Assembly: GCA_947034885.2 (NCBI GenBank)
Contig: OX344750.2
Location: forward strand, 40,534,821 to 40,598,820
From: Thuidium tamariscinum
Taxonomy: Eukaryota > Streptophyta > Bryopsida > Hypnales > Thuidiaceae
Direction: 5' to 3'
DNA: 64,000 nt
A program made the translations under genes and the position numbers. Below, piece after piece: positions 1 to 64,000 of the stretch (position 1 is its first letter; the number at the start of each line of letters is the position of its first letter). The notes under the pieces are model-generated. The model saw only the letters and a list, made by a program, of their open reading frames with translations, did not search any database and had not been told where the DNA came from.

Positions 1-339
1 CTAGCATAATATAGGATCCTACAACTATATGTGCCTCAATTCATTTTTTTCCTCAAAATCTACTACTTGTATTCAAAAGAGCAATTATGGATAAAACAAA
101 ATTCAAATCACTTAGAGGTTTAAAATTCATAGTTGGAGAATGTTCATTGAATTGCATTCAAAGATTTGCATTAGTTTGGCAAAGGTATAACCTCTTCTAA
201 TTCTTCACTCCATTTGGCTCAAATGCTTTCTTCTATTAAATGTTAAATTTTAGTACAATGAGATTTTCCATTTACTAAAAAATTAGGATACAATACATTA
301 AACTATTCCCTAATGACAAATTTTTAGTTGTCATGTAAA
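1..339. other. AT-rich DNA without recognised gene
   Basis: I see no coding potential and no clear repeat here. It precedes the first GC-rich motif copies at about 340. Confidence 0.5.
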
Positions 340-555
340 GCGACTGCCTTTAGAGCGACCACGCTTCACAATTTATTTATTTATTTTGAACCAAAGGGGC
401 AAGCCCTCTGCATGAAGAAGCTTAACAAAATTTGCAAACCCTGAAAGTAAGGCGACCGCGGGTAAGGGGCGACCGCGCCTCAAGGGCGATCGCCGGTGCG
501 AAAAGTTGCGTCAGAACACACTACCATTCCAGGCTCGGTCGCCCCTTAAGAGAAT
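340..555. repeat. Sparse GC-rich array, GGGCGACCGCGG orientation
   Basis: Scattered copies of GCGACCGCG / GGTCGCC at about 342-360, 450-500 and 535-548. Most face opposite to the denser array at 890-1,070. It is probably the outer part of the same repeat block upstream of the kinase-like gene. Confidence 0.55.
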
Positions 556-889
556 ATTCTATTTACTAAATAGGTTTCATCCAGTGTCCCGCAATGCTCT
601 ATCAGCAGGGTTGAAGTTCAAGTTTCAACGAGACATTTCTCGATTTTATCCATCTTCAGAAGTTTTTTGTTGTAGACATCATAAACTCGATTGAAAACAT
701 GATGAGCACTTTTCACTTGCAGCTCCAACGACACGGGATTATCTCGACACTTAGCAGTGCACAGTACAATTGCCTTCCCGAGCAAAACTTCCACCACATT
801 CTCATTCTCAACTCCCTTGATACTGCCTTGCGATATAAACACCTCCTTCCCGCCCTTGCGTGGAGGAAGCTCTTTCTTCAGAGTATGGG

Positions 890-1070
890 AGCTCCTCAAC
901 CGCAGTCGCCCCCCAACCGCGGTCGCCCCCCATCCGCGGTCACCCCCCATCCGCGGTCGCCCCCATCTGCGGTCGCCCCCCAGTCGCGGTCGCACTACCC
1001 GCGGTCGCCCTACGCACCCGAGGTCGCCTCACCCGTGGTCGCGTCTGGACCCGCACGCGCCTGGGGCGAC
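890..1070 (+). repeat. GC-rich tandem array, CCGCGGTCGCCC units
   Basis: About nine to ten degenerate 15-17-bp units with core CCGCGGTCGCCC in tandem, with point variants such as CTGCGG and CCGAGG. CpG is dense although the surrounding DNA is AT-rich. It lies upstream of the kinase-like gene at 1,265 and uses the same motif as the arrays at 6,915 and 13,430. By analogy with known hAT subterminal motifs these could be transposase-binding sites; their place before genes suggests a promoter role as well. Confidence 0.75.
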
Positions 1071-1220
1071 TTCGGGTACTTAAGCAGTCTCCGGGACCGC
1101 ATTCGCCATCTTGCCTTGGCCTTGCGCATTGTCTTTCACCCGCCTTGGAGTGGTTGAATGCATGCCCGTGGGCCGGGGTCCTTTATTCAATTTTGGGGGG
1201 ATTTTTTTGTCATTTTGATC

Positions 1221-1228
1221 TATAAAAT
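1221..1228 (+). promoter_or_regulatory. TATA box of the kinase-like gene
   Basis: TATAAAAT lies 37 bp before the ATG at 1,265 and about 150 bp after the GC-rich array. A short untranslated leader is implied. Confidence 0.55.
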
Positions 1229-1264
1229 TCCTCAAAGCTACGGTGAAGCTTTCGATTATACGCA

Positions 1265-2920
1265 ATGTCCAACCCAATAGAAGATGGCGACGTGAGGCAC
1301 AAAGGTGTTTTGGATACTCATCCAATATTCTCAGAAATGCCTAATCCCACAGAGGGTACCAGTACCTTGAGGCAAAAATCCCTTTGGGATTTGGATGATC
1401 CACAACACTTTCTAGAGCCTATATTTACAAGCGAAACAACAGGGAATGAAGCTCAATTGAAGAAAAAGAAGTCCAGGTCTGCTCATGATAAGGATCCAAT
1501 ATATCCTCCTTCAAGTTATACGAAGTATGCATACGAGGTGTGCCTTCAATGGTACGCTGGCAAAAGTGTACAATTTTTGGAGGCAAACTATTTGAGGGAT
1601 GCTGGAACAGGCACGGAGAAGCTGACGGGGGATTTGGAGGCCCGAATCTTAAGCAAGTGTTATGAATCAGAGGACTTCAAAGACGTGGACTTAACGTACA
1701 ATTCCAGATTTTGTGATTGGATGACTGATACTATTCAGGCAGTAACTTTTAATACCAAGAAATTGATGATAGAGTTCCGTGCACTAATCACAGGACGAGT
1801 GGAAGATGAAGAGGCAAAGGAATTCCGTGCGAAGATGGAGTGGTGGCATACTGCGGCCAAGAGATTGTCAAAGTTTGGATCGAGGGGTTTCAAGTGGAAA
1901 AATGACGCTGTGAAGGTTGCATTTGCAAGAGATGGTGGAGTGAGTATCATATGGATTCCACCCACGGCAAAGGTTGAGGCCCTCGGTGGTTTTTCTCGTG
2001 AAGGTGGCCACGGAAAGGTGCGAAAGGTTCGAATAACAGGTCTAGATACCATTCCACCAAATATTGCTCTTGCGGGGAAAATGCCAAAAATGAAGGACTT
2101 GCATGATCAACGGGTGGAACGGTCCGTAGAGGCCTTGGCATGCCCTTTAAATCATGCAGGCTTAATTAAGTTTTTTGCCTTAAACTCAATTACCATGGAA
2201 GCGTATACATTGTGGTGGAATGGAGGTCATTTGGGTGACTTACTGAATGTGGATAAGCTGGTGTCACAAACTACTGAATGGCACGAAGTGCATCGAATTA
2301 GACAACTTCCTAAAGAGAAACAAAAGGAAGTTAGCCTTTTTCGAAGGCATAAGGCAAAGTTGGCATGGACCTTGGTGTACGTGACTCACCTCATGCACCA
2401 ATCATCAGTGCTATACAACGATTTATCTCCGAGAAATGTATTGTTGCACTATCCTGATTATTCAAATGAAATAATCAACATTGGGATTTGTGATTTCAGA
2501 ATTACAAGCCGTGTAAACAAAAAAGCCCCATCGCATTATGGATATCCTACCAAGGAAGAGACACGGAAGCAACAACAAGGACGATGGTGGGTGGCTCCAG
2601 AGTTGTTTTATACATTTAGACCACCTAATTCGGATACAAGCATACCAATTATGCAATCGAGGCATAAATATACAAAGCAGTCAGACTCGTATTCTATTGG
2701 AAAGCTGGTGGAAGCTATGAAGATTGGGGATATGTATCCTTTTGACAAAGAGACATTCACAACGATGGATGCATGTAGGTATTTTGCTATGAAGGTGGGC
2801 CAACTCAAAAATGAAGATCTGAAGGAGAGACCAACATGTACCGAGGTGGTGAATTTGGTCATGGGGCCTCCATGGTATATGAAGCCTCCAACATTTGTAT
2901 TGCGCGATTCCCCCCTGTAG
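1265..2920 (+). CDS. Atypical protein-kinase-like protein, transposon cargo family
   Basis: An uninterrupted, intronless 551-residue protein. The first ~220 residues match nothing I recognise. From about residue 235 it reads as a protein kinase fold: a glycine-rich loop (GGHGKVRKV, ~245), a candidate VAIK lysine in LAGKMPK (~267), a helix-C-like segment SVEALACP, a catalytic loop YNDLSPRNVLLH (~384) keeping the Asp and Asn but with Tyr for the HRD His, CDFR in place of DFG (~408), and an intact APE in WWVAPELF (~445). Catalytic Asp, Asn and metal-binding Asp are present, so activity is possible but unproven. It is a clear paralogue of the gene at 29,814 inside the complete hAT element. Substrate and role are unknown. 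The ATG at 1,265 follows a TATA box at 1,221. Confidence 0.8.
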   Translation: MSNPIEDGDVRHKGVLDTHPIFSEMPNPTEGTSTLRQKSLWDLDDPQHFLEPIFTSETTGNEAQLKKKKSRSAHDKDPIYPPSSYTKYAYEVCLQWYAGKSVQFLEANYLRDAGTGTEKLTGDLEARILSKCYESEDFKDVDLTYNSRFCDWMTDTIQAVTFNTKKLMIEFRALITGRVEDEEAKEFRAKMEWWHTAAKRLSKFGSRGFKWKNDAVKVAFARDGGVSIIWIPPTAKVEALGGFSREGGHGKVRKVRITGLDTIPPNIALAGKMPKMKDLHDQRVERSVEALACPLNHAGLIKFFALNSITMEAYTLWWNGGHLGDLLNVDKLVSQTTEWHEVHRIRQLPKEKQKEVSLFRRHKAKLAWTLVYVTHLMHQSSVLYNDLSPRNVLLHYPDYSNEIINIGICDFRITSRVNKKAPSHYGYPTKEETRKQQQGRWWVAPELFYTFRPPNSDTSIPIMQSRHKYTKQSDSYSIGKLVEAMKIGDMYPFDKETFTTMDACRYFAMKVGQLKNEDLKERPTCTEVVNLVMGPPWYMKPPTFVLRDSPL

Positions 2921-3215
2921 TGATGAATGCATTAGTTGAAGGCAAATTGTTGAGCCATTAGAAGAAATTGTTGGCAACAATGTGAGCCTATCATTTTGTA
3001 TTACTATACACGAATATATAAATTTTTCTTTGGCAAAACAAAGTGTACATACCATTGCCTTCCATGCATTGTATTTTAAAAGTTAAAATATCTAATATCT
3101 TGGAGTCAAATTTGTCTTCACTGTGGGTTGAAATGTCATATGACATGTTTGTATCAAGTCTATAAGATCACCTTTTTGGGGAGTATGGGGAAATAATATA
3201 TTACACAGGCTTTAT

Positions 3216-4308
3216 GGGTGATTGCATGAAACACTTGTACTGCTGTGTTGCATCATGTTTTGTGGTGACTAGTTTTTTAGCCATAACTTTTGTTTTTTTA
3301 GCTCCAAATGATTCAAATTTTTAAAAATGGGTACTCATAACTATTATACATCATTTAGAATTTTTTGAAGATTTAAAAAAAATATTTTAGTATTTTTAAA
3401 TAGCCCCCGATTTTTTGTCACATATTCCAATTTAGGGGTTTCTAGTACTATTTAGAACCCAAAAAAATGAATTTTGAGCTGAAATTTTGAGAGAATGTTT
3501 TCTTAGTAGAATTATAGCTTACCTCAAAAGGGATTTTAAAAATAGTCATTTTCATGTGGTGTAGAAGTCTACAAAGAGACCTTTTTTCTGCTTGCTTTTT
3601 GAAATGTGTAAAACATTTTTTTGGTGATTTTCTTGGTCAAGCCTTACCACCAAAAAATCTTCTCAAATGGCCAATTTTTATTTTTATTTAAAAAAATGTT
3701 TTTTATTTTTTATTAATTAAAACATTGAAGTATGTATTTTCTTCACCAGAATTCTATATGTTCTATGTCCAAAATCCTAGTGAAGAAAAATACAACTTCA
3801 ACATTTTAATTTGTAAAAAATAGAAAAAAACAATTTAATGAAATCTAAAAATTGGCCATTTGAGAAGACTTTTTCGTGATAAGGCTTGACCAAGAAAATC
3901 ACCAAAAAAATGTTTAATATGTTTCAAAAAACAAGTAGAAAGAAGGTCTCTTTGTGGACTTCTACACATCCAAAAAATGACTATTTTTAAAATTCCTTTG
4001 GAGATAAGCTACAAGTCTACTAATAGAATATCCACTCAAATATTCAACTCAAAATTCGGTTTTTTGGGTTCTAAATAGTACTAAAAACCCCACAATGTCA
4101 AAGTGTGACAAATTAACAAAATTGAATTTTAAATATCAAATGATTTTTTTAAATTTGTAAAAAATAAGAATAATAATTTGAATCAAGATATCTAGGAAGC
4201 GTTTTTTTATTTTGGGCACTTAGTTTTTTATTCAAAAGTTAGAGCCATCTTAAAGCGGTCAACCCCAAAAAACGCAACAAATAGTACAAGTGTTTCGTGC
4301 ATTCACCC
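3216..4308. repeat. 1.1-kb foldback (long inverted-repeat) element
   Basis: The two halves are imperfect reverse complements over about 500 bp each. The outer ends read GGGTGATTGCATGAAACAC at 3,216 and, on the minus strand, GGGTGAATGCACGAAACAC from 4,308. The centre lies near 3,760. There is no coding sequence. It is probably a nonautonomous DNA transposon; no convincing target duplication is visible. Confidence 0.75.
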
Positions 4309-6914
4309 TTAATATACTCACAAATTTCATGCTCATGCCTCATGGAGTCATGGCTCTTAGCTCACAAGCTCTTTGTTGCAAGCTCTCATACTAGTGTCGT
4401 TGAAAGTGAACGTGTTCAAATTACTTGTTAAATTGTGTTAAAGGATTTTCATTATTTTGTCATATTATTAAATAGTCACTTGATTGCTTGAAGTCAATGA
4501 CATTGACATGTTTGTTGGCCCTTTAGTGTGCAATTTTTTTTCCCAATAATAGACAATATTGAGTAAAATTACAATTCCCAAAATGTTATAGGTTTTTATT
4601 GTCCATAGTACTCTATAGTATAAGGGATTTTTTTCCTCTAGTAATTTACATCCTTAAAGATTTAAAATAGACTTAAGAGATATAGGACTTCAAGCAACAA
4701 AGGACCCAAACATTTGAGACTTCATTCACTTCAAGAGTTCAAGTTGGTAGTAATTAAATAAAATATGATGAGCCTTTATCCGTATAGTGAAACTAAAAAG
4801 TCCTTGATAATTGTATCCTCCATTTCTTTGCTCCTCAATCCTTACGTGCGAAGATTTTTAGGTGATTTTTTAGATTAGAGATGAATTAGAGATGAATTGA
4901 CATGATTGACTAGTGCATGTATTCAGAATTTGAATTTTCTAGTAAAAATTTCCGATCATCATGAATTTATGAAGAAAGCTTAAAAGAAACTAATATTCAA
5001 TACTTAATCCTTGAAGGGCAAAGGGGGACATAATGTACCCACTCGAAATTTTCAATGACAAATTCCCGATAGGGCAAAACTAATTTAAGTCTTCATTCTT
5101 AATATACAAAGAAAACTTTAATTTTATTTTCAAATTTTATTTATTATAAATCTGAAAAGTATTACCCTAAACCTAGAGTTCTAGAATTATAGTGTGAATG
5201 TATGATAGAAAATACCAAATAATTAGAATGATTCCAATTTTCTGGGAAGATGTTTCTAATTATAGAATGATAATAAAAGATTTATAAAAATTGAAAATTT
5301 ACACATATATAGTTTTTATAAAAATGTTAAGATCCAATTTGGCCAATTTCCCTATTTTTTACAAATTGAAAAATAAAAGTGCCTATTTCCATGAGCCATT
5401 TGTATTTTTCTAGTTCACCACTTCACCTACTTAGAAACCTTTTCTACACTTTTCCTTCATCGGATATCTTCTTCTTGAAGAAATATACATTCACTATATT
5501 TTTTATATTTTTTTAAAATTGTTTTTGTATTTTGAAAGTACTCCCGGAAAATCAAGAGTACTATGGCCAAAGTGTACCAAAACCGGTCAATCTTTCTTGA
5601 ACTTACGATAAATGGTCTACAACATAAAATTCTTTGAAAGATCTAACATGTTGAATACTTGAATTAGAATTTGAACAATTTTAATTAAAAGAAAGTTGTC
5701 GAACTTGTCAAAATTTAGACAATTTTTTCAATTTACAACAAATTCCAAGAAGCTCAAAATAGGCCTTGGCACCTTGTCATTAAGGAGTTAATGGCTTTAC
5801 GTGTGGAGAAGTTTCTTGTGCCATTCCATGTTTGATAGTTTTGCTATAGATCTTGAATAAAGTACAAGATTTCAATTTAGAAATTTTGAATGGAAACGAA
5901 ATTTAATTCCAAATATTCGGTTTTGTTACCTTTTATGAATAGCTAATTGGTTAAGTTTGAATGTCAAAATGAAGTTATAAATTTGTAATGGGAGAAACCA
6001 AGAAAATATTGAAAGGCACTATATTTTTTTATTTTCTTTAATGATTTTAGATTGGCTTATTGACATATTGGATATTTGGATGAGGAAATGGAGTTTGTCA
6101 TCATGCTTTACAAAAATTTGTTTATTACATTTTGGAAGAATGGATGTGAATTCATTTATTCATGGCATATTTAACTTCTTTAACTTATATACAATTATAG
6201 ATTGAATTCCTTTATTTTGTTTTGTTTGCAATATTTTCAAAGAAGGAAGAAAATGATAGATAGTACTGAACTATGTTGTTTAGAATTCATTTAAACCATA
6301 GGGATGGTCAATTATGTTATTCCATCAACACTTTCTTGCCATTTTGGCATGTACAATAATTTTCTACCTTTGCCTATTTACAATTTATTTCTCTTATCAT
6401 ATATAATTTGAATAGTTTTAAAACCTTTTAATACAGTATCAAATTTGTTTTTTTTGTAAATATAGAAGAAGACTACTATTTTTTAACTACTTGCGAAACC
6501 ATTTCTAGATACATGAGAGGTTCCTCAGAAATAAATTATTGAAAATAGATATCTTTTTTTTGGTGAACTATTATCTTCAAAGATTATAGAAAGTTACAAC
6601 ACAAAGGATTTTTCGATTTCAACCATACAAAATTCTTACAAATTTGGGACTTCACGACTTTAGGGGATGCTAACTTCATAGAAGTCACTGAACTAATCAT
6701 TAACCAGTAAATGGCCAGGGCCTATTTTGAGCTCCTTCGAATTTGCTTTCATTAAAACGGAATGTAAACATTTTCATAAGTTTTTATTATTTCACTCTTG
6801 ATTAAAAATGACAAACATTATCATCAAAGGTTGCATAGGAAAAAAAATATATCACTTATAGAGTGAAAGACTATAATATTTGATAATGAAGGTGTTAAAA
6901 CAACAAAAGAATTA
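4309..6914. other. AT-rich gene-free DNA
   Basis: About 2.6 kb of AT-rich sequence with many A/T runs. I find no gene and no clear repeat. Confidence 0.5.
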
Positions 6915-7070
6915 GAAGCCCCAGACCCGAAGGCGCGGTCGCCCAGCCGCGGTCGCACCCCACGAACGCGCACCTTCCTGGACCCGTGGTCGCCTTGAAT
7001 GCGCACGCGCCCTAGGCGATTGCGGGTACTTAAGTAGTCGCCCCGACCCGAGGTCCGCATCCCTTGCTTT
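6915..7070 (+). repeat. Short GC-rich array, GCGGTCGCCC units
   Basis: Several degenerate copies of GCGGTCGC / GGTCGCC upstream of the gene at 7,372. It is the same motif as at 890-1,070 and continues into a segment homologous to the promoter of the kinase-like gene. Confidence 0.6.
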
Positions 7071-7125
7071 GCGCATTGACCTTCACCCACTTAGATGTGG
7101 CTGATTGCGTGCCCGTGAGCAAGGG
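6975..7125 (+). promoter_or_regulatory. Upstream module homologous to the region before the kinase-like gene
   Basis: This stretch aligns by eye with 1,045-1,176. Shared blocks in order are TGGACCCG, GCACGCGCC, CGGGTACTTAAG (7,023 here: GCGGGTACTTAAG), TTGCGCATTG, CTTTCACCC/CCTTCACCC and TGCCCGTG. The genes downstream of the two copies are unrelated in sequence, so the upstream region has been duplicated or shared independently of the coding region. The promoter role is inferred from position. Confidence 0.6.
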
Positions 7126-7371
7126 ATTCCATACTTCACGCCGGGATTTGCCATTTTTGCGCTCGAGCTCTACACATGCTTGGCATACTGTTATGTATGA
7201 GTATGTGTCCTTTTTTTTTAATAAAAAAAAACATTTTGTAAATGCATATAGGTTTGTAAATGTGTAGTTTGCTTGTTCTAGGGATTTAGGTTTTTAGAAA
7301 AGAACATTTTAGTCGTAGAACAATTAGTTAAGTTAACCATAGAGTAGCATAGTACTCAGGTAGCAATAGTT

Positions 7372-8868
7372 ATGGAGGATGAGACTGGAGCAGCCCAGCC
7401 TAGTACAGGCAAACCATTGACTTCACCACAGAAGAGGGCAGGTCGAGACAAGGATCGTAAAAGGAAGGGGAAATGTCACAAGAAGCGAGTGCCTCTCCTT
7501 CAACATCCAAAAATCAAGGCTTTTTTGGGTTGGAGGACTGAACCTAAGCCTTGGACTTACAAAATAGTCAACAAATATGTTGATTGGTGCCACATCAACA
7601 AGTTGTTTCCACATTGGCGCCACAAGATTCATTTGGGGCAAAACAAGGCCAATCTTGCATATTGCAAAGATGAAGACTTCACACTCAGATGCTTGGAAGT
7701 ATGGATGAGGTTGTATGGGGAGACGAAGCCGTATAGAAACGACAATTTCTGTTTCTTCCTGGTCCAAATGGTGTATGCTGAAAACATATTGAAGAAAAAA
7801 GTGGACTGGTCAACATTGAAGGAGCTTCTAGTTGGAGACCATGTGGAAGAAGCATCTATTGTGGCAGAAGGTGAAACAATTGATGTGAAGAAGTCATTGG
7901 CACAAGTGAAGCTTGGGAAGTTAGCTGTTTCGGATGAAGAGGTAGTATGGTCGCCTAATTCTAGCTCGGATGAACACACCCATGAATACGATGGGTATAA
8001 TTTCCAGAGCGACGATGAGGATGTTGGCATGGGCGACCAAAAAAAGGCCTTGGAGTTGGAACTTGCCAAGAAAGGCAAAAGAAAGGTGGAGGACCGAGGG
8101 ACTCCATCAAACATCCCAAAACAAGTCAGGGAGGGTCATGAGCATATGGAAGTAGGCCAAAAAATTGTTGAAGGCCTCCAAGATGGGAGACTAGGTGATG
8201 GAGAAGAGAGTGTGGACATTATCCAGGCTCAATTAGATTCAGCAATTGAGGCCTTGGATTTGGTGAAAAGACATGTGTTAGAATTGCGCCAAATAAGAGC
8301 ATTGGAACTTAGTGCTGGCACAACTGCACACACCATCCCTATGTTGAAGGAAGAGATGAAGGCCATACATAGGGCCATCTCTGAAAATGACGAGCGCCTA
8401 GCTTCTATGAAAAAAAGTAGAGATCTTTATTACAAGAAGAAACAAGAGAAGCGTGGACACCCAATGGACGTGTATGCCATACTTCAACAAAAATTGAGAA
8501 TTCTTGAACGCGAACGTTGGCGGGTGCACAATGACGTAAGAGTCCTCAATTGGCAAATAGATGAGGAAGAAAAGATCAACTACGTTGCTGCTCTACAATG
8601 TGCCTCAGAGCTAGATTTTCTCGCTATGGCTCCTCAATACGGTACTACAGAAGAAGAAGTATCAGTATTGCGGAAGCTTGTTAAGCTACATGAGAAGAAA
8701 TTTGTGGAATCAGTGAAAGAGGTGGGACAATTGGATTCACAAATTCAATTTGAGCGCGCTTGGATGAAGTGGAAAGTGCGTACTACAGCTCGAGGTGTTA
8801 CTCGTAAAGACCTTGAAGAGATAGGTCCAGAACCCAAAGAAGAAGATTTTTGTAATACCACACGTTGA
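7372..8868 (+). CDS. N-domain/coiled-coil protein, transposon cargo family (no RING)
   Basis: An uninterrupted, intronless 498-residue protein that I cannot assign to a named family. A basic stretch (~20-45, KDRKRKGKCHKKR) leads into a conserved domain at ~50-155 with PWTYKIVNKYVDWCHINKLF and DWSTLKE as landmarks. The same domain opens the RING proteins at 13,227 (minus) and 24,660 (minus). The middle is acidic; ~270-460 is rich in Glu, Lys, Leu and Arg and looks like coiled coil. No RING finger follows, unlike its two relatives, so it may be a shortened or partner form. The ATG at 7,372 is about 300 bp after the GC-rich array. The function is unknown; a DNA-binding role for the shared domain would be a guess based on its basic flank. 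Confidence 0.75.
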   Translation: MEDETGAAQPSTGKPLTSPQKRAGRDKDRKRKGKCHKKRVPLLQHPKIKAFLGWRTEPKPWTYKIVNKYVDWCHINKLFPHWRHKIHLGQNKANLAYCKDEDFTLRCLEVWMRLYGETKPYRNDNFCFFLVQMVYAENILKKKVDWSTLKELLVGDHVEEASIVAEGETIDVKKSLAQVKLGKLAVSDEEVVWSPNSSSDEHTHEYDGYNFQSDDEDVGMGDQKKALELELAKKGKRKVEDRGTPSNIPKQVREGHEHMEVGQKIVEGLQDGRLGDGEESVDIIQAQLDSAIEALDLVKRHVLELRQIRALELSAGTTAHTIPMLKEEMKAIHRAISENDERLASMKKSRDLYYKKKQEKRGHPMDVYAILQQKLRILERERWRVHNDVRVLNWQIDEEEKINYVAALQCASELDFLAMAPQYGTTEEEVSVLRKLVKLHEKKFVESVKEVGQLDSQIQFERAWMKWKVRTTARGVTRKDLEEIGPEPKEEDFCNTTR

Positions 8869-9169
8869 AGTGAAGTATTATAGGGTTGTGCTTTGATTTT
8901 GTGTTTTGGACAAGTGTGTCTTATTTTAGGATGTAATTTTTTGGTAATTAATGTAAAAAGCAATTTTCGGAAAAAATGTGCAAGTCGTGAGGATATTTTA
9001 TTGAAGATGTGAAATAGTATTATGATAGTTTAGGACATAACCACTTGAATAATTGTTCCACCAATTGAAAACCCTACCCAAATCAATATAAAATCAACTA
9101 TTTTCTGTTGTTTAGGAGTTAGGACATTGTAATGACAAATGTTTATCTATAAAAAAGAACCAATAATGA
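8869..9169. other. 3' flank of the coiled-coil gene, AT-rich
   Basis: No gene or repeat recognised; it presumably includes the 3' untranslated region. Confidence 0.4.
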
Positions 9170-9400
9170 TTAACTTCTAAAGGAAGAATGTCAAATTTTT
9201 CCAAAAATTACTTTGTGGTGCCATTTGTGTTGCATTCATCCAAAAGAAGACTTTTTTTTTCATAATATCCAACCGTAGGATCTTGTACTTTACTTGCCTA
9301 AGATCATGTGGTGAAATGTTTAGGAAGTTTGACCGGACAGATTGAAAGATATGGCCATCGAAAGTTCGAAATAAAGTTTTCCGAGATGTAATGCCTATAA
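9170..9400. mobile_element. Diverged relic of the TTAA-flanked element family
   Basis: It begins TTAACTTCTAAAGGAAG, which resembles the end of the element at 31,692 (TTAA then CCCCTAAAGGACC). The following ~200 bp share recognisable blocks with that element: ATTCATCCA, AGGATCTTG, ACTTTACTT, TGTGGTGAAA and GAAGTTTGACCG. The right end could not be located. Confidence 0.5.
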
Positions 9401-10752
9401 ATGGAGAATACAAAATACTAATTACATTCATTTTCTAGAAGAAATACTTCATGTTTTTATGGTGGAATGAAAGTGGAGTTTTAAGAAAAATAGATTAGGT
9501 ACATTTCCAATTTCCAATTGTGGTAATAATAAAAAAGTTATGATATTTTTTAGCAAACTTTGATAATCTTTTTGGCATAGTAAATTAACATTGATAAAAA
9601 GAGAACTTTCTAAACAAAATTGTGTGACAAAGTTCACTTATTTTTTCCAAAGATCCGTTTGAGAATTGAGATTTCAAGCTTCTAATCAAAAATAATGTGC
9701 AAAAATCATAGAAGGCTTCAAAGGCCAAAAAATTACCAAAAACTTCAACATTATTTCTCCTTTTTATCCATAAATTTTGAAATAAAGATCCAAATGTCAA
9801 ATCAATTTTTGGACATTTAATTGAACTTCAATTCAACCCTTTTTTTGGTTTAGAAATTTCCTTCAAAAATTCATTTATTATACCTAATGGATGTCCGAAG
9901 TGTGTTGATTTGGTTTCAAATTATATGGTTTCTAATTATAATATGGATTCTAGACTTTGTAGAGAATTCAAATAATACGTGATTTTTTGAAAAATGAATC
10001 TATATTTGTACAATCCTAGGTTTACAAATACATTTGCCTATGGTTTTCAAAGAACATAAAATTAGGAAAATAAATTTTCCTCTAATATGTCAATGAACAA
10101 TGAATTATGGAAAAACAAAATTCATGAGACATATTTTGTCTATATTATTCCATAAAAGTATGTATGTAAAAAAAAATTTGAACCTTCAACTTCTCTCATT
10201 GTTCATTTTTCGATATTTATCATATAAATTATTAGAATAAAAAAATGCGGTCTTCTTGTATGGGATTTAATGATCGAAGTACCTTTCTTTCATTCAAAAA
10301 TAAAACCGACGTAGGCTACTTCTTTCCATGATCCAACATGAAAGAGTACTTTGTTATAAAACAAGAATAAAAAACAAATCAATTTCCTTAATACAAAGAT
10401 TCAATTCGTATTTATAGAAATGAAGCCATTCACTATTTAGACAAGTGCAAACAATAGAATTTCTATACAGTAAGGTAAAGCCGGAAAAAAAAGTATATAT
10501 TAAAAAGAAGGTAACACAAAATTGTTATGAAATAACAACTAATGAAGAAAACCTACTAGAATCCATCAAATAAAACTATAACAATAACACATAGGCTAAT
10601 ACTTCACAATGCAAATAGTGATGAAGTTCCATCGTATTATCGTATAAGAAGACTCTAAGAGCCTTCTTTTATATATATAGTATGACGAAAAGTCACAAGT
10701 GACCTAGATGATTACGAGGCTAGCTATAGAACCATAGTTAGCATCTTAAACC
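9401..10752. other. AT-rich gene-free DNA
   Basis: No gene seen. Part of it may be the unrecognised remainder of the TTAA-family relic. Confidence 0.4.
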
Positions 10753-11076
10753 CTAAACATTTGGGTCTTCATGTGCATTGCTTGATTCACCACGCTCGTG
10801 GTTGGATGATTCTTCAACCACAAGTTTGCGCTTGGCGCGAGTGCGTGAAGCTGGTCCATTCGCATTTAGAATGGATTCTAAGATGTTGGAATCCTTCAAG
10901 GCTTGGAGGGTCCTCATGGTTTGTGGAGAGTGTTTCTCCAACAAATAGTCAACTGTTTGACTCGTGTAGTAGGGCCCATATGTAGAGTCCAGCAATGCCA
11001 TACTAGTAAGATCTTCTTCAGAGGCATTTGCAGTCTGGTCGCACACTCTTTTTCCTTCAAAATCCCAACGGTGACA
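10753..11076 (-). pseudogene. In-frame 3' continuation of the RING gene after its stop codon
   Basis: After the TAA at 11,077-11,079 the same minus-strand frame stays open to 10,753, about 107 codons. A segment here (TVDYLLEKHSPQTMRTLQAL) aligns in place with the C-terminal tail of the related RING protein at 22,297-24,660 (YDRTVVATLNSLQSREGLQD). The stop therefore looks like a premature nonsense change that removed roughly 100 residues. Confidence 0.6.
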
Positions 11077-13227
11077 TTATGGATGACGTCCCCACATGAA
11101 GCTTTGTGATTGTTTATCGAAAAATCCACCAAGGCATTGGAAAAAAAATGTCCTCCGTCCCTCGTTCTGTGGACCGTTTCCCATGAGCTTGGATGCAACT
11201 TGCACGATCTCTTCTGGGTCAGTTTCCCAATTCAATTGAGAACTATCTGTGCCCTTTTCTTGATCATGTTGGCCTTGTCGCCAACTCCAAATCAAGTCTC
11301 GGCCCCATAATCTGGTCTCCGGAGTTGTGTCACCTGTGTGTTCCCAAGAGGGCGGCATATATGTCATCAAGTTGAACAAGGCATATAAACGATCATGGAA
11401 TGGGGCTGAACAAATAACACAACGTCTCCGTATGAGGCATTGTGTAATTAGACATTGAGGATGGTATACGTGCATGCATGATCCAAGTGCCCATCCTCCT
11501 TCAGGGCCGAAGGATTCTTGACATATAGGACATTTTGTATGGTCCAAAACAAAAGTTGCTGGCTTTGGCCACAAAAGTTGTCGTTGTTTCTCATCTACGT
11601 GGCACGACATCTGGTTTTTGTGGTCCCAACCAAGCTGTGTCCAATTGATTCCTTCATTTCCAGGGGTGTTCAACATAGGCATATTCTCAGGAAACATGTC
11701 CTCCATAAATGCCCACGATGTGAGTCCATTCTCACGTTTAGGGGCATTTGCGACGAAGTTCTTTGAAATTTTGTCCAACTCCTTCACAACTTGCTGTGAT
11801 CTGTCCACGGAGAGAATGCACGCAACCTTCCAGTGATAGTATGTTGCTGCCAACTCATTCAATCGTGCACGAAGCATCTTGTTTTCCTCTCGAAGGCTTA
11901 GTTTCTTCGGAGATGGTACCGGTACGGGGAGTGGAAGTGATGGAAATGAAAGTGAATCTTGAGTCTCGTGAACACCATCTGCCCCCACGATAGCATCTTC
12001 CGTGACGGTAGGCAAAATCGTAGCTGGCAATACTGAAGAACGTTTGACACGCTTGCCAGGAGGAGTACCCTCAATGAGACCGCTAGTGAGGTCTTCCACG
12101 ACCCTCTCCAAATGATGGGGATCATGTTCAATGAAACCTTCGTCCATATCTGACAAAGTAATCGTCTCATGTTGTTTTTGTCGAAGGCGTTGAAGTTCTT
12201 TAGCTTGTTCTAAAATGAGAGCATTCTTCTGGTCCAAATTTGATTGCAATTTCTTCACATCAGATTGGAGTGAAGCAATTGTCGTGTCTTTGGTCTTCAA
12301 GAGGTCAAGAGCCTTATTGAGAGCCGTGGTTGAATCCCCTTGAGCTAAAAGAACAGGAACGCTCGCATCCACAGGCGTTTCATCATTTGGTTCGAAGTCG
12401 AAGACATCGGTCGTATTTTGCAGTGGTAATGATGGACTGCGAACTGTTGCTGAGGTCGATCCAAGTCCGATTTGATTCGGCGAGTGTGGAACCTTAGAGG
12501 GGCGTCTAGGTTTCCGTCCACGTGATGATGAAGCTCCTCTGACAGCTGGATCTTGAATTAATGGTACAAGGGCAATTTGTGGAGCAATCCGTATTGGCCT
12601 TGGAGCATGTGTGCCATCGGAATCGCTATCTTCTTCAGATTCCGATGTGATAACTTCGATGACACTCTTATCGAAAGGATCTTTTCGAATTGGTCCAAGT
12701 CCACCCTCCGGAAACTTCAAGACTCCTCTTCGTATTGATCCAATTTCTGGAGGTGAAACATACATACTTTCCTTGATGGTAGACCAATCCACTTCTTTTT
12801 TTAGAACCACCTCAGCATACACTCCTCGAGCAATGGAAAGCGTGACTTCATTCCTTTCTACAAAAGGAGTGTTGTAGAGGACTTGCCAAATTTCGATGCA
12901 CCTTTGAACAAAAGTTGGATTTTTACAATATTTCAAGTTCGCCTTGTTTGTGTGCCGATTGTGATGATGGCGCCATGCCGGAAACAATTTCCCAATGTGA
13001 CACCATTCAATGTAGTCTTCGCACATTTGAATTGACCAAGGCTCCTCCTCCTCGCTCCAGCCTTTAAATGCGGGGTGATCAGGATTGTTCAACACGTGTA
13101 ATCGCTTGCGATGAGTATTGCCTCTATGCTTCCGATTTTTGTCTAGTATAGACTTCCTCACACCATAAGTGATTTGTGCATTGCGTGGAATAACGGGGGG
13201 CACCTCCGGGGTCTGCTCTGTAGCCAT
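11077..13227 (-). CDS. RING-H2 and coiled-coil protein, transposon cargo family
   Basis: 716 residues, intronless. Residues ~45-155 carry the family N-domain, with PWSIQMCEDYIEWCHIGKLF and DWSTIKE. The middle is low-complexity, with a coiled coil at ~300-360 and another helical stretch at ~440-500. A RING-H2 finger lies at ~565-610: CPIC, then CMHVYHPQC, then CVIC, giving the C3H2C3 ligand order of E3 ubiquitin ligases. By family the likely activity is ubiquitin transfer from an E2; the target is unknown. The protein ends at a TAA that appears premature (see 10,753-11,076). The closest relative here is the gene at 22,297-24,660. Upstream are a TATA box at 13,384 and the GC-rich array at 13,430 that also borders the element end. 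Confidence 0.8.
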   Translation of the reverse strand: MATEQTPEVPPVIPRNAQITYGVRKSILDKNRKHRGNTHRKRLHVLNNPDHPAFKGWSEEEEPWSIQMCEDYIEWCHIGKLFPAWRHHHNRHTNKANLKYCKNPTFVQRCIEIWQVLYNTPFVERNEVTLSIARGVYAEVVLKKEVDWSTIKESMYVSPPEIGSIRRGVLKFPEGGLGPIRKDPFDKSVIEVITSESEEDSDSDGTHAPRPIRIAPQIALVPLIQDPAVRGASSSRGRKPRRPSKVPHSPNQIGLGSTSATVRSPSLPLQNTTDVFDFEPNDETPVDASVPVLLAQGDSTTALNKALDLLKTKDTTIASLQSDVKKLQSNLDQKNALILEQAKELQRLRQKQHETITLSDMDEGFIEHDPHHLERVVEDLTSGLIEGTPPGKRVKRSSVLPATILPTVTEDAIVGADGVHETQDSLSFPSLPLPVPVPSPKKLSLREENKMLRARLNELAATYYHWKVACILSVDRSQQVVKELDKISKNFVANAPKRENGLTSWAFMEDMFPENMPMLNTPGNEGINWTQLGWDHKNQMSCHVDEKQRQLLWPKPATFVLDHTKCPICQESFGPEGGWALGSCMHVYHPQCLITQCLIRRRCVICSAPFHDRLYALFNLMTYMPPSWEHTGDTTPETRLWGRDLIWSWRQGQHDQEKGTDSSQLNWETDPEEIVQVASKLMGNGPQNEGRRTFFFQCLGGFFDKQSQSFMWGRHP

Positions 13228-13383
13228 GAGATAAGTTGGTGTTCAAAACACCAATAAGGAAACGTGGATGGATGAAGAAAGAAGTAATTATTCAACCCGA
13301 AGTTAATGCATGCAGCCAATGAAGGATGCAAGACGAAGAGCCTCAATGGAGAATGAATGTACCAATGCCTTGTGCGAGCACAG

Positions 13384-13390
13384 CTTTATA
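13384..13390 (-). promoter_or_regulatory. TATA box of the RING gene
   Basis: TATAAAG on the minus strand, 157 bp before the ATG at 13,227 and about 40 bp from the inner edge of the GC-rich array. Confidence 0.55.
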
Positions 13391-13429
13391 GGCGCGAGTA
13401 CGGGTAAAATCCAGGGCGCGTGCGAATCA

Positions 13430-13640
13430 GAGGCGACCACGGGTGGCGCCAGGGCGACTGCGGCTAGAGGCGACTGCGGCTTAGGGCGACCGCGCATTGG
13501 AAGGGGGCGACCGCGGCTGCGCATGGGGCGACTTCGGGTGAGCCGTGGTTGCCTAATCCTACAGTCGCCCCCACGCTAAACCGCTACCCGCGGTCGCCCT
13601 TACCCGCGGTCGCCCTACCCGCATGCGCCCTAAATTTTGC
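13430..13640. repeat. GC-rich array, GGGCGACCGCGG / CCGCGGTCGCCC, with orientation switch
   Basis: About a dozen degenerate copies of the CCGCGGTCGCCC motif. On the plus strand the left part (13,430-13,545) runs as GGGCGACCGCG and the right part (13,560-13,630) as CCGCGGTCGCCC, so the array flips near 13,550. It lies ~140 bp inside the inferred element end at 13,783 and upstream of the RING gene, as expected for subterminal repeats. Confidence 0.75.
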
Positions 13641-13775
13641 CACGTGGGCATCCAGGTGGCATTATTTTCCACGTGGTAATTTTTAAAAAGTCAAAGGTAA
13701 ATTTGACTTTTATGGACGTCGCGGAGGGTCTACTGGACGTTTCATGACGTCGCGATGTTGCAATGTTCGGCAGAA

Positions 13776-13791
13776 CAACCCTGGCTACGTG
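13776..13791. repeat. Inferred right terminus (CAACCCTG) and predicted target duplication of the left hAT element
   Basis: CAACCCTG at 13,776-13,783 mirrors the CAGGGTTG ends of the 17-kb element. The following 8 bp, GCTACGTG (13,784-13,791), would be the target duplication; its partner should lie immediately left of the element's other end, outside the window. MULE-like coding sequence begins directly after it. Confidence 0.55.
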
Positions 13792-16791
13792 CCAATCTGA
13801 GAGGTTGCAATCCGTCTCTAAAACGTGCTTCATGTGACGTTTTGGTGGACTGGCATGAACAGGAATTGCTTGAGGAACTTCTATAGACCTCACTTGTACT
13901 CGAGGATGAGAGAAATTTACCTTATCAGGACGATGAGAATCACCTTCAGATCCAATAGGAATGTCCAATTTTCTCTTTGTAGAGCCAAAGACTTCCTCCC
14001 CTTCCAAGTGTGGGACGCGAATACAGACATCCTCAGTTCCAGGCATACTGCACATGGCATCATTGATTTTTTTGCCATCCATTGATGCAATTGCTCTCTT
14101 CAACTTCAAATCATGTCGCGATGGTCCATATCCAAATAGACCTCCATTGAGATACACTCGATAATTTGTCATTTGCATGAAGGCGCGAATCCAATCGTCA
14201 CATGTTGCAACGTATAAGTCTGCCCCACGTTTTCCAGATGCCTGGAGCCACTTGTTGTGAATTGTTTCAGACAGATTGCAAGTTGGAATATCGGCCAACT
14301 CTTCCTCTGACAATTCCTGTAAGAATGAAAAAGGTCCTTAGAATAATAAACCCAAAATCATAGTTCAGCTCTTATTAATTTCAATAAGTACACTTCATGG
14401 ACAACTTCTTCTTTAAAATTGATCACTATAGATTCTTCTTTCAAGTGTGCCCTCAATACTCATAAAAAATTAGGGACCACTTAAAGAACACTTATTTTCC
14501 TCACTTATTCATAATTTAATCATACTATGGAATATAATAATAGTAAGCAAACAAAATTACTTAGTCTACCAATACATATGTAGTTAACTCACAGTCAAAT
14601 CAAAGCTAAAAGGGAATAAGAATTAGAGACTTACCGTTTCCATAAAGCCACCCCATTGACGATACCGGAAGTGCCAAAATGCTAACTAGAGCTCTAGTTC
14701 TCGTAGAGACTCCTCTGACGCTGCCCCAGAGGAGTACCACCACGCCTTGATTTGTAAGTACCTACTCTCTGCTTCGTCTAAGGTCTTTGCAGCTTTATAG
14801 TCTCTACAAAGTTTAACATGCTGGTTTTGTAAATCTCGTTTAATAAGTCTTTCGGTGTGTTGCTTCATTGAAGTTGCCCAATGAAACAAGCATGTGCGTT
14901 CCCGGTCAATCATCTTGACGGACGGATCACCTGATCCGTAAACGATTCGAACAGCATTCCAGTTGGCTTGAGCACTGTCTGCCATGAAGCCTTTGAAGTT
15001 TGGATTGGGTAACCCATTCTTCTCCATAACTCTATTTAGACACCTCCACATAATGACTTGTCCTTCAGTATCTTCACATTGCATATCGCAAACTGCAATA
15101 GTCATAACTTTACAATAACTCGAATCGTATACGTGGCAAGCAATAGTGGTCCAACCCTTCACACGTCTCACGTGGTCGAACATCAACCAACAATTTTCAA
15201 GATCAAGACCTGGTTGCATTCATCGTACAAGATCAACACCACTTCCCGGGCCATCAACAAGCATTTTAAACAGATACACTTTCTCCTGACCCTAGCCAGG
15301 AAATACACTATCGTGAATGTACTCAATCTTTGCTTGCTTCTTCATAGCAAGAATGCGGTCAATCTCTCCCACTCCTATGCTAGTGTTACGGAAAGAGGAA
15401 ATAATATTTCTGACATTTGGGGAACTAAGAACTTGGAACTTGTCCATAACAGCATCAAGGGCCTTCCCTCTAAGCATTACTTTAGGACCCTCTCCTTCGT
15501 GTACAAGAAATGTGTCTAGAAACTCCTTACTAGCGGCCAAAGCAATAGCTGATGTTTTTGCTGTAGGGGTCTTTGCAACCTCTTGTGCAAGAAGTCCAGA
15601 TATGGTGTCTATAGAATCCCTACACAAACCATCTGCAACTGGATGACAATGACTGCCTAGATGAATGCAAGCCCTTGTCATGTCAGATGAACCTATAACG
15701 TAGTAAATTCTACCATCACAGAAATTTATGCAAGCAGGAGGATTCTTGCATACTTTACAAACCAAAGTAGAGTCCTTTGGGGGATTTGTGCCTACAAGGA
15801 AGGGGGTGTTTGTGTTACCGGACCACTCAGTTTCGTTTCTCTTCGAGCATCGCTTCAAGTAATCGCATGCAACATTTGTGCATGCCAAGTGGCCAACACA
15901 AGATGACTTCTTGAACTTTAAACCTAAATCATTGTGAATATTAGAAGTCATGGTGCGGCACCATGCATGACCATCATAGCGTTTATCCATACCACTCATG
16001 TTCCTAGAAGAACCAGAAGATGCTACTGATCGGCATGGAGGCAACTCGAAGACAACGTCTCCATCAAAAGTAGTTGGAAGAAATGGGACTTTCTGTTGAA
16101 CTATACTCTCGAAATCAAGAGAAGCAACCTCGTTTCTTGATCCATGGATAGCCCCCAACTTTCTGAAGCTTTGCATCACACTAGGATAATCCCGACTAGT
16201 AGGATATAGAGGAGGGTGGGATAGAATTGAACTACCTGCACTACAATCTCTTGCATCACTAGATTGCACTGAAACCATTCACTTAGAAGCATGTGCAACA
16301 TTAGATGTAGAGGAACAACGACGGACATCTATCAGCTCACCCTCTGAATCGCTGGACAACTCAACTATTGGACTTAGAATCTCTCGTTTCTCCAAATTGA
16401 TACCAAGACAATCCTTAACATCAATTGTTTTAATGGGACTACCTTTCTCAACTTTCACAGGTCGAAGAAATGGCACTTGTGCCGTGGATGCATCTGATAG
16501 GGGGGTAAAGACCTCTGTAGAAGCACGAAATACATCAGAAGACAATCCAAACGCTCTATAAGACCTCGCAGGTAGGTTCCAGAAATCCCCATGCTCGCTA
16601 CTAGTCTTCGACATAAGAATGGATTGAAGTAGGACTCCGGATCCAGAGTGAATTTCTTGTTCAACGTAGATGGAAGACTCAATGAAACCATAACGGACAT
16701 GAAGCATGTGACACGGAACTTGAGCAAGAGCAACATCATCTAAGTGTAGGAGAAGAGGAACCTCGTAACCATCAGCTCTAATTGAAGCCAT
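13792..16791 (-). pseudogene. Decayed MULE-type transposase gene, interrupted by the hAT element
   Basis: Minus-strand coding sequence in at least two exons, resembling plant MULE-like transposases. A cysteine-rich part (CKVCKNPPACINFCDGRIYY, near 15,720-15,780) precedes SSDMTRACIHLGSHCHP. A transposase-like segment with FMADSAQANWNAVRIVYGSG and CLFHWATSMKQHT lies at 14,850-15,000. An intron runs 14,634-14,317 (GTAAGT...ACAG). Decay is plain: an in-frame TGA at 16,279-16,281 with the frame continuing, a frameshift near 15,290, an in-frame TGA just before the segment at 15,219, and a TAG at 14,686. The 3' end is missing because coding stops making sense at 13,783, where the hAT-type element begins. 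No terminal repeats of the MULE were identified. Confidence 0.7.
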
Positions 16792-17556
16792 TCCAAAGGA
16801 AAGAAGGGAATGAATCTTTCAAAGATAGAGTATTTAAATAGCATTGGTTGCATAAGAAGAAACGGCCTCCTAAAATAGATCTCGTAGTTCTTTCACATTA
16901 GATATTTGGCAAATCATGAGTAAATTCGAAAAATCTCAATCGCTCACCTAAAACTTTAAACTGCATATGTACATTCATTGATTTCAGTATATGGAAATCA
17001 AATATCAGACAAGATGAAGTATGAATTTTCAAATTCTAAACAACATATCTTTCTGAGAAGATATGAAGATATTATCATGATGTCAAATTCAAGGAACACA
17101 AAGGTACAACAAGTTCAATAATTTGAATCATAAATTGTAATTTAAACAAGTAGATTTCTCATGAATGAATGGTTCTCAACATAAAACTTTCTAATGATCT
17201 TGAAGACATAATTGTAGCTCATATAAATATTATATAATTCATTATCCATACAAATAGGACATGTGGCTGTACATATAATTCACTATAACAATGCACTGGG
17301 AAAAAACTAGTATTAACCATTACAAGGACAAGAACAACGTTAGGTAATAAAGGAGCCTTGAAGGACACATGTCAAACGTTGAGAATTTTTGAAATTTGAA
17401 AATGTATACACCCACTAGAGTATAAAGTAAAGCAATGCTGATTCTTGACGTCCCTTACTTTGTGATGTGGCGGATGCCTTTCCTATCTATAGTGATATTT
17501 ATATAATCCATGTGGATAGAAATGCAAAGATTATATATTTTTATATAGAGACCTAG
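16792..17556. other. AT-rich DNA 5' of the MULE gene
   Basis: No gene recognised. It probably includes the MULE promoter and terminal region, but I could not define a terminal repeat. Confidence 0.4.
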
Positions 17557-17868
17557 ATGCCACCACCTGAAGAAGGATTCCAGATAGATGTTAAAATTGC
17601 AAAAGTAAGAAAGCGAAGGAAGAGTAGGTTTACTTTCAGTACATCTAGAGAACTGAAAAATACTAGAATGAATCGAAAGAGACTTGTCCGGAAAGCCACA
17701 TCAAGTAGTGATGTTGAAATAGATGATTTGGATCAATCTAAGGGGAGAATAGGGCCAAATATATGCACGAACCAAATACAATGTGATTCTATTGATACTC
17801 AAATTGTGTTGAGAGATGCTCTTGTTTCAAGAGGAGAGGCTCGTGGATTGGTAAGAGAGAGTCTCTAA
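17557..17868 (+). CDS. Possible small exon or gene, unrecognised
   Basis: A 103-codon open frame from an ATG, basic near its start (VRKRRKSRF, NRKRLVRK) and otherwise low in recognisable features. A GTAAGA within the last codons could be a splice donor, so this may be a first exon. It has no relative in the window and could be chance. Confidence 0.25.
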   Translation: MPPPEEGFQIDVKIAKVRKRRKSRFTFSTSRELKNTRMNRKRLVRKATSSSDVEIDDLDQSKGRIGPNICTNQIQCDSIDTQIVLRDALVSRGEARGLVRESL

Positions 17869-18181
17869 CTCATTTGATTTGATGTTTTCTTTCTGAATTC
17901 ATGACAAAAGCTTTGCACAATCTCAAAGGCTCCCTGATACAACGCCCTGTGAAATCTCAAACCTCACCCTAGATAGGCAGTCTTGGCAATCAAGGGTCTA
18001 CTGGCCACGGTTATAGGGGAAGAAACCCGTGCAATCCTAGTCTGGCTAGGTCAACCCTATCTTGCGGTTTAGGGTTAGTCGAGGCTCTTTGCGGCATTCT
18101 CTCAGGCGCTACCCGAGAAACTCACTGCTGCCACGCTCCCAGATCTGTGCAGGGGCGAAGAAGCTTGGGGGAGTTGCGGCA

Positions 18182-19794
18182 ATGGAAACCAGAAGGGGAA
18201 AGGAGCTGGCGCGTCGAGAACTCGAAGAATCAGGGTCCGATCATCCTTCGGAGACAAACGTGGTAAGTGGCTCTACTGCTTTCCTCGTCGTGAGCACGAA
18301 TCTCTCAAGATTTCTTTATTTGTATCTCTTGGCACAGTTGGTAGGCACATGATTGATTTGTGTTTAGGGTTACGTGGTAATTAAAAATCTGAAAACCTTC
18401 GTGAGTGTGTTCCAATAAATTCGAAAGAAACGAGATGCGAAACCTGAATCCGCAAGGATCCGTGAAACTCACAAATGCGCTTGAACTTGGCCTTGAGGGC
18501 TTCCTTCTCACTGCAATTGGTGATGTTAAAGAAGAAGTCGGGGTACTCGCTGTGCAAGAACTCGGCAGGGGGCACAGTAGTGCCAATTCCCAACACGCAG
18601 GCTGGTCCCTCTGCACGGGGCTCAAACACACGGCATTTGGGTCTCATATTAGGTACAGTCTTGGGCATTCCAGCATTCCTTACGGTGGCTGCTCTTGCTT
18701 GCTTCTGTCTTTGGGGAAGGCGTCCTACTCAACCTCCTGTGGCACAACCTGTTGTGATAAGGTTCCCTTGAGGTAGAGTAAAAAAGAACGACAGTGCCGA
18801 CATAGCAGGAGGAGGGCTACGTAGGATTGCACCAGTGTCATTTTCATGGAAACCTGTCGATCGAGCCATTGGAGTACCGGAACGAAGCAGCTCAGATGAT
18901 AGATTGAAGAACCCGCATGGACCCCTCGGCAAAGCGCTCGGTGCTGCCATGATCGCTGCTTGAACCCTAAATTCAAATCAGTGAATGAAGAAGTGAAGAA
19001 CGAGGAAGCTGCACTGACTGTGAATTTGGAAACGAATTTAATTGTTCACAACTATTTAGATGTGGGAGCTAGATCAGCTTGTTGCTAAGTGTTTGATCGA
19101 ATGCTAAGAGTGGAGTGAAGATGATCGGGGCTGGAGTGAGGTTGCTCTTTATTGAACTTGGAAATGGCATGATCTTCCAATAGTCGAAATCTGTTGCTGG
19201 AGTCTTTGCTGCTGTGCACTTGCGTTGAAGGGTCGAAAGTTCCGGTTTGGGACTTTTTGCTTTATCTTTGGGCTTCCTTATCCGCCTCGTACAGTACCGG
19301 CGAGTGTGATGATTTTCGCCCGGACTTCTGTAATGTCACATGAGAAGCACGTGGTAGGGTATTCCTTCTAGCTTCAGCAAGTAAGCCCCGAGAAGTCTCT
19401 TTCGGTAGCGAGAGATACCTCCTTGCTGCCGACCAGTGCGGAAGGCTTCGACCTTAGCCCCAATTTCAAAATCTGGTTGTCATCTTGCCGCAGGATCCAC
19501 CTAAATCGTGCGAGTAATCTTGCCCAACTAGTTTGAACTGAGTGCAATGTTTGCTTGATCGGGACAAAGATGCATACAAACTGATTTTGTGAAAGTGTAA
19601 AATTCCACTTGTTAATCCAGGTCTGCCCAGGATCCAGCGATTCCAGAGCATTGGAGAAGGGATCAGGAAGGGCGAAATCTTACTCTAAATCTCCAGACGA
19701 ACCAGTAGCGGCATCACAAGGAGCGAGTGAGGTACAACAGAATTTCTCAGAATTTGCAGAACTTGCATCAGTAATCCAGAACTTGCATCAGTAA
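18182..19794 (+). CDS. Possible two-exon host gene 5' part, unrecognised
   Basis: Exon 1 at 18,182-18,262 encodes METRRGKELARRELEESG followed by a Ser/Asp/Glu-rich end and stops at a good donor (GTG then GTAAGT) in phase 0. A matching phase-0 acceptor (TTAATCCAG) opens exon 2 at 19,621, which reads about 57 Ser/Glu-rich codons to a TAA at 19,792. The stop lies in a 20-bp tandem duplication (19,757-19,796). The product would be short, acidic and disordered. It could instead be the 5' part of a longer host gene whose continuation now lies beyond the 17-kb insertion. The model rests only on splice signals and frame. Confidence 0.35.
18473..18728 (-). pseudogene. Chalcone-synthase-like first exon without a second exon
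   Basis: The minus-strand frame contains RAEGPACVLGIGTTVPPAEF, then SEYPDFFFNITNCSEKEALK and AKFKRIC, the N-terminal signature of plant type III polyketide synthases (chalcone synthase), in the form I associate with mosses. At the Cys codon the sequence reads T then GTGAGT, which is the conserved phase-1 intron site of this family. The ~1-kb second exon with the catalytic Cys-His-Asn is not found downstream, where decayed MULE sequence lies instead. Upstream in the same frame an open stretch (18,950 to a TGA at 18,729) starts with ATG but ends in that stop. I read it as a stranded gene fragment. It lies antisense within the putative intron of the gene at 18,182. Confidence 0.7.
19396..19415. 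repeat. Isolated copy of the CTCTCG...CGAGAG hairpin motif
   Basis: TTTCGGTAGCGAGAGA is the reverse complement of the motif repeated at 37,586-39,154, supporting that the two flanks of the 17-kb element were once contiguous. Confidence 0.5.
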
Positions 19795-19796
19795 TC
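19757..19796 (+). repeat. Perfect 20-bp tandem duplication
   Basis: CAGAACTTGCATCAGTAATC occurs twice back to back. Its second copy includes the TAA that ends the putative gene at 18,182. Confidence 0.9.
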
Positions 19797-20047
19797 TCGG
19801 AACTAATTAGTTTCAGTGCGATAGCTATTTTCTTGTGGAGTCGTGCCTTGATGAGGGAAATTCTCCGAGGTCACAAACCACTTGAGCAAGGATTGCAACT
19901 GTTGACGGTTGGTACTCCAACCCAGGACCGACTTCTTCCAATGTTAGGTCACGTAAATGATGCCTGATATCCTGCGAGGAGAGATTTTGGCATCATGCCG
20001 GACACAGCCTTCATGTGTGATGTTAAATTGTCGATAATTTTCATACA

Positions 20048-20055
20048 CTTAAACT
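20048..20055. repeat. Left 8-bp target-site duplication (CTTAAACT) of the 17-kb hAT element
   Basis: CTTAAACT lies directly before the CAGGG terminus and is identical to 37,120-37,127, directly after the other terminus. Eight bp is the usual hAT duplication length. Confidence 0.92.
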
Positions 20056-20086
20056 CAGGGTTGCTTCCGTCGCGTCACGTCCGTCC
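20056..20086 (+). repeat. Left terminal inverted repeat of the 17-kb element
   Basis: CAGGGTTGCTTCCGTCGCG matches the minus-strand reading from 37,119 (CAGGGTTGTCTATCCTGACG) perfectly over 8 bp and partially over ~30 bp. Confidence 0.85.
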
Positions 20087-20545
20087 GTTAGGATGTCCGT
20101 CCGCTGACGTGACGGGGAGCCGAGCGTCCGTCAGGATGAAATTCACGACAGAATCCGCGACAGAGGATGAAAAATCGTGACAGCAGTCGTGGACGCCCTC
20201 ACGGACCACCTCCGTGGACGGCCTGGAAGGACGTGCTCGGTGGACAGTTCCGATGGACGGTCCTAGCTGACTGGACGGCTTGGATGGACACTCTGGGTTC
20301 TGCGGACGGTCCGGATCCGGTGGACGGTTTTAGGGGACGGCCCGCTCGCGGGGTATGGACGGCCCCGATGGACAGAACGTCCAGTGGACGGCCTGGACGG
20401 ACGCCTCCAGATCGACGGTCTGGGTACGGTCTACGCTTGGGAAGGACGGCTTGGATTGAGAGGAAGGTTGGACGGCCTGGGTTCGATGGACGGCCTGGCC
20501 GTGCCGTCGACGGTTAGGATGGACGGCCTGGGCTCCGTGGACTGG
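20087..20545 (+). repeat. Left subterminal GACGGCC array
   Basis: Some twenty degenerate copies of GGACGGCCTGG or GGACGGTC on the plus strand, spaced roughly 10-35 bp. Long open frames here on one strand are a by-product of the repeat composition, not genes. It corresponds to the array at the other end (36,360-37,075). Confidence 0.8.
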
Positions 20546-20689
20546 AACTCTTTATTTGTAAGACTTAAAAGTCTGAGTTCATATTCGCAATCAAAATTTT
20601 CTCATTAGTCTATGAGGTTTAACCATCTCTCAAAAAATAATTTCCCATGGTTTTGTATTTTAGGCCTTCCATAGTCTAAATATAATATA

Positions 20690-21950
20690 TATTTTGTATT
20701 TAAAAAAAAGGTTTTGGTGGTTTGAATCAAAAAAAAGGAAATGGTTTGAATGAAAATAACGTTAATGGTTTGGAATTGTGAATAAAAAAAAATGTAAAAC
20801 TGGTTTTGAAAAAAAATGTGTTAATTGTTCGAATAAAAAAATTATGGAAATGGTTTGAATAAAAAAAACGTTAATGGTTTGAAATGTTGAATGAAAAAAA
20901 AATATAGAAAGGGTTTGGAAAAAAATGTGTTAATGGCTCGACCAAAAAAATTTGGAAATGGGTTGGGAAAAAAATGTGATTAGGGTTTGACTAAAAGAAA
21001 TATGGAAATGGGTTGAAATGTTGGAAAAACAAATTTAGAAATGGTTTGGAGAAAAAATGTGTTAATTGTTTGACTAGAATAAATATGGAAATGGTTTAGG
21101 GTAAAAAAATGGCCAAGTTTTGAGTAAAGAAAAACGGTAATGGTATAGGGTGTTAGAAAGAAAAATATAGAAATGGTTTGGAAAAAAGATGGGTTAATGG
21201 TTCAACTAAAAAAAATATGGAAATGGTTTGAATCAAAGAAAAAGAAAAAGGAAATGCTTTGAATTAAAAAAAAGTTAATAATTTGAAATGTTGAATACAA
21301 AAAAATATAGAAATGGTTTGGAAAAAAAATGTGTTCATGTTTCGACTAAAAAATATATGAAAATGCTTCGAATAAAAAAAATATATGGAAATGGGTTGAA
21401 TAAAAAAAAAGGCAATGGTTGGAAAGGTTGGAAAAAAACTTATAGAAAGGGTCGTGAAAAAAAATGTGTTAATGGTTTGACTAAAAAAAATATGGAAATA
21501 AGTTGGAAAGAAAATGTGTTCAGGGTTTGATTAAAAATAATATGGAAATGGTTTGAAATGTTGAATAAAAAACATTTAGAAATGGTTTGGAAAAAAAATG
21601 TTAATGCCTTAATGGTTAAGGCTCAAATTGGAAATAGTTTGAATCAATAAAATGGGAATGCTTTGAATAAAAAAGAACGTTGATGGTTTGAAATGTGGAC
21701 GACAAAAAAATATAGAAATGGTTTAAAAAAATGTGTTCATGGTTCGACTAATAAAAATATGGAAATGGGTTCAATCTAAAATATGGAAAGGGTTTGAATC
21801 TAACAAATGGAAATGGGTTAGGGTAAAAAAATGGTTATGGTTTGACATGTGGAAAAAAAAAATGTGGAAAAATGCGGTGGGAAAAACTTGGGTTAATGGT
21901 TTGATTAAAAAAATTCGAAATGGTGGGAATCAAAAACAAAAGCATATATA
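20690..21950 (+). repeat. AT-rich degenerate satellite (GGAAATGGTTTGAATAAAAA)
   Basis: Dozens of irregular 20-45-bp units of the form ATATGGAAATGGTTTGAA plus an A-run, many with GTTAATGGTT. The reverse complement of the same repeat forms a shorter block at 27,320-27,740, so the two are inverted around the RING gene. Confidence 0.85.
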
Positions 21951-22296
21951 CTTGTGGCATATGTAAAAAATAGAATTTTGGAAATTTTTAAAAGTGAACT
22001 TACAAAATCTACTTTAAGTGAAAGTATGGCATTGGATTTAAATGAACTTGTTGCACATACATTTCAAGCAAACGTATTGAGTATTCTTTTCATTTGTTCA
22101 TGGTTAAGTTTTCAGTTTAAGTGTTTAACAAACAATACAGTTGTACGAGAAAAATGAAAATGCTTCATTGCCCAAAAAATGTACTTTTGCAACATGAGCA
22201 ACAAACGCTCGTAAATGGTCGTCATAGCCAAATACTATTTACAATACTAATATACTATACATCCGTCTAATGGCCTAACTCATCACCAGAAGGTAT

Positions 22297-24660
22297 TCAA
22301 CCTTGTTCTGGTTCTACAATGCCTCTGCCTATACTATTTCTCAATAAATCTTGCAATCCTTCTCTAGATTGCAAACTGTTCAACGTAGCCACTACGGTCC
22401 GATCATATCGATCGTGCAAGTAGGAAGAAATGGTTGACAACATTTGCACCTCATTGAACGTAGTGTCTTCGATGAACCTCATTTGTGCCTCATGATCCAT
22501 GTCTTGGAGTATTCCGATAGGATTTCCACTGGAGTCAAAAACCACATTCTCTGGATGTGGTTGGCGCACGAACTCTTGTCGGTCCAAGTCCCAATGGCCA
22601 CCAGCAAGTTGGCCAAAAAATACTCGCCGCCCTGGATCGCCCGCACTAATCAGCTTCTTGCACACCTCCGTAATCTCCGCATCATCGTTCCACGGAATGT
22701 CTTGCACGCTGCGCACGGCGAGGTGTCTACTGTCATGGCCCCACTTCCACATCCATATCATGTCATTACCCCAACTCCCTCTATTCTCATCGCCAGGCAA
22801 GTTCTCTTCGTTCAACTCGAAGTGTGGGGGCATGTAATCCTCCAACCCAAATTGGACGTACAACCGCCGGTGCAAAGGAGCCTTGCATTGTGCGCACCGC
22901 TTTCTTGTGACCATGTGCGGAATGAGACATCCGGGGTGGTACATATGTCCACACGTTCCAAGGCAAAATCCACCCTCGGGTCCAAACGGTTCCATGCAAA
23001 TCGTACACGTCGTTCCATCCTTCACAAACTCGGGAACTATGGGCCACAGTAAGGGGGCATTGCCTTCTCTATCCACGGGCCCGTATCGATATCTCGCGGT
23101 GTTGAATTGGAAGTCTAGATGCGGATGCCCGTCCCAATCAATGCTTGCATTATCGCGATTTTGGGGCAATGTAACTGGAAACATATCCTCCAGTCGGGCC
23201 CACGATGTCAAGCCAAAATAACGTTGGCTACCATCTCTAAATTCTGCAGCTATTCTCCTGACTTCACGCTGCAGTTGTGCGACCTCGTTCATAGCCAAAG
23301 TGCATGCCAATCTCATGTTGCTCATGGCAAGCAACTTTTGCTCCCTCGTAGTTGACGTTTGTTGCAACAATCTATCCTTCATGGCATTTACAAATGCCAA
23401 CTCGTCCTGTAGTCCCTCCAAAGCCGCTGATACAGTCTCCATGTTGGCCTTGGCCTCATTGCACTCGCCCTCTGCACGCTCCGCTCGTGCCACAAGGGCA
23501 TCGTATGCCACGCGCTCAACGCTTATGAACTCTTGGCCCAATGCATCTGTTGATTGGGTTGCCGCATTTGAACTCTCACCACGAAAATGTGGTGTTGGGA
23601 ATATACCATGAGGCCGCACCCGGTGCACCGTCAATGGGTCAGCTGGCTCAATTAGACCATATGTGGCCCGCTCCACGACCTCATCCAATGGTGGAGTGCC
23701 ATCCGTGCTTTGGCGACGTTCACGTTCAAGCAAGTCAATGTTACTTGCTAGTAACTTAGCATTCGTTTCCTCCAAAGCCTTCACTTGTGCGTTGTGGGCT
23801 TGTACCTCCATCTCGTGCCTTCGCTCAGCTTTTGCACCATCCTCACGCAGCTTAATCACCAATGCACGTAATGCCTCTAATTCCCCATTTGCTCCAAATA
23901 CTTCATTAATTGTCATGGACGGGGGAATTGGGTGAATGGCGAGTGGCATAGGCTCGCTTGGACCGGCAATGGGCGCCTCCAATTCGGGAGCCACCGGATT
24001 TTGTTCGTTGGCGCCTTGAGGTGCATTGTTGACCTCCATGGGGTCCGCGGCCGCCGCTTCGTCCCCTTGTGCCCCAGCCACTCCTTCGCCTTCCAATTGC
24101 ACTTCAGGATTTGGTGGAATTCTATGGCTTTTAGTAGGGAAACGGCCGCCCCGTTGTTTAGCCGGATACGTGTTCCAATCCACGTCCTTGCCCAAAAAAA
24201 CCTCCGCATACGCCATTTGACACAATGCGAGGGTCCCATCCTTCTTCGAGAGGGTCCCCCAAAGTGCCAATGCCACCTCGGTCAACCGCTTCTTGAACGT
24301 TGGGTGTACGCAATACTTGATCAATGCAACGCCAGATCGCACTTGCGTCTCATTTCTCTCCCGTGGAAAATGGCGGTTGATGTGGGCCCAGTCCACGTAT
24401 CTCTGACATGTGGTGCGGGTCCATGGCTCAAGCGCCTGTTCCCACCCGTGCCCGGCCAAAACTTCTCCAGTGTTGAAAGTCGCCCAGTCTACAGTGCTCC
24501 TGTTCCCACGACGCCTCCTGTGTGGGGGTTCACCTTCATGGGTTACCATCTCCTGGTTTTCTACCACTGGGGGGTGATTTCCAGCAATTACCACCTCCTG
24601 GTTCTCTGCCATGGGGGGGTTCTCTACATGTAGTACCATCTCTCCAGGGTTTAAGGCCAT
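22297..24660 (-). CDS. RING-H2 and coiled-coil protein, cargo of the 17-kb hAT element
   Basis: 787 residues from the ATG at 24,660, intronless in the coding part and uninterrupted. The N-terminus carries repeated NPPMAEN/NHPPVVEN-like segments. The family N-domain follows at ~65-175, with PWTRTTCQRYVDWAHINRHF and DWNTYP. Then come an acidic/proline linker, coiled coils at ~270-330 and ~400-490, and a RING-H2 finger at ~550-595 (CTIC, CGHMYHPGC, CAQC). The C-terminal ~110 residues are helical and shared with the tail remnant at 10,753. The RING suggests an E3 ubiquitin ligase; the target is unknown. A CAG splice acceptor ends 5 nt before the ATG, suggesting a leader intron, and a TATA box lies at 24,862. 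It appears to be the intact version of the gene at 11,077. Confidence 0.82.
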   Translation of the reverse strand: MALNPGEMVLHVENPPMAENQEVVIAGNHPPVVENQEMVTHEGEPPHRRRRGNRSTVDWATFNTGEVLAGHGWEQALEPWTRTTCQRYVDWAHINRHFPRERNETQVRSGVALIKYCVHPTFKKRLTEVALALWGTLSKKDGTLALCQMAYAEVFLGKDVDWNTYPAKQRGGRFPTKSHRIPPNPEVQLEGEGVAGAQGDEAAAADPMEVNNAPQGANEQNPVAPELEAPIAGPSEPMPLAIHPIPPSMTINEVFGANGELEALRALVIKLREDGAKAERRHEMEVQAHNAQVKALEETNAKLLASNIDLLERERRQSTDGTPPLDEVVERATYGLIEPADPLTVHRVRPHGIFPTPHFRGESSNAATQSTDALGQEFISVERVAYDALVARAERAEGECNEAKANMETVSAALEGLQDELAFVNAMKDRLLQQTSTTREQKLLAMSNMRLACTLAMNEVAQLQREVRRIAAEFRDGSQRYFGLTSWARLEDMFPVTLPQNRDNASIDWDGHPHLDFQFNTARYRYGPVDREGNAPLLWPIVPEFVKDGTTCTICMEPFGPEGGFCLGTCGHMYHPGCLIPHMVTRKRCAQCKAPLHRRLYVQFGLEDYMPPHFELNEENLPGDENRGSWGNDMIWMWKWGHDSRHLAVRSVQDIPWNDDAEITEVCKKLISAGDPGRRVFFGQLAGGHWDLDRQEFVRQPHPENVVFDSSGNPIGILQDMDHEAQMRFIEDTTFNEVQMLSTISSYLHDRYDRTVVATLNSLQSREGLQDLLRNSIGRGIVEPEQG

Positions 24661-24861
24661 AGTACCTGCACACAATGCCACAACACGGTATGTATGTACA
24701 GATGACTATGCTCTGCCTCCTGTTGCGTGAGGGCAACTGGAATGTGGCAAAGCAATAGCCAAATGCTTGACTTCCTCCCGAATTGCAATGCAAAGCTTTT
24801 TTCAAGCTAGGACAGAGCAACTCAAGAGAGAAAGCAAGGTTAATTGTGGCTGAATTTGGGA

Positions 24862-24868
24862 TTTATAC
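24862..24868 (-). promoter_or_regulatory. TATA box of the RING gene in the 17-kb element
   Basis: TATAAAT on the minus strand, ~200 bp before the ATG at 24,660 and ~75 bp inside the GACGGCC array that starts near 24,940. Confidence 0.6.
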
Positions 24869-24939
24869 TCCCCATTACCAAGCCTCGTTAGGAGTGTTAA
24901 TTTGTGTCTAATCACATCGCCATGCACCACCTGGAGCCG

Positions 24940-25712
24940 TTGATGCGGACGGCCATCGACGGCTGGGGCGTCCAGGGAGCGTCGACGGAGGTTCGGGAGG
25001 CCGTCGACAACTTCGGGATGACGTCACAGAGGCCGTCCACAGGTCCAGCGCCGTCAACGAGTTCGAAAACACTCATGAGTTCGAAAATCCATAATTACTC
25101 CGCCGAATTGCAAATTCGATGGCCAAAAATGGCTCTTCGTGACGGCCTGCCCGTGGTCTTGGACGGCCACTGTTCCGCTGTGGACAGCCTGCCCGGACAG
25201 GTCGACGCTCCGGCCCGCAGCCAAATTCGTTGCGGACGGCCTGCCCAGGTCCTGGACGGGCCCGTGTTGCTAGACGGTTTTCTGGACGCCCTCCGTCCCC
25301 GTGACGGCCTGCCCAGGGCCTCGACGGCCAGGGAGGACTGACCCCTCTATTGCCCCTCCGGAGGGTAAATGTAAAAAATTCCCCCCTAATTTGTGCCGAT
25401 TAAATTTTAGATTTCAACACGTCCCCTAGCTAAATCGAGGTCTCTGATTCCAAATAAGAATTCAGAATTTGCAAAAAAGAATTTGTGTGAAAAATAAAAG
25501 AAATTCCAGGGTTTTCTACAAGGGTAAAAAAGGGGCAATAGAGGGGTCAGTCCTCCCTGGCCGTCCTCGACAGGCCCGTCTTCCTGGACGGTTTTAGGGA
25601 CGCCCTCCGTCCCCGTGACGGCCTGCCCTGGTCCTGGACGGGCCCGTCTTCCTGGACGGTTTTCTGGACGCTCTCCGTCCCCGTGACGGCCTGCCCAGGT
25701 CCTGGACGGGCC
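24940..25712 (+). repeat. Internal GACGGCC array with ~68-bp higher-order units, split by a MITE
   Basis: Irregular GACGG motifs from 24,940 pass into ~68-bp units running from GACGGCCTGCCC to CTCCGTCCCCGT (about 25,237-25,325 and 25,563-25,712). A MITE at 25,327-25,561 interrupts one unit. The array lies upstream of the RING gene on the minus strand. Confidence 0.8.
25327..25561. mobile_element. MITE of the AATTGACCCCCTC family with 30-bp perfect inverted ends
   Basis: Positions 25,327-25,356 and 25,532-25,561 are perfect inverse complements (ends GCCAGGGAGGACTGACCCCT). The inside holds the family core CAGAATTTGC and CTAGCTAAATCGAGGTCTCT. Related copies are at 48,319, 54,011, 58,695 and 58,957. 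CCTCGAC occurs close to both outer ends and may be the target duplication. Confidence 0.85.
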
Positions 25713-27319
25713 CAATAGGTGGGCCCAATATATACTGAATTTCAATTAGGCAGGTGGAATCCAATTAGACAGCCAAGATCCAATTACGCAATTGGTATTC
25801 ATTTAGGCAGTTGAGATGCAATAAGTTGTAAGACAGCAGAATTTTAATGTGGGTGAACTGGTGAAGATTGCCAATGCAGTACCTGTATACTGTAATTTTT
25901 ATTGGAGCTCAGTGAGTTAACATTCACAGCTTGCATTTCTTTTTAAAAAAATTTGGGATTCATTCATGGTTGTGACAAGTGTGTGACTCATTCAGATCTT
26001 GTATTTCTTTTTAAATTTTTTTGGGATTCATGATTGTGACAAGTGTGTTAGCCATGTATGCATGGTAGGAGGCAAAGATTGCACTTATTTAAATTAAGAG
26101 TTGATTTGCCTTTTTCGTGTATGTCTTTAGATGAAAATATTTTTAGTTTATTTTTCAGTCAAGGAGAAATAGATGAGGAATCTAATACAAGTTGTTTCAT
26201 ATTTTTTGGAAGAAAAATTGAATTAATTATTAATTTTCAAACACAATTTGTCATAGGACCCTATTTGTGATCAGTAAGCCTTGAAAATCTATACATGCAC
26301 AGTTTCTAAAAGAATCTGGTTTGGTGAATAAACTAGTAATGCAACATGTAAAAAATGGTTTGAAATGGTTTCTAAATGTGTCCCTTTCAAAATCTGAAAT
26401 GAATTCTTCAATTAATCATTATTTCAAAACAATTTCACATTTGAAAGAAGGTAGTTTAACAACCATTTTTTATTTTGAATAAAATTAGTAGACACCTATA
26501 AGTACACTTAGTTACGATTGAATCCATTGTAACTCTAAAACCATCCATTCATATAGTAAAAATCAAATCTTAGCATGCTTCAATATAATCCACAATTAGT
26601 TTCCTCACAATGAGCTTTCTAATTCAGATTTCAGACCCTCCTATAGTCCTATTAAGCAGATAAAAAAGCCTGCATAGTTTATTAACCTCCGTGTGAGCTT
26701 CCTACCATAATAGTTGATTTGAGAGCAAGAGGTCCTTGAACTTCTTCATTTTAAATGTTAGAATGGATTTGCAGACTTACTGATACTTGTGTTTTTAAAC
26801 ACAATCGGCTTATTAAATTCCCTAAGTTTTCCTTATTATATAAATGAATGTGAATATGCTCTTGTGCCTTTAAATTGGTTTTAAATATTGCATTAATTAG
26901 GATTGTATACTATAGTTTAATTTCTCTATTGTGTGCTTTGTTTTCTTATAAATGGTGAAATATAAATAGTTGTAGCTTTGATTTTTGATTTTCAAACTCT
27001 TTAGTGGCATATAGATAGCATATGCTGTGCGTTTCACCATGTTCTTAGTTCATCAAAATCCTTGAAGCTCACATGTTTCCTTGTATACAATGTTTTTGAT
27101 CTTCTCAATATTTTGTAATTATGAAATGTAGAAAAAAAATAGGGTGTTCAAAAATAGTCCTTCAAAGAATTTACAAAAGAAAATAGGGTACTCTAAAATA
27201 CACTCCGGTAGCTTTATTCTACTAATAGGGAGGGAAAAAAACATGAGAAGGACATAAATACCCCCCCATTAAATACCCCATTATCGCACGTGGTTACCAA
27301 AAGATAAAAGGGGTGAACC
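25713..27319. other. AT-rich gene-free DNA inside the 17-kb element
   Basis: No gene recognised. A short direct repeat of TTCTTTTTAAA...TTTGGGATTCAT with flanking GTGACAAGTGTGT occurs at ~25,935-25,985 and ~26,005-26,050. Confidence 0.5.
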
Positions 27320-27740
27320 CCCAAGTCTATTATTCAAACCATTCCCATTTTTTTTATTCAAACCTTTCCCATTTTTTTTATTCAAACCATTCCCATTTTT
27401 TTTATTCAAACCATTTCCACATTTTTTTCCAAACCGAATCATTTCCATATTTTTTTAGTCGATCCATTAACCCATTTTTTGGTCCAAATCCCTTCTATAT
27501 ATTTTTGCCCAACACCCGAAACCATTAACGTTTTGCTTTATTCACACCACTTCCATTTTGGGGATTCAAACCTTTTCCCTATTTTTTTTAATTGAACCAT
27601 TAACACATTTTTTTCCAACCCATTTCCACATTTTTTTTATTCGAACAGGGCTCGACAATTTCTTTCCAAACCCTTTCTATATTTTTTTGGGGTAACTTTT
27701 TTAACCCTTTGACGTGTATTTTTGGTTCAAACCATTAACA
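27320..27740 (-). repeat. AT-rich satellite, inverted relative to 20,690-21,950
   Basis: Units of TTTTTTATTCAAACCATTCCC repeat; this is the reverse complement of the satellite at 20.7-21.95 kb. Confidence 0.85.
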
Positions 27741-28966
27741 CACTTGCGGAATTCTAACTCTTTCTTCTAGGGTTTATCATACACTTCGGCAAAGAGAGGA
27801 TTAGAGCGGTTTAGGGTTCCGCAGAAGAGTCTGAATTCTGAAAATTGGTTGGTGCCTACTAACGGAGTCTTGCTTGCCAGTGCCCCCGTCCTAAACTCCT
27901 AATTAGTACTCGCCATTCACTTATACTTTCATAACTCATAGTTTCATAACTCATAAGTAGAGTACATGACTACATGACCAGAATATTATGCAATATAGTA
28001 ATATACTAATATGTACATGTAGTACTAATCTAATTTCCTAAAAAATACATGCCTAGTCGGATGGCTCCCGAATTTAAAATTGAGAAGTTTAAATCCCTAC
28101 ATATCCGTAGGGCAACTTCTAAAATTTAGGGTCCATCACTTCAGCCATTCTCGATATGAGATGAAGCACTGGAAGGCAATGTAAAATTTTAGCCGTGTAC
28201 ATTACACACTACCCACCAACAAGTTTAGGATCATCCAATTCTGCCATTGAAACAAATTTTGCATAATATAATCAAGCATACCAAATGTGGATTTCACATA
28301 AGTCAAATTCAGTATTTGGTGAATTGTTTCATTCAAAACTCATGGTTTAGCATGATAATTGATTATAAAACATTGGTGATGAATTAGCATTAATTTGCAA
28401 AGAGGAGATATGTAGGAAACATCCATATGCACATCTTTCATACCAAAAAACATCCTAGATTCCTAGTAAGTTACAACAATATAATTGGGTTGAAGAATTC
28501 AATTAGGCATTTTATGTGACCCCATTTTGTAAAATAGATGTATGTACGCTTGAATTAGATTTAGGCAAAGTCATTGTACGGAAATGATTTAAGTTCCTCA
28601 AGGAGTTATAGTGTGACCATCAAATAGCAAATGCTAATTAAGCCGGATTAAATTATTAAAATTAGCTCCTATTTCCTAAATTTACGGGGGAGAATGAAAT
28701 TAGATGGAAAGGGAGGAAGTAGAGCTTTTTGACGACACAACTGAGAACGGATACGCATCAACCGAAGAGGTATGTGTTTAGACTAGAACCAATAAGTTTA
28801 ATCATTTCATGTTATTTCTTTTAATTACTTCAAAATTTGCAAAATTAGATTGACGCTAGGAAAATAAAGATCAATTACCGAATACAAATTATAATGCACT
28901 TCTTAAGTTATTAAATTACTAAACTAGACATTTTACCCTCATTTACGCAAAAGTAAAAAGGAACTT
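27741..28966. other. Gene-free DNA inside the 17-kb element
   Basis: No coding sequence or clear repeat recognised. Confidence 0.5.
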
Positions 28967-29000
28967 AAACCCTAAACCCTAAACCCTAAATCCTAAAACC
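28967..29000 (+). repeat. Short interstitial telomere-like run (CCCTAAA)
   Basis: Three perfect CCCTAAA units and two variants, the plant telomere repeat type. Too short to be a telomere; it lies ~200 bp before the array of the kinase-like gene. Confidence 0.8.
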
Positions 29001-29199
29001 TTCGGTTGGGCAAGGGCTTTAGGCTGGGTTTTTGACCTTCTCAAAATTCAGTGTCAACCCTTAGATGGGCGGTTTCTGGCCTGTTACCTTATTACCTTGT
29101 AGAGGAATTTCAGTTGCACGAGGCTTGCCATTAAGTCTTCGCTGGCATCTTCACCGCCCTGTGCTTCCCCGACGATCCCCTTAATGGTTCAGAATTCCC

Positions 29200-29605
29200 G
29201 GGACGCCCTGTGGGGTCACGTGGACGGCCTCGTTCCACGACGGACCCCCGAATTCCCAGGACAGCTTGTGCGTCCTGTCGACGGTCTCGCAGTTCCTCGA
29301 CGGTTTCCTGGACGGCTTCGAAATTCCCGGGACGGATGGGTGCGTCCCGTCGACGGCCTCATCGTCCTCGACATTCCCCTCGACGGCTTCCCAATTCTGA
29401 GGACGGCGAGCGCGTCCCCTCGACGGTCCCCACGACGGCTTCGAAATTCCCGGGACGGATGGGTGCGTCCCGTCGACGGCCTCATCGTCCTCGACATTCC
29501 CCTCGACGGCTTCAGCGCGTCCCCTCGACGGTCTCGGAGTTCCCGACACCCCTCGACGGCTTTCGAGTTCCTTGGACGGATCGGCCGTCCATGCGACGGC
29601 TCGCC
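29200..29605 (+). repeat. Internal CGACGGCCTCG array upstream of the kinase-like gene
   Basis: Degenerate GACGG(C/T)(C/T)TCG units alternate with ATTCCCGGGACG, including a near-perfect ~100-bp duplication (about 29,316-29,390 and 29,430-29,510). The motif belongs to the same dialect as the ends of the element. Open frames on both strands here are compositional. Confidence 0.8.
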
Positions 29606-29611
29606 AACGAC

Positions 29612-29619
29612 TATATAAG
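29612..29619 (+). promoter_or_regulatory. TATA box of the kinase-like cargo gene
   Basis: TATATAAG directly after the array. Transcription would begin near 29,640, giving a leader with a small intron at 29,761-29,812. Confidence 0.65.
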
Positions 29620-29760
29620 GTGGGCCAGGTCCCCCACTCTGCACGAGTCTCTCCTGCTCTGACGGTGCTCTCTTGCCCTGGATTGGTTGCAGTCCTTGCT
29701 TGGGAGCGCGGGTGCTTGCGAGGAGGCTCGGCTGAGGAAGGGGGGATAGTTTTCACATTT

Positions 29761-29812
29761 GTGAGTACTGAACCCTAATTCCTTGGTTTTACCATCGCAT
29801 ATTTTTTTTCAG
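29761..29812 (+). other. Predicted 52-nt intron in the 5' leader
   Basis: It opens GTGAGTACTG and ends in a pyrimidine tract plus TTTTTTTTCAG, one base before the ATG at 29,814. The hAT transposase gene has a similar 58-nt leader intron. Confidence 0.6.
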
Positions 29813-29813
29813 A

Positions 29814-31475
29814 ATGGACGGGCGAGGTGCGTCGAAGCGCAAGGTTGATGAGTGGTTTTCAGGCATCGGAGATCCTGTTGGTGAGCAGTCTCCAGAATCC
29901 ATTGACTGCATATCAGAGGCAGTATTGGCCGGAGAAGGGGTCGATGGTGCAACTAGAGGAGAATCTTCGGGGGCCAAGAAAAAAAAGAGCAGGCGGAGGC
30001 ACAAGGCTACGAATACAGACGACTGGCCAAGGAAGGCTGCGACCAGGAAAGTGCAGGAAGTGGCATTGGATTTTTTGGAGCAATATACGATTGCTCAATT
30101 GAATACGACCTACGTCTCGCGTGGATTGCAAGGGGTGGAGACAATTAAAAAAAAATTCACCCACATGTTTTGGACAACAATGGGCGAGGATGAGTGGCTT
30201 GAAGATCGCACAAAGGAACACTTCCGTCGTTGGCTTGACGAACAAGTGCAAACTTGTGTTTTCAACATCGCCCAAGTCGCCGCATCGGTAAAGGGCTTCA
30301 AACGAGATGTAGCGCCGAAGCAACAAGCATTGCATTTGTTGCACAAAAAGGTGTATTGGTGGCATGACGCAATGCGAGCGCTGTCTTCCAACAATATCCG
30401 CTCTGCCCCATGGTTTCAGCAGAGCCAAAGCTTGTCCCTAGGCCAAGCGGGTGCGGGAGGAGTGGTATTTCTTGAACGAGGAGTGGTGGTGGTTCCATTG
30501 TCAGGCCACAACAAACAAGGGGGGCACGGGAGGGTGCGTAAAGTGAGCCTCCAAAATTCAAGGCACATTCCCCCCATGATGGAATTGGCGGGCAAGACAG
30601 CCCTATATGTGGATCAATTGAAGAAGTCGCGGGAGAAGTTGTCCATCGAGGCTTTGGTTTGTCCATGTAATCATCTAGGGGTCATAAAATTTTTTGCTAT
30701 AAATGACATGACCATGGAGTGTTATTCTCAATGGTGGAATGGAGGAACATTGGGAGCCATGTTCGCATTGGACCAAAAAAACCGAGATTATGCTGAGATC
30801 GGGGAGCTTGCCTACCATGCAACTCCATAGACGATGCAAGAAGCCAAAAGACTCTTGGCTTATCGTAGAAACCGCACCGAGCTTGCATGGGCGTTAATTT
30901 GCATCGTGGATGCGGTGCAACAATCTTCGGTGCTCCACAACGACATCACGCCAGAAAACATCATGTTGCATTTTCCGAATGATGATGGGCGAACAGTGTG
31001 GATTGGGCTATGTGATTGGGGAATGGCTAGTCGTATCAATGAAGAAACCCATTCTTTGTACCAGTTTCAATGTGCAAGCCAAATGCGGGCTACACGTCAG
31101 AAACGTTGGTGGGTGGCCTCTGAATTGATGTATGTTCCTGGAGAGGCGGGCACTTCGGTATCCCCCACTCGTGCAGATGGGGCACCGTGTGTTAGTATAC
31201 ATACAGACGGATATGCTGTTGGGAAGCTTGCGGAGAAGATATGGAAGAAAGACCGCGAAAATACGGAAATGCTTCCCGACCATACAGCGTTTGGTACATT
31301 TCAAGCCACATTGGGCGAATTGTGCAAAGAGGACCCACTACAACGACGCACGGTAACGTACGCCGTGGGACGAATTAGTGGCGCCCCCTTATTTTGGACT
31401 CCACCCGTTGATTGCTACCGCGAGGCCCGCAAGGAGCAAGCACTTCTACAAGAACAAGCAAGGAATGAAGATTAG
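29814..31475 (+). pseudogene. Protein-kinase-like gene with one in-frame stop, cargo of the 17-kb hAT element
   Basis: A frame of ~553 codons runs from ATG 29,814 to TAG 31,473, broken only by a TAG at 30,828-30,830 (codon 339); the codons after it continue the same frame. Landmarks are a nuclear-type basic patch near 50 (KKKSRRRHK), a glycine-rich loop GGHGRVRKV (~236), LAGKTAL as the candidate VAIK site, a catalytic loop HNDITPENIMLH (~375) keeping Asp and Asn, CDWG for DFG (~399), and WWVASEL for APE (~432). It aligns with the gene at 1,265 through most of its length, and its active-site motifs are closer to canonical than that copy's. The stop lies in the variable stretch before the catalytic loop. 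It may be a pseudogene, or read-through might occur; neither is shown. Confidence 0.75.
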
Positions 31476-31691
31476 AGAATAGTATTTTAGTGGCAATGTA
31501 ATCGTAGACGTACCTTAGTACTTGCTTTTACCACAGTATAGTCCACGAACTTTGTGTCACTGAATTTTGTACTAACTCCTTTTTGAAATAAATATATGTA
31601 AATCTTTTTGTTCCATTCGAGTATGATTCCGGTGAGTGGATTTGTGAGTAGTTCTGTCCCTTCGTAAATTTTGGACTGAATGCCATGTTAA

Positions 31692-32610
31692 CCCCTAAAG
31701 GACCACGGCCGTTTTTCAACCCAAAACCACTCAAAACTGCCATTTTTGTTCCATTCATCCATGAAAAACAAAAAAACTAAATTTTTAGAATCTAACCATA
31801 GGATCTTGAACTTTACTTAACTAAGATGATGTGGTGAAAATTTCATGAAGTTTGACCGTATAGATAGGAAGATATGAGCATTCAAAGTTGGAAAACAAAG
31901 TTTTCTTAAACACTAGTTTGCAACTTCAAATGACTTTGTCCTCCATTTATGTAATCTTTTTGCACTACAGACCTTGAATTAAAATTTTTTTATTGAGAAA
32001 TTGAGCTAAGAGCTTAGGAAAAAAAATTCACAAAATAAAGACTTTTTGTCATTCTTTAAAAAATTGTCAAGTAGATGTAGGTCCAAGATTGAAAGAAAAA
32101 CTAAATTGCAAATATCTCATAGATGGAATTGAAACACAATAATCCCAATGGTGAGATTGTTCTAGAAAACAAAATCAACCTTGTCCAACAATTTTTTTTT
32201 TTAAATTGTGGAAATTGCATTCACAAATGAATCCTAGAAGTTATTTTTTCAAGAAGATGCTTAGATTGCCCGAAAAACAAGATTGTTCATAACTTTCACA
32301 TTACTAATCCAAATGGAATGAATCAAAGCTTTACTTGTAGACAAAAATATAATCTATAAGAAAAAAAAATTATTTTTTTAATTTTGAAGTTTCTGTAGAT
32401 TTTTTTTCTGCCCGGCAACATAAAAATAATGTTTATGATGGCATAACTTTTGCTCCCGGTCACCAATTGAAAAAAAATGAATATTTCCACGGAGCTAATC
32501 AGTTTTTTTATCTTATGTGAAAATTTCAATAAAATTCATTAAAAATTGAAGTCACAAGTACTTGCCCTAATTCTTAAAGTTCCCCGAGGGGACTCTTGGT
32601 CCTTTAGGGG
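31692..32610. mobile_element. TTAA-flanked nonautonomous DNA element (919 bp), piggyBac-like ends
   Basis: TTAA stands on both sides (31,688-31,691 and 32,611-32,614). The ends are perfect 14-bp inverted repeats, CCCCTAAAGGACCA. A TTAA duplication with CCC-starting ends is the pattern of piggyBac-type elements. There is no coding sequence. An inverted relative lies at 45,981-47,486. Confidence 0.85.
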
Positions 32611-32995
32611 TTAATTCAGTACTTTCAATCATTTTCTCCATATTCCAGATTACATTTGTTTTCTTGTACATGGCAAAATTCATAATGATCTCAAAATATC
32701 CAAGCATGTAGGTAACCAGTTTCGAAGAATGAATCCAAATTTAAGAGTATAGAACACATGGCAAACGACAAAGCAAATATTTCCATTTCTTGGGACAAAT
32801 ATCCATAAATGGATCCGTTGTTGCGTTGTAGAATTTGTGACATGTGAAGATAAAAAATTTCTACCCATGCGCCCTACATGAGCACAGGAAGCATGTGTAG
32901 TATTTATAATTAATGCCGAATTTCACATGCAAGGTATTCAGCCTTACACAATATTACATAAGATGACATGGAGACATTTTTTTCCCTAGATGCTC

Positions 32996-35900
32996 TCAAC
33001 GTCTTGCACGTGTACGATTAGGAGCCATGCTCCTTGCAGCAGCCTCTCGCGTGGTTGCTTGATTGTCTTGAGGTGCAGGTGGAGGACCTCTACGAGTCCC
33101 TCTATAATCACTATCTCCCGGAACTTCACCATCTTCACCTATACTAGGACCCATGGATTCATCATCATGATTGGACGTTGCCCTACCGACTTCGCTTGGT
33201 GAGTTGTCAGGGCTGTCTGAGCCTTCACCTACTATAGAAGCCAATCTGCGGATTGTTCGCCCTCCTACTCCATCTCCAGCGGTATCCACACTGGGCCCCG
33301 TCGGTCCAGGGAGAAGACCTTCGCGGAGAAATGGTATACTCGCCGCTTCTTCCCTTCTTAGCCTTCTACGTGTTCTTCTACTCACTCGTTCATTGGTAGG
33401 GCTTTCTTCACGTGGCCGCGGGCGTCGATTAGTAGTGCGTGTAGGCGGTGCAACGGGTTGTTCTGAGGATGGAGGTGCATTCCTTCGCTCGGTCATATTT
33501 AGAGTTGGGAAGAGACCGGCCAATCGTGTACCGACTGATGGAGTTTCTTGGTTGGGGCGGACTCTAGAAGATGAAGGCCGTGCTGAAATTTGGACGGGTG
33601 GATCATCCAAGCTAGGCGCTTGTGGTCGCACGCCGATCGTGTCTCGAAGCAATGTGCGAAAGTCTATCTCGACACCAATGGGGGATCTGTGGCTACGAGT
33701 GTTCCGCGCCACTCGGGGATCTGTGGCAACGACCTCATCTTCGCCTTGTCTTTCTACCACAACGACATGTTCATGTCTCCGGGTACGCATTTCTTCTTCA
33801 ATCGGCCCTATAACCGGCGAAGGTGGGGCTTCAACCCCTTCGTTTTGATTTCCACCACTTGACCCCGCAATCGATGTACGTGGCATCCATGACGGACTGC
33901 CATCATTTCCCCCGTTGTCATTTCCATCCTCATCTCCCCCGTGGTCATTTCCATCATTATCCGCGCCATCAAAGTCAAATACGGACTCGTCAATTAGGGG
34001 ACCCCTTTCTTGCCTTTCACCCAAAGGCCGAAATGGTGGATCATCATCGCCATTGGAACTGTCGTCTGAGTCATCGTTGTTAGCGTCTGACATAACCGAA
34101 CCACGATCCAAGCCATCTGATTCGGTTGTCATGGAATCTTCGGACAACATGTTCTCAGTGTACCATCGTGCTGCATCCGCCGCACCCCTTTCCCTGAGAG
34201 TCCTCGAATTGGTATAAATGTAAACCAATTCCTCCGCGCGCTCAGATGTCAATCTGTTGCGAGACTTGCTGTGGACAAATGAATACATGCTCCAATTGCG
34301 TTCGCATGATGATGCGGAACATACTTGTGCGAGGATCCTTCTTGCAATAGGTGCAAGCGTATGAGCAGCGGCTCCGAGAAGATCCCACCATTCATGCGGC
34401 TCCAAATTCAAAGTATTCACATCGGGAAGTCCAGCGAACATGCCTCGGCGGTCTCGAAAGGATTGGTACTCAAACAAAGCGGCTGCATATCCCAACCCTC
34501 CAACTGCCAATTTGCGTAGTACTCTAAGAATGGCCTCCTTTGCCTCGTTATCGTCTATTAGTATAATTTCATCAAGGAGGAATGGATTGAGCAGGGCAGC
34601 TGCGTAGTGCAAATCAGTCTTCATCAAATCCCATCGTTCGTAAAACGCGTATTCAACACGGTCCGCATAATTTGCCTCCAATGAAAATGGTCGATTCCTC
34701 AAAGCCAAAACATGCTTTTCTAGCTTCTTCATCACGATCCATGCTTTGCCCATGACCGGATGTTTTCCATCAAACTCTCGAAGAGCCACCAACACAGGCT
34801 CTACCATATGCACAAAGTTGAGACACCTCCTCCAGAACTCGTCCTTTCGAACCCTACGTCGAACCTTTTCTGCCTTATTGTGTATTGCAGCGTTCGAGGA
34901 CCTCACATATTCGTTCCACTGCGGATCATGGACTGTAGATTCCACGGCTTCCTTGACCTCGGCCAAACGCTCGATCATGAGGAACATGGTCGCAAAACGT
35001 GTCTCAATGGGATTCTTCAACATGAGGTTAGGAGAATGTCGTCGGAAAATGGCGAGTGGCATGTGATGCGTGCGAATGAATTTCACGATTGATTTTGCTT
35101 TCTTCACCATTTTGACCACCCAAAGTTGCTTGCCCCAATCTTCAAGTAGAAGGTCAAGTGCATGCGCGGAACAACCTTGGAAATATAGGTGAGGGAATTC
35201 GCGAGTAATTTGAGTACCAGCCAAACGCATGTTTGGCGCATTGTCCGTACAAACTTGCACCACATTCTGTCCCCCCACCGCGTCAATGTAATCGATCATG
35301 CGATTAGCCACATAAACAGCGTCTTTGCTTTCGCCTGTAGTGTCCACCGATCCCAAAAATACTTCTCCACTCGTGCACGACAACATTACATTGATCAATG
35401 GCCGATGGTTGACATTGTCCCATCCGTCAGAACATATAGTGACACCGTACTTGTGGATAGGCCCCTTTGTCTTCTCCGCTACCAGTGCAGCCACTTCCTC
35501 CTTTGTTGATGTCATGAGCTTCGTACGTATGGCATTGTAAGGTGGAGGTTTGTAAAGAACTCTGGACTCGGAGGTTGATTTCACGGCATCCACAAAAGCG
35601 GGGTGTCTCACCACATTGAATGGGATATTTGCTTCGTAGAAAAACTTTGCCCACTTCTTGTCTAGTACTTGCTTTTTGGATGTGTCCATCCCTTCTTGTA
35701 CGGATAATTGCCTCAGCGGTCGACTATGGGTCGAAGAAGGGACAGGCGCCTCTGATGATCGAACTTGAGAATTTTGGCCCAAAGTATTTCCTCCCCCTCC
35801 ACTAATTGAGATTGAAGCATTGGGTAATTCTTGATCACGTACCACCCTCGTTGGATTCGATGACGGTGATGTCACTTCCACATCATGTTCCTCTTCGTCT

Positions 35901-36130
35901 TCGGAGACCGTAGGAACATTCCCCCCACAATTGAAAAACATAGCCTTCATTGCTGCACTGGCCTTGTTGCACATTCTCACTCCGGGGAGGGTGTCATTTC
36001 GTCTATAACCCAAGTGGAAAAGCAAGCGATCCTTGCGGTAACTAATCTTCGTTTTGCAGAACTTGCATTCCACTTTCCCATCCTCTTGTAGCCTGTACCA
36101 GGGTTCCCATTGTGTCCTCCCCCCTCCCAT
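32996..36130 (-). CDS. hAT-superfamily transposase with long acidic tail
   Basis: 1,044 residues from the ATG at 36,130, uninterrupted. A BED-type zinc finger lies at ~8-60 (WEPWYRLQEDGKVECKFC, then H and C ligands). A DUF659/RNase H-like part begins ~170, with CSDGWDNVNHRP (first Asp, ~231) and VCTDNAPNM (second Asp, ~292), followed by GCSAHALDLLL, the hAT CxxH motif. The C-terminal dimerisation region (~585-660) has SSCERNWSMY, carrying the expected Glu. The three catalytic acidic residues are thus present. Beyond it come ~380 residues of disordered sequence with an Asp/Gly/Asn-rich stretch, absent from typical hAT transposases. Predicted role: cutting and pasting the 17-kb element by binding its ends and subterminal arrays in the nucleus. 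Confidence 0.9.
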   Translation of the reverse strand: MGGGRTQWEPWYRLQEDGKVECKFCKTKISYRKDRLLFHLGYRRNDTLPGVRMCNKASAAMKAMFFNCGGNVPTVSEDEEEHDVEVTSPSSNPTRVVRDQELPNASISISGGGGNTLGQNSQVRSSEAPVPSSTHSRPLRQLSVQEGMDTSKKQVLDKKWAKFFYEANIPFNVVRHPAFVDAVKSTSESRVLYKPPPYNAIRTKLMTSTKEEVAALVAEKTKGPIHKYGVTICSDGWDNVNHRPLINVMLSCTSGEVFLGSVDTTGESKDAVYVANRMIDYIDAVGGQNVVQVCTDNAPNMRLAGTQITREFPHLYFQGCSAHALDLLLEDWGKQLWVVKMVKKAKSIVKFIRTHHMPLAIFRRHSPNLMLKNPIETRFATMFLMIERLAEVKEAVESTVHDPQWNEYVRSSNAAIHNKAEKVRRRVRKDEFWRRCLNFVHMVEPVLVALREFDGKHPVMGKAWIVMKKLEKHVLALRNRPFSLEANYADRVEYAFYERWDLMKTDLHYAAALLNPFLLDEIILIDDNEAKEAILRVLRKLAVGGLGYAAALFEYQSFRDRRGMFAGLPDVNTLNLEPHEWWDLLGAAAHTLAPIARRILAQVCSASSCERNWSMYSFVHSKSRNRLTSERAEELVYIYTNSRTLRERGAADAARWYTENMLSEDSMTTESDGLDRGSVMSDANNDDSDDSSNGDDDPPFRPLGERQERGPLIDESVFDFDGADNDGNDHGGDEDGNDNGGNDGSPSWMPRTSIAGSSGGNQNEGVEAPPSPVIGPIEEEMRTRRHEHVVVVERQGEDEVVATDPRVARNTRSHRSPIGVEIDFRTLLRDTIGVRPQAPSLDDPPVQISARPSSSRVRPNQETPSVGTRLAGLFPTLNMTERRNAPPSSEQPVAPPTRTTNRRPRPREESPTNERVSRRTRRRLRREEAASIPFLREGLLPGPTGPSVDTAGDGVGGRTIRRLASIVGEGSDSPDNSPSEVGRATSNHDDESMGPSIGEDGEVPGDSDYRGTRRGPPPAPQDNQATTREAAARSMAPNRTRARR

Positions 36131-36156
36131 TGCTCCCACTGGTTCTTCACTTGAAA

Positions 36157-36214
36157 CTGCACAAACAAAACAGGTTAGTATTCAGTTTGGATGTGATGTG
36201 GAAATAACACTTAC
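36157..36214 (-). other. Predicted 58-nt intron in the transposase leader
   Basis: On the minus strand it reads GTAAGTG from 36,214 to TTTGTGCAG at 36,157. Splicing would place the ATG at 36,130 27 nt into the second exon. Confidence 0.55.
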
Positions 36215-36344
36215 TGCTTTCACAGCAAGTGTTCCTCCCACACACTCTTCTTGGACTTCACTCTAGTGCAATGGCTGTGTGCCAACCAGGTCATAAGAGC
36301 AGAGATCAGCAAGGAAAAGTGACCTTCAAATACACGGCTTGTGC

Positions 36345-36350
36345 TATATA
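36345..36350 (-). promoter_or_regulatory. TATA box of the hAT transposase
   Basis: TATATA on the minus strand, 10 bp from the inner edge of the right subterminal array, so the transposase promoter abuts likely transposase-binding sites. Confidence 0.6.
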
Positions 36351-36359
36351 CTGTGAAGG

Positions 36360-37075
36360 CCTGGCAGCAGTCGTCCAGTCGACGGCCTGTCCGTTGGCGC
36401 ACTGTGGACAGCCGCGGACGGGACGTCGTGGCCGTCCCCGCAGACGCTCTGGCCGTCCAGCGGACGTCCCGCTGTCCAGACGACGGCCTGGCCGTCCCCG
36501 CAGCGTGGACGGACTCTGGACGCCGTGACCGTCCGCTGAACAGAAAACTGTCGAGGCGACGGCCTGGCCGTCCCCGCTGCGTGGACGGACTCTGGACGCC
36601 GTGACCGTCCGCTGAACAGAAAACTGTCGACGCGACGGCCTGGCCGTCCCGTCGAAGTGCACAAGCCGCGGACGCTCTGGCCGTCCCGTCGAAGTGCACA
36701 AGCCGCGGACGCTCTGGCCGTCTCCGCTGCGTGGACGGACTCTGGACGCCGTGACCGTCCGCTGAACGGAAAACTGTCGAGGCAACGGCCTGGCCGTCCC
36801 GTCGAAGTGCACAAGCCGCGGACGCTCTGGCCGTCCCCGCTGCGTGGACGGACTCTGGACGCCGTGACCGTCCGCTGAACAGAAAACTGTCGAGGCGACG
36901 GCCTGGCCGTCACGCCTAAACCCTAAAGCCGCAGACGCTCTGTCCGTCCACGCGACGGCCAGTCGTCGAGGCGGCCGACAGGCCGTCTGCGCGCTGTCGA
37001 CGGACTTCATCCGCGCTGTCGACGACGCCGTCAGCATTCGGGACGGCCTCTGACGCGTCCTGCCGCGTCATGACA
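36360..37075. repeat. Right subterminal GACGGCC / GGCCGTC array with higher-order units
   Basis: Dense GGACGGCC/GGCCGTCC palindromic motifs. A ~76-bp unit running from GCGTGGACGGACTCTGGACG to ACTGTCGAGGCGACGGCC recurs near 36,503, 36,579, 36,730 and 36,841. A second unit, GTCGAAGTGCACAAGCCGCG, occurs three times. Long frames across it are repeat artefacts. Confidence 0.85.
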
Positions 37076-37087
37076 TCCCGACAGGAA

Positions 37088-37119
37088 AAGCCCACGTCAC
37101 GTCAGGATAGACAACCCTG
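37088..37119 (-). repeat. Right terminal inverted repeat of the 17-kb element
   Basis: Read on the minus strand from 37,119 it begins CAGGGTTGTCTATCCTGACG, matching the left end. Confidence 0.85.
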
Positions 37120-37127
37120 CTTAAACT
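37120..37127. repeat. Right 8-bp target-site duplication (CTTAAACT)
   Basis: Identical to 20,048-20,055, directly after the CAACCCTG terminus. Confidence 0.92.
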
Positions 37128-37585
37128 GCACCCTGTATTGGTTGGAACTTGGAACTGAGTAAGCGCCGTATGGATCGACGGGAGGCTGCTGCTGAAATGC
37201 ACGATCGTAGTCTGTTGGAGTAGAATTAGCGGTTATAGTGATTCGGGGACAATCATCTATGCAGTTGCTTTTTGACGAAGTTCTCTGTGATTACGGTATG
37301 GTTTTAAATCTGGACCGTAAGAACTAGTTTGCTGTGGAAGTACTGCTTGCGCATAACTCAATGCATTCTGTCAATTTGAAATATTGCACATCATTCGAAC
37401 TCCATATACGGTCCGTTTGTAGTTCCACAAGGAAGTTATGGCAGTTCCCTCCTTACCGTGAAAGCACCAGCAATTGAGAATCTTCTGGGTATAGACCAGC
37501 CTTGTAACTGAATTGGTCTACTATATTTTGAATATTTCCTTAGGGTTTCCCATCATCGTTCTGGTCCTTCGGGAACTATGAGAAG

Positions 37586-39154
37586 CTCTCGCTACCGAGA
37601 CAAGATCCTAGCACTTAGTGGATTGGGACTCACGGGCGAGATCAGGATGTTCTCTGCTATAGGATTCGTGGTTTCATCAGTTGGGGTTGGGCTTACCGAA
37701 GGTCTCCGCTGCATTTTATTTGTGATGAATCTCGATCGATGCTCGGTCTCCAGGGGTGGTTGGATGATCTCTGCCGCAGAATGTGAGAACCGAGTAGGTA
37801 GACCTACAATGCTAGGATGAGCGGAAACTGATCCCCATGATGAATTCATGTAGCTCCAAATCTGACCGTTGATGAGGCTTTGAGTTCAGAGCTTTGGCTC
37901 GAATGCGCGGGACTCCACGCCTGCTCTCTTATCGGACTATCTGTGTCCGATCAAGAATCGTTCATGTTTATCTTGAATTAAAAAGTGTCCGCAATTGATA
38001 TCAGTGAAAGAAATTCGCGCTCAGTGTATAGTGGTGTAGTCCTCTCGGCAACGAGATGGAGTCAGCCAGAGACCGGTCTCGAAAAATTTGCCAAATGGAC
38101 TAGTCGCAGATTACTTCATGATGCAAGAGGGGCCACGATTGATTGTGATCTCGCTACCGAGAGCCCTTCTGGAGGCCCCGGGCTTTGCAGCAATATCTGC
38201 CGCTTCAGAAGATCGAGATCTGACTTATTCAGTTTAGCTAGGAAATTGATGCCAGGGTTGTATCCTCGTCTGTATAGACAGTCTGCAGGCTGTCCACTGA
38301 ATTCCAACAGGGGCCACCCACCGATCCTTTCTCATTGCCGAGAGTGTCCCTGACAACCCCATGATTCGGAGAAATACGACCCATTTCCCCAGACCAGGTT
38401 TAAACTGATCGATTTCTTGATTTGGGAATCTGGAAAAACCTGCAACTAGTCCTCTGAGAGGATCATCTCTCGCCACCGAGAGATTCACATTTACTTCCTC
38501 GTCTTGGAAGAAGAAGGCATTATTTCAATGACTCCTACATATCACAGTAGTTCTGTCTCGAGGAATTAATATAAAAAGGTCAAATTTAATAGTCGTGAGA
38601 GCTCATAGCTCATTTTATAGCTTTGCAACATACTATAGTGGATATCAAGAGATATAACGATTCAATATCTGAGACTAGACCTAGAATGATATGGGATTAA
38701 TTTCACAAATGTTTCCCTAGATTGCAAATAGAGATCGATTGGTGAAACCTCTCGGCACCGAGATGAATGCATCAAGTAATTCCGAGTGTAGAAATGTGTA
38801 TATTTTCTTTAGAAGTCCACTTGCACAAGGTTGTAAAGTGAATCCCATTTTCCTATGAATTTTCAGGGAATCCCGATTGAACATACATAATGGCTGTCTC
38901 TCACCACCGAGACTAGATTTTTACTGTTGAGGTCCTGCATTCGTGTATTGATTATTCTTAGGTTATCGTAGGTCAATCTAGACTTCCTTAGAATTTTCAT
39001 CACTTGTACATAATTGTTTACTTCAATTAGATCCTAGCCTAGCAGGCTTCTCGACACCGAGATAGAAAGGAATTTTAATTGATGGGTCTAATTGTTGAAA
39101 TCTGTTTAGAATCCCGCTAGGTCCTAAGCTTGGTAACTCTCTCGCCACCGAGAG
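37586..39154. repeat. Cluster of CTCTCG-N3/4-CGAGAG hairpin motifs
   Basis: At least eight short palindromes of the type CTCTCGCCACCGAGAG at 37,586, 38,042, 38,149, 38,467, 38,749, 38,896, 39,048 and 39,139, spaced about 90-460 bp in otherwise non-repetitive, gene-free DNA. Loop bases vary (CTAC, GCAC, CCAC, ACAC) while the arms are kept. A lone copy lies at 19,396 in the other flank of the insertion. Confidence 0.75.
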
Positions 39155-39436
39155 TGATGAATGAGTGGAGCAGTCTTGCAAATTTGTTGTGTAATTTTGA
39201 TGACATTATTGCTATTGCTATTTTTTTGAAAACAAAGTTTGTTCGGACCTTCAGTATTAATGAGTGATAAATTAGGCATTGCTGGATATAGAATAGTACT
39301 TTCAAGGACGCAAAGATAGATCATCATATTACCCTTTATAGGTATTGTTTGGTAGATCGATATGTATTGGTATAATCCAAATTTTTTTTTGGGATTGCAC
39401 ATTGTTTCTCATAATCCAGCTTCTAGTAATTTGCAG

Positions 39437-42400
39437 TTTGTGGGTATGTTTGAAGGATCCCTTGCCTACAGATGTTGTTGTGCTACATGAAGAGAGGCTC
39501 ATTGAGGAAGTTGCAAAAGAGATTTTGGAAGACAATACTGTTATACTGAGCAAGGCAGGGCCATTAGTGAGGGGGATGTGGAAGAAGGAGAAGATGCCAT
39601 TCGTAGGAAGCAGAAGTTGGATTTTGTGACTACAATTTCTAGTCTGAAACTGAAGCCTCACCATCTCTCGCGACAGAAAATTCCATTGTGTCGATTCGTT
39701 CCAATGCCTATGGTTCGGCCCACATTAGGATGTGACATTACCAAACTTGAGCAGGACTTTGCCCAAGGGTATGAAGAAGGGTCTCGGGTGTTTTATGTCT
39801 CCACTTCGGATGAGGATGGTAATTCTAGATTGTTTTCTGATGCGGAGAAAGCTCAATGGGGCCCTATGTGGAACACTGTCAACGATGAGTTCAATATTTC
39901 TTTGAGCAAGATTCCTGAGCTGATGCACTTGGTGGATGCAAAATTTTATGTTTGCGATGGGAATCACCGATGTATTGCGTGGATGAGACACATCAAACGT
40001 CTCTACTCCACAAATTTGAAGTGGCACATTTCGGTTGACTCAATCATTTTGGATACAAAAGGCCGAGTTGGTGCAGCAATGCAAGTTATGCATGATATAA
40101 ATAAGTAAGTATCCTCCTTCTCATGTCATCCTAAAGGTATTTGTTTTTTGTTTATGCAGTGATCTAACATTGTTTGGCCTACAATCTGTGTAGGCACACG
40201 GAGCATTCGCACATCAAGACAAACCTCGTGCATACACTATATCGTGTTAAGAAGTATGGGTCTATGCCCATTGACAAGTTCAATGAACTTCTAAGTGTAG
40301 AGGATATGAAGGCATGCCATCAAAATACTCGCAGGACATGGTATTCCATGCCTTTGGATGTCTTCACTTCATTCATATTTCAAGTAAGATGTCTTTCACT
40401 TTTCAATTTGTTCTAATGAAATTGTGATCTTGAATTAGAGGGAATACTGTTTTTATATATCTTTGTTCATTGACATTTTCTTGGTTTTTTTGATGTGCAC
40501 TATGTAGCAAGAGATTGCAGCAGCAGCAGACTTAGGGGTTCGGAAGTACCACGAGGAGACACCAGGGGAGGATGTGACTGCTGTAGGGGTTGCAACTGCT
40601 ATGCGAGTGGCTACCAAGGAAATGATTGACAAGCTGTACAAGAAACTATCCAAGATTGTTTCGGTAGCACATCCGGCCTTAGGGGATGAGTGGCTTCAAG
40701 AGGTACTTCCATTTTCTTTTTCAGCCTATTCTCTTTTTTAAATGTTCTTCTCCACCATACTAAGTAATGTTTTCAAATGATAGATTGAGAGGCATTGGAC
40801 TTTATACTCTGCTCCAGAGTTGACTCTTGACAAACTCCAGCTAATTACTACTGCAAACGCAAGTGCGAGACATAAGGTGAAGTGGCTGAATTCCTCCGGA
40901 CCAACTCGAGAGGCACGCCGATTTCCTCCAAGACCAGCTAATGACGAAAAACTGAATTCTTTCCTTTGTAAAGCCTACTGGTATACTGGGGTAAGTTCTT
41001 TGCATCCATTACTTTAATTTTGAACGATAGTCTATTCCTTCTCTTTATTTCTATTCTGACCTTGTTATATTTTTTTACTTTACTAGATTGAAGACTCTGC
41101 CGTTGAGTTGTATGAGTCAATACTTCGATCTGACAACATTTCTATCAATATGGAGGTGACTGAAGAGCCACAAACACTTGTGGATTTCACTGAGAGCTGG
41201 CGTATGAAACTTTGGGACTACGCTTTTGTAGGTGTCTTCAAGGGGGCTGACTCATTCAAAAAGTCAGATGCCTTTAAGGACTTCAAGGGATCTTTGCTTG
41301 TCGTGAGAAGGATTTTATACAAGTATTGCAATTTTTATTTCAATTTTCTTTGTTGATTTTATTTTATTCTTGATCTGTTACTACTATGGCTGAATATGTG
41401 GTAATATTTGCAGGTACTTCATGTTCGAGTTGTATGCAAAGAAAGCCATCTCAAAGGCTGATTTACCACCGTTTCTCAACACTTGGCTTAATCATGCAAT
41501 GCCTGAGTCCTGTATGTTCTCTTCGGCACAGTTGAAGAATTGGCCAAGTGCTCATCTTCAAGCTATGCCTTGGTACCGGAGTGTAGCCAGGGATTTATCC
41601 CTCCTCATGAAACAGCTCTCTTCCAGTCAATCAAGGAAAGTGCTACCGTGGTGTCAATGGTGGATGAGTTTGCAGGCTTAGATGTTGAGGCTCGTGCAAA
41701 GGCCATCAAGAGGCGAGAGTTGGCAGACAAGAAGAAGGAAGAGAAATGGGAAGAAGCCAGGAAGAAAACTGAGGAGAATGATGCGAAGAAGAAGGAGCGG
41801 GAAGCCGAGAAAGCCAAGACTGATGGTAAGGGCAAGCAGAAGGGTAGGAAGAGGAAGGCAGAGACCGTGGTGCCGGACCCAGCAGTGAGTGATGCTACCA
41901 TGAAGGATACTTCTTCCGGTTTTTCTCTCACTCAACAACGTCTTCTACATGGACCTGTACCCCATGCTCTTAACTTGCAAGGTGTACCTCCAGTGGATGA
42001 GTGCATCTTAAATGTTTCTATTACTACTTTACTCGATGCAGAGGAAGGTAGTGCTCCTGATGCATTCAATGCCATGACGGCCTTCTTAGAAAAGGTATTG
42101 ATTGTCTACTTTGATCTTCTATAGTTTGTTGTGTTTATCTTTGTTTCTTTTTACTATTTTTCCAAAGAATTATCATTGATGTACTTCTACATTTGTCCTT
42201 TTTCACTTAACTAATTACAAATACATTGTTTTTATTTCTACAGCATGCTTCAGACAAGGACCGCTATCTTGATGGTGTCTTGACTAAACAAGCCCTTGTA
42301 GACCTCATCATTGTAGATGTACCAGAGGGTTTATCGGTCCCTACTGTGTCCATTCCACCGGCAGCTATTCCAGTGTGGAATCAATTTTCCGAGGATGGTC

Positions 42401-43623
42401 TACAAGCTGTCTTCGATCTTGCAGAGAACTATCTTCACGATGGAGGGGCTCTACTTGTCATGTATCCTCTTTGTCGTAAGATGCAGTCCTACCTGAAAGG
42501 ATTCTGTGTGGATTTTGAGGTCAAAGCTCTCAAGGAATGGTGGGGCATGAATAGACTTCACTTGAAGTCACCTACGGATCCACTTGCCACGGTAAATTCC
42601 TAAGCTTTGATTGTGCTATTCATTTCTCAATTGCCACATTCTGAATACTGCATACTGACTTTGAAATATTCTACAGACTATACGTTTTGGTATATCATTG
42701 TATGTCAAGGCTACAGCAGGAGAGGTTCCATCGAAGTTTTCTTTTCAAGAAGTACCTGCACATGATGCCGTAGGTGTTAGTGTGGCCCGAGACGACGTGC
42801 TACAAAATTTTTGCAACAAGGAGGATGTCTCCATGAATGGCAAGATGCCATGGCGAGGGCCACGAGAGAAGGCTCGAGCCTTCATGCAGATGTTGATAGA
42901 AGCGACTTCCTCAACGGGTGACATTGTGATGGATTGCATTGCAGCTACATGTGTTTTTCTTCTTTTCTTTTGTCACTTTCAAGGAATTTGTGATTTATGA
43001 GTTGTATAATTTTCTAACTATTCTTCTTTTATAATTTCTACAGGTTCATCTATTTATGCTTGTCGAGCTACTGGACGCCATGTCGTGGCTTTGGAGGAAG
43101 ATAAGTCCATTTTTGAGGCTTTACTTGCTCCTTTGATTTGCTCCGTTTCTACTTCACAGGTGCAATCGGTAGTGTCTCCAGCTCCTGCTATTGAGCTTGA
43201 TGATGAAGAGGTGCTAGTCCACCGTATCCCGAAGAAATCACGATTTAGTAAGTAAGTTTATCCTTAATTGTGTTAATTTGAACTTTATGGTTATATTTTA
43301 TGCTTTGTGCTAATACTTGTTCATTTATTTTTTGTAGGCAAGCCGAAAAAATGAAGATGGTGAGACATCAACCTTTCTTTGGGGATCCATCATTTTTTGG
43401 TAGCCCCCCAAAACCTTTCCAGCTACCAGTGTATGCTGAGGCTGTAGCATTGCACCTTCAAACTCATGCTCCTAAACCATCTTCCAGGGCTCGTAAAGTA
43501 GATCCACGTGTTTTGACATACATAGATGATTCTACTAGAGAGTGTAGTGATGAGTCATCACATAGTGATGAGAGCTCTGCATCTAGATCCTCTAGCAGTA
43601 CCCTTCACAAATCTACTGGATGA
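39437..43623 (+). CDS. Multi-exon gene: ParB-like domain plus DNA-methyltransferase-like domain
   Basis: Exons supported by GT-AG sites and phase: 39,437-40,104 (start unclear), 40,194-40,383, 40,508-40,702, 40,784-40,990, 41,087-41,322, 41,414-42,094, 42,244-42,591, 42,677-42,950, 43,044-43,251, 43,338-43,623 (TGA). Exon one holds a ParB/Srx-type motif (FYVCDGNHRCIAWMRHI). Exon six ends in a long basic coiled coil (KKKEEKWEEARKKTEEN). The last exons look like an N4/N6 DNA methylase: TGDIVMDCIAAT, split by an intron, for DPFxGxG, then GRHVVALEEDKSIFEALL, and VDVPEG in place of DPPY. Both catalytic signatures are degenerate, so it may bind rather than methylate DNA. The frame changes once near 39,540-39,560 and once near 41,510; each needs a missed splice, sequence error or true frameshift. 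No 5' first exon was found. Confidence 0.7.
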
Positions 43624-43844
43624 GCCTTTCTTACTACATCTCTTTATAAAGTGTTTTGTTTTCTGAGATTTTGATTTTCTGTATTTTTCATTGAAGTATA
43701 GTTGAATGAATGGGAAGTGCTACCAATTTGTTACAAGCGACTAGATTGATTTTGAGAATTTTCAAATGAATCAGACATGTTCATGAATGGATTCTAGTCA
43801 AAAAATCAAAGTTCTTCAAAATAATATCTAGGAATTGATTGATA

Positions 43845-44160
43845 AGGAAACTAAAGAAGAAAAAAATGGGGATGGAATGAAAATATACCTTAATCCTAAA
43901 CACTTCATAGAAAAATAATAGGCAATGGATGATTAGGAATCTGAAATGGGAAAAAAAATGGGGAGGGTATGAAAACATACATTAATCCTAAACAATTTAC
44001 AGTCAATTAATAGACAATGAACGATTTTGAAACTAGAATGGAAAAAAAAATGGAGAGGGAATGAAAACATACTTAAATCCTAAACACTTGAGATAAAAAT
44101 AATAGGGAATGAATGATAAGGAAACTAAAGAAGAAAAAAAATGGAGAGCAAATGAAAATC
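43845..44160 (+). repeat. ~90-bp tandem repeat, about 3.5 copies
   Basis: Units contain GAAACTAAAGAAGAAAAAAATGG, then GAATGAAAA and TAATCCTAAACACTT, repeating near 43,850, 43,938, 44,030 and 44,120. Confidence 0.75.
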
Positions 44161-44589
44161 CACCATAACAATACATAACTAGCCCCACATAAGAGATTTA
44201 GTTAACTGGGAAAAAATTATGCATACTATTTAATTACATACATTAGAAAATGGGAGATGTCATTGACTAGAATTTGCACTTTTGAAGCTCATTTTAGGAT
44301 TTAATTCCTTACCGCAAACCACCTCCTGAAATTTTGGATATTGTCCATTTCTTAGGTAGAAATTCTTAGACTAACAAATTATAATATGATATCCCTGACC
44401 TTTTGTTGTTATAAATATTTTTTAACACCAAATACATTTATATGCTCTGATTGAAATTCAACTCACCTTTGAACCACGGTCATAGGTCCTTCATCTCAAA
44501 ATTACAAAAAAATATGTTAGTAATCGGAGGCTCTTAGGCTCACAAGCTCACAAGCTCAGCTCCAAGGCTCACAAAATAGCACCCCCGCT

Positions 44590-44945
44590 TGGAAGGATGT
44601 CACTAAAGTTGATAGTAGTGAAATCGTCTCTAACAACTTCTTATGTTGGTAGATTTCAATTATCTATTTTTGTGTGAATCTTTTGAACTTAAAATTTGAA
44701 AAAGATATTATCAACAAAAAGATGATCTCATATCAAAAATTTATATAGAAAAAGAAATAAATTTCAATCCTTGGGAAGGTGTCAAAGTTGGCAATAGTGA
44801 AATCTTTTACATAGCTACACATGTTGATAGATTTTGTATATCTTTGTTTGTGTAAATTTTTTGCTTTTGAAATTTCTCACACATATTTTCAACTTAGAGT
44901 TGATCTTGTGAAGAAAATTTCAAGGTAAAAAACCAAATTTTCAGC
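44590..44945 (+). repeat. Diverged ~175-bp direct repeat
   Basis: The blocks CTTGGAAGGATGTC / CTTGGGAAGGTGTC, AGTGAAATC, ATGTTG(G/A)TAGATTT and GATCT recur in order about 180 bp apart. Confidence 0.5.
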
Positions 44946-45317
44946 CCTTAGAAGGCTATCTATAATTATCCATAAACAAAAATTCCTCATAATTTTTGAT
45001 TCATTGATTAAAATCAAAACTGTATATACACATACACACACATATATAATTTTGAATTTTTGTTTCTAAAAAAAGTGATTTATAGATCTTCTTGGATTGT
45101 GCAAGTTGAAAAAGAAACAACATATCATGCAATAGGCCAATAGCTTCTTAACCATGTAGTCAAAACTTTTGAAAATTGTTAGGCCTTGAAGATATTCTTG
45201 TCCATGTATTATGCAAAAATTTCAAAAAAAAATAACAAAATATTTAGTCACATATACCTTGGGACATATATATATATGCTCAAAATTTCTATGTTGCTAA
45301 AAAACACAGCTTGGTCC

Positions 45318-45620
45318 CATTAGGAGGGATTTGAGGCCAGCAAAGGGCCGTTTCGGGACTGTTCCCGAAACAGGGTCTGGGAACGGCTAGCTGCTGGTCA
45401 GCATTTTAAAAAATTAAAAAAAAATAAAAATAAAAATAAAAATTGGGGGTCCTGAAATATGAAAAGAAGTCCAAAAAAAAATTCGGAAAAAAAAAGTCGA
45501 TGACGTGGCAGTCGCTCGACCACGTCGGGTTCCTGCAGAACTGTGTTCCCAGACCCTGTTTTCGCGATTTCGGGCTGTGGGAACTCACAGGCTCCCATTG
45601 CCCTCAAATCCCTCCTAATG
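45318..45620. mobile_element. 303-bp foldback MITE
   Basis: A perfect 19-bp inverted end, CATTAGGAGGGATTTGAGG, at 45,318-45,336 and 45,602-45,620, with further inner pairing (CAGGGTCTGGGAAC / GTTCCCAGACCCTG). No gene. Confidence 0.85.
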
Positions 45621-45980
45621 CTTAAAAATTAACTTGAAAAAAAGACAAGACCTATCACCAAGATACTTGGCCAAAAGTAACTAGGTTTATGAACAAATAA
45701 GTGCATTCTTCATTTCATTTCTAATAAGGTGGATACACCTAGAATTGACACAAATTGATATCAATTGTGCCTAGTTACTATTATTACACTACTTATATTT
45801 TTGTATAGTCTTGTTGGCAAGTGAAAACATGTTCCAATGTACCAAATAATGCAACATTTGAATACAATATGCAAAAGTTTAAAAGGTCAAAATTTGTTTC
45901 TCAAAGCACCATCTACAATCTATGTACAATTGTATATAGCTCATTTGGAAAATGTACACAGACTTTAGATGGGGCTTTAA

Positions 45981-47486
45981 CCCCTAAAAGCCCATTGTCC
46001 CCTCAAGAGACAAAATTTTGGAGTTTCAGCAAATTCCAATGACTTCAATTTTTAGCGAAACTTAATGAAACTTTCTCATAAGATAGAAAAACGGATTTGC
46101 TATGTAGGAATATAATTTTTATTTCAATTGGTGCTCATAAGCAAAGTTTATACCACAAAAAGCTGAAATTTCAACTTAGTGGGCAGAAAAATAAATCCAC
46201 AAAAAATTGAAATTAAAATTAAATTTCTTTTTAATCTTGTAGATTATATTTTTGTACCACGGAGATCACTTAGTGTATCAAAAACAAACTATGTGTGTTA
46301 AAATGATTTTTTGACCCCCTATATGCTTTTTTATAAACTATGATTTCAACTTATAATTTTGAGATATACTTAATAGTGATTATAGGTTTCTGTTACCAAA
46401 AAATTTGAAGTCAAATAACATATGAAATGAATGAACTAAATTGGCATGTTTTTCAACTTAAATATTTATAGAGAATGCATTTAAATGACCATGGTATCAA
46501 TATTCAAGAAAAATAAACTTTCAATGAAAAACTAATTTCAATAATTTTTTATTCATTTTTTAAATAAATTTTTCTTATATAAAATAGGAGTGTGAAAGTT
46601 ATTTTCAGCTCTACAATGTACTTTTTTACTTCAAAAAATTGTAACTAATTATAATCAATACATAAAATATCAATAATTCAAGTTTAAAACTTTCAAAGTA
46701 GGAAAATATTCTCATATTTTTTCCTTTTCTTCTTATTTAAATTTTAAGACATACAATAGGGGGTCAAAAATCTTAACACACATGGTGTCTAAAGGTTACC
46801 CTAAGTGATCTCCCTAAGATTTTTGTCTACATGTGAAGCTTTGATTCATCCCATATGGATTAGTTATGTAAAAGTTATCAACAATCTTGTATTTTGGGCA
46901 CTTTGAGCATCTTCTAGAAGAAATAATATACAGGATTCATTTCTGAATGCAATTTTCACAATTTTTCCAAAAAAATTGTTGGACAAGGTTAAATTTTCTT
47001 GCTAGAACAATCTCACTATTGAGATTATTGTGTTTTGCTCCCATTTTAGAGCTATTAATGATTTAGTTTTTCTTTCAATCTCAGATGTACCTCTACTTAT
47101 TAATTTTTCAAAGAATGAAAATCAAGCATCTTTTAAAAAAAAGAAATTCCTAGACTTTCAACTAGTTCTTCAATACAAAAAAAATTTAAGTTCAAATTCT
47201 GTAGTGTAATTTTTTTCAAGAGGTGGTCGTCAAAGTCATCTGAAATTGCAAAGCAATGTTAAAAAAACAACAATTTTTTCCAACTTTGAATGCAAGTATC
47301 TTCCAATCTATACGGTCAAACTTTATGACATTTTTACCACATGGTCTCACACAAACAAAGTATAAGATCTTATGGTTAGATTGCCCCCAAAATACTTTTT
47401 TTGTTCTCTTGAGTGAATGCAATAAAAATGGTAGTTTTGAGTGGTTTTTGACAAAAAAGATGGGCTTTAGCTTTTAGAGGTGAAGG
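45981..47486. mobile_element. Middle layer: TTAA-flanked element, inverted copy of 31,692-32,610
   Basis: TTAA at 45,977-45,980 and a changed TTAG at 47,487-47,490. The left end reads CCCCTAAAAGCCC. Long blocks match the reverse complement of the 31.7-kb element. Removing the 563-bp inner insertion and its 8-bp duplication leaves ~935 bp, close to the 919 bp of that copy. Confidence 0.8.
46256..46818. mobile_element. Inner layer: 563-bp MITE with 8-bp target duplication
   Basis: ATTTTTGT flanks both sides (46,248-46,255 and 46,819-46,826). The ends are inverted repeats containing GGAGATCACTTAG, followed by further inverted similarity (ATGTGTGTTAA, TTTTTGACCCCCTAT). The sister element at 31.7 kb has the empty site near 32,340-32,360. 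Confidence 0.85.
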
Positions 47487-47516
47487 TTAGATGTGCTTTT
47501 GGGTGTACCTACCTTG

Positions 47517-48318
47517 GTTGTCAATTGAATTTATTTATCTTATATTAATAGCCCGGCAGACCTAGCCTCACTACCGGACCTCAAGCTGAGTACACAGATT
47601 CTTCACCAATCCTACAGAGTAGCTTACAGACAGGGTTCAATTTCATTAGACTTAGAGGTGATCTTGAAAGGTCAAACATTGCCCCCGCCCCTGCCCCCCG
47701 GCTGAGTTATAACCCCGGCTAGTCTTCTCTTAAAGTAACCTTTCACGAGCTCATTGCATTTGGAGGGAAGATAAACTTCTTGAAACAATGTAGTTCAATA
47801 AATTATAGTAGGAAAAAAAAAAGGAAGGGAATTGACTCTTGACTTAAGTTTTTTATTTATTTATTATTTTCATAAGAGGATTTCTAGCTGGTTTACAAGA
47901 CTATGAGTTCCCAAATGCTAGGAATGCATTGAGAACACTAGGAACGCGATGCTGATGTGGTCAAGCAACTTTCACGTTCGAAAATATTAATTATTTATTA
48001 ATTATAATTAATTATTAAATATTTAAAAAATCTTTTTGTAAATCTTTTTTTTTTCTTTTTAGTACATTCTCAAGTTTTTTGGGACAAAAACTTAAAATAT
48101 ATATTTTTTTAATTCAAAAATTCAGACCAGCAGGGGGCTGGTCTGCAGTAGTGGGAACAGTTTCAGGGAATACCCCTGAAAGTGTCTTCTTGGGGCCTAG
48201 AAATCCTCTTATGCCACAATTGAAAAGTAAGTTGTTTCCTATTTTTTTGGATCTTTATGAAATTAGTTATAAATTTTTGAAGTTGTTCAAATGTAGTGGT
48301 GGTCCCTAAAAAGGATCC
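47517..48318. other. Gene-free DNA
   Basis: No gene recognised. Includes a C-rich patch near 47,690 and AT-rich runs near 48,000. Confidence 0.4.
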
Positions 48319-48547
48319 GGGTGGATTGGCCCCCTCACTTGGCCTTACCATATTTTACCAGAGATGCAACCAAAACCAAAAGCCCCCTAGTTCGGGCTGT
48401 GATCACCCCTACTTTCTTTAACCCCTAGCTAATTAGGGTCTCTAATTGCAAATATGAATTCAAAATTTGCAAAAAAAAATTTGTATGCAAAATAAAAAAA
48501 ATTACCTCATTTTACCCGAGTGGCCAAGTGAGGGGGTCAATTCTCCC
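48319..48547. mobile_element. MITE of the AATTGACCCCCTC family
   Basis: Inverted ends of ~26 bp (GGATTGGCCCCCTCACTTGG at left, the complement at right) and the core CAAATATGAATTCAAAATTT. Same family as 25,327. Confidence 0.8.
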
Positions 48548-48556
48548 TGCCCCTAA

Positions 48557-48688
48557 AGAGCAGCCCCACAGCAACTCAGCAAAGCAACACTGTAAATGGT
48601 CTGGTCCATTGATCTTCTCTGCAGCAGGAACGCCATCCATTGATTTCATTTGCTGAGTTGCTTTGCTGAGTTGCTGTGGGGCTGCTCT
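48557..48688. repeat. Perfect 32-bp hairpin-forming MITE
   Basis: Positions 48,557-48,588 and 48,657-48,688 are exact inverse complements, beginning AGAGCAGCCCCACAGCAACT. The spacer is 68 bp. No gene. Confidence 0.9.
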
Positions 48689-49627
48689 AAAAAGCAACCA
48701 CCATTGGTGCATTAAAGAAAGCAAAATGTACATGTCTGTGAGTGGGGCGGGGGCGCTTTTCCGCCTTACCGTCAGTGGGAGTTTGGGCCCCCACGGATGA
48801 AACCGGCTCTCAGTCCCCGCCCCGCGCGTGTCACGCTCCGACGACCGTACCTCCAGCAGCAGAAACATTTGAACATCATATATTAATAAGCTTTCAGTCC
48901 CCGAAATCACCGTGTTGCCCCTACCGAATCATAAAATATTCTCCCGGCTTGCCCTGCCTCCGTCAGGCCTTCAGCATCCACCCCCATAAAGTCTTCTGGC
49001 CTTCTTAATTTCCACTCATCTCGACCACCAGCACTTGCTCAGTCAGACATTCAGTGAAATTTCTCGCACCCAGCACACACTTTCGGAATTCCATTGCGGG
49101 ATTCAACCAGTTCGATTGTTTGGGAGAGATCCCTGCCACAGTCGGTGACGCCTCACCCCATTTAGTAATGGTCTGGGGAACTAGTCAAGCTAGCTCCTCG
49201 TAACATTTTTCAAGCGCTCGCTGCACTCGGTACTGTTTGCATTCCTCCAGCTGTGATCGAACGATCATTCCGTTGTGTGTCATGAATCAGGTGGTTGCGA
49301 GCTTTCAATTCAAAGTCAGTGAAGGTTCACACCAACATTGATGAGGAAGCTAGTGCTCGATCTTATGAGTCTCAATCATACAGTCGGCCTTCAATAGCTA
49401 CTGTAGGACACAGGGCACCACTTGAGGGTCGAAGGTATGTCCATCGATCATAGAATTGCCCCAAGTCACGATTCGTGATTTCACTAGCTCACGAGGGGAC
49501 GTGCTGCAAAACCCACATTCCAGAATTGATTACTCTTCCTCGATCGTCTGCTCTTCTCATTCCCCACACAACTTCCCATCCCAAGTAGTGAGGTTTCCTG
49601 GGCGCCAGAATGCCAGGGGCTTGCACA

Positions 49628-50020
49628 ATGGCGGAGTCGCAGAGGCGAGCCTCCCGCTCGCATTGCCAGCAAATGCGGGGCTTTCGTTGCCCAGCCCTGG
49701 CGCCCGTGCTCGAGCACTACGAAGCGCCCGAAGGAGAGGAGGAGCTTTGTACCGCCAACAGCGAGACTGCTGGTACTCTTGCTCAGTCAACTGCAGGCCA
49801 TTGCAATTCTGCGAAGAAGTGTTCGGCGAAGTTGCGGATTCTGTCGAAGCTGCGCGACGGCTATGTGAAGCTCCTCAACGACGTGGCCTGGGGAGGTGAC
49901 TACTCTGGCGCGTCTTCGTTCTATGGCTGCCCGGGAGGGGCCGACTACTCGGCTGCCTATTATGCGCGACTGCAAAGGGAAGAAAGGGAGAAGCAGGCCA
50001 GGCTGCAGGCGATGGGGTGA
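49628..50020 (+). CDS. Small conserved protein, paralogue of the gene at 55,566
   Basis: 130 residues from ATG 49,628, GC-rich compared with its surroundings, which supports a real gene. I do not recognise the family. The N-terminal half has several Cys and acidic residues. The C-terminal half has KLRDGYVKLLNDVAWGGDYS followed by FYGC and ends in a charged helix (RLQREEREKQARLQ). The protein from 55,946 (minus) has the same block, KLRDSYIKLMNDAASSADYT then VYGC. The two genes lie 5.5 kb apart and converge. No signal peptide or membrane segment is visible; soluble and possibly regulatory, but the function is unknown. Confidence 0.65.
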   Translation: MAESQRRASRSHCQQMRGFRCPALAPVLEHYEAPEGEEELCTANSETAGTLAQSTAGHCNSAKKCSAKLRILSKLRDGYVKLLNDVAWGGDYSGASSFYGCPGGADYSAAYYARLQREEREKQARLQAMG

Positions 50021-50570
50021 GGGCATCAACGGATCCACGGACGCAGCAGTCTCGCATGCTCTTCACCGGCGCTTTTGCTTGATTCTTACCGGCCAGATGA
50101 GGCACTAATTAATTAAGTGAACCTAGCTGCTTGCTTGTTTAATTCGTTCCTCTTATGAGTACGTCCAGTGCAGCTATGTCTGTACAGGAACGTAAGGAAG
50201 CAAAGATTTTCAAGTCCCACAGACTGAAAGTTATATGGCTTAATTTAGTAATTAACGCAACTGATTAGTGCAGTGATATATAGTTCAAAGATCGGTGGCC
50301 TTAATTCTGTAGAGGTTCAACGAAGCCATGTTGAACTTGCTTGCTGAGTTTAACAGGTTCAACTAAGTGCATGATCGAATAGATGAGTAGCTAGCTATGG
50401 TCGAGGAGATCACGGGACCACGTCCAAGCTAGTAAACGGGATTAGCATCCTCCATCTCCGTGGAGAAGACGAGCTAATTAAGCTTGTACGTGTAGATGCC
50501 AGTGTGGAAAACACTGCCTTTGTACTGTAGATACATTTGATGAGGCTATTCTGTACATATATATTTGGAC
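50021..50570. other. 3' flank of the small gene, no second gene seen
   Basis: Probably the 3' untranslated region, then non-coding DNA. Confidence 0.4.
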
Positions 50571-50679
50571 GAGATTTTCGAAAAGAAATCATTTTTTTGT
50601 ATGAACATTTGATGTGGGTTGGACTTATTTTCGAAAAGAAATCATTTTTTTGTATGAACATTTGATGTGGGTTGGACTT
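50571..50679 (+). repeat. 53-bp perfect tandem duplication
   Basis: The unit from TTTTCGAAAAGAAATC to GGGTTGGACTTA occurs twice with no visible change, so it is recent. Confidence 0.9.
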
Positions 50680-53140
50680 ATTTGTGGCTACCTACAAGGA
50701 GTGTGTTGGGTTCTGTACTTCATTCTCGTAGCACATGCGTCAGGAATCGATTCATGCATTGTTGAATGAAGCAAAGGCTAGTCCAGTAGCATGGGCTGGC
50801 AGGGGAGGTCCAGATGAACTATGATAAGCTTAGCATAGATTTGTCAATTTGTGTTGAGCAAAAGCCATCTTTGCTGTCTACGAACATTGACTTTCTGAGT
50901 TGCTTGTTCCTTGAATGTGTGGTTTCCAAGGGCAGGCGAACGTACGTACACAAATTAGGTGAACCGTTCAGTCATGCTTGCTGACTTAGTTCTTTTGTAA
51001 ACTTCGAGATTCTTTTTTGTGTTTCTTCCTAATTATAAGGTGCTATCACGGTACGTGGAAGAGCTCTTTTTCACCCCCCACGCTCAGAATATTCTCCAGA
51101 GCGGAGTTCACCAAGATCGGTAACTGAATACTGGAAATTACTTCGAATTAAAGCATACGACACACTGCAAGGAAATTAATTTCAAGGTTTAGTGTTACTT
51201 GGTACAATCGGATAATCGTAACCTTTAGTTCGACGATCCAAATTAAAGCAGTTTGAATTTTCCTCGCTTGCAAGCAACTTAGAGCTTCACTTCAAAGGTA
51301 CTCCAAACCAGTTGTACATTCCTCTTCTTTTCTACATTTTAAGCAAGAGTGGGATTCCCTCAAATGATCGTGGTTGTAGATTAGAAGCTAAGTTAGCCGT
51401 GCCGATCGAGGTATGGCAAAGTCGCAAACAAGCACTACTAGGTAATGGGCATCGTTTACAATTGGGCTCTGCATGAAGTTTGAGGTATTCTTATCAACAT
51501 ATCATCAGCAAGGTTAGCTGCTAATTGATCGCAAAAGACTTAATAGATCTCAATTTACAAATAGAAGTGTATAATTTCCTTTTTGCCTCTTTACATGTAA
51601 AACCTCAATATAACACTTTCTTTATAAATCTTTGTATTCTTCATTTGCAAACCTTAATAACTTAATTGACATTGAAAAAGAATGTATCTAAGTCCGAAGT
51701 TATCCGACATATAAGTAGAATAAATGACCATTTTGTTACGTCTTATATTTGTAGGAAGTGTAATAATGGGAGTGTCAATTGTCATTGAATCCAATTCAAC
51801 ATGAATTCATATTTTTGTCATTACTATATGGTTCAATTTGTGTACCTTCTATGTAAAAAAAACCCTAAAAAAAATCAATTTTGCAACCCAAATAGGGCTT
51901 TCTAAGAACTTTAATTCCTACATGTGTAGGTATCTTTTTAGAGGACAACTTCGGTTTGAAGCAAGTCCCTATCATTTCAATATTTTCTTAATTTTTTGAA
52001 ACTTTCTATCATTCTATGAAGATGTAGATTTTCAAAAGCTTTGGAAAAGTACAATTCTCACTAAAATTAAACTCATGGCCTATAAATTATAAGCACTTTA
52101 CTTCAAATTTAGTAAATAGGAAAAGGTTGGGTGTGAAAATTTATGGGAGTTTTACTTGACTTTGAACAAACTCATTGTATCTACAGAATGGCTTTGGAAT
52201 AGCAAAAAATGGTAGAAGATAGCAAAAAAAAGAAGCTGCAAAAACACATATGTAGCTAAACCTCCATCTACTAAATGCCTCCTTGGTTACTTATATAACT
52301 TCTTGAATTGATATGAAATATTAACTATACAATTAAACTAGAATAGTATGTACAACTCTCCCCTCCAAATTGGACAATGTATGAAGGACGTAGAAGCTAA
52401 TGAAGATTCACTACAATCCAAAAATGTCTAGATTTTGAACTTTGAATTGCTCCCAAACATTTAGAATGATTTTGATTGACTTGTTCAACACTAGACTTCA
52501 AGAGGAGCCTAACCCAATAAAATTTGACTAAAAACAAACACTAGATGAAGGCAATACAAGCTTCGAAAGTTGCAACCATCAATATGCACTTTGGTAAGCT
52601 CAAACTGACCATGAGCTTCAAACAACTTCTAAAGAATCAACAAATCTTGGATTGTTTTGAAAATTTTATCACACAAACCAACCAGAAGAGAGAGAGAGAG
52701 CACACATCTCCCAACAAGTTTTATGAAATTCAGACATGGGGTGCAAAAATTTCAACAGTTTTTTGTTTTTTTAACAAATGGGAGAACCCAAATTCCAACA
52801 CTTTGAATTGGACTTCCAGCTACCTCAATAGGCCGATCTCTCACTTGCATTGACCTCGACGACCACGTGCTTCCCTCGTTTCAACAAACCCTCCTTCTCA
52901 TTTCCAAGTCCGTCGGTCAGGTGCGGCATTTCTGGTCCTCGGAGTTCCCAAGTTGCAGTGTTTTCCACCTCATCATTCTTTCCACCAGAATAACGGAATG
53001 GGCCAAGTGTGGTTGTTTTTTGTCAACAAGTCGGTTCCGTGTGGTTTAACTTACTCTGCGTGCTGTTGTGGCTCACTTGTTGACGGGATGGTCGCCGTGA
53101 AAGTAGACGGAACTCTCGGAGCGCATTTCGCAGGGAAGCG
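50680..53140. other. Gene-free DNA
   Basis: AT-rich with an AG microsatellite near 52,687; GC content rises after 52,850 towards the possible gene fragment at 53,141. Confidence 0.4.
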
Positions 53141-53378
53141 ATGGCTGTTTTCGAGGCTGGGGAAGCGGGTCCAGGTGGAGGCACGGAGCAGCCTCCAATG
53201 CCGGAGTGCCGGCCTCCACTCTCATCATCAGTCCAGAATTCGGAATTCAACTGGGCGGATTTCGAGCCCACCACACTCTGACTCTGGCAGTCCGGCGACG
53301 CCGGCGGAGGTCCCACCCGAAGAAGACCTGAACTCACCTCCGTCATCTCTAGGCAATGTGAACGTCACAGGCGACTGA
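53141..53378 (+). pseudogene. Possible N-terminal gene fragment, unrecognised
   Basis: A GC-rich island. From ATG 53,141 a 46-codon frame (MAVFEAGEAGPGGGTEQPPM, ending EFNWADFEPTTL) reaches a TGA at 53,279. The next frame over continues in similar style (SDSGSPATPAEVPPEEDL) to 53,378. The composition and the ADFEP-type motif recall disordered N-termini of plant regulators, but no domain follows. A frameshifted fragment is the best reading; chance is possible. Confidence 0.35.
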
Positions 53379-53430
53379 CATGTATGTAGCCCTCCCAGAA
53401 ATGGAACTCTCACTCTCTGCTCATAATAAC

Positions 53431-53706
53431 TAAGGTGGGTACACTAAAAGCGCAGCTGATTTTAAAGCGGCCATCTATAGTCTGTGTACATTTCCAAAAA
53501 TACTTATGTACACAGAGTGTAGATGGCACTTTCATAAACATATTTTAAAGCTTGATAACTTTTGTACATATATCCAAAGGATGCATTCTTTGATGCATTG
53601 GAACATGCTTTCATTTGCTAAACAAGCTATGTGAAAATCTAAACGGCCTAATAATAGTAACTAGGCACACTACCAATTTGTAGTGCTTTTAGGTGTACTC
53701 ACCTTA
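53431..53706. mobile_element. 276-bp MITE, intact relative of the outer layer at 45,725
   Basis: Inverted ends TAAGGTGGGTACACTAAAAG at 53,431 and the complement of TAAGGTGAGTACACCTAAAA ending at 53,706. An inner inverted pair, TGTGTACAT...TGTACACAG, lies near 53,481-53,517. Confidence 0.8.
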
Positions 53707-54010
53707 GCTTACTAGTGGCTTTAGATAACCTGTGAGTACCTAGTGCAAATCCCAAAAGCAAGTCACAAACTGCCACTCAATTTGACCCCATTGATTAAAA
53801 AAAAGACCTAAAAGACATCAATGTTGAGATTACAAGAAGATTAGGGAAGGTAGCTTTGGAGAAAATTGTGGAAGTTTTCATTGTATGGCTTGGGAGATTA
53901 TAATGATCAAGCATATTTTGGAATGAAGCTAGATTTGGAGCATTTAGGTGCCTCAAGGTTATAGAAGCTAGAATGACCTTCATTTTAACTTAATTGTGGG
54001 TACAAATGGA

Positions 54011-54247
54011 GCCAAGGATAATTGATTCCTTCATTGTCCTATGTTTTATCCCTGGAGAAAACACTATTTAAAAAAAAAATTCCACATATAATAAAATTTG
54101 CAAGTTCCAAATACTTATTTGCAATCAAAAGTCCAAAATTAGCGAGGAGAGGTAAATGAAAATACAAAATTTACATGGTTCAAAGTAGGGGCAATTTTCA
54201 CATTTCCCTTTTGATGGGGGCAAATAGAGGGTCAGTCTTCCTTGGCT
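54011..54247. mobile_element. Diverged MITE of the AATTGACCCCCTC family
   Basis: Ends GCCAAGGATAATTGATTCC and, on the other strand, AGCCAAGGAAGACTGACCC. The core AAATTTGCAAGTTCCAAATA matches the family. Confidence 0.6.
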
Positions 54248-55565
54248 ACACAAATGGCAAAGCTACCATGACCAAGTTGCACTAAGAAGTATTTAGAAAA
54301 GTAAGTTAACTACAACTCGAACTTGCCCATCCTACCAAGTCATAACATTACTAAATAGAGGTTTTAAAGGAACCTATACTAATTAATTGACATTCCACAC
54401 TTTCTATAGAAATATCTACCTTTATTGTACATCAATAGTTATTGAAGTGTCCACGGATTGTATATCATGTTTCAAACATCTACAAATTTCCACACTAAGG
54501 CCTTTAAATTTTTGTCCCCTTAATACCCTTATTCAATAAAGAAGTAATTTTATTCATCTGTGATGATGCGGATGACAATGGTGGCAATTCGGACGTTTCA
54601 AGGAAAGAAGGCAACATGTGTCTGTTCTCAGAACTGGCGGAAAACTGAAGCACAGTGATATCCTCCGAAGAGCCGGCTGGGACTCTCGAGAGAAGGTTTT
54701 TGCATAAACATAACGCCGAGATATTTCATAAGAGGTGTCCAAAGTAGTCCAACACCTGTATTCGGGGGTTAATCGAAGATTTCACATTGAGCTTGAAGGA
54801 ATATGAGGCATAACCTTCATCTAACCAGCGATGAGTGTACTGCGGTTGTCTTGAAACTATGCAGTGTAGGCAGAGTGTTGAAATTGTGAGCTCAAAATTA
54901 GGAAGGAGATCCCGAAGCAGTTTGAAAACTTGGGTCTCAGGGGTTACTGCAAAGAAAAGGAATTCCAGAAGAAGCACAAGTGACGCAACGTCGAAGCACA
55001 AAATAACTCCATATTCATAGCGGCACTTCGTTATACAAAACCGGCACCCAAATTCTCTCCTTACTATACATTGCACCAAACTGTTACATGGAAACTCGAT
55101 CTACCTACTACTATCTTTGGTCACAGATTCTTCCTTCAGGGAAGCTCAAAGCAAGTTAGAATGTCATGAACCTCCACATTGGCCATCGAATCTTGGTTAC
55201 TGGACATAAATCCATGATGTACTGACCATCTGCATCCTCCGACACACTCTTCATTCACACTATTCTGAAGACCAAAGTGTGATCTTCAACACACTCTTGA
55301 ATTCACAATGGCCTTAAGATCAAAATGCTTCTTTCAACAGACTCGTCTTTCACTGACGCTAAATCTCTTAAGACCAAATTGCATCCTCCGCGCGCGTGTC
55401 TTCAGACCGAAGTGTGTCCTCCAACAGACTTCATACGCGCTCACTGGTCTTAAGATCAAACTTTCTTGTGTGTGTAGCCTCCAAGGCAAGTTCTGCTTCC
55501 CGCAAGATCTGAAATTTCCATAGCCAGAGCAAACTAAGCAAATGTACACATCGACTACGAAGGTT
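54248..55565. other. No supported gene
   Basis: Open frames here are short and lack recognisable features. From 55,180 the sequence is richer in GC and may be the 3' region of the gene at 55,566. Confidence 0.4.
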
Positions 55566-55946
55566 TCAATGTTTTTTCTGAGTTTGAGAAGCACCAGCCA
55601 GGAAGGCCGCCTGCTCAATCTCCTCGTCCTGCTTGGACGCCCTCAAGGCGGCCATGGCTGCTGCACCAGGGAAGTCCAAATGGCCAGTGGAGCATCCATA
55701 CACACCCGACACGCCCGTGTAGTCCGCACTCGAGGCCGCGTCGTTCATCAGCTTGATGTAGCTGTCTCGAAGCTTCGACAAGAAGCTCCCTTTGGCTTTG
55801 AAGCGCTCCTTGCCTTCCCCGCAATACTGCTTGGATGCTTTCCTCGGCGCTTCGTCGAGTTTCGTAACACAGTCTTCCTGGACGGGCTCCAGAGGGTAAC
55901 ACTTCTGTTGGCACTTCCTCGCCTTCGGCTTCGCCACACCTGCCAT
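55566..55946 (-). CDS. Small conserved protein, paralogue of the gene at 49,628
   Basis: 126 residues from the ATG at 55,946. Cys-rich, basic N-terminus (KARKCQQKCYPLEPVQEDC), then KERFKAKGSFLSKLRDSYIK, LMNDAASSADYT and VYGC, and an Ala-rich helical end. The KLRD...YGC block is shared with the gene at 49,628, which runs the opposite way. The evenly placed cysteines in the first 45 residues might bind metal or form disulfides. The family is not recognised and the function unknown. GC content and the preserved frame support a real gene. Confidence 0.7.
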   Translation of the reverse strand: MAGVAKPKARKCQQKCYPLEPVQEDCVTKLDEAPRKASKQYCGEGKERFKAKGSFLSKLRDSYIKLMNDAASSADYTGVSGVYGCSTGHLDFPGAAAMAALRASKQDEEIEQAAFLAGASQTQKKH

Positions 55947-56958
55947 TTTCACTGCCTAATTTTTGTACCCTAAACCTCGTTCCTACAAGAATCTAATAGT
56001 GTAGGCCTCTTCCACTCTCAACTTCGTAACTGGGATCAAAATCACTCACTCATCAGTCACAAGACCCAAGCTCCTGAGTAACGCTTCCTAAATTTGCTAG
56101 TGTGACACTTTGGCATTAATGTGAGCTAACTTCGGGAGGTAGTACGTCCTGGAGGTTGGTGGTTGCATTGAAAGCTAGAGCTGAACCTTAAGTTTTATAT
56201 TATTCGCGAAACTAGACGATCTTCGGACTAGTTAGAATTGCACCAACTATGCGGCACGACTCTGTTCATCGGACACCACAATCTAACAGAGAAGAATGTG
56301 GAGACGTTTCCTATGTGACCGATCGAGAGCGGGTTCCCCTTTACTCAAACTAAGCTGAGATTGAGCCAACGCTGTCTTAGCTTGCACAAGGCCAGGAATT
56401 CACAACCAAGACACAACTTTCGACAACACTTAGTACAGTTCTAAGACGCAAGCTCAAGTTAAAAAGAGGAAGGAGGCTGAAATCAGACTGGAGCGAGTTT
56501 GATCGATCTAGAGCAGTGAGCGCGCGCTGTCAAACCAAACGTAGAAACAAGAGCTGCAATTAGTCACTCTGAACCTGTCGAGCAAATGAATCATGCAAGT
56601 ATCAGGAGGATTGCGAGTTAAGGAGGGTGTCAATTGAATTTCGCAGTAAGAGTAGCTAGCTAGTACCAGAATCGGCTACAGTAGCTTGTTAGATAGCTAT
56701 GAGTAGCAGCTCAGTCGATTGTTGAACTAACGACGTGTACGCGGACTGAGTTCGGAAAGGGAAAAACGAAAAAGGTCCGTCTGAGGATGTACCCAAGGTA
56801 CCGTCGGTAACAGACCTGAACAAAACAGATGGACCGACTGGGAAAGATCATAGGGAACTAAGCCTAGGAGAGGAACAGGTGGCAAGCACCCACTGCAACA
56901 GTTTTAGATTTTTTTTTTAATACAGTAAGCATACAATTGTTTTAAAATAGGAACTTAA
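55947..56958. other. Upstream region of the small gene, otherwise no gene seen
   Basis: Moderate GC and no coding sequence recognised; probably contains the promoter and leader. Confidence 0.35.
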
Positions 56959-57685
56959 CCCCTAAGCGCCGCCGGCGCCAATTTTTGGCGTTCGGCAGGC
57001 TTCACAGGGGCCCAGGAGGACCCTGAACAGTAGTTTTTTTCTTCATTTTATTTTAGTGACCTTTCATGTTGAGTTGTAAATAGTCTCCAATTCAGTTTTT
57101 AGTCTAACTAATGTTTGTTTTTATGTAGTTGAGAAGTAATTAGAGAAAACGGATGACAAAATTTGCCATTTTACTGTATTTTGAGAAATTGACATAATCT
57201 GAAATTTCTCCTTGAATATGAAATTTTCTGAGTATGAGCCCAACTAATGAAATGAAGATCATCTACTCGAATTTCTACTCCAATTGAAATTTTGAATCTT
57301 TTTGTAAAAATGAATATTTTATTGCAGTTTGCACTTAGGCTATATTTTTAATGTCCATTACATTCTAATTATAGATGTACATGGTAAATCAGTTTACACC
57401 ATGATAATTTTCACTGTAATGTTCGCACATGGTGAAATTTTCAGATTTTTTGAGATTATTTTCTATTTGATATGATTTTTTCTTCATTTTTACTTCAGAA
57501 AATTTCAGAAAATACAATTTTCCTCAAAAAAATCTGAAATTTCTGTGAAGTACAGAGGACATGCAGTTTCATCTGTGAAAAATAAAAATAAAAATTTTCA
57601 TACGCATCTGATTACAAAATGGCAACAAACTGAGCGACAGAGAGGGCGGCCTCAAACCAGTGGCCATAGGCCCGGCGTTTCAGGG
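56959..57685. mobile_element. TTAA-flanked nonautonomous element (727 bp)
   Basis: TTAA at 56,955-56,958 and 57,686-57,689. Imperfect inverted ends: CCCCTAAGCGCCGCCGG against CCCTGAAACGCCGGGCC. Another member of the CCCCTAA-ended group, with an unrelated interior. Confidence 0.75.
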
Positions 57686-58138
57686 TTAACTTAATCAGCG
57701 AGAGTTTTGCAGAAGGAGCTCTTGTTTGCAGGCAACTATTCTTACGTTACGATGATGTAAGTTCAAAGTCAGTGTCAAAACAGAGAAGTCAGTGGCTCAG
57801 TGCAAGTGGGTCAAACACGCGCCAGCATTAACGGAGTGAGGTCCCACACTGACTGACTTGCCATGATGCTAGTTATTGCTCAGTCTTTGTTTACCTTTCT
57901 CATGAATCTCATTTTTGATTTTGTTTTCACAAATCATGGGCCTGGCTCTCAGTTACTTACGCCCGTCTTTTTTTCAACAAGTCTACCTAAGCTTGCTGAG
58001 TACCGTAGTCTGTTTGGTCAAGAGTCAAGACCCCAAATCCCAAAGTCCACAATACACTACAGTCGGAGGGAGTCCTAGAGTAACTTACTGATGGCCTAAA
58101 CTAAAAGATCAACTGATCTAGTTTCTTTTTCTAAGAGT

Positions 58139-58275
58139 GCTCTTCAAAGCAACACTTCAAACATTTTGGACCTTCATTTGTGCCAAATAAATAAATAAAA
58201 CATTTTGGACCACTAATCTTCCTTGTTAGAGGAAGATCAGTGGTCCAAAATGTTTGAAGTGTTGCTTTGAAGAGC
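58139..58275. repeat. Perfect 34-bp hairpin MITE with a second inner inverted pair
   Basis: Positions 58,139-58,172 and 58,242-58,275 are exact inverse complements (start GCTCTTCAAAGCAACACTTC). CATTTTGGACCACTxATCTTCCT also pairs internally around 58,201-58,251. Confidence 0.9.
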
Positions 58276-58694
58276 AGGTATGGGATGCTCTAAGGTCTTT
58301 TTTGAAATTTGAGTAGAACACAAATATTGTGATTCTTTTGATTTGGCAGTTTGTTTCATTAAAGATCCGACACTAAAGGGGTAAAGTCCACAACCTAGCA
58401 TGATGGTGTAGTACTATTAGAGTACATTATTGGTGACGTAAGTGTTTTGATTAAAGAATCTTATGTTTCTTCTTTAGTATTTGAACCCCAAACAATATAG
58501 ATTTTGAATACTTTGCTTTACAAATATTTTATAATCCAAAGGGCAATGATATTTTTTACTTCATTGGAAGTCAAACAACTATAGAAGATCTCCACTTTCC
58601 ACTCAAAATTTTGACAATGAATAGTTGCACTTTTGTCCCACATAAAAGATTCTTTGTCATCCAACATACACAAAATGTCTACCTTGATATTTAA

Positions 58695-58930
58695 GGCCAA
58701 GGTGAATTGAGCCCCTTGCTCAGCCCCTTGGAAAGAAGTTGAAATTTAAAAAACAACTATACATGATCAAATTTGCAAATTCTAAAATTCATATTTGCAA
58801 TTAGACGCCCGTAATTAGTTGGTAGGGATGTACTAGGTAAATTACTCAAGCACAAAATAGGGGGCTTCTGTTTTTCCCTGCATCCCTAGAATGACTTAGT
58901 GTAGTTGAGTGAGGGGGCTAGTTCACCCTG
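58695..58930. mobile_element. MITE of the AATTGACCCCCTC family, first of a close pair
   Basis: Ends AAGGTGAATTGAGCCCCTTG and the complement of AGGGTGAACTAGCCCCCTCA; core AAATTTGCAAATTCT. Confidence 0.75.
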
Positions 58931-58956
58931 ATCATGTTCAAGGACCCATTAGTTAT

Positions 58957-59158
58957 GGCTAGGGTGAATTGATCCCCTCGCTCGGACACTTGGAAAAATG
59001 CTGAAATTTTTTATTTTCCATCCATGATAAAATTTGCAAATTCTAATTTCATATTTGCACTCAAATTAATCAAGCACAACATACGGGGCTTTTATTTTTA
59101 CTTGCACCCTGAGGATGAGTTGGTGTGACTAAGCAAGGAGGGCAGTTCACCTCAACCT
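58957..59158. mobile_element. MITE of the AATTGACCCCCTC family, second of a close pair
   Basis: Ends AGGGTGAATTGATCCCCTCG and the complement of GAGGTGAACTGCCCTCC; core AAATTTGCAAATTCT. Confidence 0.7.
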
Positions 59159-59404
59159 TAATTATTGGGCATGAAATGTTGACCATGATACAATAGAGCA
59201 TCTCTTATTAAACCCTCTCTAGGCCAATAAACCTATGTAATCCAATGTGTCAGACTAGTTCCAAACTCAGCCAAATTACAAAAGATGTGAATAAATCAGA
59301 CCTTTTCTAAGTGAATAAACCTCTATAATTCAAATGAATGTGTCAGGTTGGGCTGGGAATGATTGAATTAGAGAGGTTTTATTATAGCTGGGTTGGTAAA
59401 TAAC

Positions 59405-60230
59405 TTAATAAAGGAGAAACATCCATTCCCGAACGTATCCCTTGTAGTGGACTATAGACTCATTCAATTGCATTAGTAGAGTTCCTTTAATATGTTTGCT
59501 ACATACTTGATTCTAATTTGACACATTTTAAGAATACATATAAATATCTGATTGGCTCATTGTTGATTTTAGCAAGGTTTAGTTTTGGATGCACCTATTG
59601 CATTGTTTCAGTGGTTTAGGGAGCCAACACTTTGAAAAATGAGAGAAATTATATGCAACATCTGAAAAATCTTTTTTTTTTAATATTTATGATTTTCACT
59701 CACTAAGACTAAAAAAAATCATTTTTAGAAACAACTGCCTCCAACTATGCTGAATTCCTTATTTGGAGGTTTTTGGATGCTTCCACCTTATTCTTCCAAA
59801 AGTTAAAGCCAATAGCGATTTTGCTCATTTCCAAAAATAAGGGCAAAACACCCATTCTCGCACTCGTTTCTTGGAATTGACCATAGATTCACCCAATTGT
59901 GTCAGTAGACTTTCCTCAATGTGTTCGCCACATATGTAATTATAATTAGCTGACACAATTGAAGGACACATAGAAGAATCTGGTTGGCTAAGTGCTGATT
60001 TTCTCAGGGTTCAGTTTGGGGGGCACCTACTGGACAGTTTCACAGGTCTAGGGAGCCAACACTTTGAAAATTTGTAGAAATTACATATTGTATTGGAAAA
60101 ATCTTTTTCTTTTGAATATTCATGATTTTCACTCGCTAATACTAGAAAAATATCATTTTTAGAAAACACTGCCTCCAACTATGCTGAATTCCTTATTTGC
60201 AAGTATTTGGGTGTTTCCACTGTATATGAA
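59405..60230 (+). repeat. Two diverged direct copies of a ~370-bp sequence
   Basis: Blocks in 59,405-59,770 recur in order in 59,835-60,225: GACTATAGA / GACCATAGA, TAGGGAGCCAACACTTTGAAAA and CTGCCTCCAACTATGCTGAA. They are non-coding and suggest an old segmental duplication or two tandem element copies. Confidence 0.7.
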
Positions 60231-63200
60231 ATTCCTGTTCGTAGCAAACTCTGATGAATTCAGATGAGCATGTGGGGTCACTGATTGGAAACAAAAATAT
60301 CAGACTGCATTGTTACTGTATCAATCGTGTCTATGTGTCTATGTATTATTGGCATTGAAATTCCGTTTCATTTAAAAAGTAAAAAATAAAAAATCATGAT
60401 CCTTAATCTGTGTTAAATAAATAAATAAAAAATTTAAAAAAAAAATCGTGTCTGTGACTGTATTGATGGCAATTAAGGTAGACCCATCCATAACCAACCA
60501 TCTGACTCCATCGCCAACGTTGATCGACTCATTTGTTTCAATAATAATTCTTTTGTTTAAAAACAAAAACAAAAAAACAAACTGTTGATGGACATCAAGG
60601 CTAGAATTTTTTTCTCTTTTTCAAAGTTAGGAATAAAAGTTCATGGCACATACATGTCCCAAAATAAGGTAGCGGACCCCTTTTCGATTAGCCCTCCATT
60701 TCCAAAGTCTAGATTGTTTTATTTTCAAGTAAAGGAAGTGGGAATAACTGGTCTTGTATTATGATGCATTATGAGCCATTGATTTTGTGTGCACTTCTTG
60801 ACTAGTTTAGTATTGGAATTAGACATACCTATAAATTGAGAATAGGTTTCAAAAAATATTAAAGAAAAATATTCACAATAATTCAGTTTTTGGATGGAAA
60901 AATATGAAAAATTTCAAACCTATTTTAAACCTATTTCGCCAAGCGAGAACCCCCCCCCCCCCCCCATCCCCACACACCCCACCCCACACACACCACATCC
61001 CACCAAATTCAACCAGAAACTATGATGAATTCTTTAAGTAATCAAAAATAGTTTGTAAGCTTCTAGTGTGCAAGAAAGTAGGAAATAGTGAATAAAAATG
61101 TAGTTTTTTGTATGAATCAAATTTATTTAGAAGAGTCTATAGATTGGCAATGGGTTGGGTGTATTTTTTGCCTTTCAAAATTTATAGTATTTTCAATTCA
61201 AGTTTTTGGAATTCCCATCATTTCTATCATTGTACATCAGAAAATATTTGTTTTGCCTTGCACTACACTAGTTGATGTCTAAAATACCTTAAATGATCCG
61301 TTATAGGTGGTTCTACTTTAAGTGTCTCAGTGAGGCAAACAATTAGTCTTCCCAATTAATTTATTAGTTTCAGTGGAGATGGCTCAACTTCTATGCAAGC
61401 ACATAATTTAGTGTTAGTGGCCTAAACTTTCAAGTGGTTTCTCAACTTCTTTCCTTGCCCACATGCATTACATATTGATTCATTTGCAAAATAAGAGAAA
61501 GAAAAGAAAGAACTTAGACATGAAGTCTTGTATGGCACATTGTGAACACACATTCTCAATCTTGAGGTTTGTAAACAATATGAAGGTTTGTGAAAAATGT
61601 GTTATGTCAAGGTATGTATAAAAAGAATGATCTATTCATTAAATAAGGTTGTTTGTTTGTTATAGTGATATCTTTGTAACTATGAGTCCCTAGTTAGGTT
61701 GCATTCTTGGTATGGTAAGAAAGCTCTTTGTAAAGAAGGGTGATGAGAGACTTTGTTTTATGACATTTGGATATAAGGAGCCAAAGTTATAGAGTTTTTG
61801 AATTGTTTTCCAATAGAGATCTAGAACTCAATGGTACAAGATTGATTAGCTAATGAAAAGTAGGATATTGGTATAGGGCTTTACTAGTATTTGTCTAGCT
61901 ATTTGAGGTAAACATGCTTTCTAACTTACTAGCTTCTTGTTTCAATTAACTTGTTTACGTAGATGAGCTTATCACACATATGTCAAACTTTTGTGCACAA
62001 TCCAATTTTGATGTCAATAATCTTTAATTATGTGAAATTTAGTGTTTGGGGGAGACTTCAATTTGCTATAGCACCACTAGAGCAAACCCTATTGTTTTTC
62101 ATTCAAGAGATTCCAAGCTTTGTTGCTTTTCACTAAAAATGATCTAATGTTAGTAGCAAAGTTGGCCCCATAGTTTATCATTCATTACTTTTTTGACTCA
62201 CTCTACATATTGTCACTATTTCAAGAAATGACTAAAAGTGATGGTTTTCACAGTAGTGTGTGGAGAGCTAGCTCTAGGCATGTAAAAATAAGTTACAACA
62301 TAGTCATTCTGAAACTCCTATTGGAGTAGAAGGGAAAGGAATGTTCAAATAGTTTTTGATAACTTTAGTAAGCTTAAGTTAGTCTTCTTACCTTTGAAGT
62401 TGTCTAGTGTGTGCAACAAATTTAATCTCCAACATTGTATTTGTCCGCTTATTGTTGCAAAGAGCTAGAAATCGAGTTCAACGAAGAGTATTTTTGGTTG
62501 AAGCCTATTTTTGAAGGTACGTTTGAGTGTTTTGAGACATGTTGTTTGTTCCGTATTATTCTTAGTTCAATTGTAATTGTTTCGTGATGTTTAAATGCGT
62601 TTTATGTTTCCTAAGTGAGGGACTTTTACGTTTTGTGGAGTGCGGGGACCATAAGTATTCTCCAAGATTCTCTTTTGCTTATAATCAATCATTTAGAAGA
62701 TCAAATTTTGATTCTTAAATTAGACTTCAAAAAAAAGTTTCCAAAAATAAAAATGACAATATTTTGCTTATAATTGATCTTAAAAAGAATTCAAAATTTT
62801 CCCTTTCAAAATTTATAGAGAAATATAAAAATGAAAAATGAAGATATAAAATGAAGATTGAAATGAGAAAAAAGAACAACAATATTAGGCACAATACTTT
62901 AAAAAAAATCATAATGTGGTTAATGTAAACCCTATGCCCTCTTAATGTTCCATTCAATTTAAATTTAAAAATTATTCTACATCTAAAACTTTTGTGTGTA
63001 CCTTCATTACAAATTTCAAGACAAAAGGAAAAAATTTGGATTTTTTTTCACATTTTAGGACCCCAATTTTTTTTAAAAGAAGCCAATTAGGTTTCATTTA
63101 ACTTCTAAGTTTTGCAAACACTAGATTCTGGTCCCTTGGGCATTTAGGGGTTAACAATGAAAAAAATTGACTCTTGTTTGCATATCTTGTAGTCATTTTC

Positions 63201-63308
63201 AATGAGCAACATATACAATGCAAGAAAATACTTTTCACCACTTAGATCTCAAATAAAAAATTTCTTCATTGCACTAGAAATCATAAAAATCATTGAAAAA
63301 ATGATTAG
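60231..63308. other. AT-rich gene-free DNA with a C-run and a lone TTAA-family end
   Basis: No gene seen. A run of 16 C at 60,950-60,965 is followed by a CA/CCCA-rich stretch. At 63,130-63,154 GGTCCCTTGGGCATTTAGGGG precedes TTAA, an end like that of the element at 31,692, but no partner end was found. Confidence 0.45.
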
Positions 63309-63619
63309 ATGGCAAATTTCATTAAAATGGCGGCATTCCTTATGCCATTTTTTAGACCACATGGTTTGAATTGAAAAATGACATCTAGGCCATAGGTATA
63401 TATTTCAAACATCTAGGACGCATGTAGATTCACAAAATCTATGACCCATTTAGATTTTAGACCACACGGTCTAAAACATCTTCGAGTGGTATAGATTTCA
63501 AACATCTACAACATATAGATTTCAAAAATCTATGACAATTTTAGATTTCAGACTGCACGATTTGAACTATCAAAAGTGTCAAACTAATGGAATACTGTTG
63601 TTTTAATGAAATTTGCCAT
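63309..63619. repeat. Inverted-repeat element with perfect 19-bp ends
   Basis: ATGGCAAATTTCATTAAAA at 63,309-63,327 and its exact complement at 63,601-63,619. The interior has repeated TAGATTTCAAAxATCTA motifs. Confidence 0.75.
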
Positions 63620-64000
63620 TTAGTGTGATGTTAATTCACTTTGCTTCAATCCTTGCATTATAGAGCAATTTTAACCAAGCTACTAGTGAGTGGCTAGGTC
63701 CTCATTTGCTTTTGAAAATTTTCATGAATGTACCTAACAAGATTTAGAACTCAATGGTAGAAAGGTGCAATTTCACACCAGGAACAAAAATTTTATTCCA
63801 AGAGGACTTGAAGTTTGCTACACTTGTTTCATTGGAATGGAGAAAGTAAAGATAAAAAAATGAAAAACTTGCTCACTTCAAATGTGAAAATCTCTCAATC
63901 TGCCTGGTCAAATCGGCTGAAAATTTTCCAACCAGTTCTGGCTGTAATCTACTACACTTTTGTATGGTCAAAGTTAAAAAATAAGAAATGTTTTTTCAAT

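Follow-up and report, generated by a model that had tools for sequence, protein, structure and literature searches.

A 17-kb hAT transposon family with recurring kinase-like and RING genes in Thuidium tamariscinum

Background

Apart from a transposase, there is usually little in an autonomous cut-and-paste element. The plant element Ac is about 4.6 kb long and contains one gene, and its subterminal repeats serve for transposase binding and attract methylation. A role for accessory proteins is known from En/Spm, where TnpA binds repeated subterminal motifs and counters methylation; En/Spm belongs to the CACTA superfamily, generates a 3-bp duplication and encodes other proteins than the element described here. 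The VANDAL elements, in turn, are MULEs.

Larger or multi-gene elements have been described in several articles. ToxhAT, a fungal element of the hAT type, is about 14 kb long and holds a hAT-like transposase and other genes between inverted terminal repeats, these being 74 bp in length and about 92% alike, with no target duplications found (PMC6737239). The Starships of fungi are large, carry several extra genes, are classified by a tyrosine recombinase and reach about 700 kb (PMC12134995). In Arabidopsis, the VANC protein counters silencing on VANDAL elements, and its targets are noncoding, fast-changing tandem repeats, placed upstream of a transposon gene among other positions, that differ between related VANDAL elements (PMC5735166, PMC10398659). 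VANC carries DUF1985/DUF287 (PMC5735166).

The element under study occupies positions 20056-37119 of the window (the whole 64,000-nucleotide stretch of Thuidium tamariscinum DNA that was analysed) and is complete at 17,064 bp. It resembles the Ac/Ds-type plant hATs in possessing a hAT transposase with a C-terminal dimerisation domain, short terminal repeats, an 8-bp duplication and subterminal arrays, but differs from Ac in its 17-kb length, its three genes and the presence of arrays upstream of the inner genes as well. With additional genes and a length of about 14 kb, ToxhAT is a hAT-like precedent; the present family is set apart from it by 8-bp repeats, by duplications that are perfect, by numerous nearly identical copies and by accessory genes that recur, and the portion of the ToxhAT article available names no kinase or RING gene (PMC6737239). 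Unlike the Starships (PMC12134995), the element has a hAT transposase and constant genes, and no tyrosine-recombinase captain was found in its three genes by Pfam at E ≤ 1. With VANDAL, the element shares a multi-gene organization in a plant and short motifs in fast-changing noncoding arrays, the motif differing between related families; element-specific motifs in noncoding tandem arrays are present here too. The transposase, however, is of the hAT and not the MULE type, and no Pfam match to DUF1985/DUF287 was obtained at E ≤ 1 in the proteins of the element or of the second family described below. We therefore regard the likeness to VANC/VANDAL as one of working principle rather than of membership, given that superfamily and protein domains differ.

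Structure of the element

A first-pass annotation of the window had proposed a 17,064-bp unit bracketed by CAGGGTTG and CAACCCTG ends and by an exact 8-bp CTTAAACT duplication, and this was confirmed on the sequence (Table 1). The window contains 16,367 CANGG...CCNTG pairs at spacings of 200 bp to 30 kb, of which only that at 20056-37119 is flanked by a duplication matching at 8/8 positions. Because 16,367 x 4^-8 corresponds to a chance expectation of about 0.25, the duplication in the window is by itself weak evidence, and it is the other copies that decide. The two CTTAAACT sites are indeed linked, both element ends lying on one 47.9-Mb contig; the genome searched comprises 363 Mb in 19 contigs, with the window on contig C2. 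Three features that mark membership in the hAT superfamily are found: short terminal inverted repeats (CAGGGTTG/CAACCCTG), a transposase with a hAT dimerisation domain and 8-bp target-site duplications, the last in 8 of 11 copies (the window's and 7 of 10 others), all different.

Table 1. Coordinates of the features in the window
Feature	Position	Strand	Evidence or remark
Second-family kinase homolog (KIN2), distant	1247..2914	+	30% over 475 aa to element kinase
Second-family protein with same N-terminal domain	7348..8862	+	33% over 125 aa to element RING protein
Second-family RING homolog (RING2), distant, same layout	11083..13242	-	40% over 255, 33% over 141 aa
GCGACCGCGG-type array upstream of RING2	13432..13613	.	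matches with up to 1 mismatch
Second-family right end CAACCCTG	13776..13783	-	3 other copies align to it, then diverge
Left target-site duplication CTTAAACT	20048..20055	.	exact match to 37120-37127
Left terminal inverted repeat CAGGGTTG	20056..20063	+	8/8 versus right end; present in 10/10 other retrieved copies
Left GGACGG motif array	20056..20690	+	15 motifs in 20056-20700 versus Markov mean 1.1, maximum 4
AT-rich repeats of about 24 nt, families D1-D5; inverted relatives at 27320-27750	20700..21940	+	repeat search
RING-H2 protein gene, 794 aa	22297..24681	-	Pfam zf-RING_2 5.9e-6
GGACGG array upstream of RING gene	24900..25720	.	13 motifs versus Markov mean 1.2, maximum 4
GGACGG array upstream of kinase gene	29150..29610	.	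7 motifs in 29150-29650 versus mean 1.55, maximum 6
Protein-kinase-like gene, 553 codons, one in-frame stop in window copy	29814..31475	+	Pfam Pkinase 2.2e-7
hAT transposase, 1047 aa, open	32996..36139	-	DUF659 3.5e-36, Dimer_Tnp_hAT 1.2e-9
Right GGACGG array, also upstream of transposase	36220..37119	.	19 motifs versus mean 1.3, maximum 6
Right terminal inverted repeat CAACCCTG	37112..37119	-	9/10 other retrieved copies
Right target-site duplication CTTAAACT	37120..37127	.	exact match to 20048-20055

That the unit holds a whole hAT transposase also proved correct, since the frame is open over its entire length and both Pfam domains lie over their cut-offs (DUF659, 124.6 bits against 34.7; Dimer_Tnp_hAT, 38.3 against 21.4). 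NCBIfam holds no family for this protein.

The RING protein begins with a helical N-terminal domain of about 100 aa, which the second family has in RING2 and two more of its proteins, followed by long predicted helices (likely a coiled coil), the RING-H2 domain and a conserved C-terminal part. The zf-RING_2 match of the window protein, at 26.9 bits, is just under the curated cut-off of 27.3; the eight zinc ligands are invariant in 5 sequences, namely the window protein and four database relatives, and a profile of the family retrieves the RING of RNF24 from the PDB at 4.8e-6. Structure prediction gave low-confidence models for the RING and kinase proteins (mean pLDDT 52 and 54.5, respectively), and a fold search with the former returned mostly RING domains, none at E ≤ 0.001. 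NCBIfam offers no family for RING or RING2.

In the kinase-like protein, the Pkinase match covers the second half and, for the window protein, scores 31.0 bits, just under the cut-off of 31.7. All 13 of the 13 kinase family members match Pkinase at E ≤ 0.01, and the NCBIfam matches are only far below cut-off. Two positions are invariant, E279 and the A-x-K lysine K261, and H375, N382, D401 and G403 are nearly so. Such residues have catalytic roles in kinases, and the protein is likely to be active.

Four arrays of the motif GGACGG, counted together with its complement CCGTCC, lie at the ends and upstream of the genes. They cover 17% of the element and contain 54 of its 59 motifs, against 2 in the 33 kb of the window outside both elements. 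As a null model, 200 first-order Markov simulations were run with each array's own composition; the observed number was above all 200 in 4/4 arrays, narrowly so in the array upstream of the kinase gene (7 versus 6), which is followed by TATATAA near position 29612. The related subterminal sequence reported by the first-pass annotation is thus present in the form of common GGACGG arrays, but there is no ordinary long inverted repeat beyond the octamer, the first and last 1000 bp of the element yielding a best local score of 38 and the shuffles a maximum of 35 in 200. All four arrays are retained in the other 9 complete copies. Gap runs of at least 10 nt among the 10 copies fall in the arrays in 13 of 15 cases (3 in the left and 8 in the right array), the other 2 occurring in the middle noncoding part.

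Copies in the genome

Ten further copies were retrieved from the 56 others in the RING-protein match list, and all ten align to nearly the full length of the element, with main stretches that are 98.5-99.5% identical and a right array and one left array that are less alike (91-96%). Seven possess both ends together with a perfect 8-bp duplication of their own; two have both ends without a duplication, and one is missing the right end. In 9 of the 10, both ends lie within 20 kb of one contig. The search for other copies with the same ends, which the first-pass annotation had proposed as a check, was thus positive (10/10 retrieved copies match, 7/10 with their own duplication), and the claim that the RING and kinase genes move as one unit with the 17-kb element is upheld by the near-full-length copies and their own duplications. 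All 17,064 bp have thus moved together, the target is duplicated over 8 bp on insertion, and the genes of the unit are found at dozens of places.

At the protein level, the matches listed correspond to at least 57 copies of the RING protein (98-100% identity), at least 78 of the kinase (97-100%) and at least 44 of the transposase (99-100%). These are lower bounds in which the best candidates alone were scored, favouring intact copies, and most copies are known as protein matches. Among the matches listed, the window copy included, 45/57 RING, 50/78 kinase and 35/44 transposase copies are stop-free, as counted by eye from match tables of which frameshifts form no part; the remaining 28/78 listed kinase copies contain stops. 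For the 11 aligned copies, the frame is open in 10 for RING, 9 for the kinase and 9 for the transposase, the window's kinase being among those interrupted, by one in-frame stop that the first-pass annotation does not mention.

When merged, the lists give at least 85 loci. All three genes are listed at 33, kinase and RING at 18, kinase and transposase at 7, RING and transposase at 3, the kinase only at 20, RING only at 3 and the transposase only at 1, where a gene missing from the match list at a locus is not equivalent to a gene missing from the genome. The kinase-alone entries, at 20/85 listed loci, are a point against a constant gene set, although the scoring of the best candidates alone may explain them.

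The search for an empty site, which the first-pass annotation had proposed as a check, was answered in part. The joints of all 8 duplication-bearing copies were compared with the retrieved sequence, and a related empty site was found at one, with none at the other 7, the window's own copy included. The positive case is copy C2:45525755, whose joined flanks align unbroken (55/60 bases) to a neighbouring tandem unit that lacks the insert and has the target sequence once.

The 10 complete copies (the window's and 9 others, the retrieved copy without a right end being excluded) differ pairwise by 0.36-0.67%, with a median of 0.56%, and this near-identity suggests recent activity of the family. The changes are mostly C-to-T and G-to-A. 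Per site and copy, C-to-T changes amount to 0.98% at CG, 1.14% at CHG and 0.20% at CHH, an excess that would fit plant-type CG and CHG methylation. The arrays have changed the most, at 0.42-0.68% per site and copy compared with 0.10-0.26% in the other parts measured. For changes seen in single copies, pN/pS is 0.46 for RING, 0.85 for the kinase and 1.14 for the transposase; there is no clear sign of selection among the copies, and shared changes are too few to decide. Taken together, the element is almost certainly one copy of a recently active, mobile 17-kb family of hAT DNA transposons with three genes.

A second family with the same gene pair

To the left of the element, the window contains part of a second family (Table 1), with the genes KIN2 and RING2 and, at 7348, a protein that has the N-terminal domain and no RING detectable by Pfam. 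The same domain is present in a further protein, encoded beyond the left edge of the window. Three other copies, chosen for comparison from the 62 RING2 copies listed, diverge right after CAACCCTG, so the right end of the second family has the same octamer as that of the element; it is common to 4 second-family copies, the window's included. The 7.7 kb of sequence read to the left of the window showed no hAT transposase and did not extend to the left end of the family.

At least 62 scored copies of RING2 are present in the genome. The scored matches to KIN2 number at least 78, with 72 at 89-100% identity and 6 at 71%, the latter likely representing a third family. Pairing is the rule here as well: for 51/62 RING2 copies in the list, the KIN2 list contains a correctly oriented partner, which in 49 cases is 8.8-11.3 kb away, while in a control only 3/62 (the window's among them) are within 25 kb of a first-family kinase.

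Exact GCGACCGCGG occurs 8 times in the window part of the second family, and neither in the first element nor in the other sequence of the window (0 in both). With one mismatch it is found 4 times in the first element, and GGACGG occurs twice in the second family's part, so the motifs of the two families are not wholly exclusive. Groups of the second-family motif stand upstream of its kinase (900-1033), of RING2 and of the N-domain protein left of the window and, when mismatches are allowed, also upstream of the one at 7348 (6933-6984). On these comparisons, a second and distantly related family repeats the kinase and RING pair, the right octamer and the layout of the arrays with another motif.

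Role and origin of the kinase and RING genes

The explanation that we favour, with a probability of roughly 0.6 when taken as a whole, is that of a mobile three-gene hAT family with accessory kinase and RING genes regulated via the arrays. In such a system, the transposase would bind the GGACGG arrays at both ends, cut beside CAGGGTTG and paste the unit into a staggered 8-bp target. The kinase, RING and transposase genes could be switched together through the arrays that stand upstream of all three. By means of its N-terminal domain, the RING protein might recognize the arrays of its own element and, acting as a ubiquitin ligase assisted by the kinase, remove or change silencing factors at them; alternatively, ubiquitination and phosphorylation might be used to tune the transposase. 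Suggested by analogy with VANC of the VANDAL elements, the closest case whose mechanism has been worked out, array-directed regulation or anti-silencing by the extra genes is put forward tentatively. Somewhat more speculative is its generalization to a hitherto undescribed class of large multi-gene hATs in a plant lineage, in which kinase and RING/N-domain proteins, matched to promoter arrays specific to each element, would form a regulatory module that coordinates the genes and uses phosphorylation and ubiquitination against host silencing; the module and the motif of the arrays would diverge jointly between families of one genome.

A rival account assigns the arrays to the transposase. Subterminal arrays are expected for hAT elements, two of the four arrays are terminal, and if the transposase alone recognizes them, then no regulatory role is needed for the two extra proteins. 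The element would then be a large hAT whose arrays serve only for transposase binding and attract methylation, and the kinase and RING proteins would have their effects at other places in the cell, perhaps in selfish drive or stress responses that favour the carrier. We consider this unlikely, because the other two arrays lie inside the element, one upstream of each extra gene, and because the main motif and the sequence of the N-terminal domain both differ between the two families.

The first-pass annotation had seen the two genes as unrelated cargo and the element as reminiscent of the giant cargo-carrying elements of other kingdoms. Capture of host genes is common in plant DNA transposons, the pN/pS ratios are without strong constraint and the window's kinase contains a stop, all of which would suit host kinase and RING genes that were once captured by a hAT and are carried without benefit. 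Among the matches listed, however, 40/44 transposases have the kinase 3,924-3,927 bp away and 51/57 RING genes have it at 6.0-7.3 kb, in both cases in the orientation of the element. Both proteins have long, mostly full-length database relatives (42-87% identity), the pair recurs in the second family at 30-40% identity, and arrays of the element's motif stand upstream of each gene. The notion of unrelated cargo of the kind known from giant fungal elements is accordingly not supported, and a passenger origin is judged improbable. As a constant pair, kinase and RING look like accessory genes of the element rather than variable cargo, and probably are accessory genes.

Composite origin receives about as little credence. 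The element has four arrays of the same motif, of which two lie inside it next to genes, as well as AT-rich repeats in inverted orientation (20.7-21.9 and 27.3-27.75 kb). It might thus consist of several hAT elements, each equipped with arrays, that jumped into one another and now move together, the inner arrays being remnants of ends; ToxhAT is described as such a composite (PMC6737239). Within the window, however, no CANGG...CCNTG pair other than the element's own has an 8/8 duplication, the inner structure is common to 10/10 other retrieved copies, and the second family shows the same array-before-gene layout with another motif. An old origin of the element by fusion is compatible with these observations. 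A viral origin of either extra gene was rejected, scans of viral contigs having given no relatives of the kinase or of RING.

In the open-licence literature, a scope that leaves aside preprints and most subscription papers, we found no hAT element with kinase and RING genes or with such cargo in a plant. To our knowledge, a recurring kinase and RING pair with matched promoter arrays would be the first such case in hAT elements. The 17-kb unit with three genes is present at dozens of places with little divergence among the copies compared, so its size and extra genes have not stopped its spread. Since one genome contains two families in which the pair recurs with matched arrays, the self-regulation of transposons and their escape from silencing can be studied here as a natural experiment.

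Database relatives

Relatives of the three proteins in the databases may belong to different species or to different element families within the same species. The RING protein has 4 at 42-52% identity, and the kinase 8 at 56-87% (one a partial frame) and 4 more at 30-39%. The closest 4 to the transposase are at 57-71% identity; its named matches are mostly from land plants, and no contigs of prokaryotic genomes encoding it were found. A quick tree of the window transposase and 52 of 70 database hits placed it in a clade with P0005-P0008 (support 100). For the transposase P0008 and the kinase P0078, the length given for the longest contig (6480) and the source (jgi) are the same, from which we infer that the two genes probably lie together on one contig in that relative as well.

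A second element family and a probable third

A second multi-gene element family occupies window positions 1-13783 and a further 7.7 kb leftward of the window. Within this span lie distant homologs of both the kinase and the RING protein of the 17,064-bp hAT element (the first family), together with two further proteins carrying the helical N-terminal domain of that element's RING protein; the arrays there are of the GCGACCGCGG type, and CAACCCTG forms the right end. Among the matches listed in the moss's own genome for the second-family kinase, the last are six kinase copies with 71% identity to it; they probably belong to a third family of elements that shares this accessory kinase.

Open frames and internal repeats

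Four scanned pieces of the minus-strand open-frame chain gave no Pfam match, and neither did the first of the two right-hand open-frame stretches (Table), which we take, by eye, to be ParB-like in appearance. The sole scanned part of the second (42211-42600) had no clear match in Pfam or the PDB. Inside the first-family element, the RING gene and its upstream GGACGG array are flanked on both sides by inverted AT-rich repeats.

Table. Additional features, in window positions
Feature	Position	Strand	Remarks
Open-frame chain	13633-16818	-	At the second element's end and rightward
Open frame	39506-40105		
Open-frame stretch	41507-42997		
AT-rich repeats, ~24 nt	20700-21940 and 27320-27750		Inverted relative orientation
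Inverted repeat, 35 nt, perfect	25323-25357 and 25531-25565		Within array upstream of RING gene; repeat search

Genomic clustering of first-family copies

Among the matches listed for the RING protein, transposase and kinase, several first-family copies lie, by eye, near one another on three contigs (C6, 19.6-20.2 Mb; C3, 41.6-41.9 Mb; C9, 0.05-0.2 Mb), a pattern to be expected if hAT elements hop locally.
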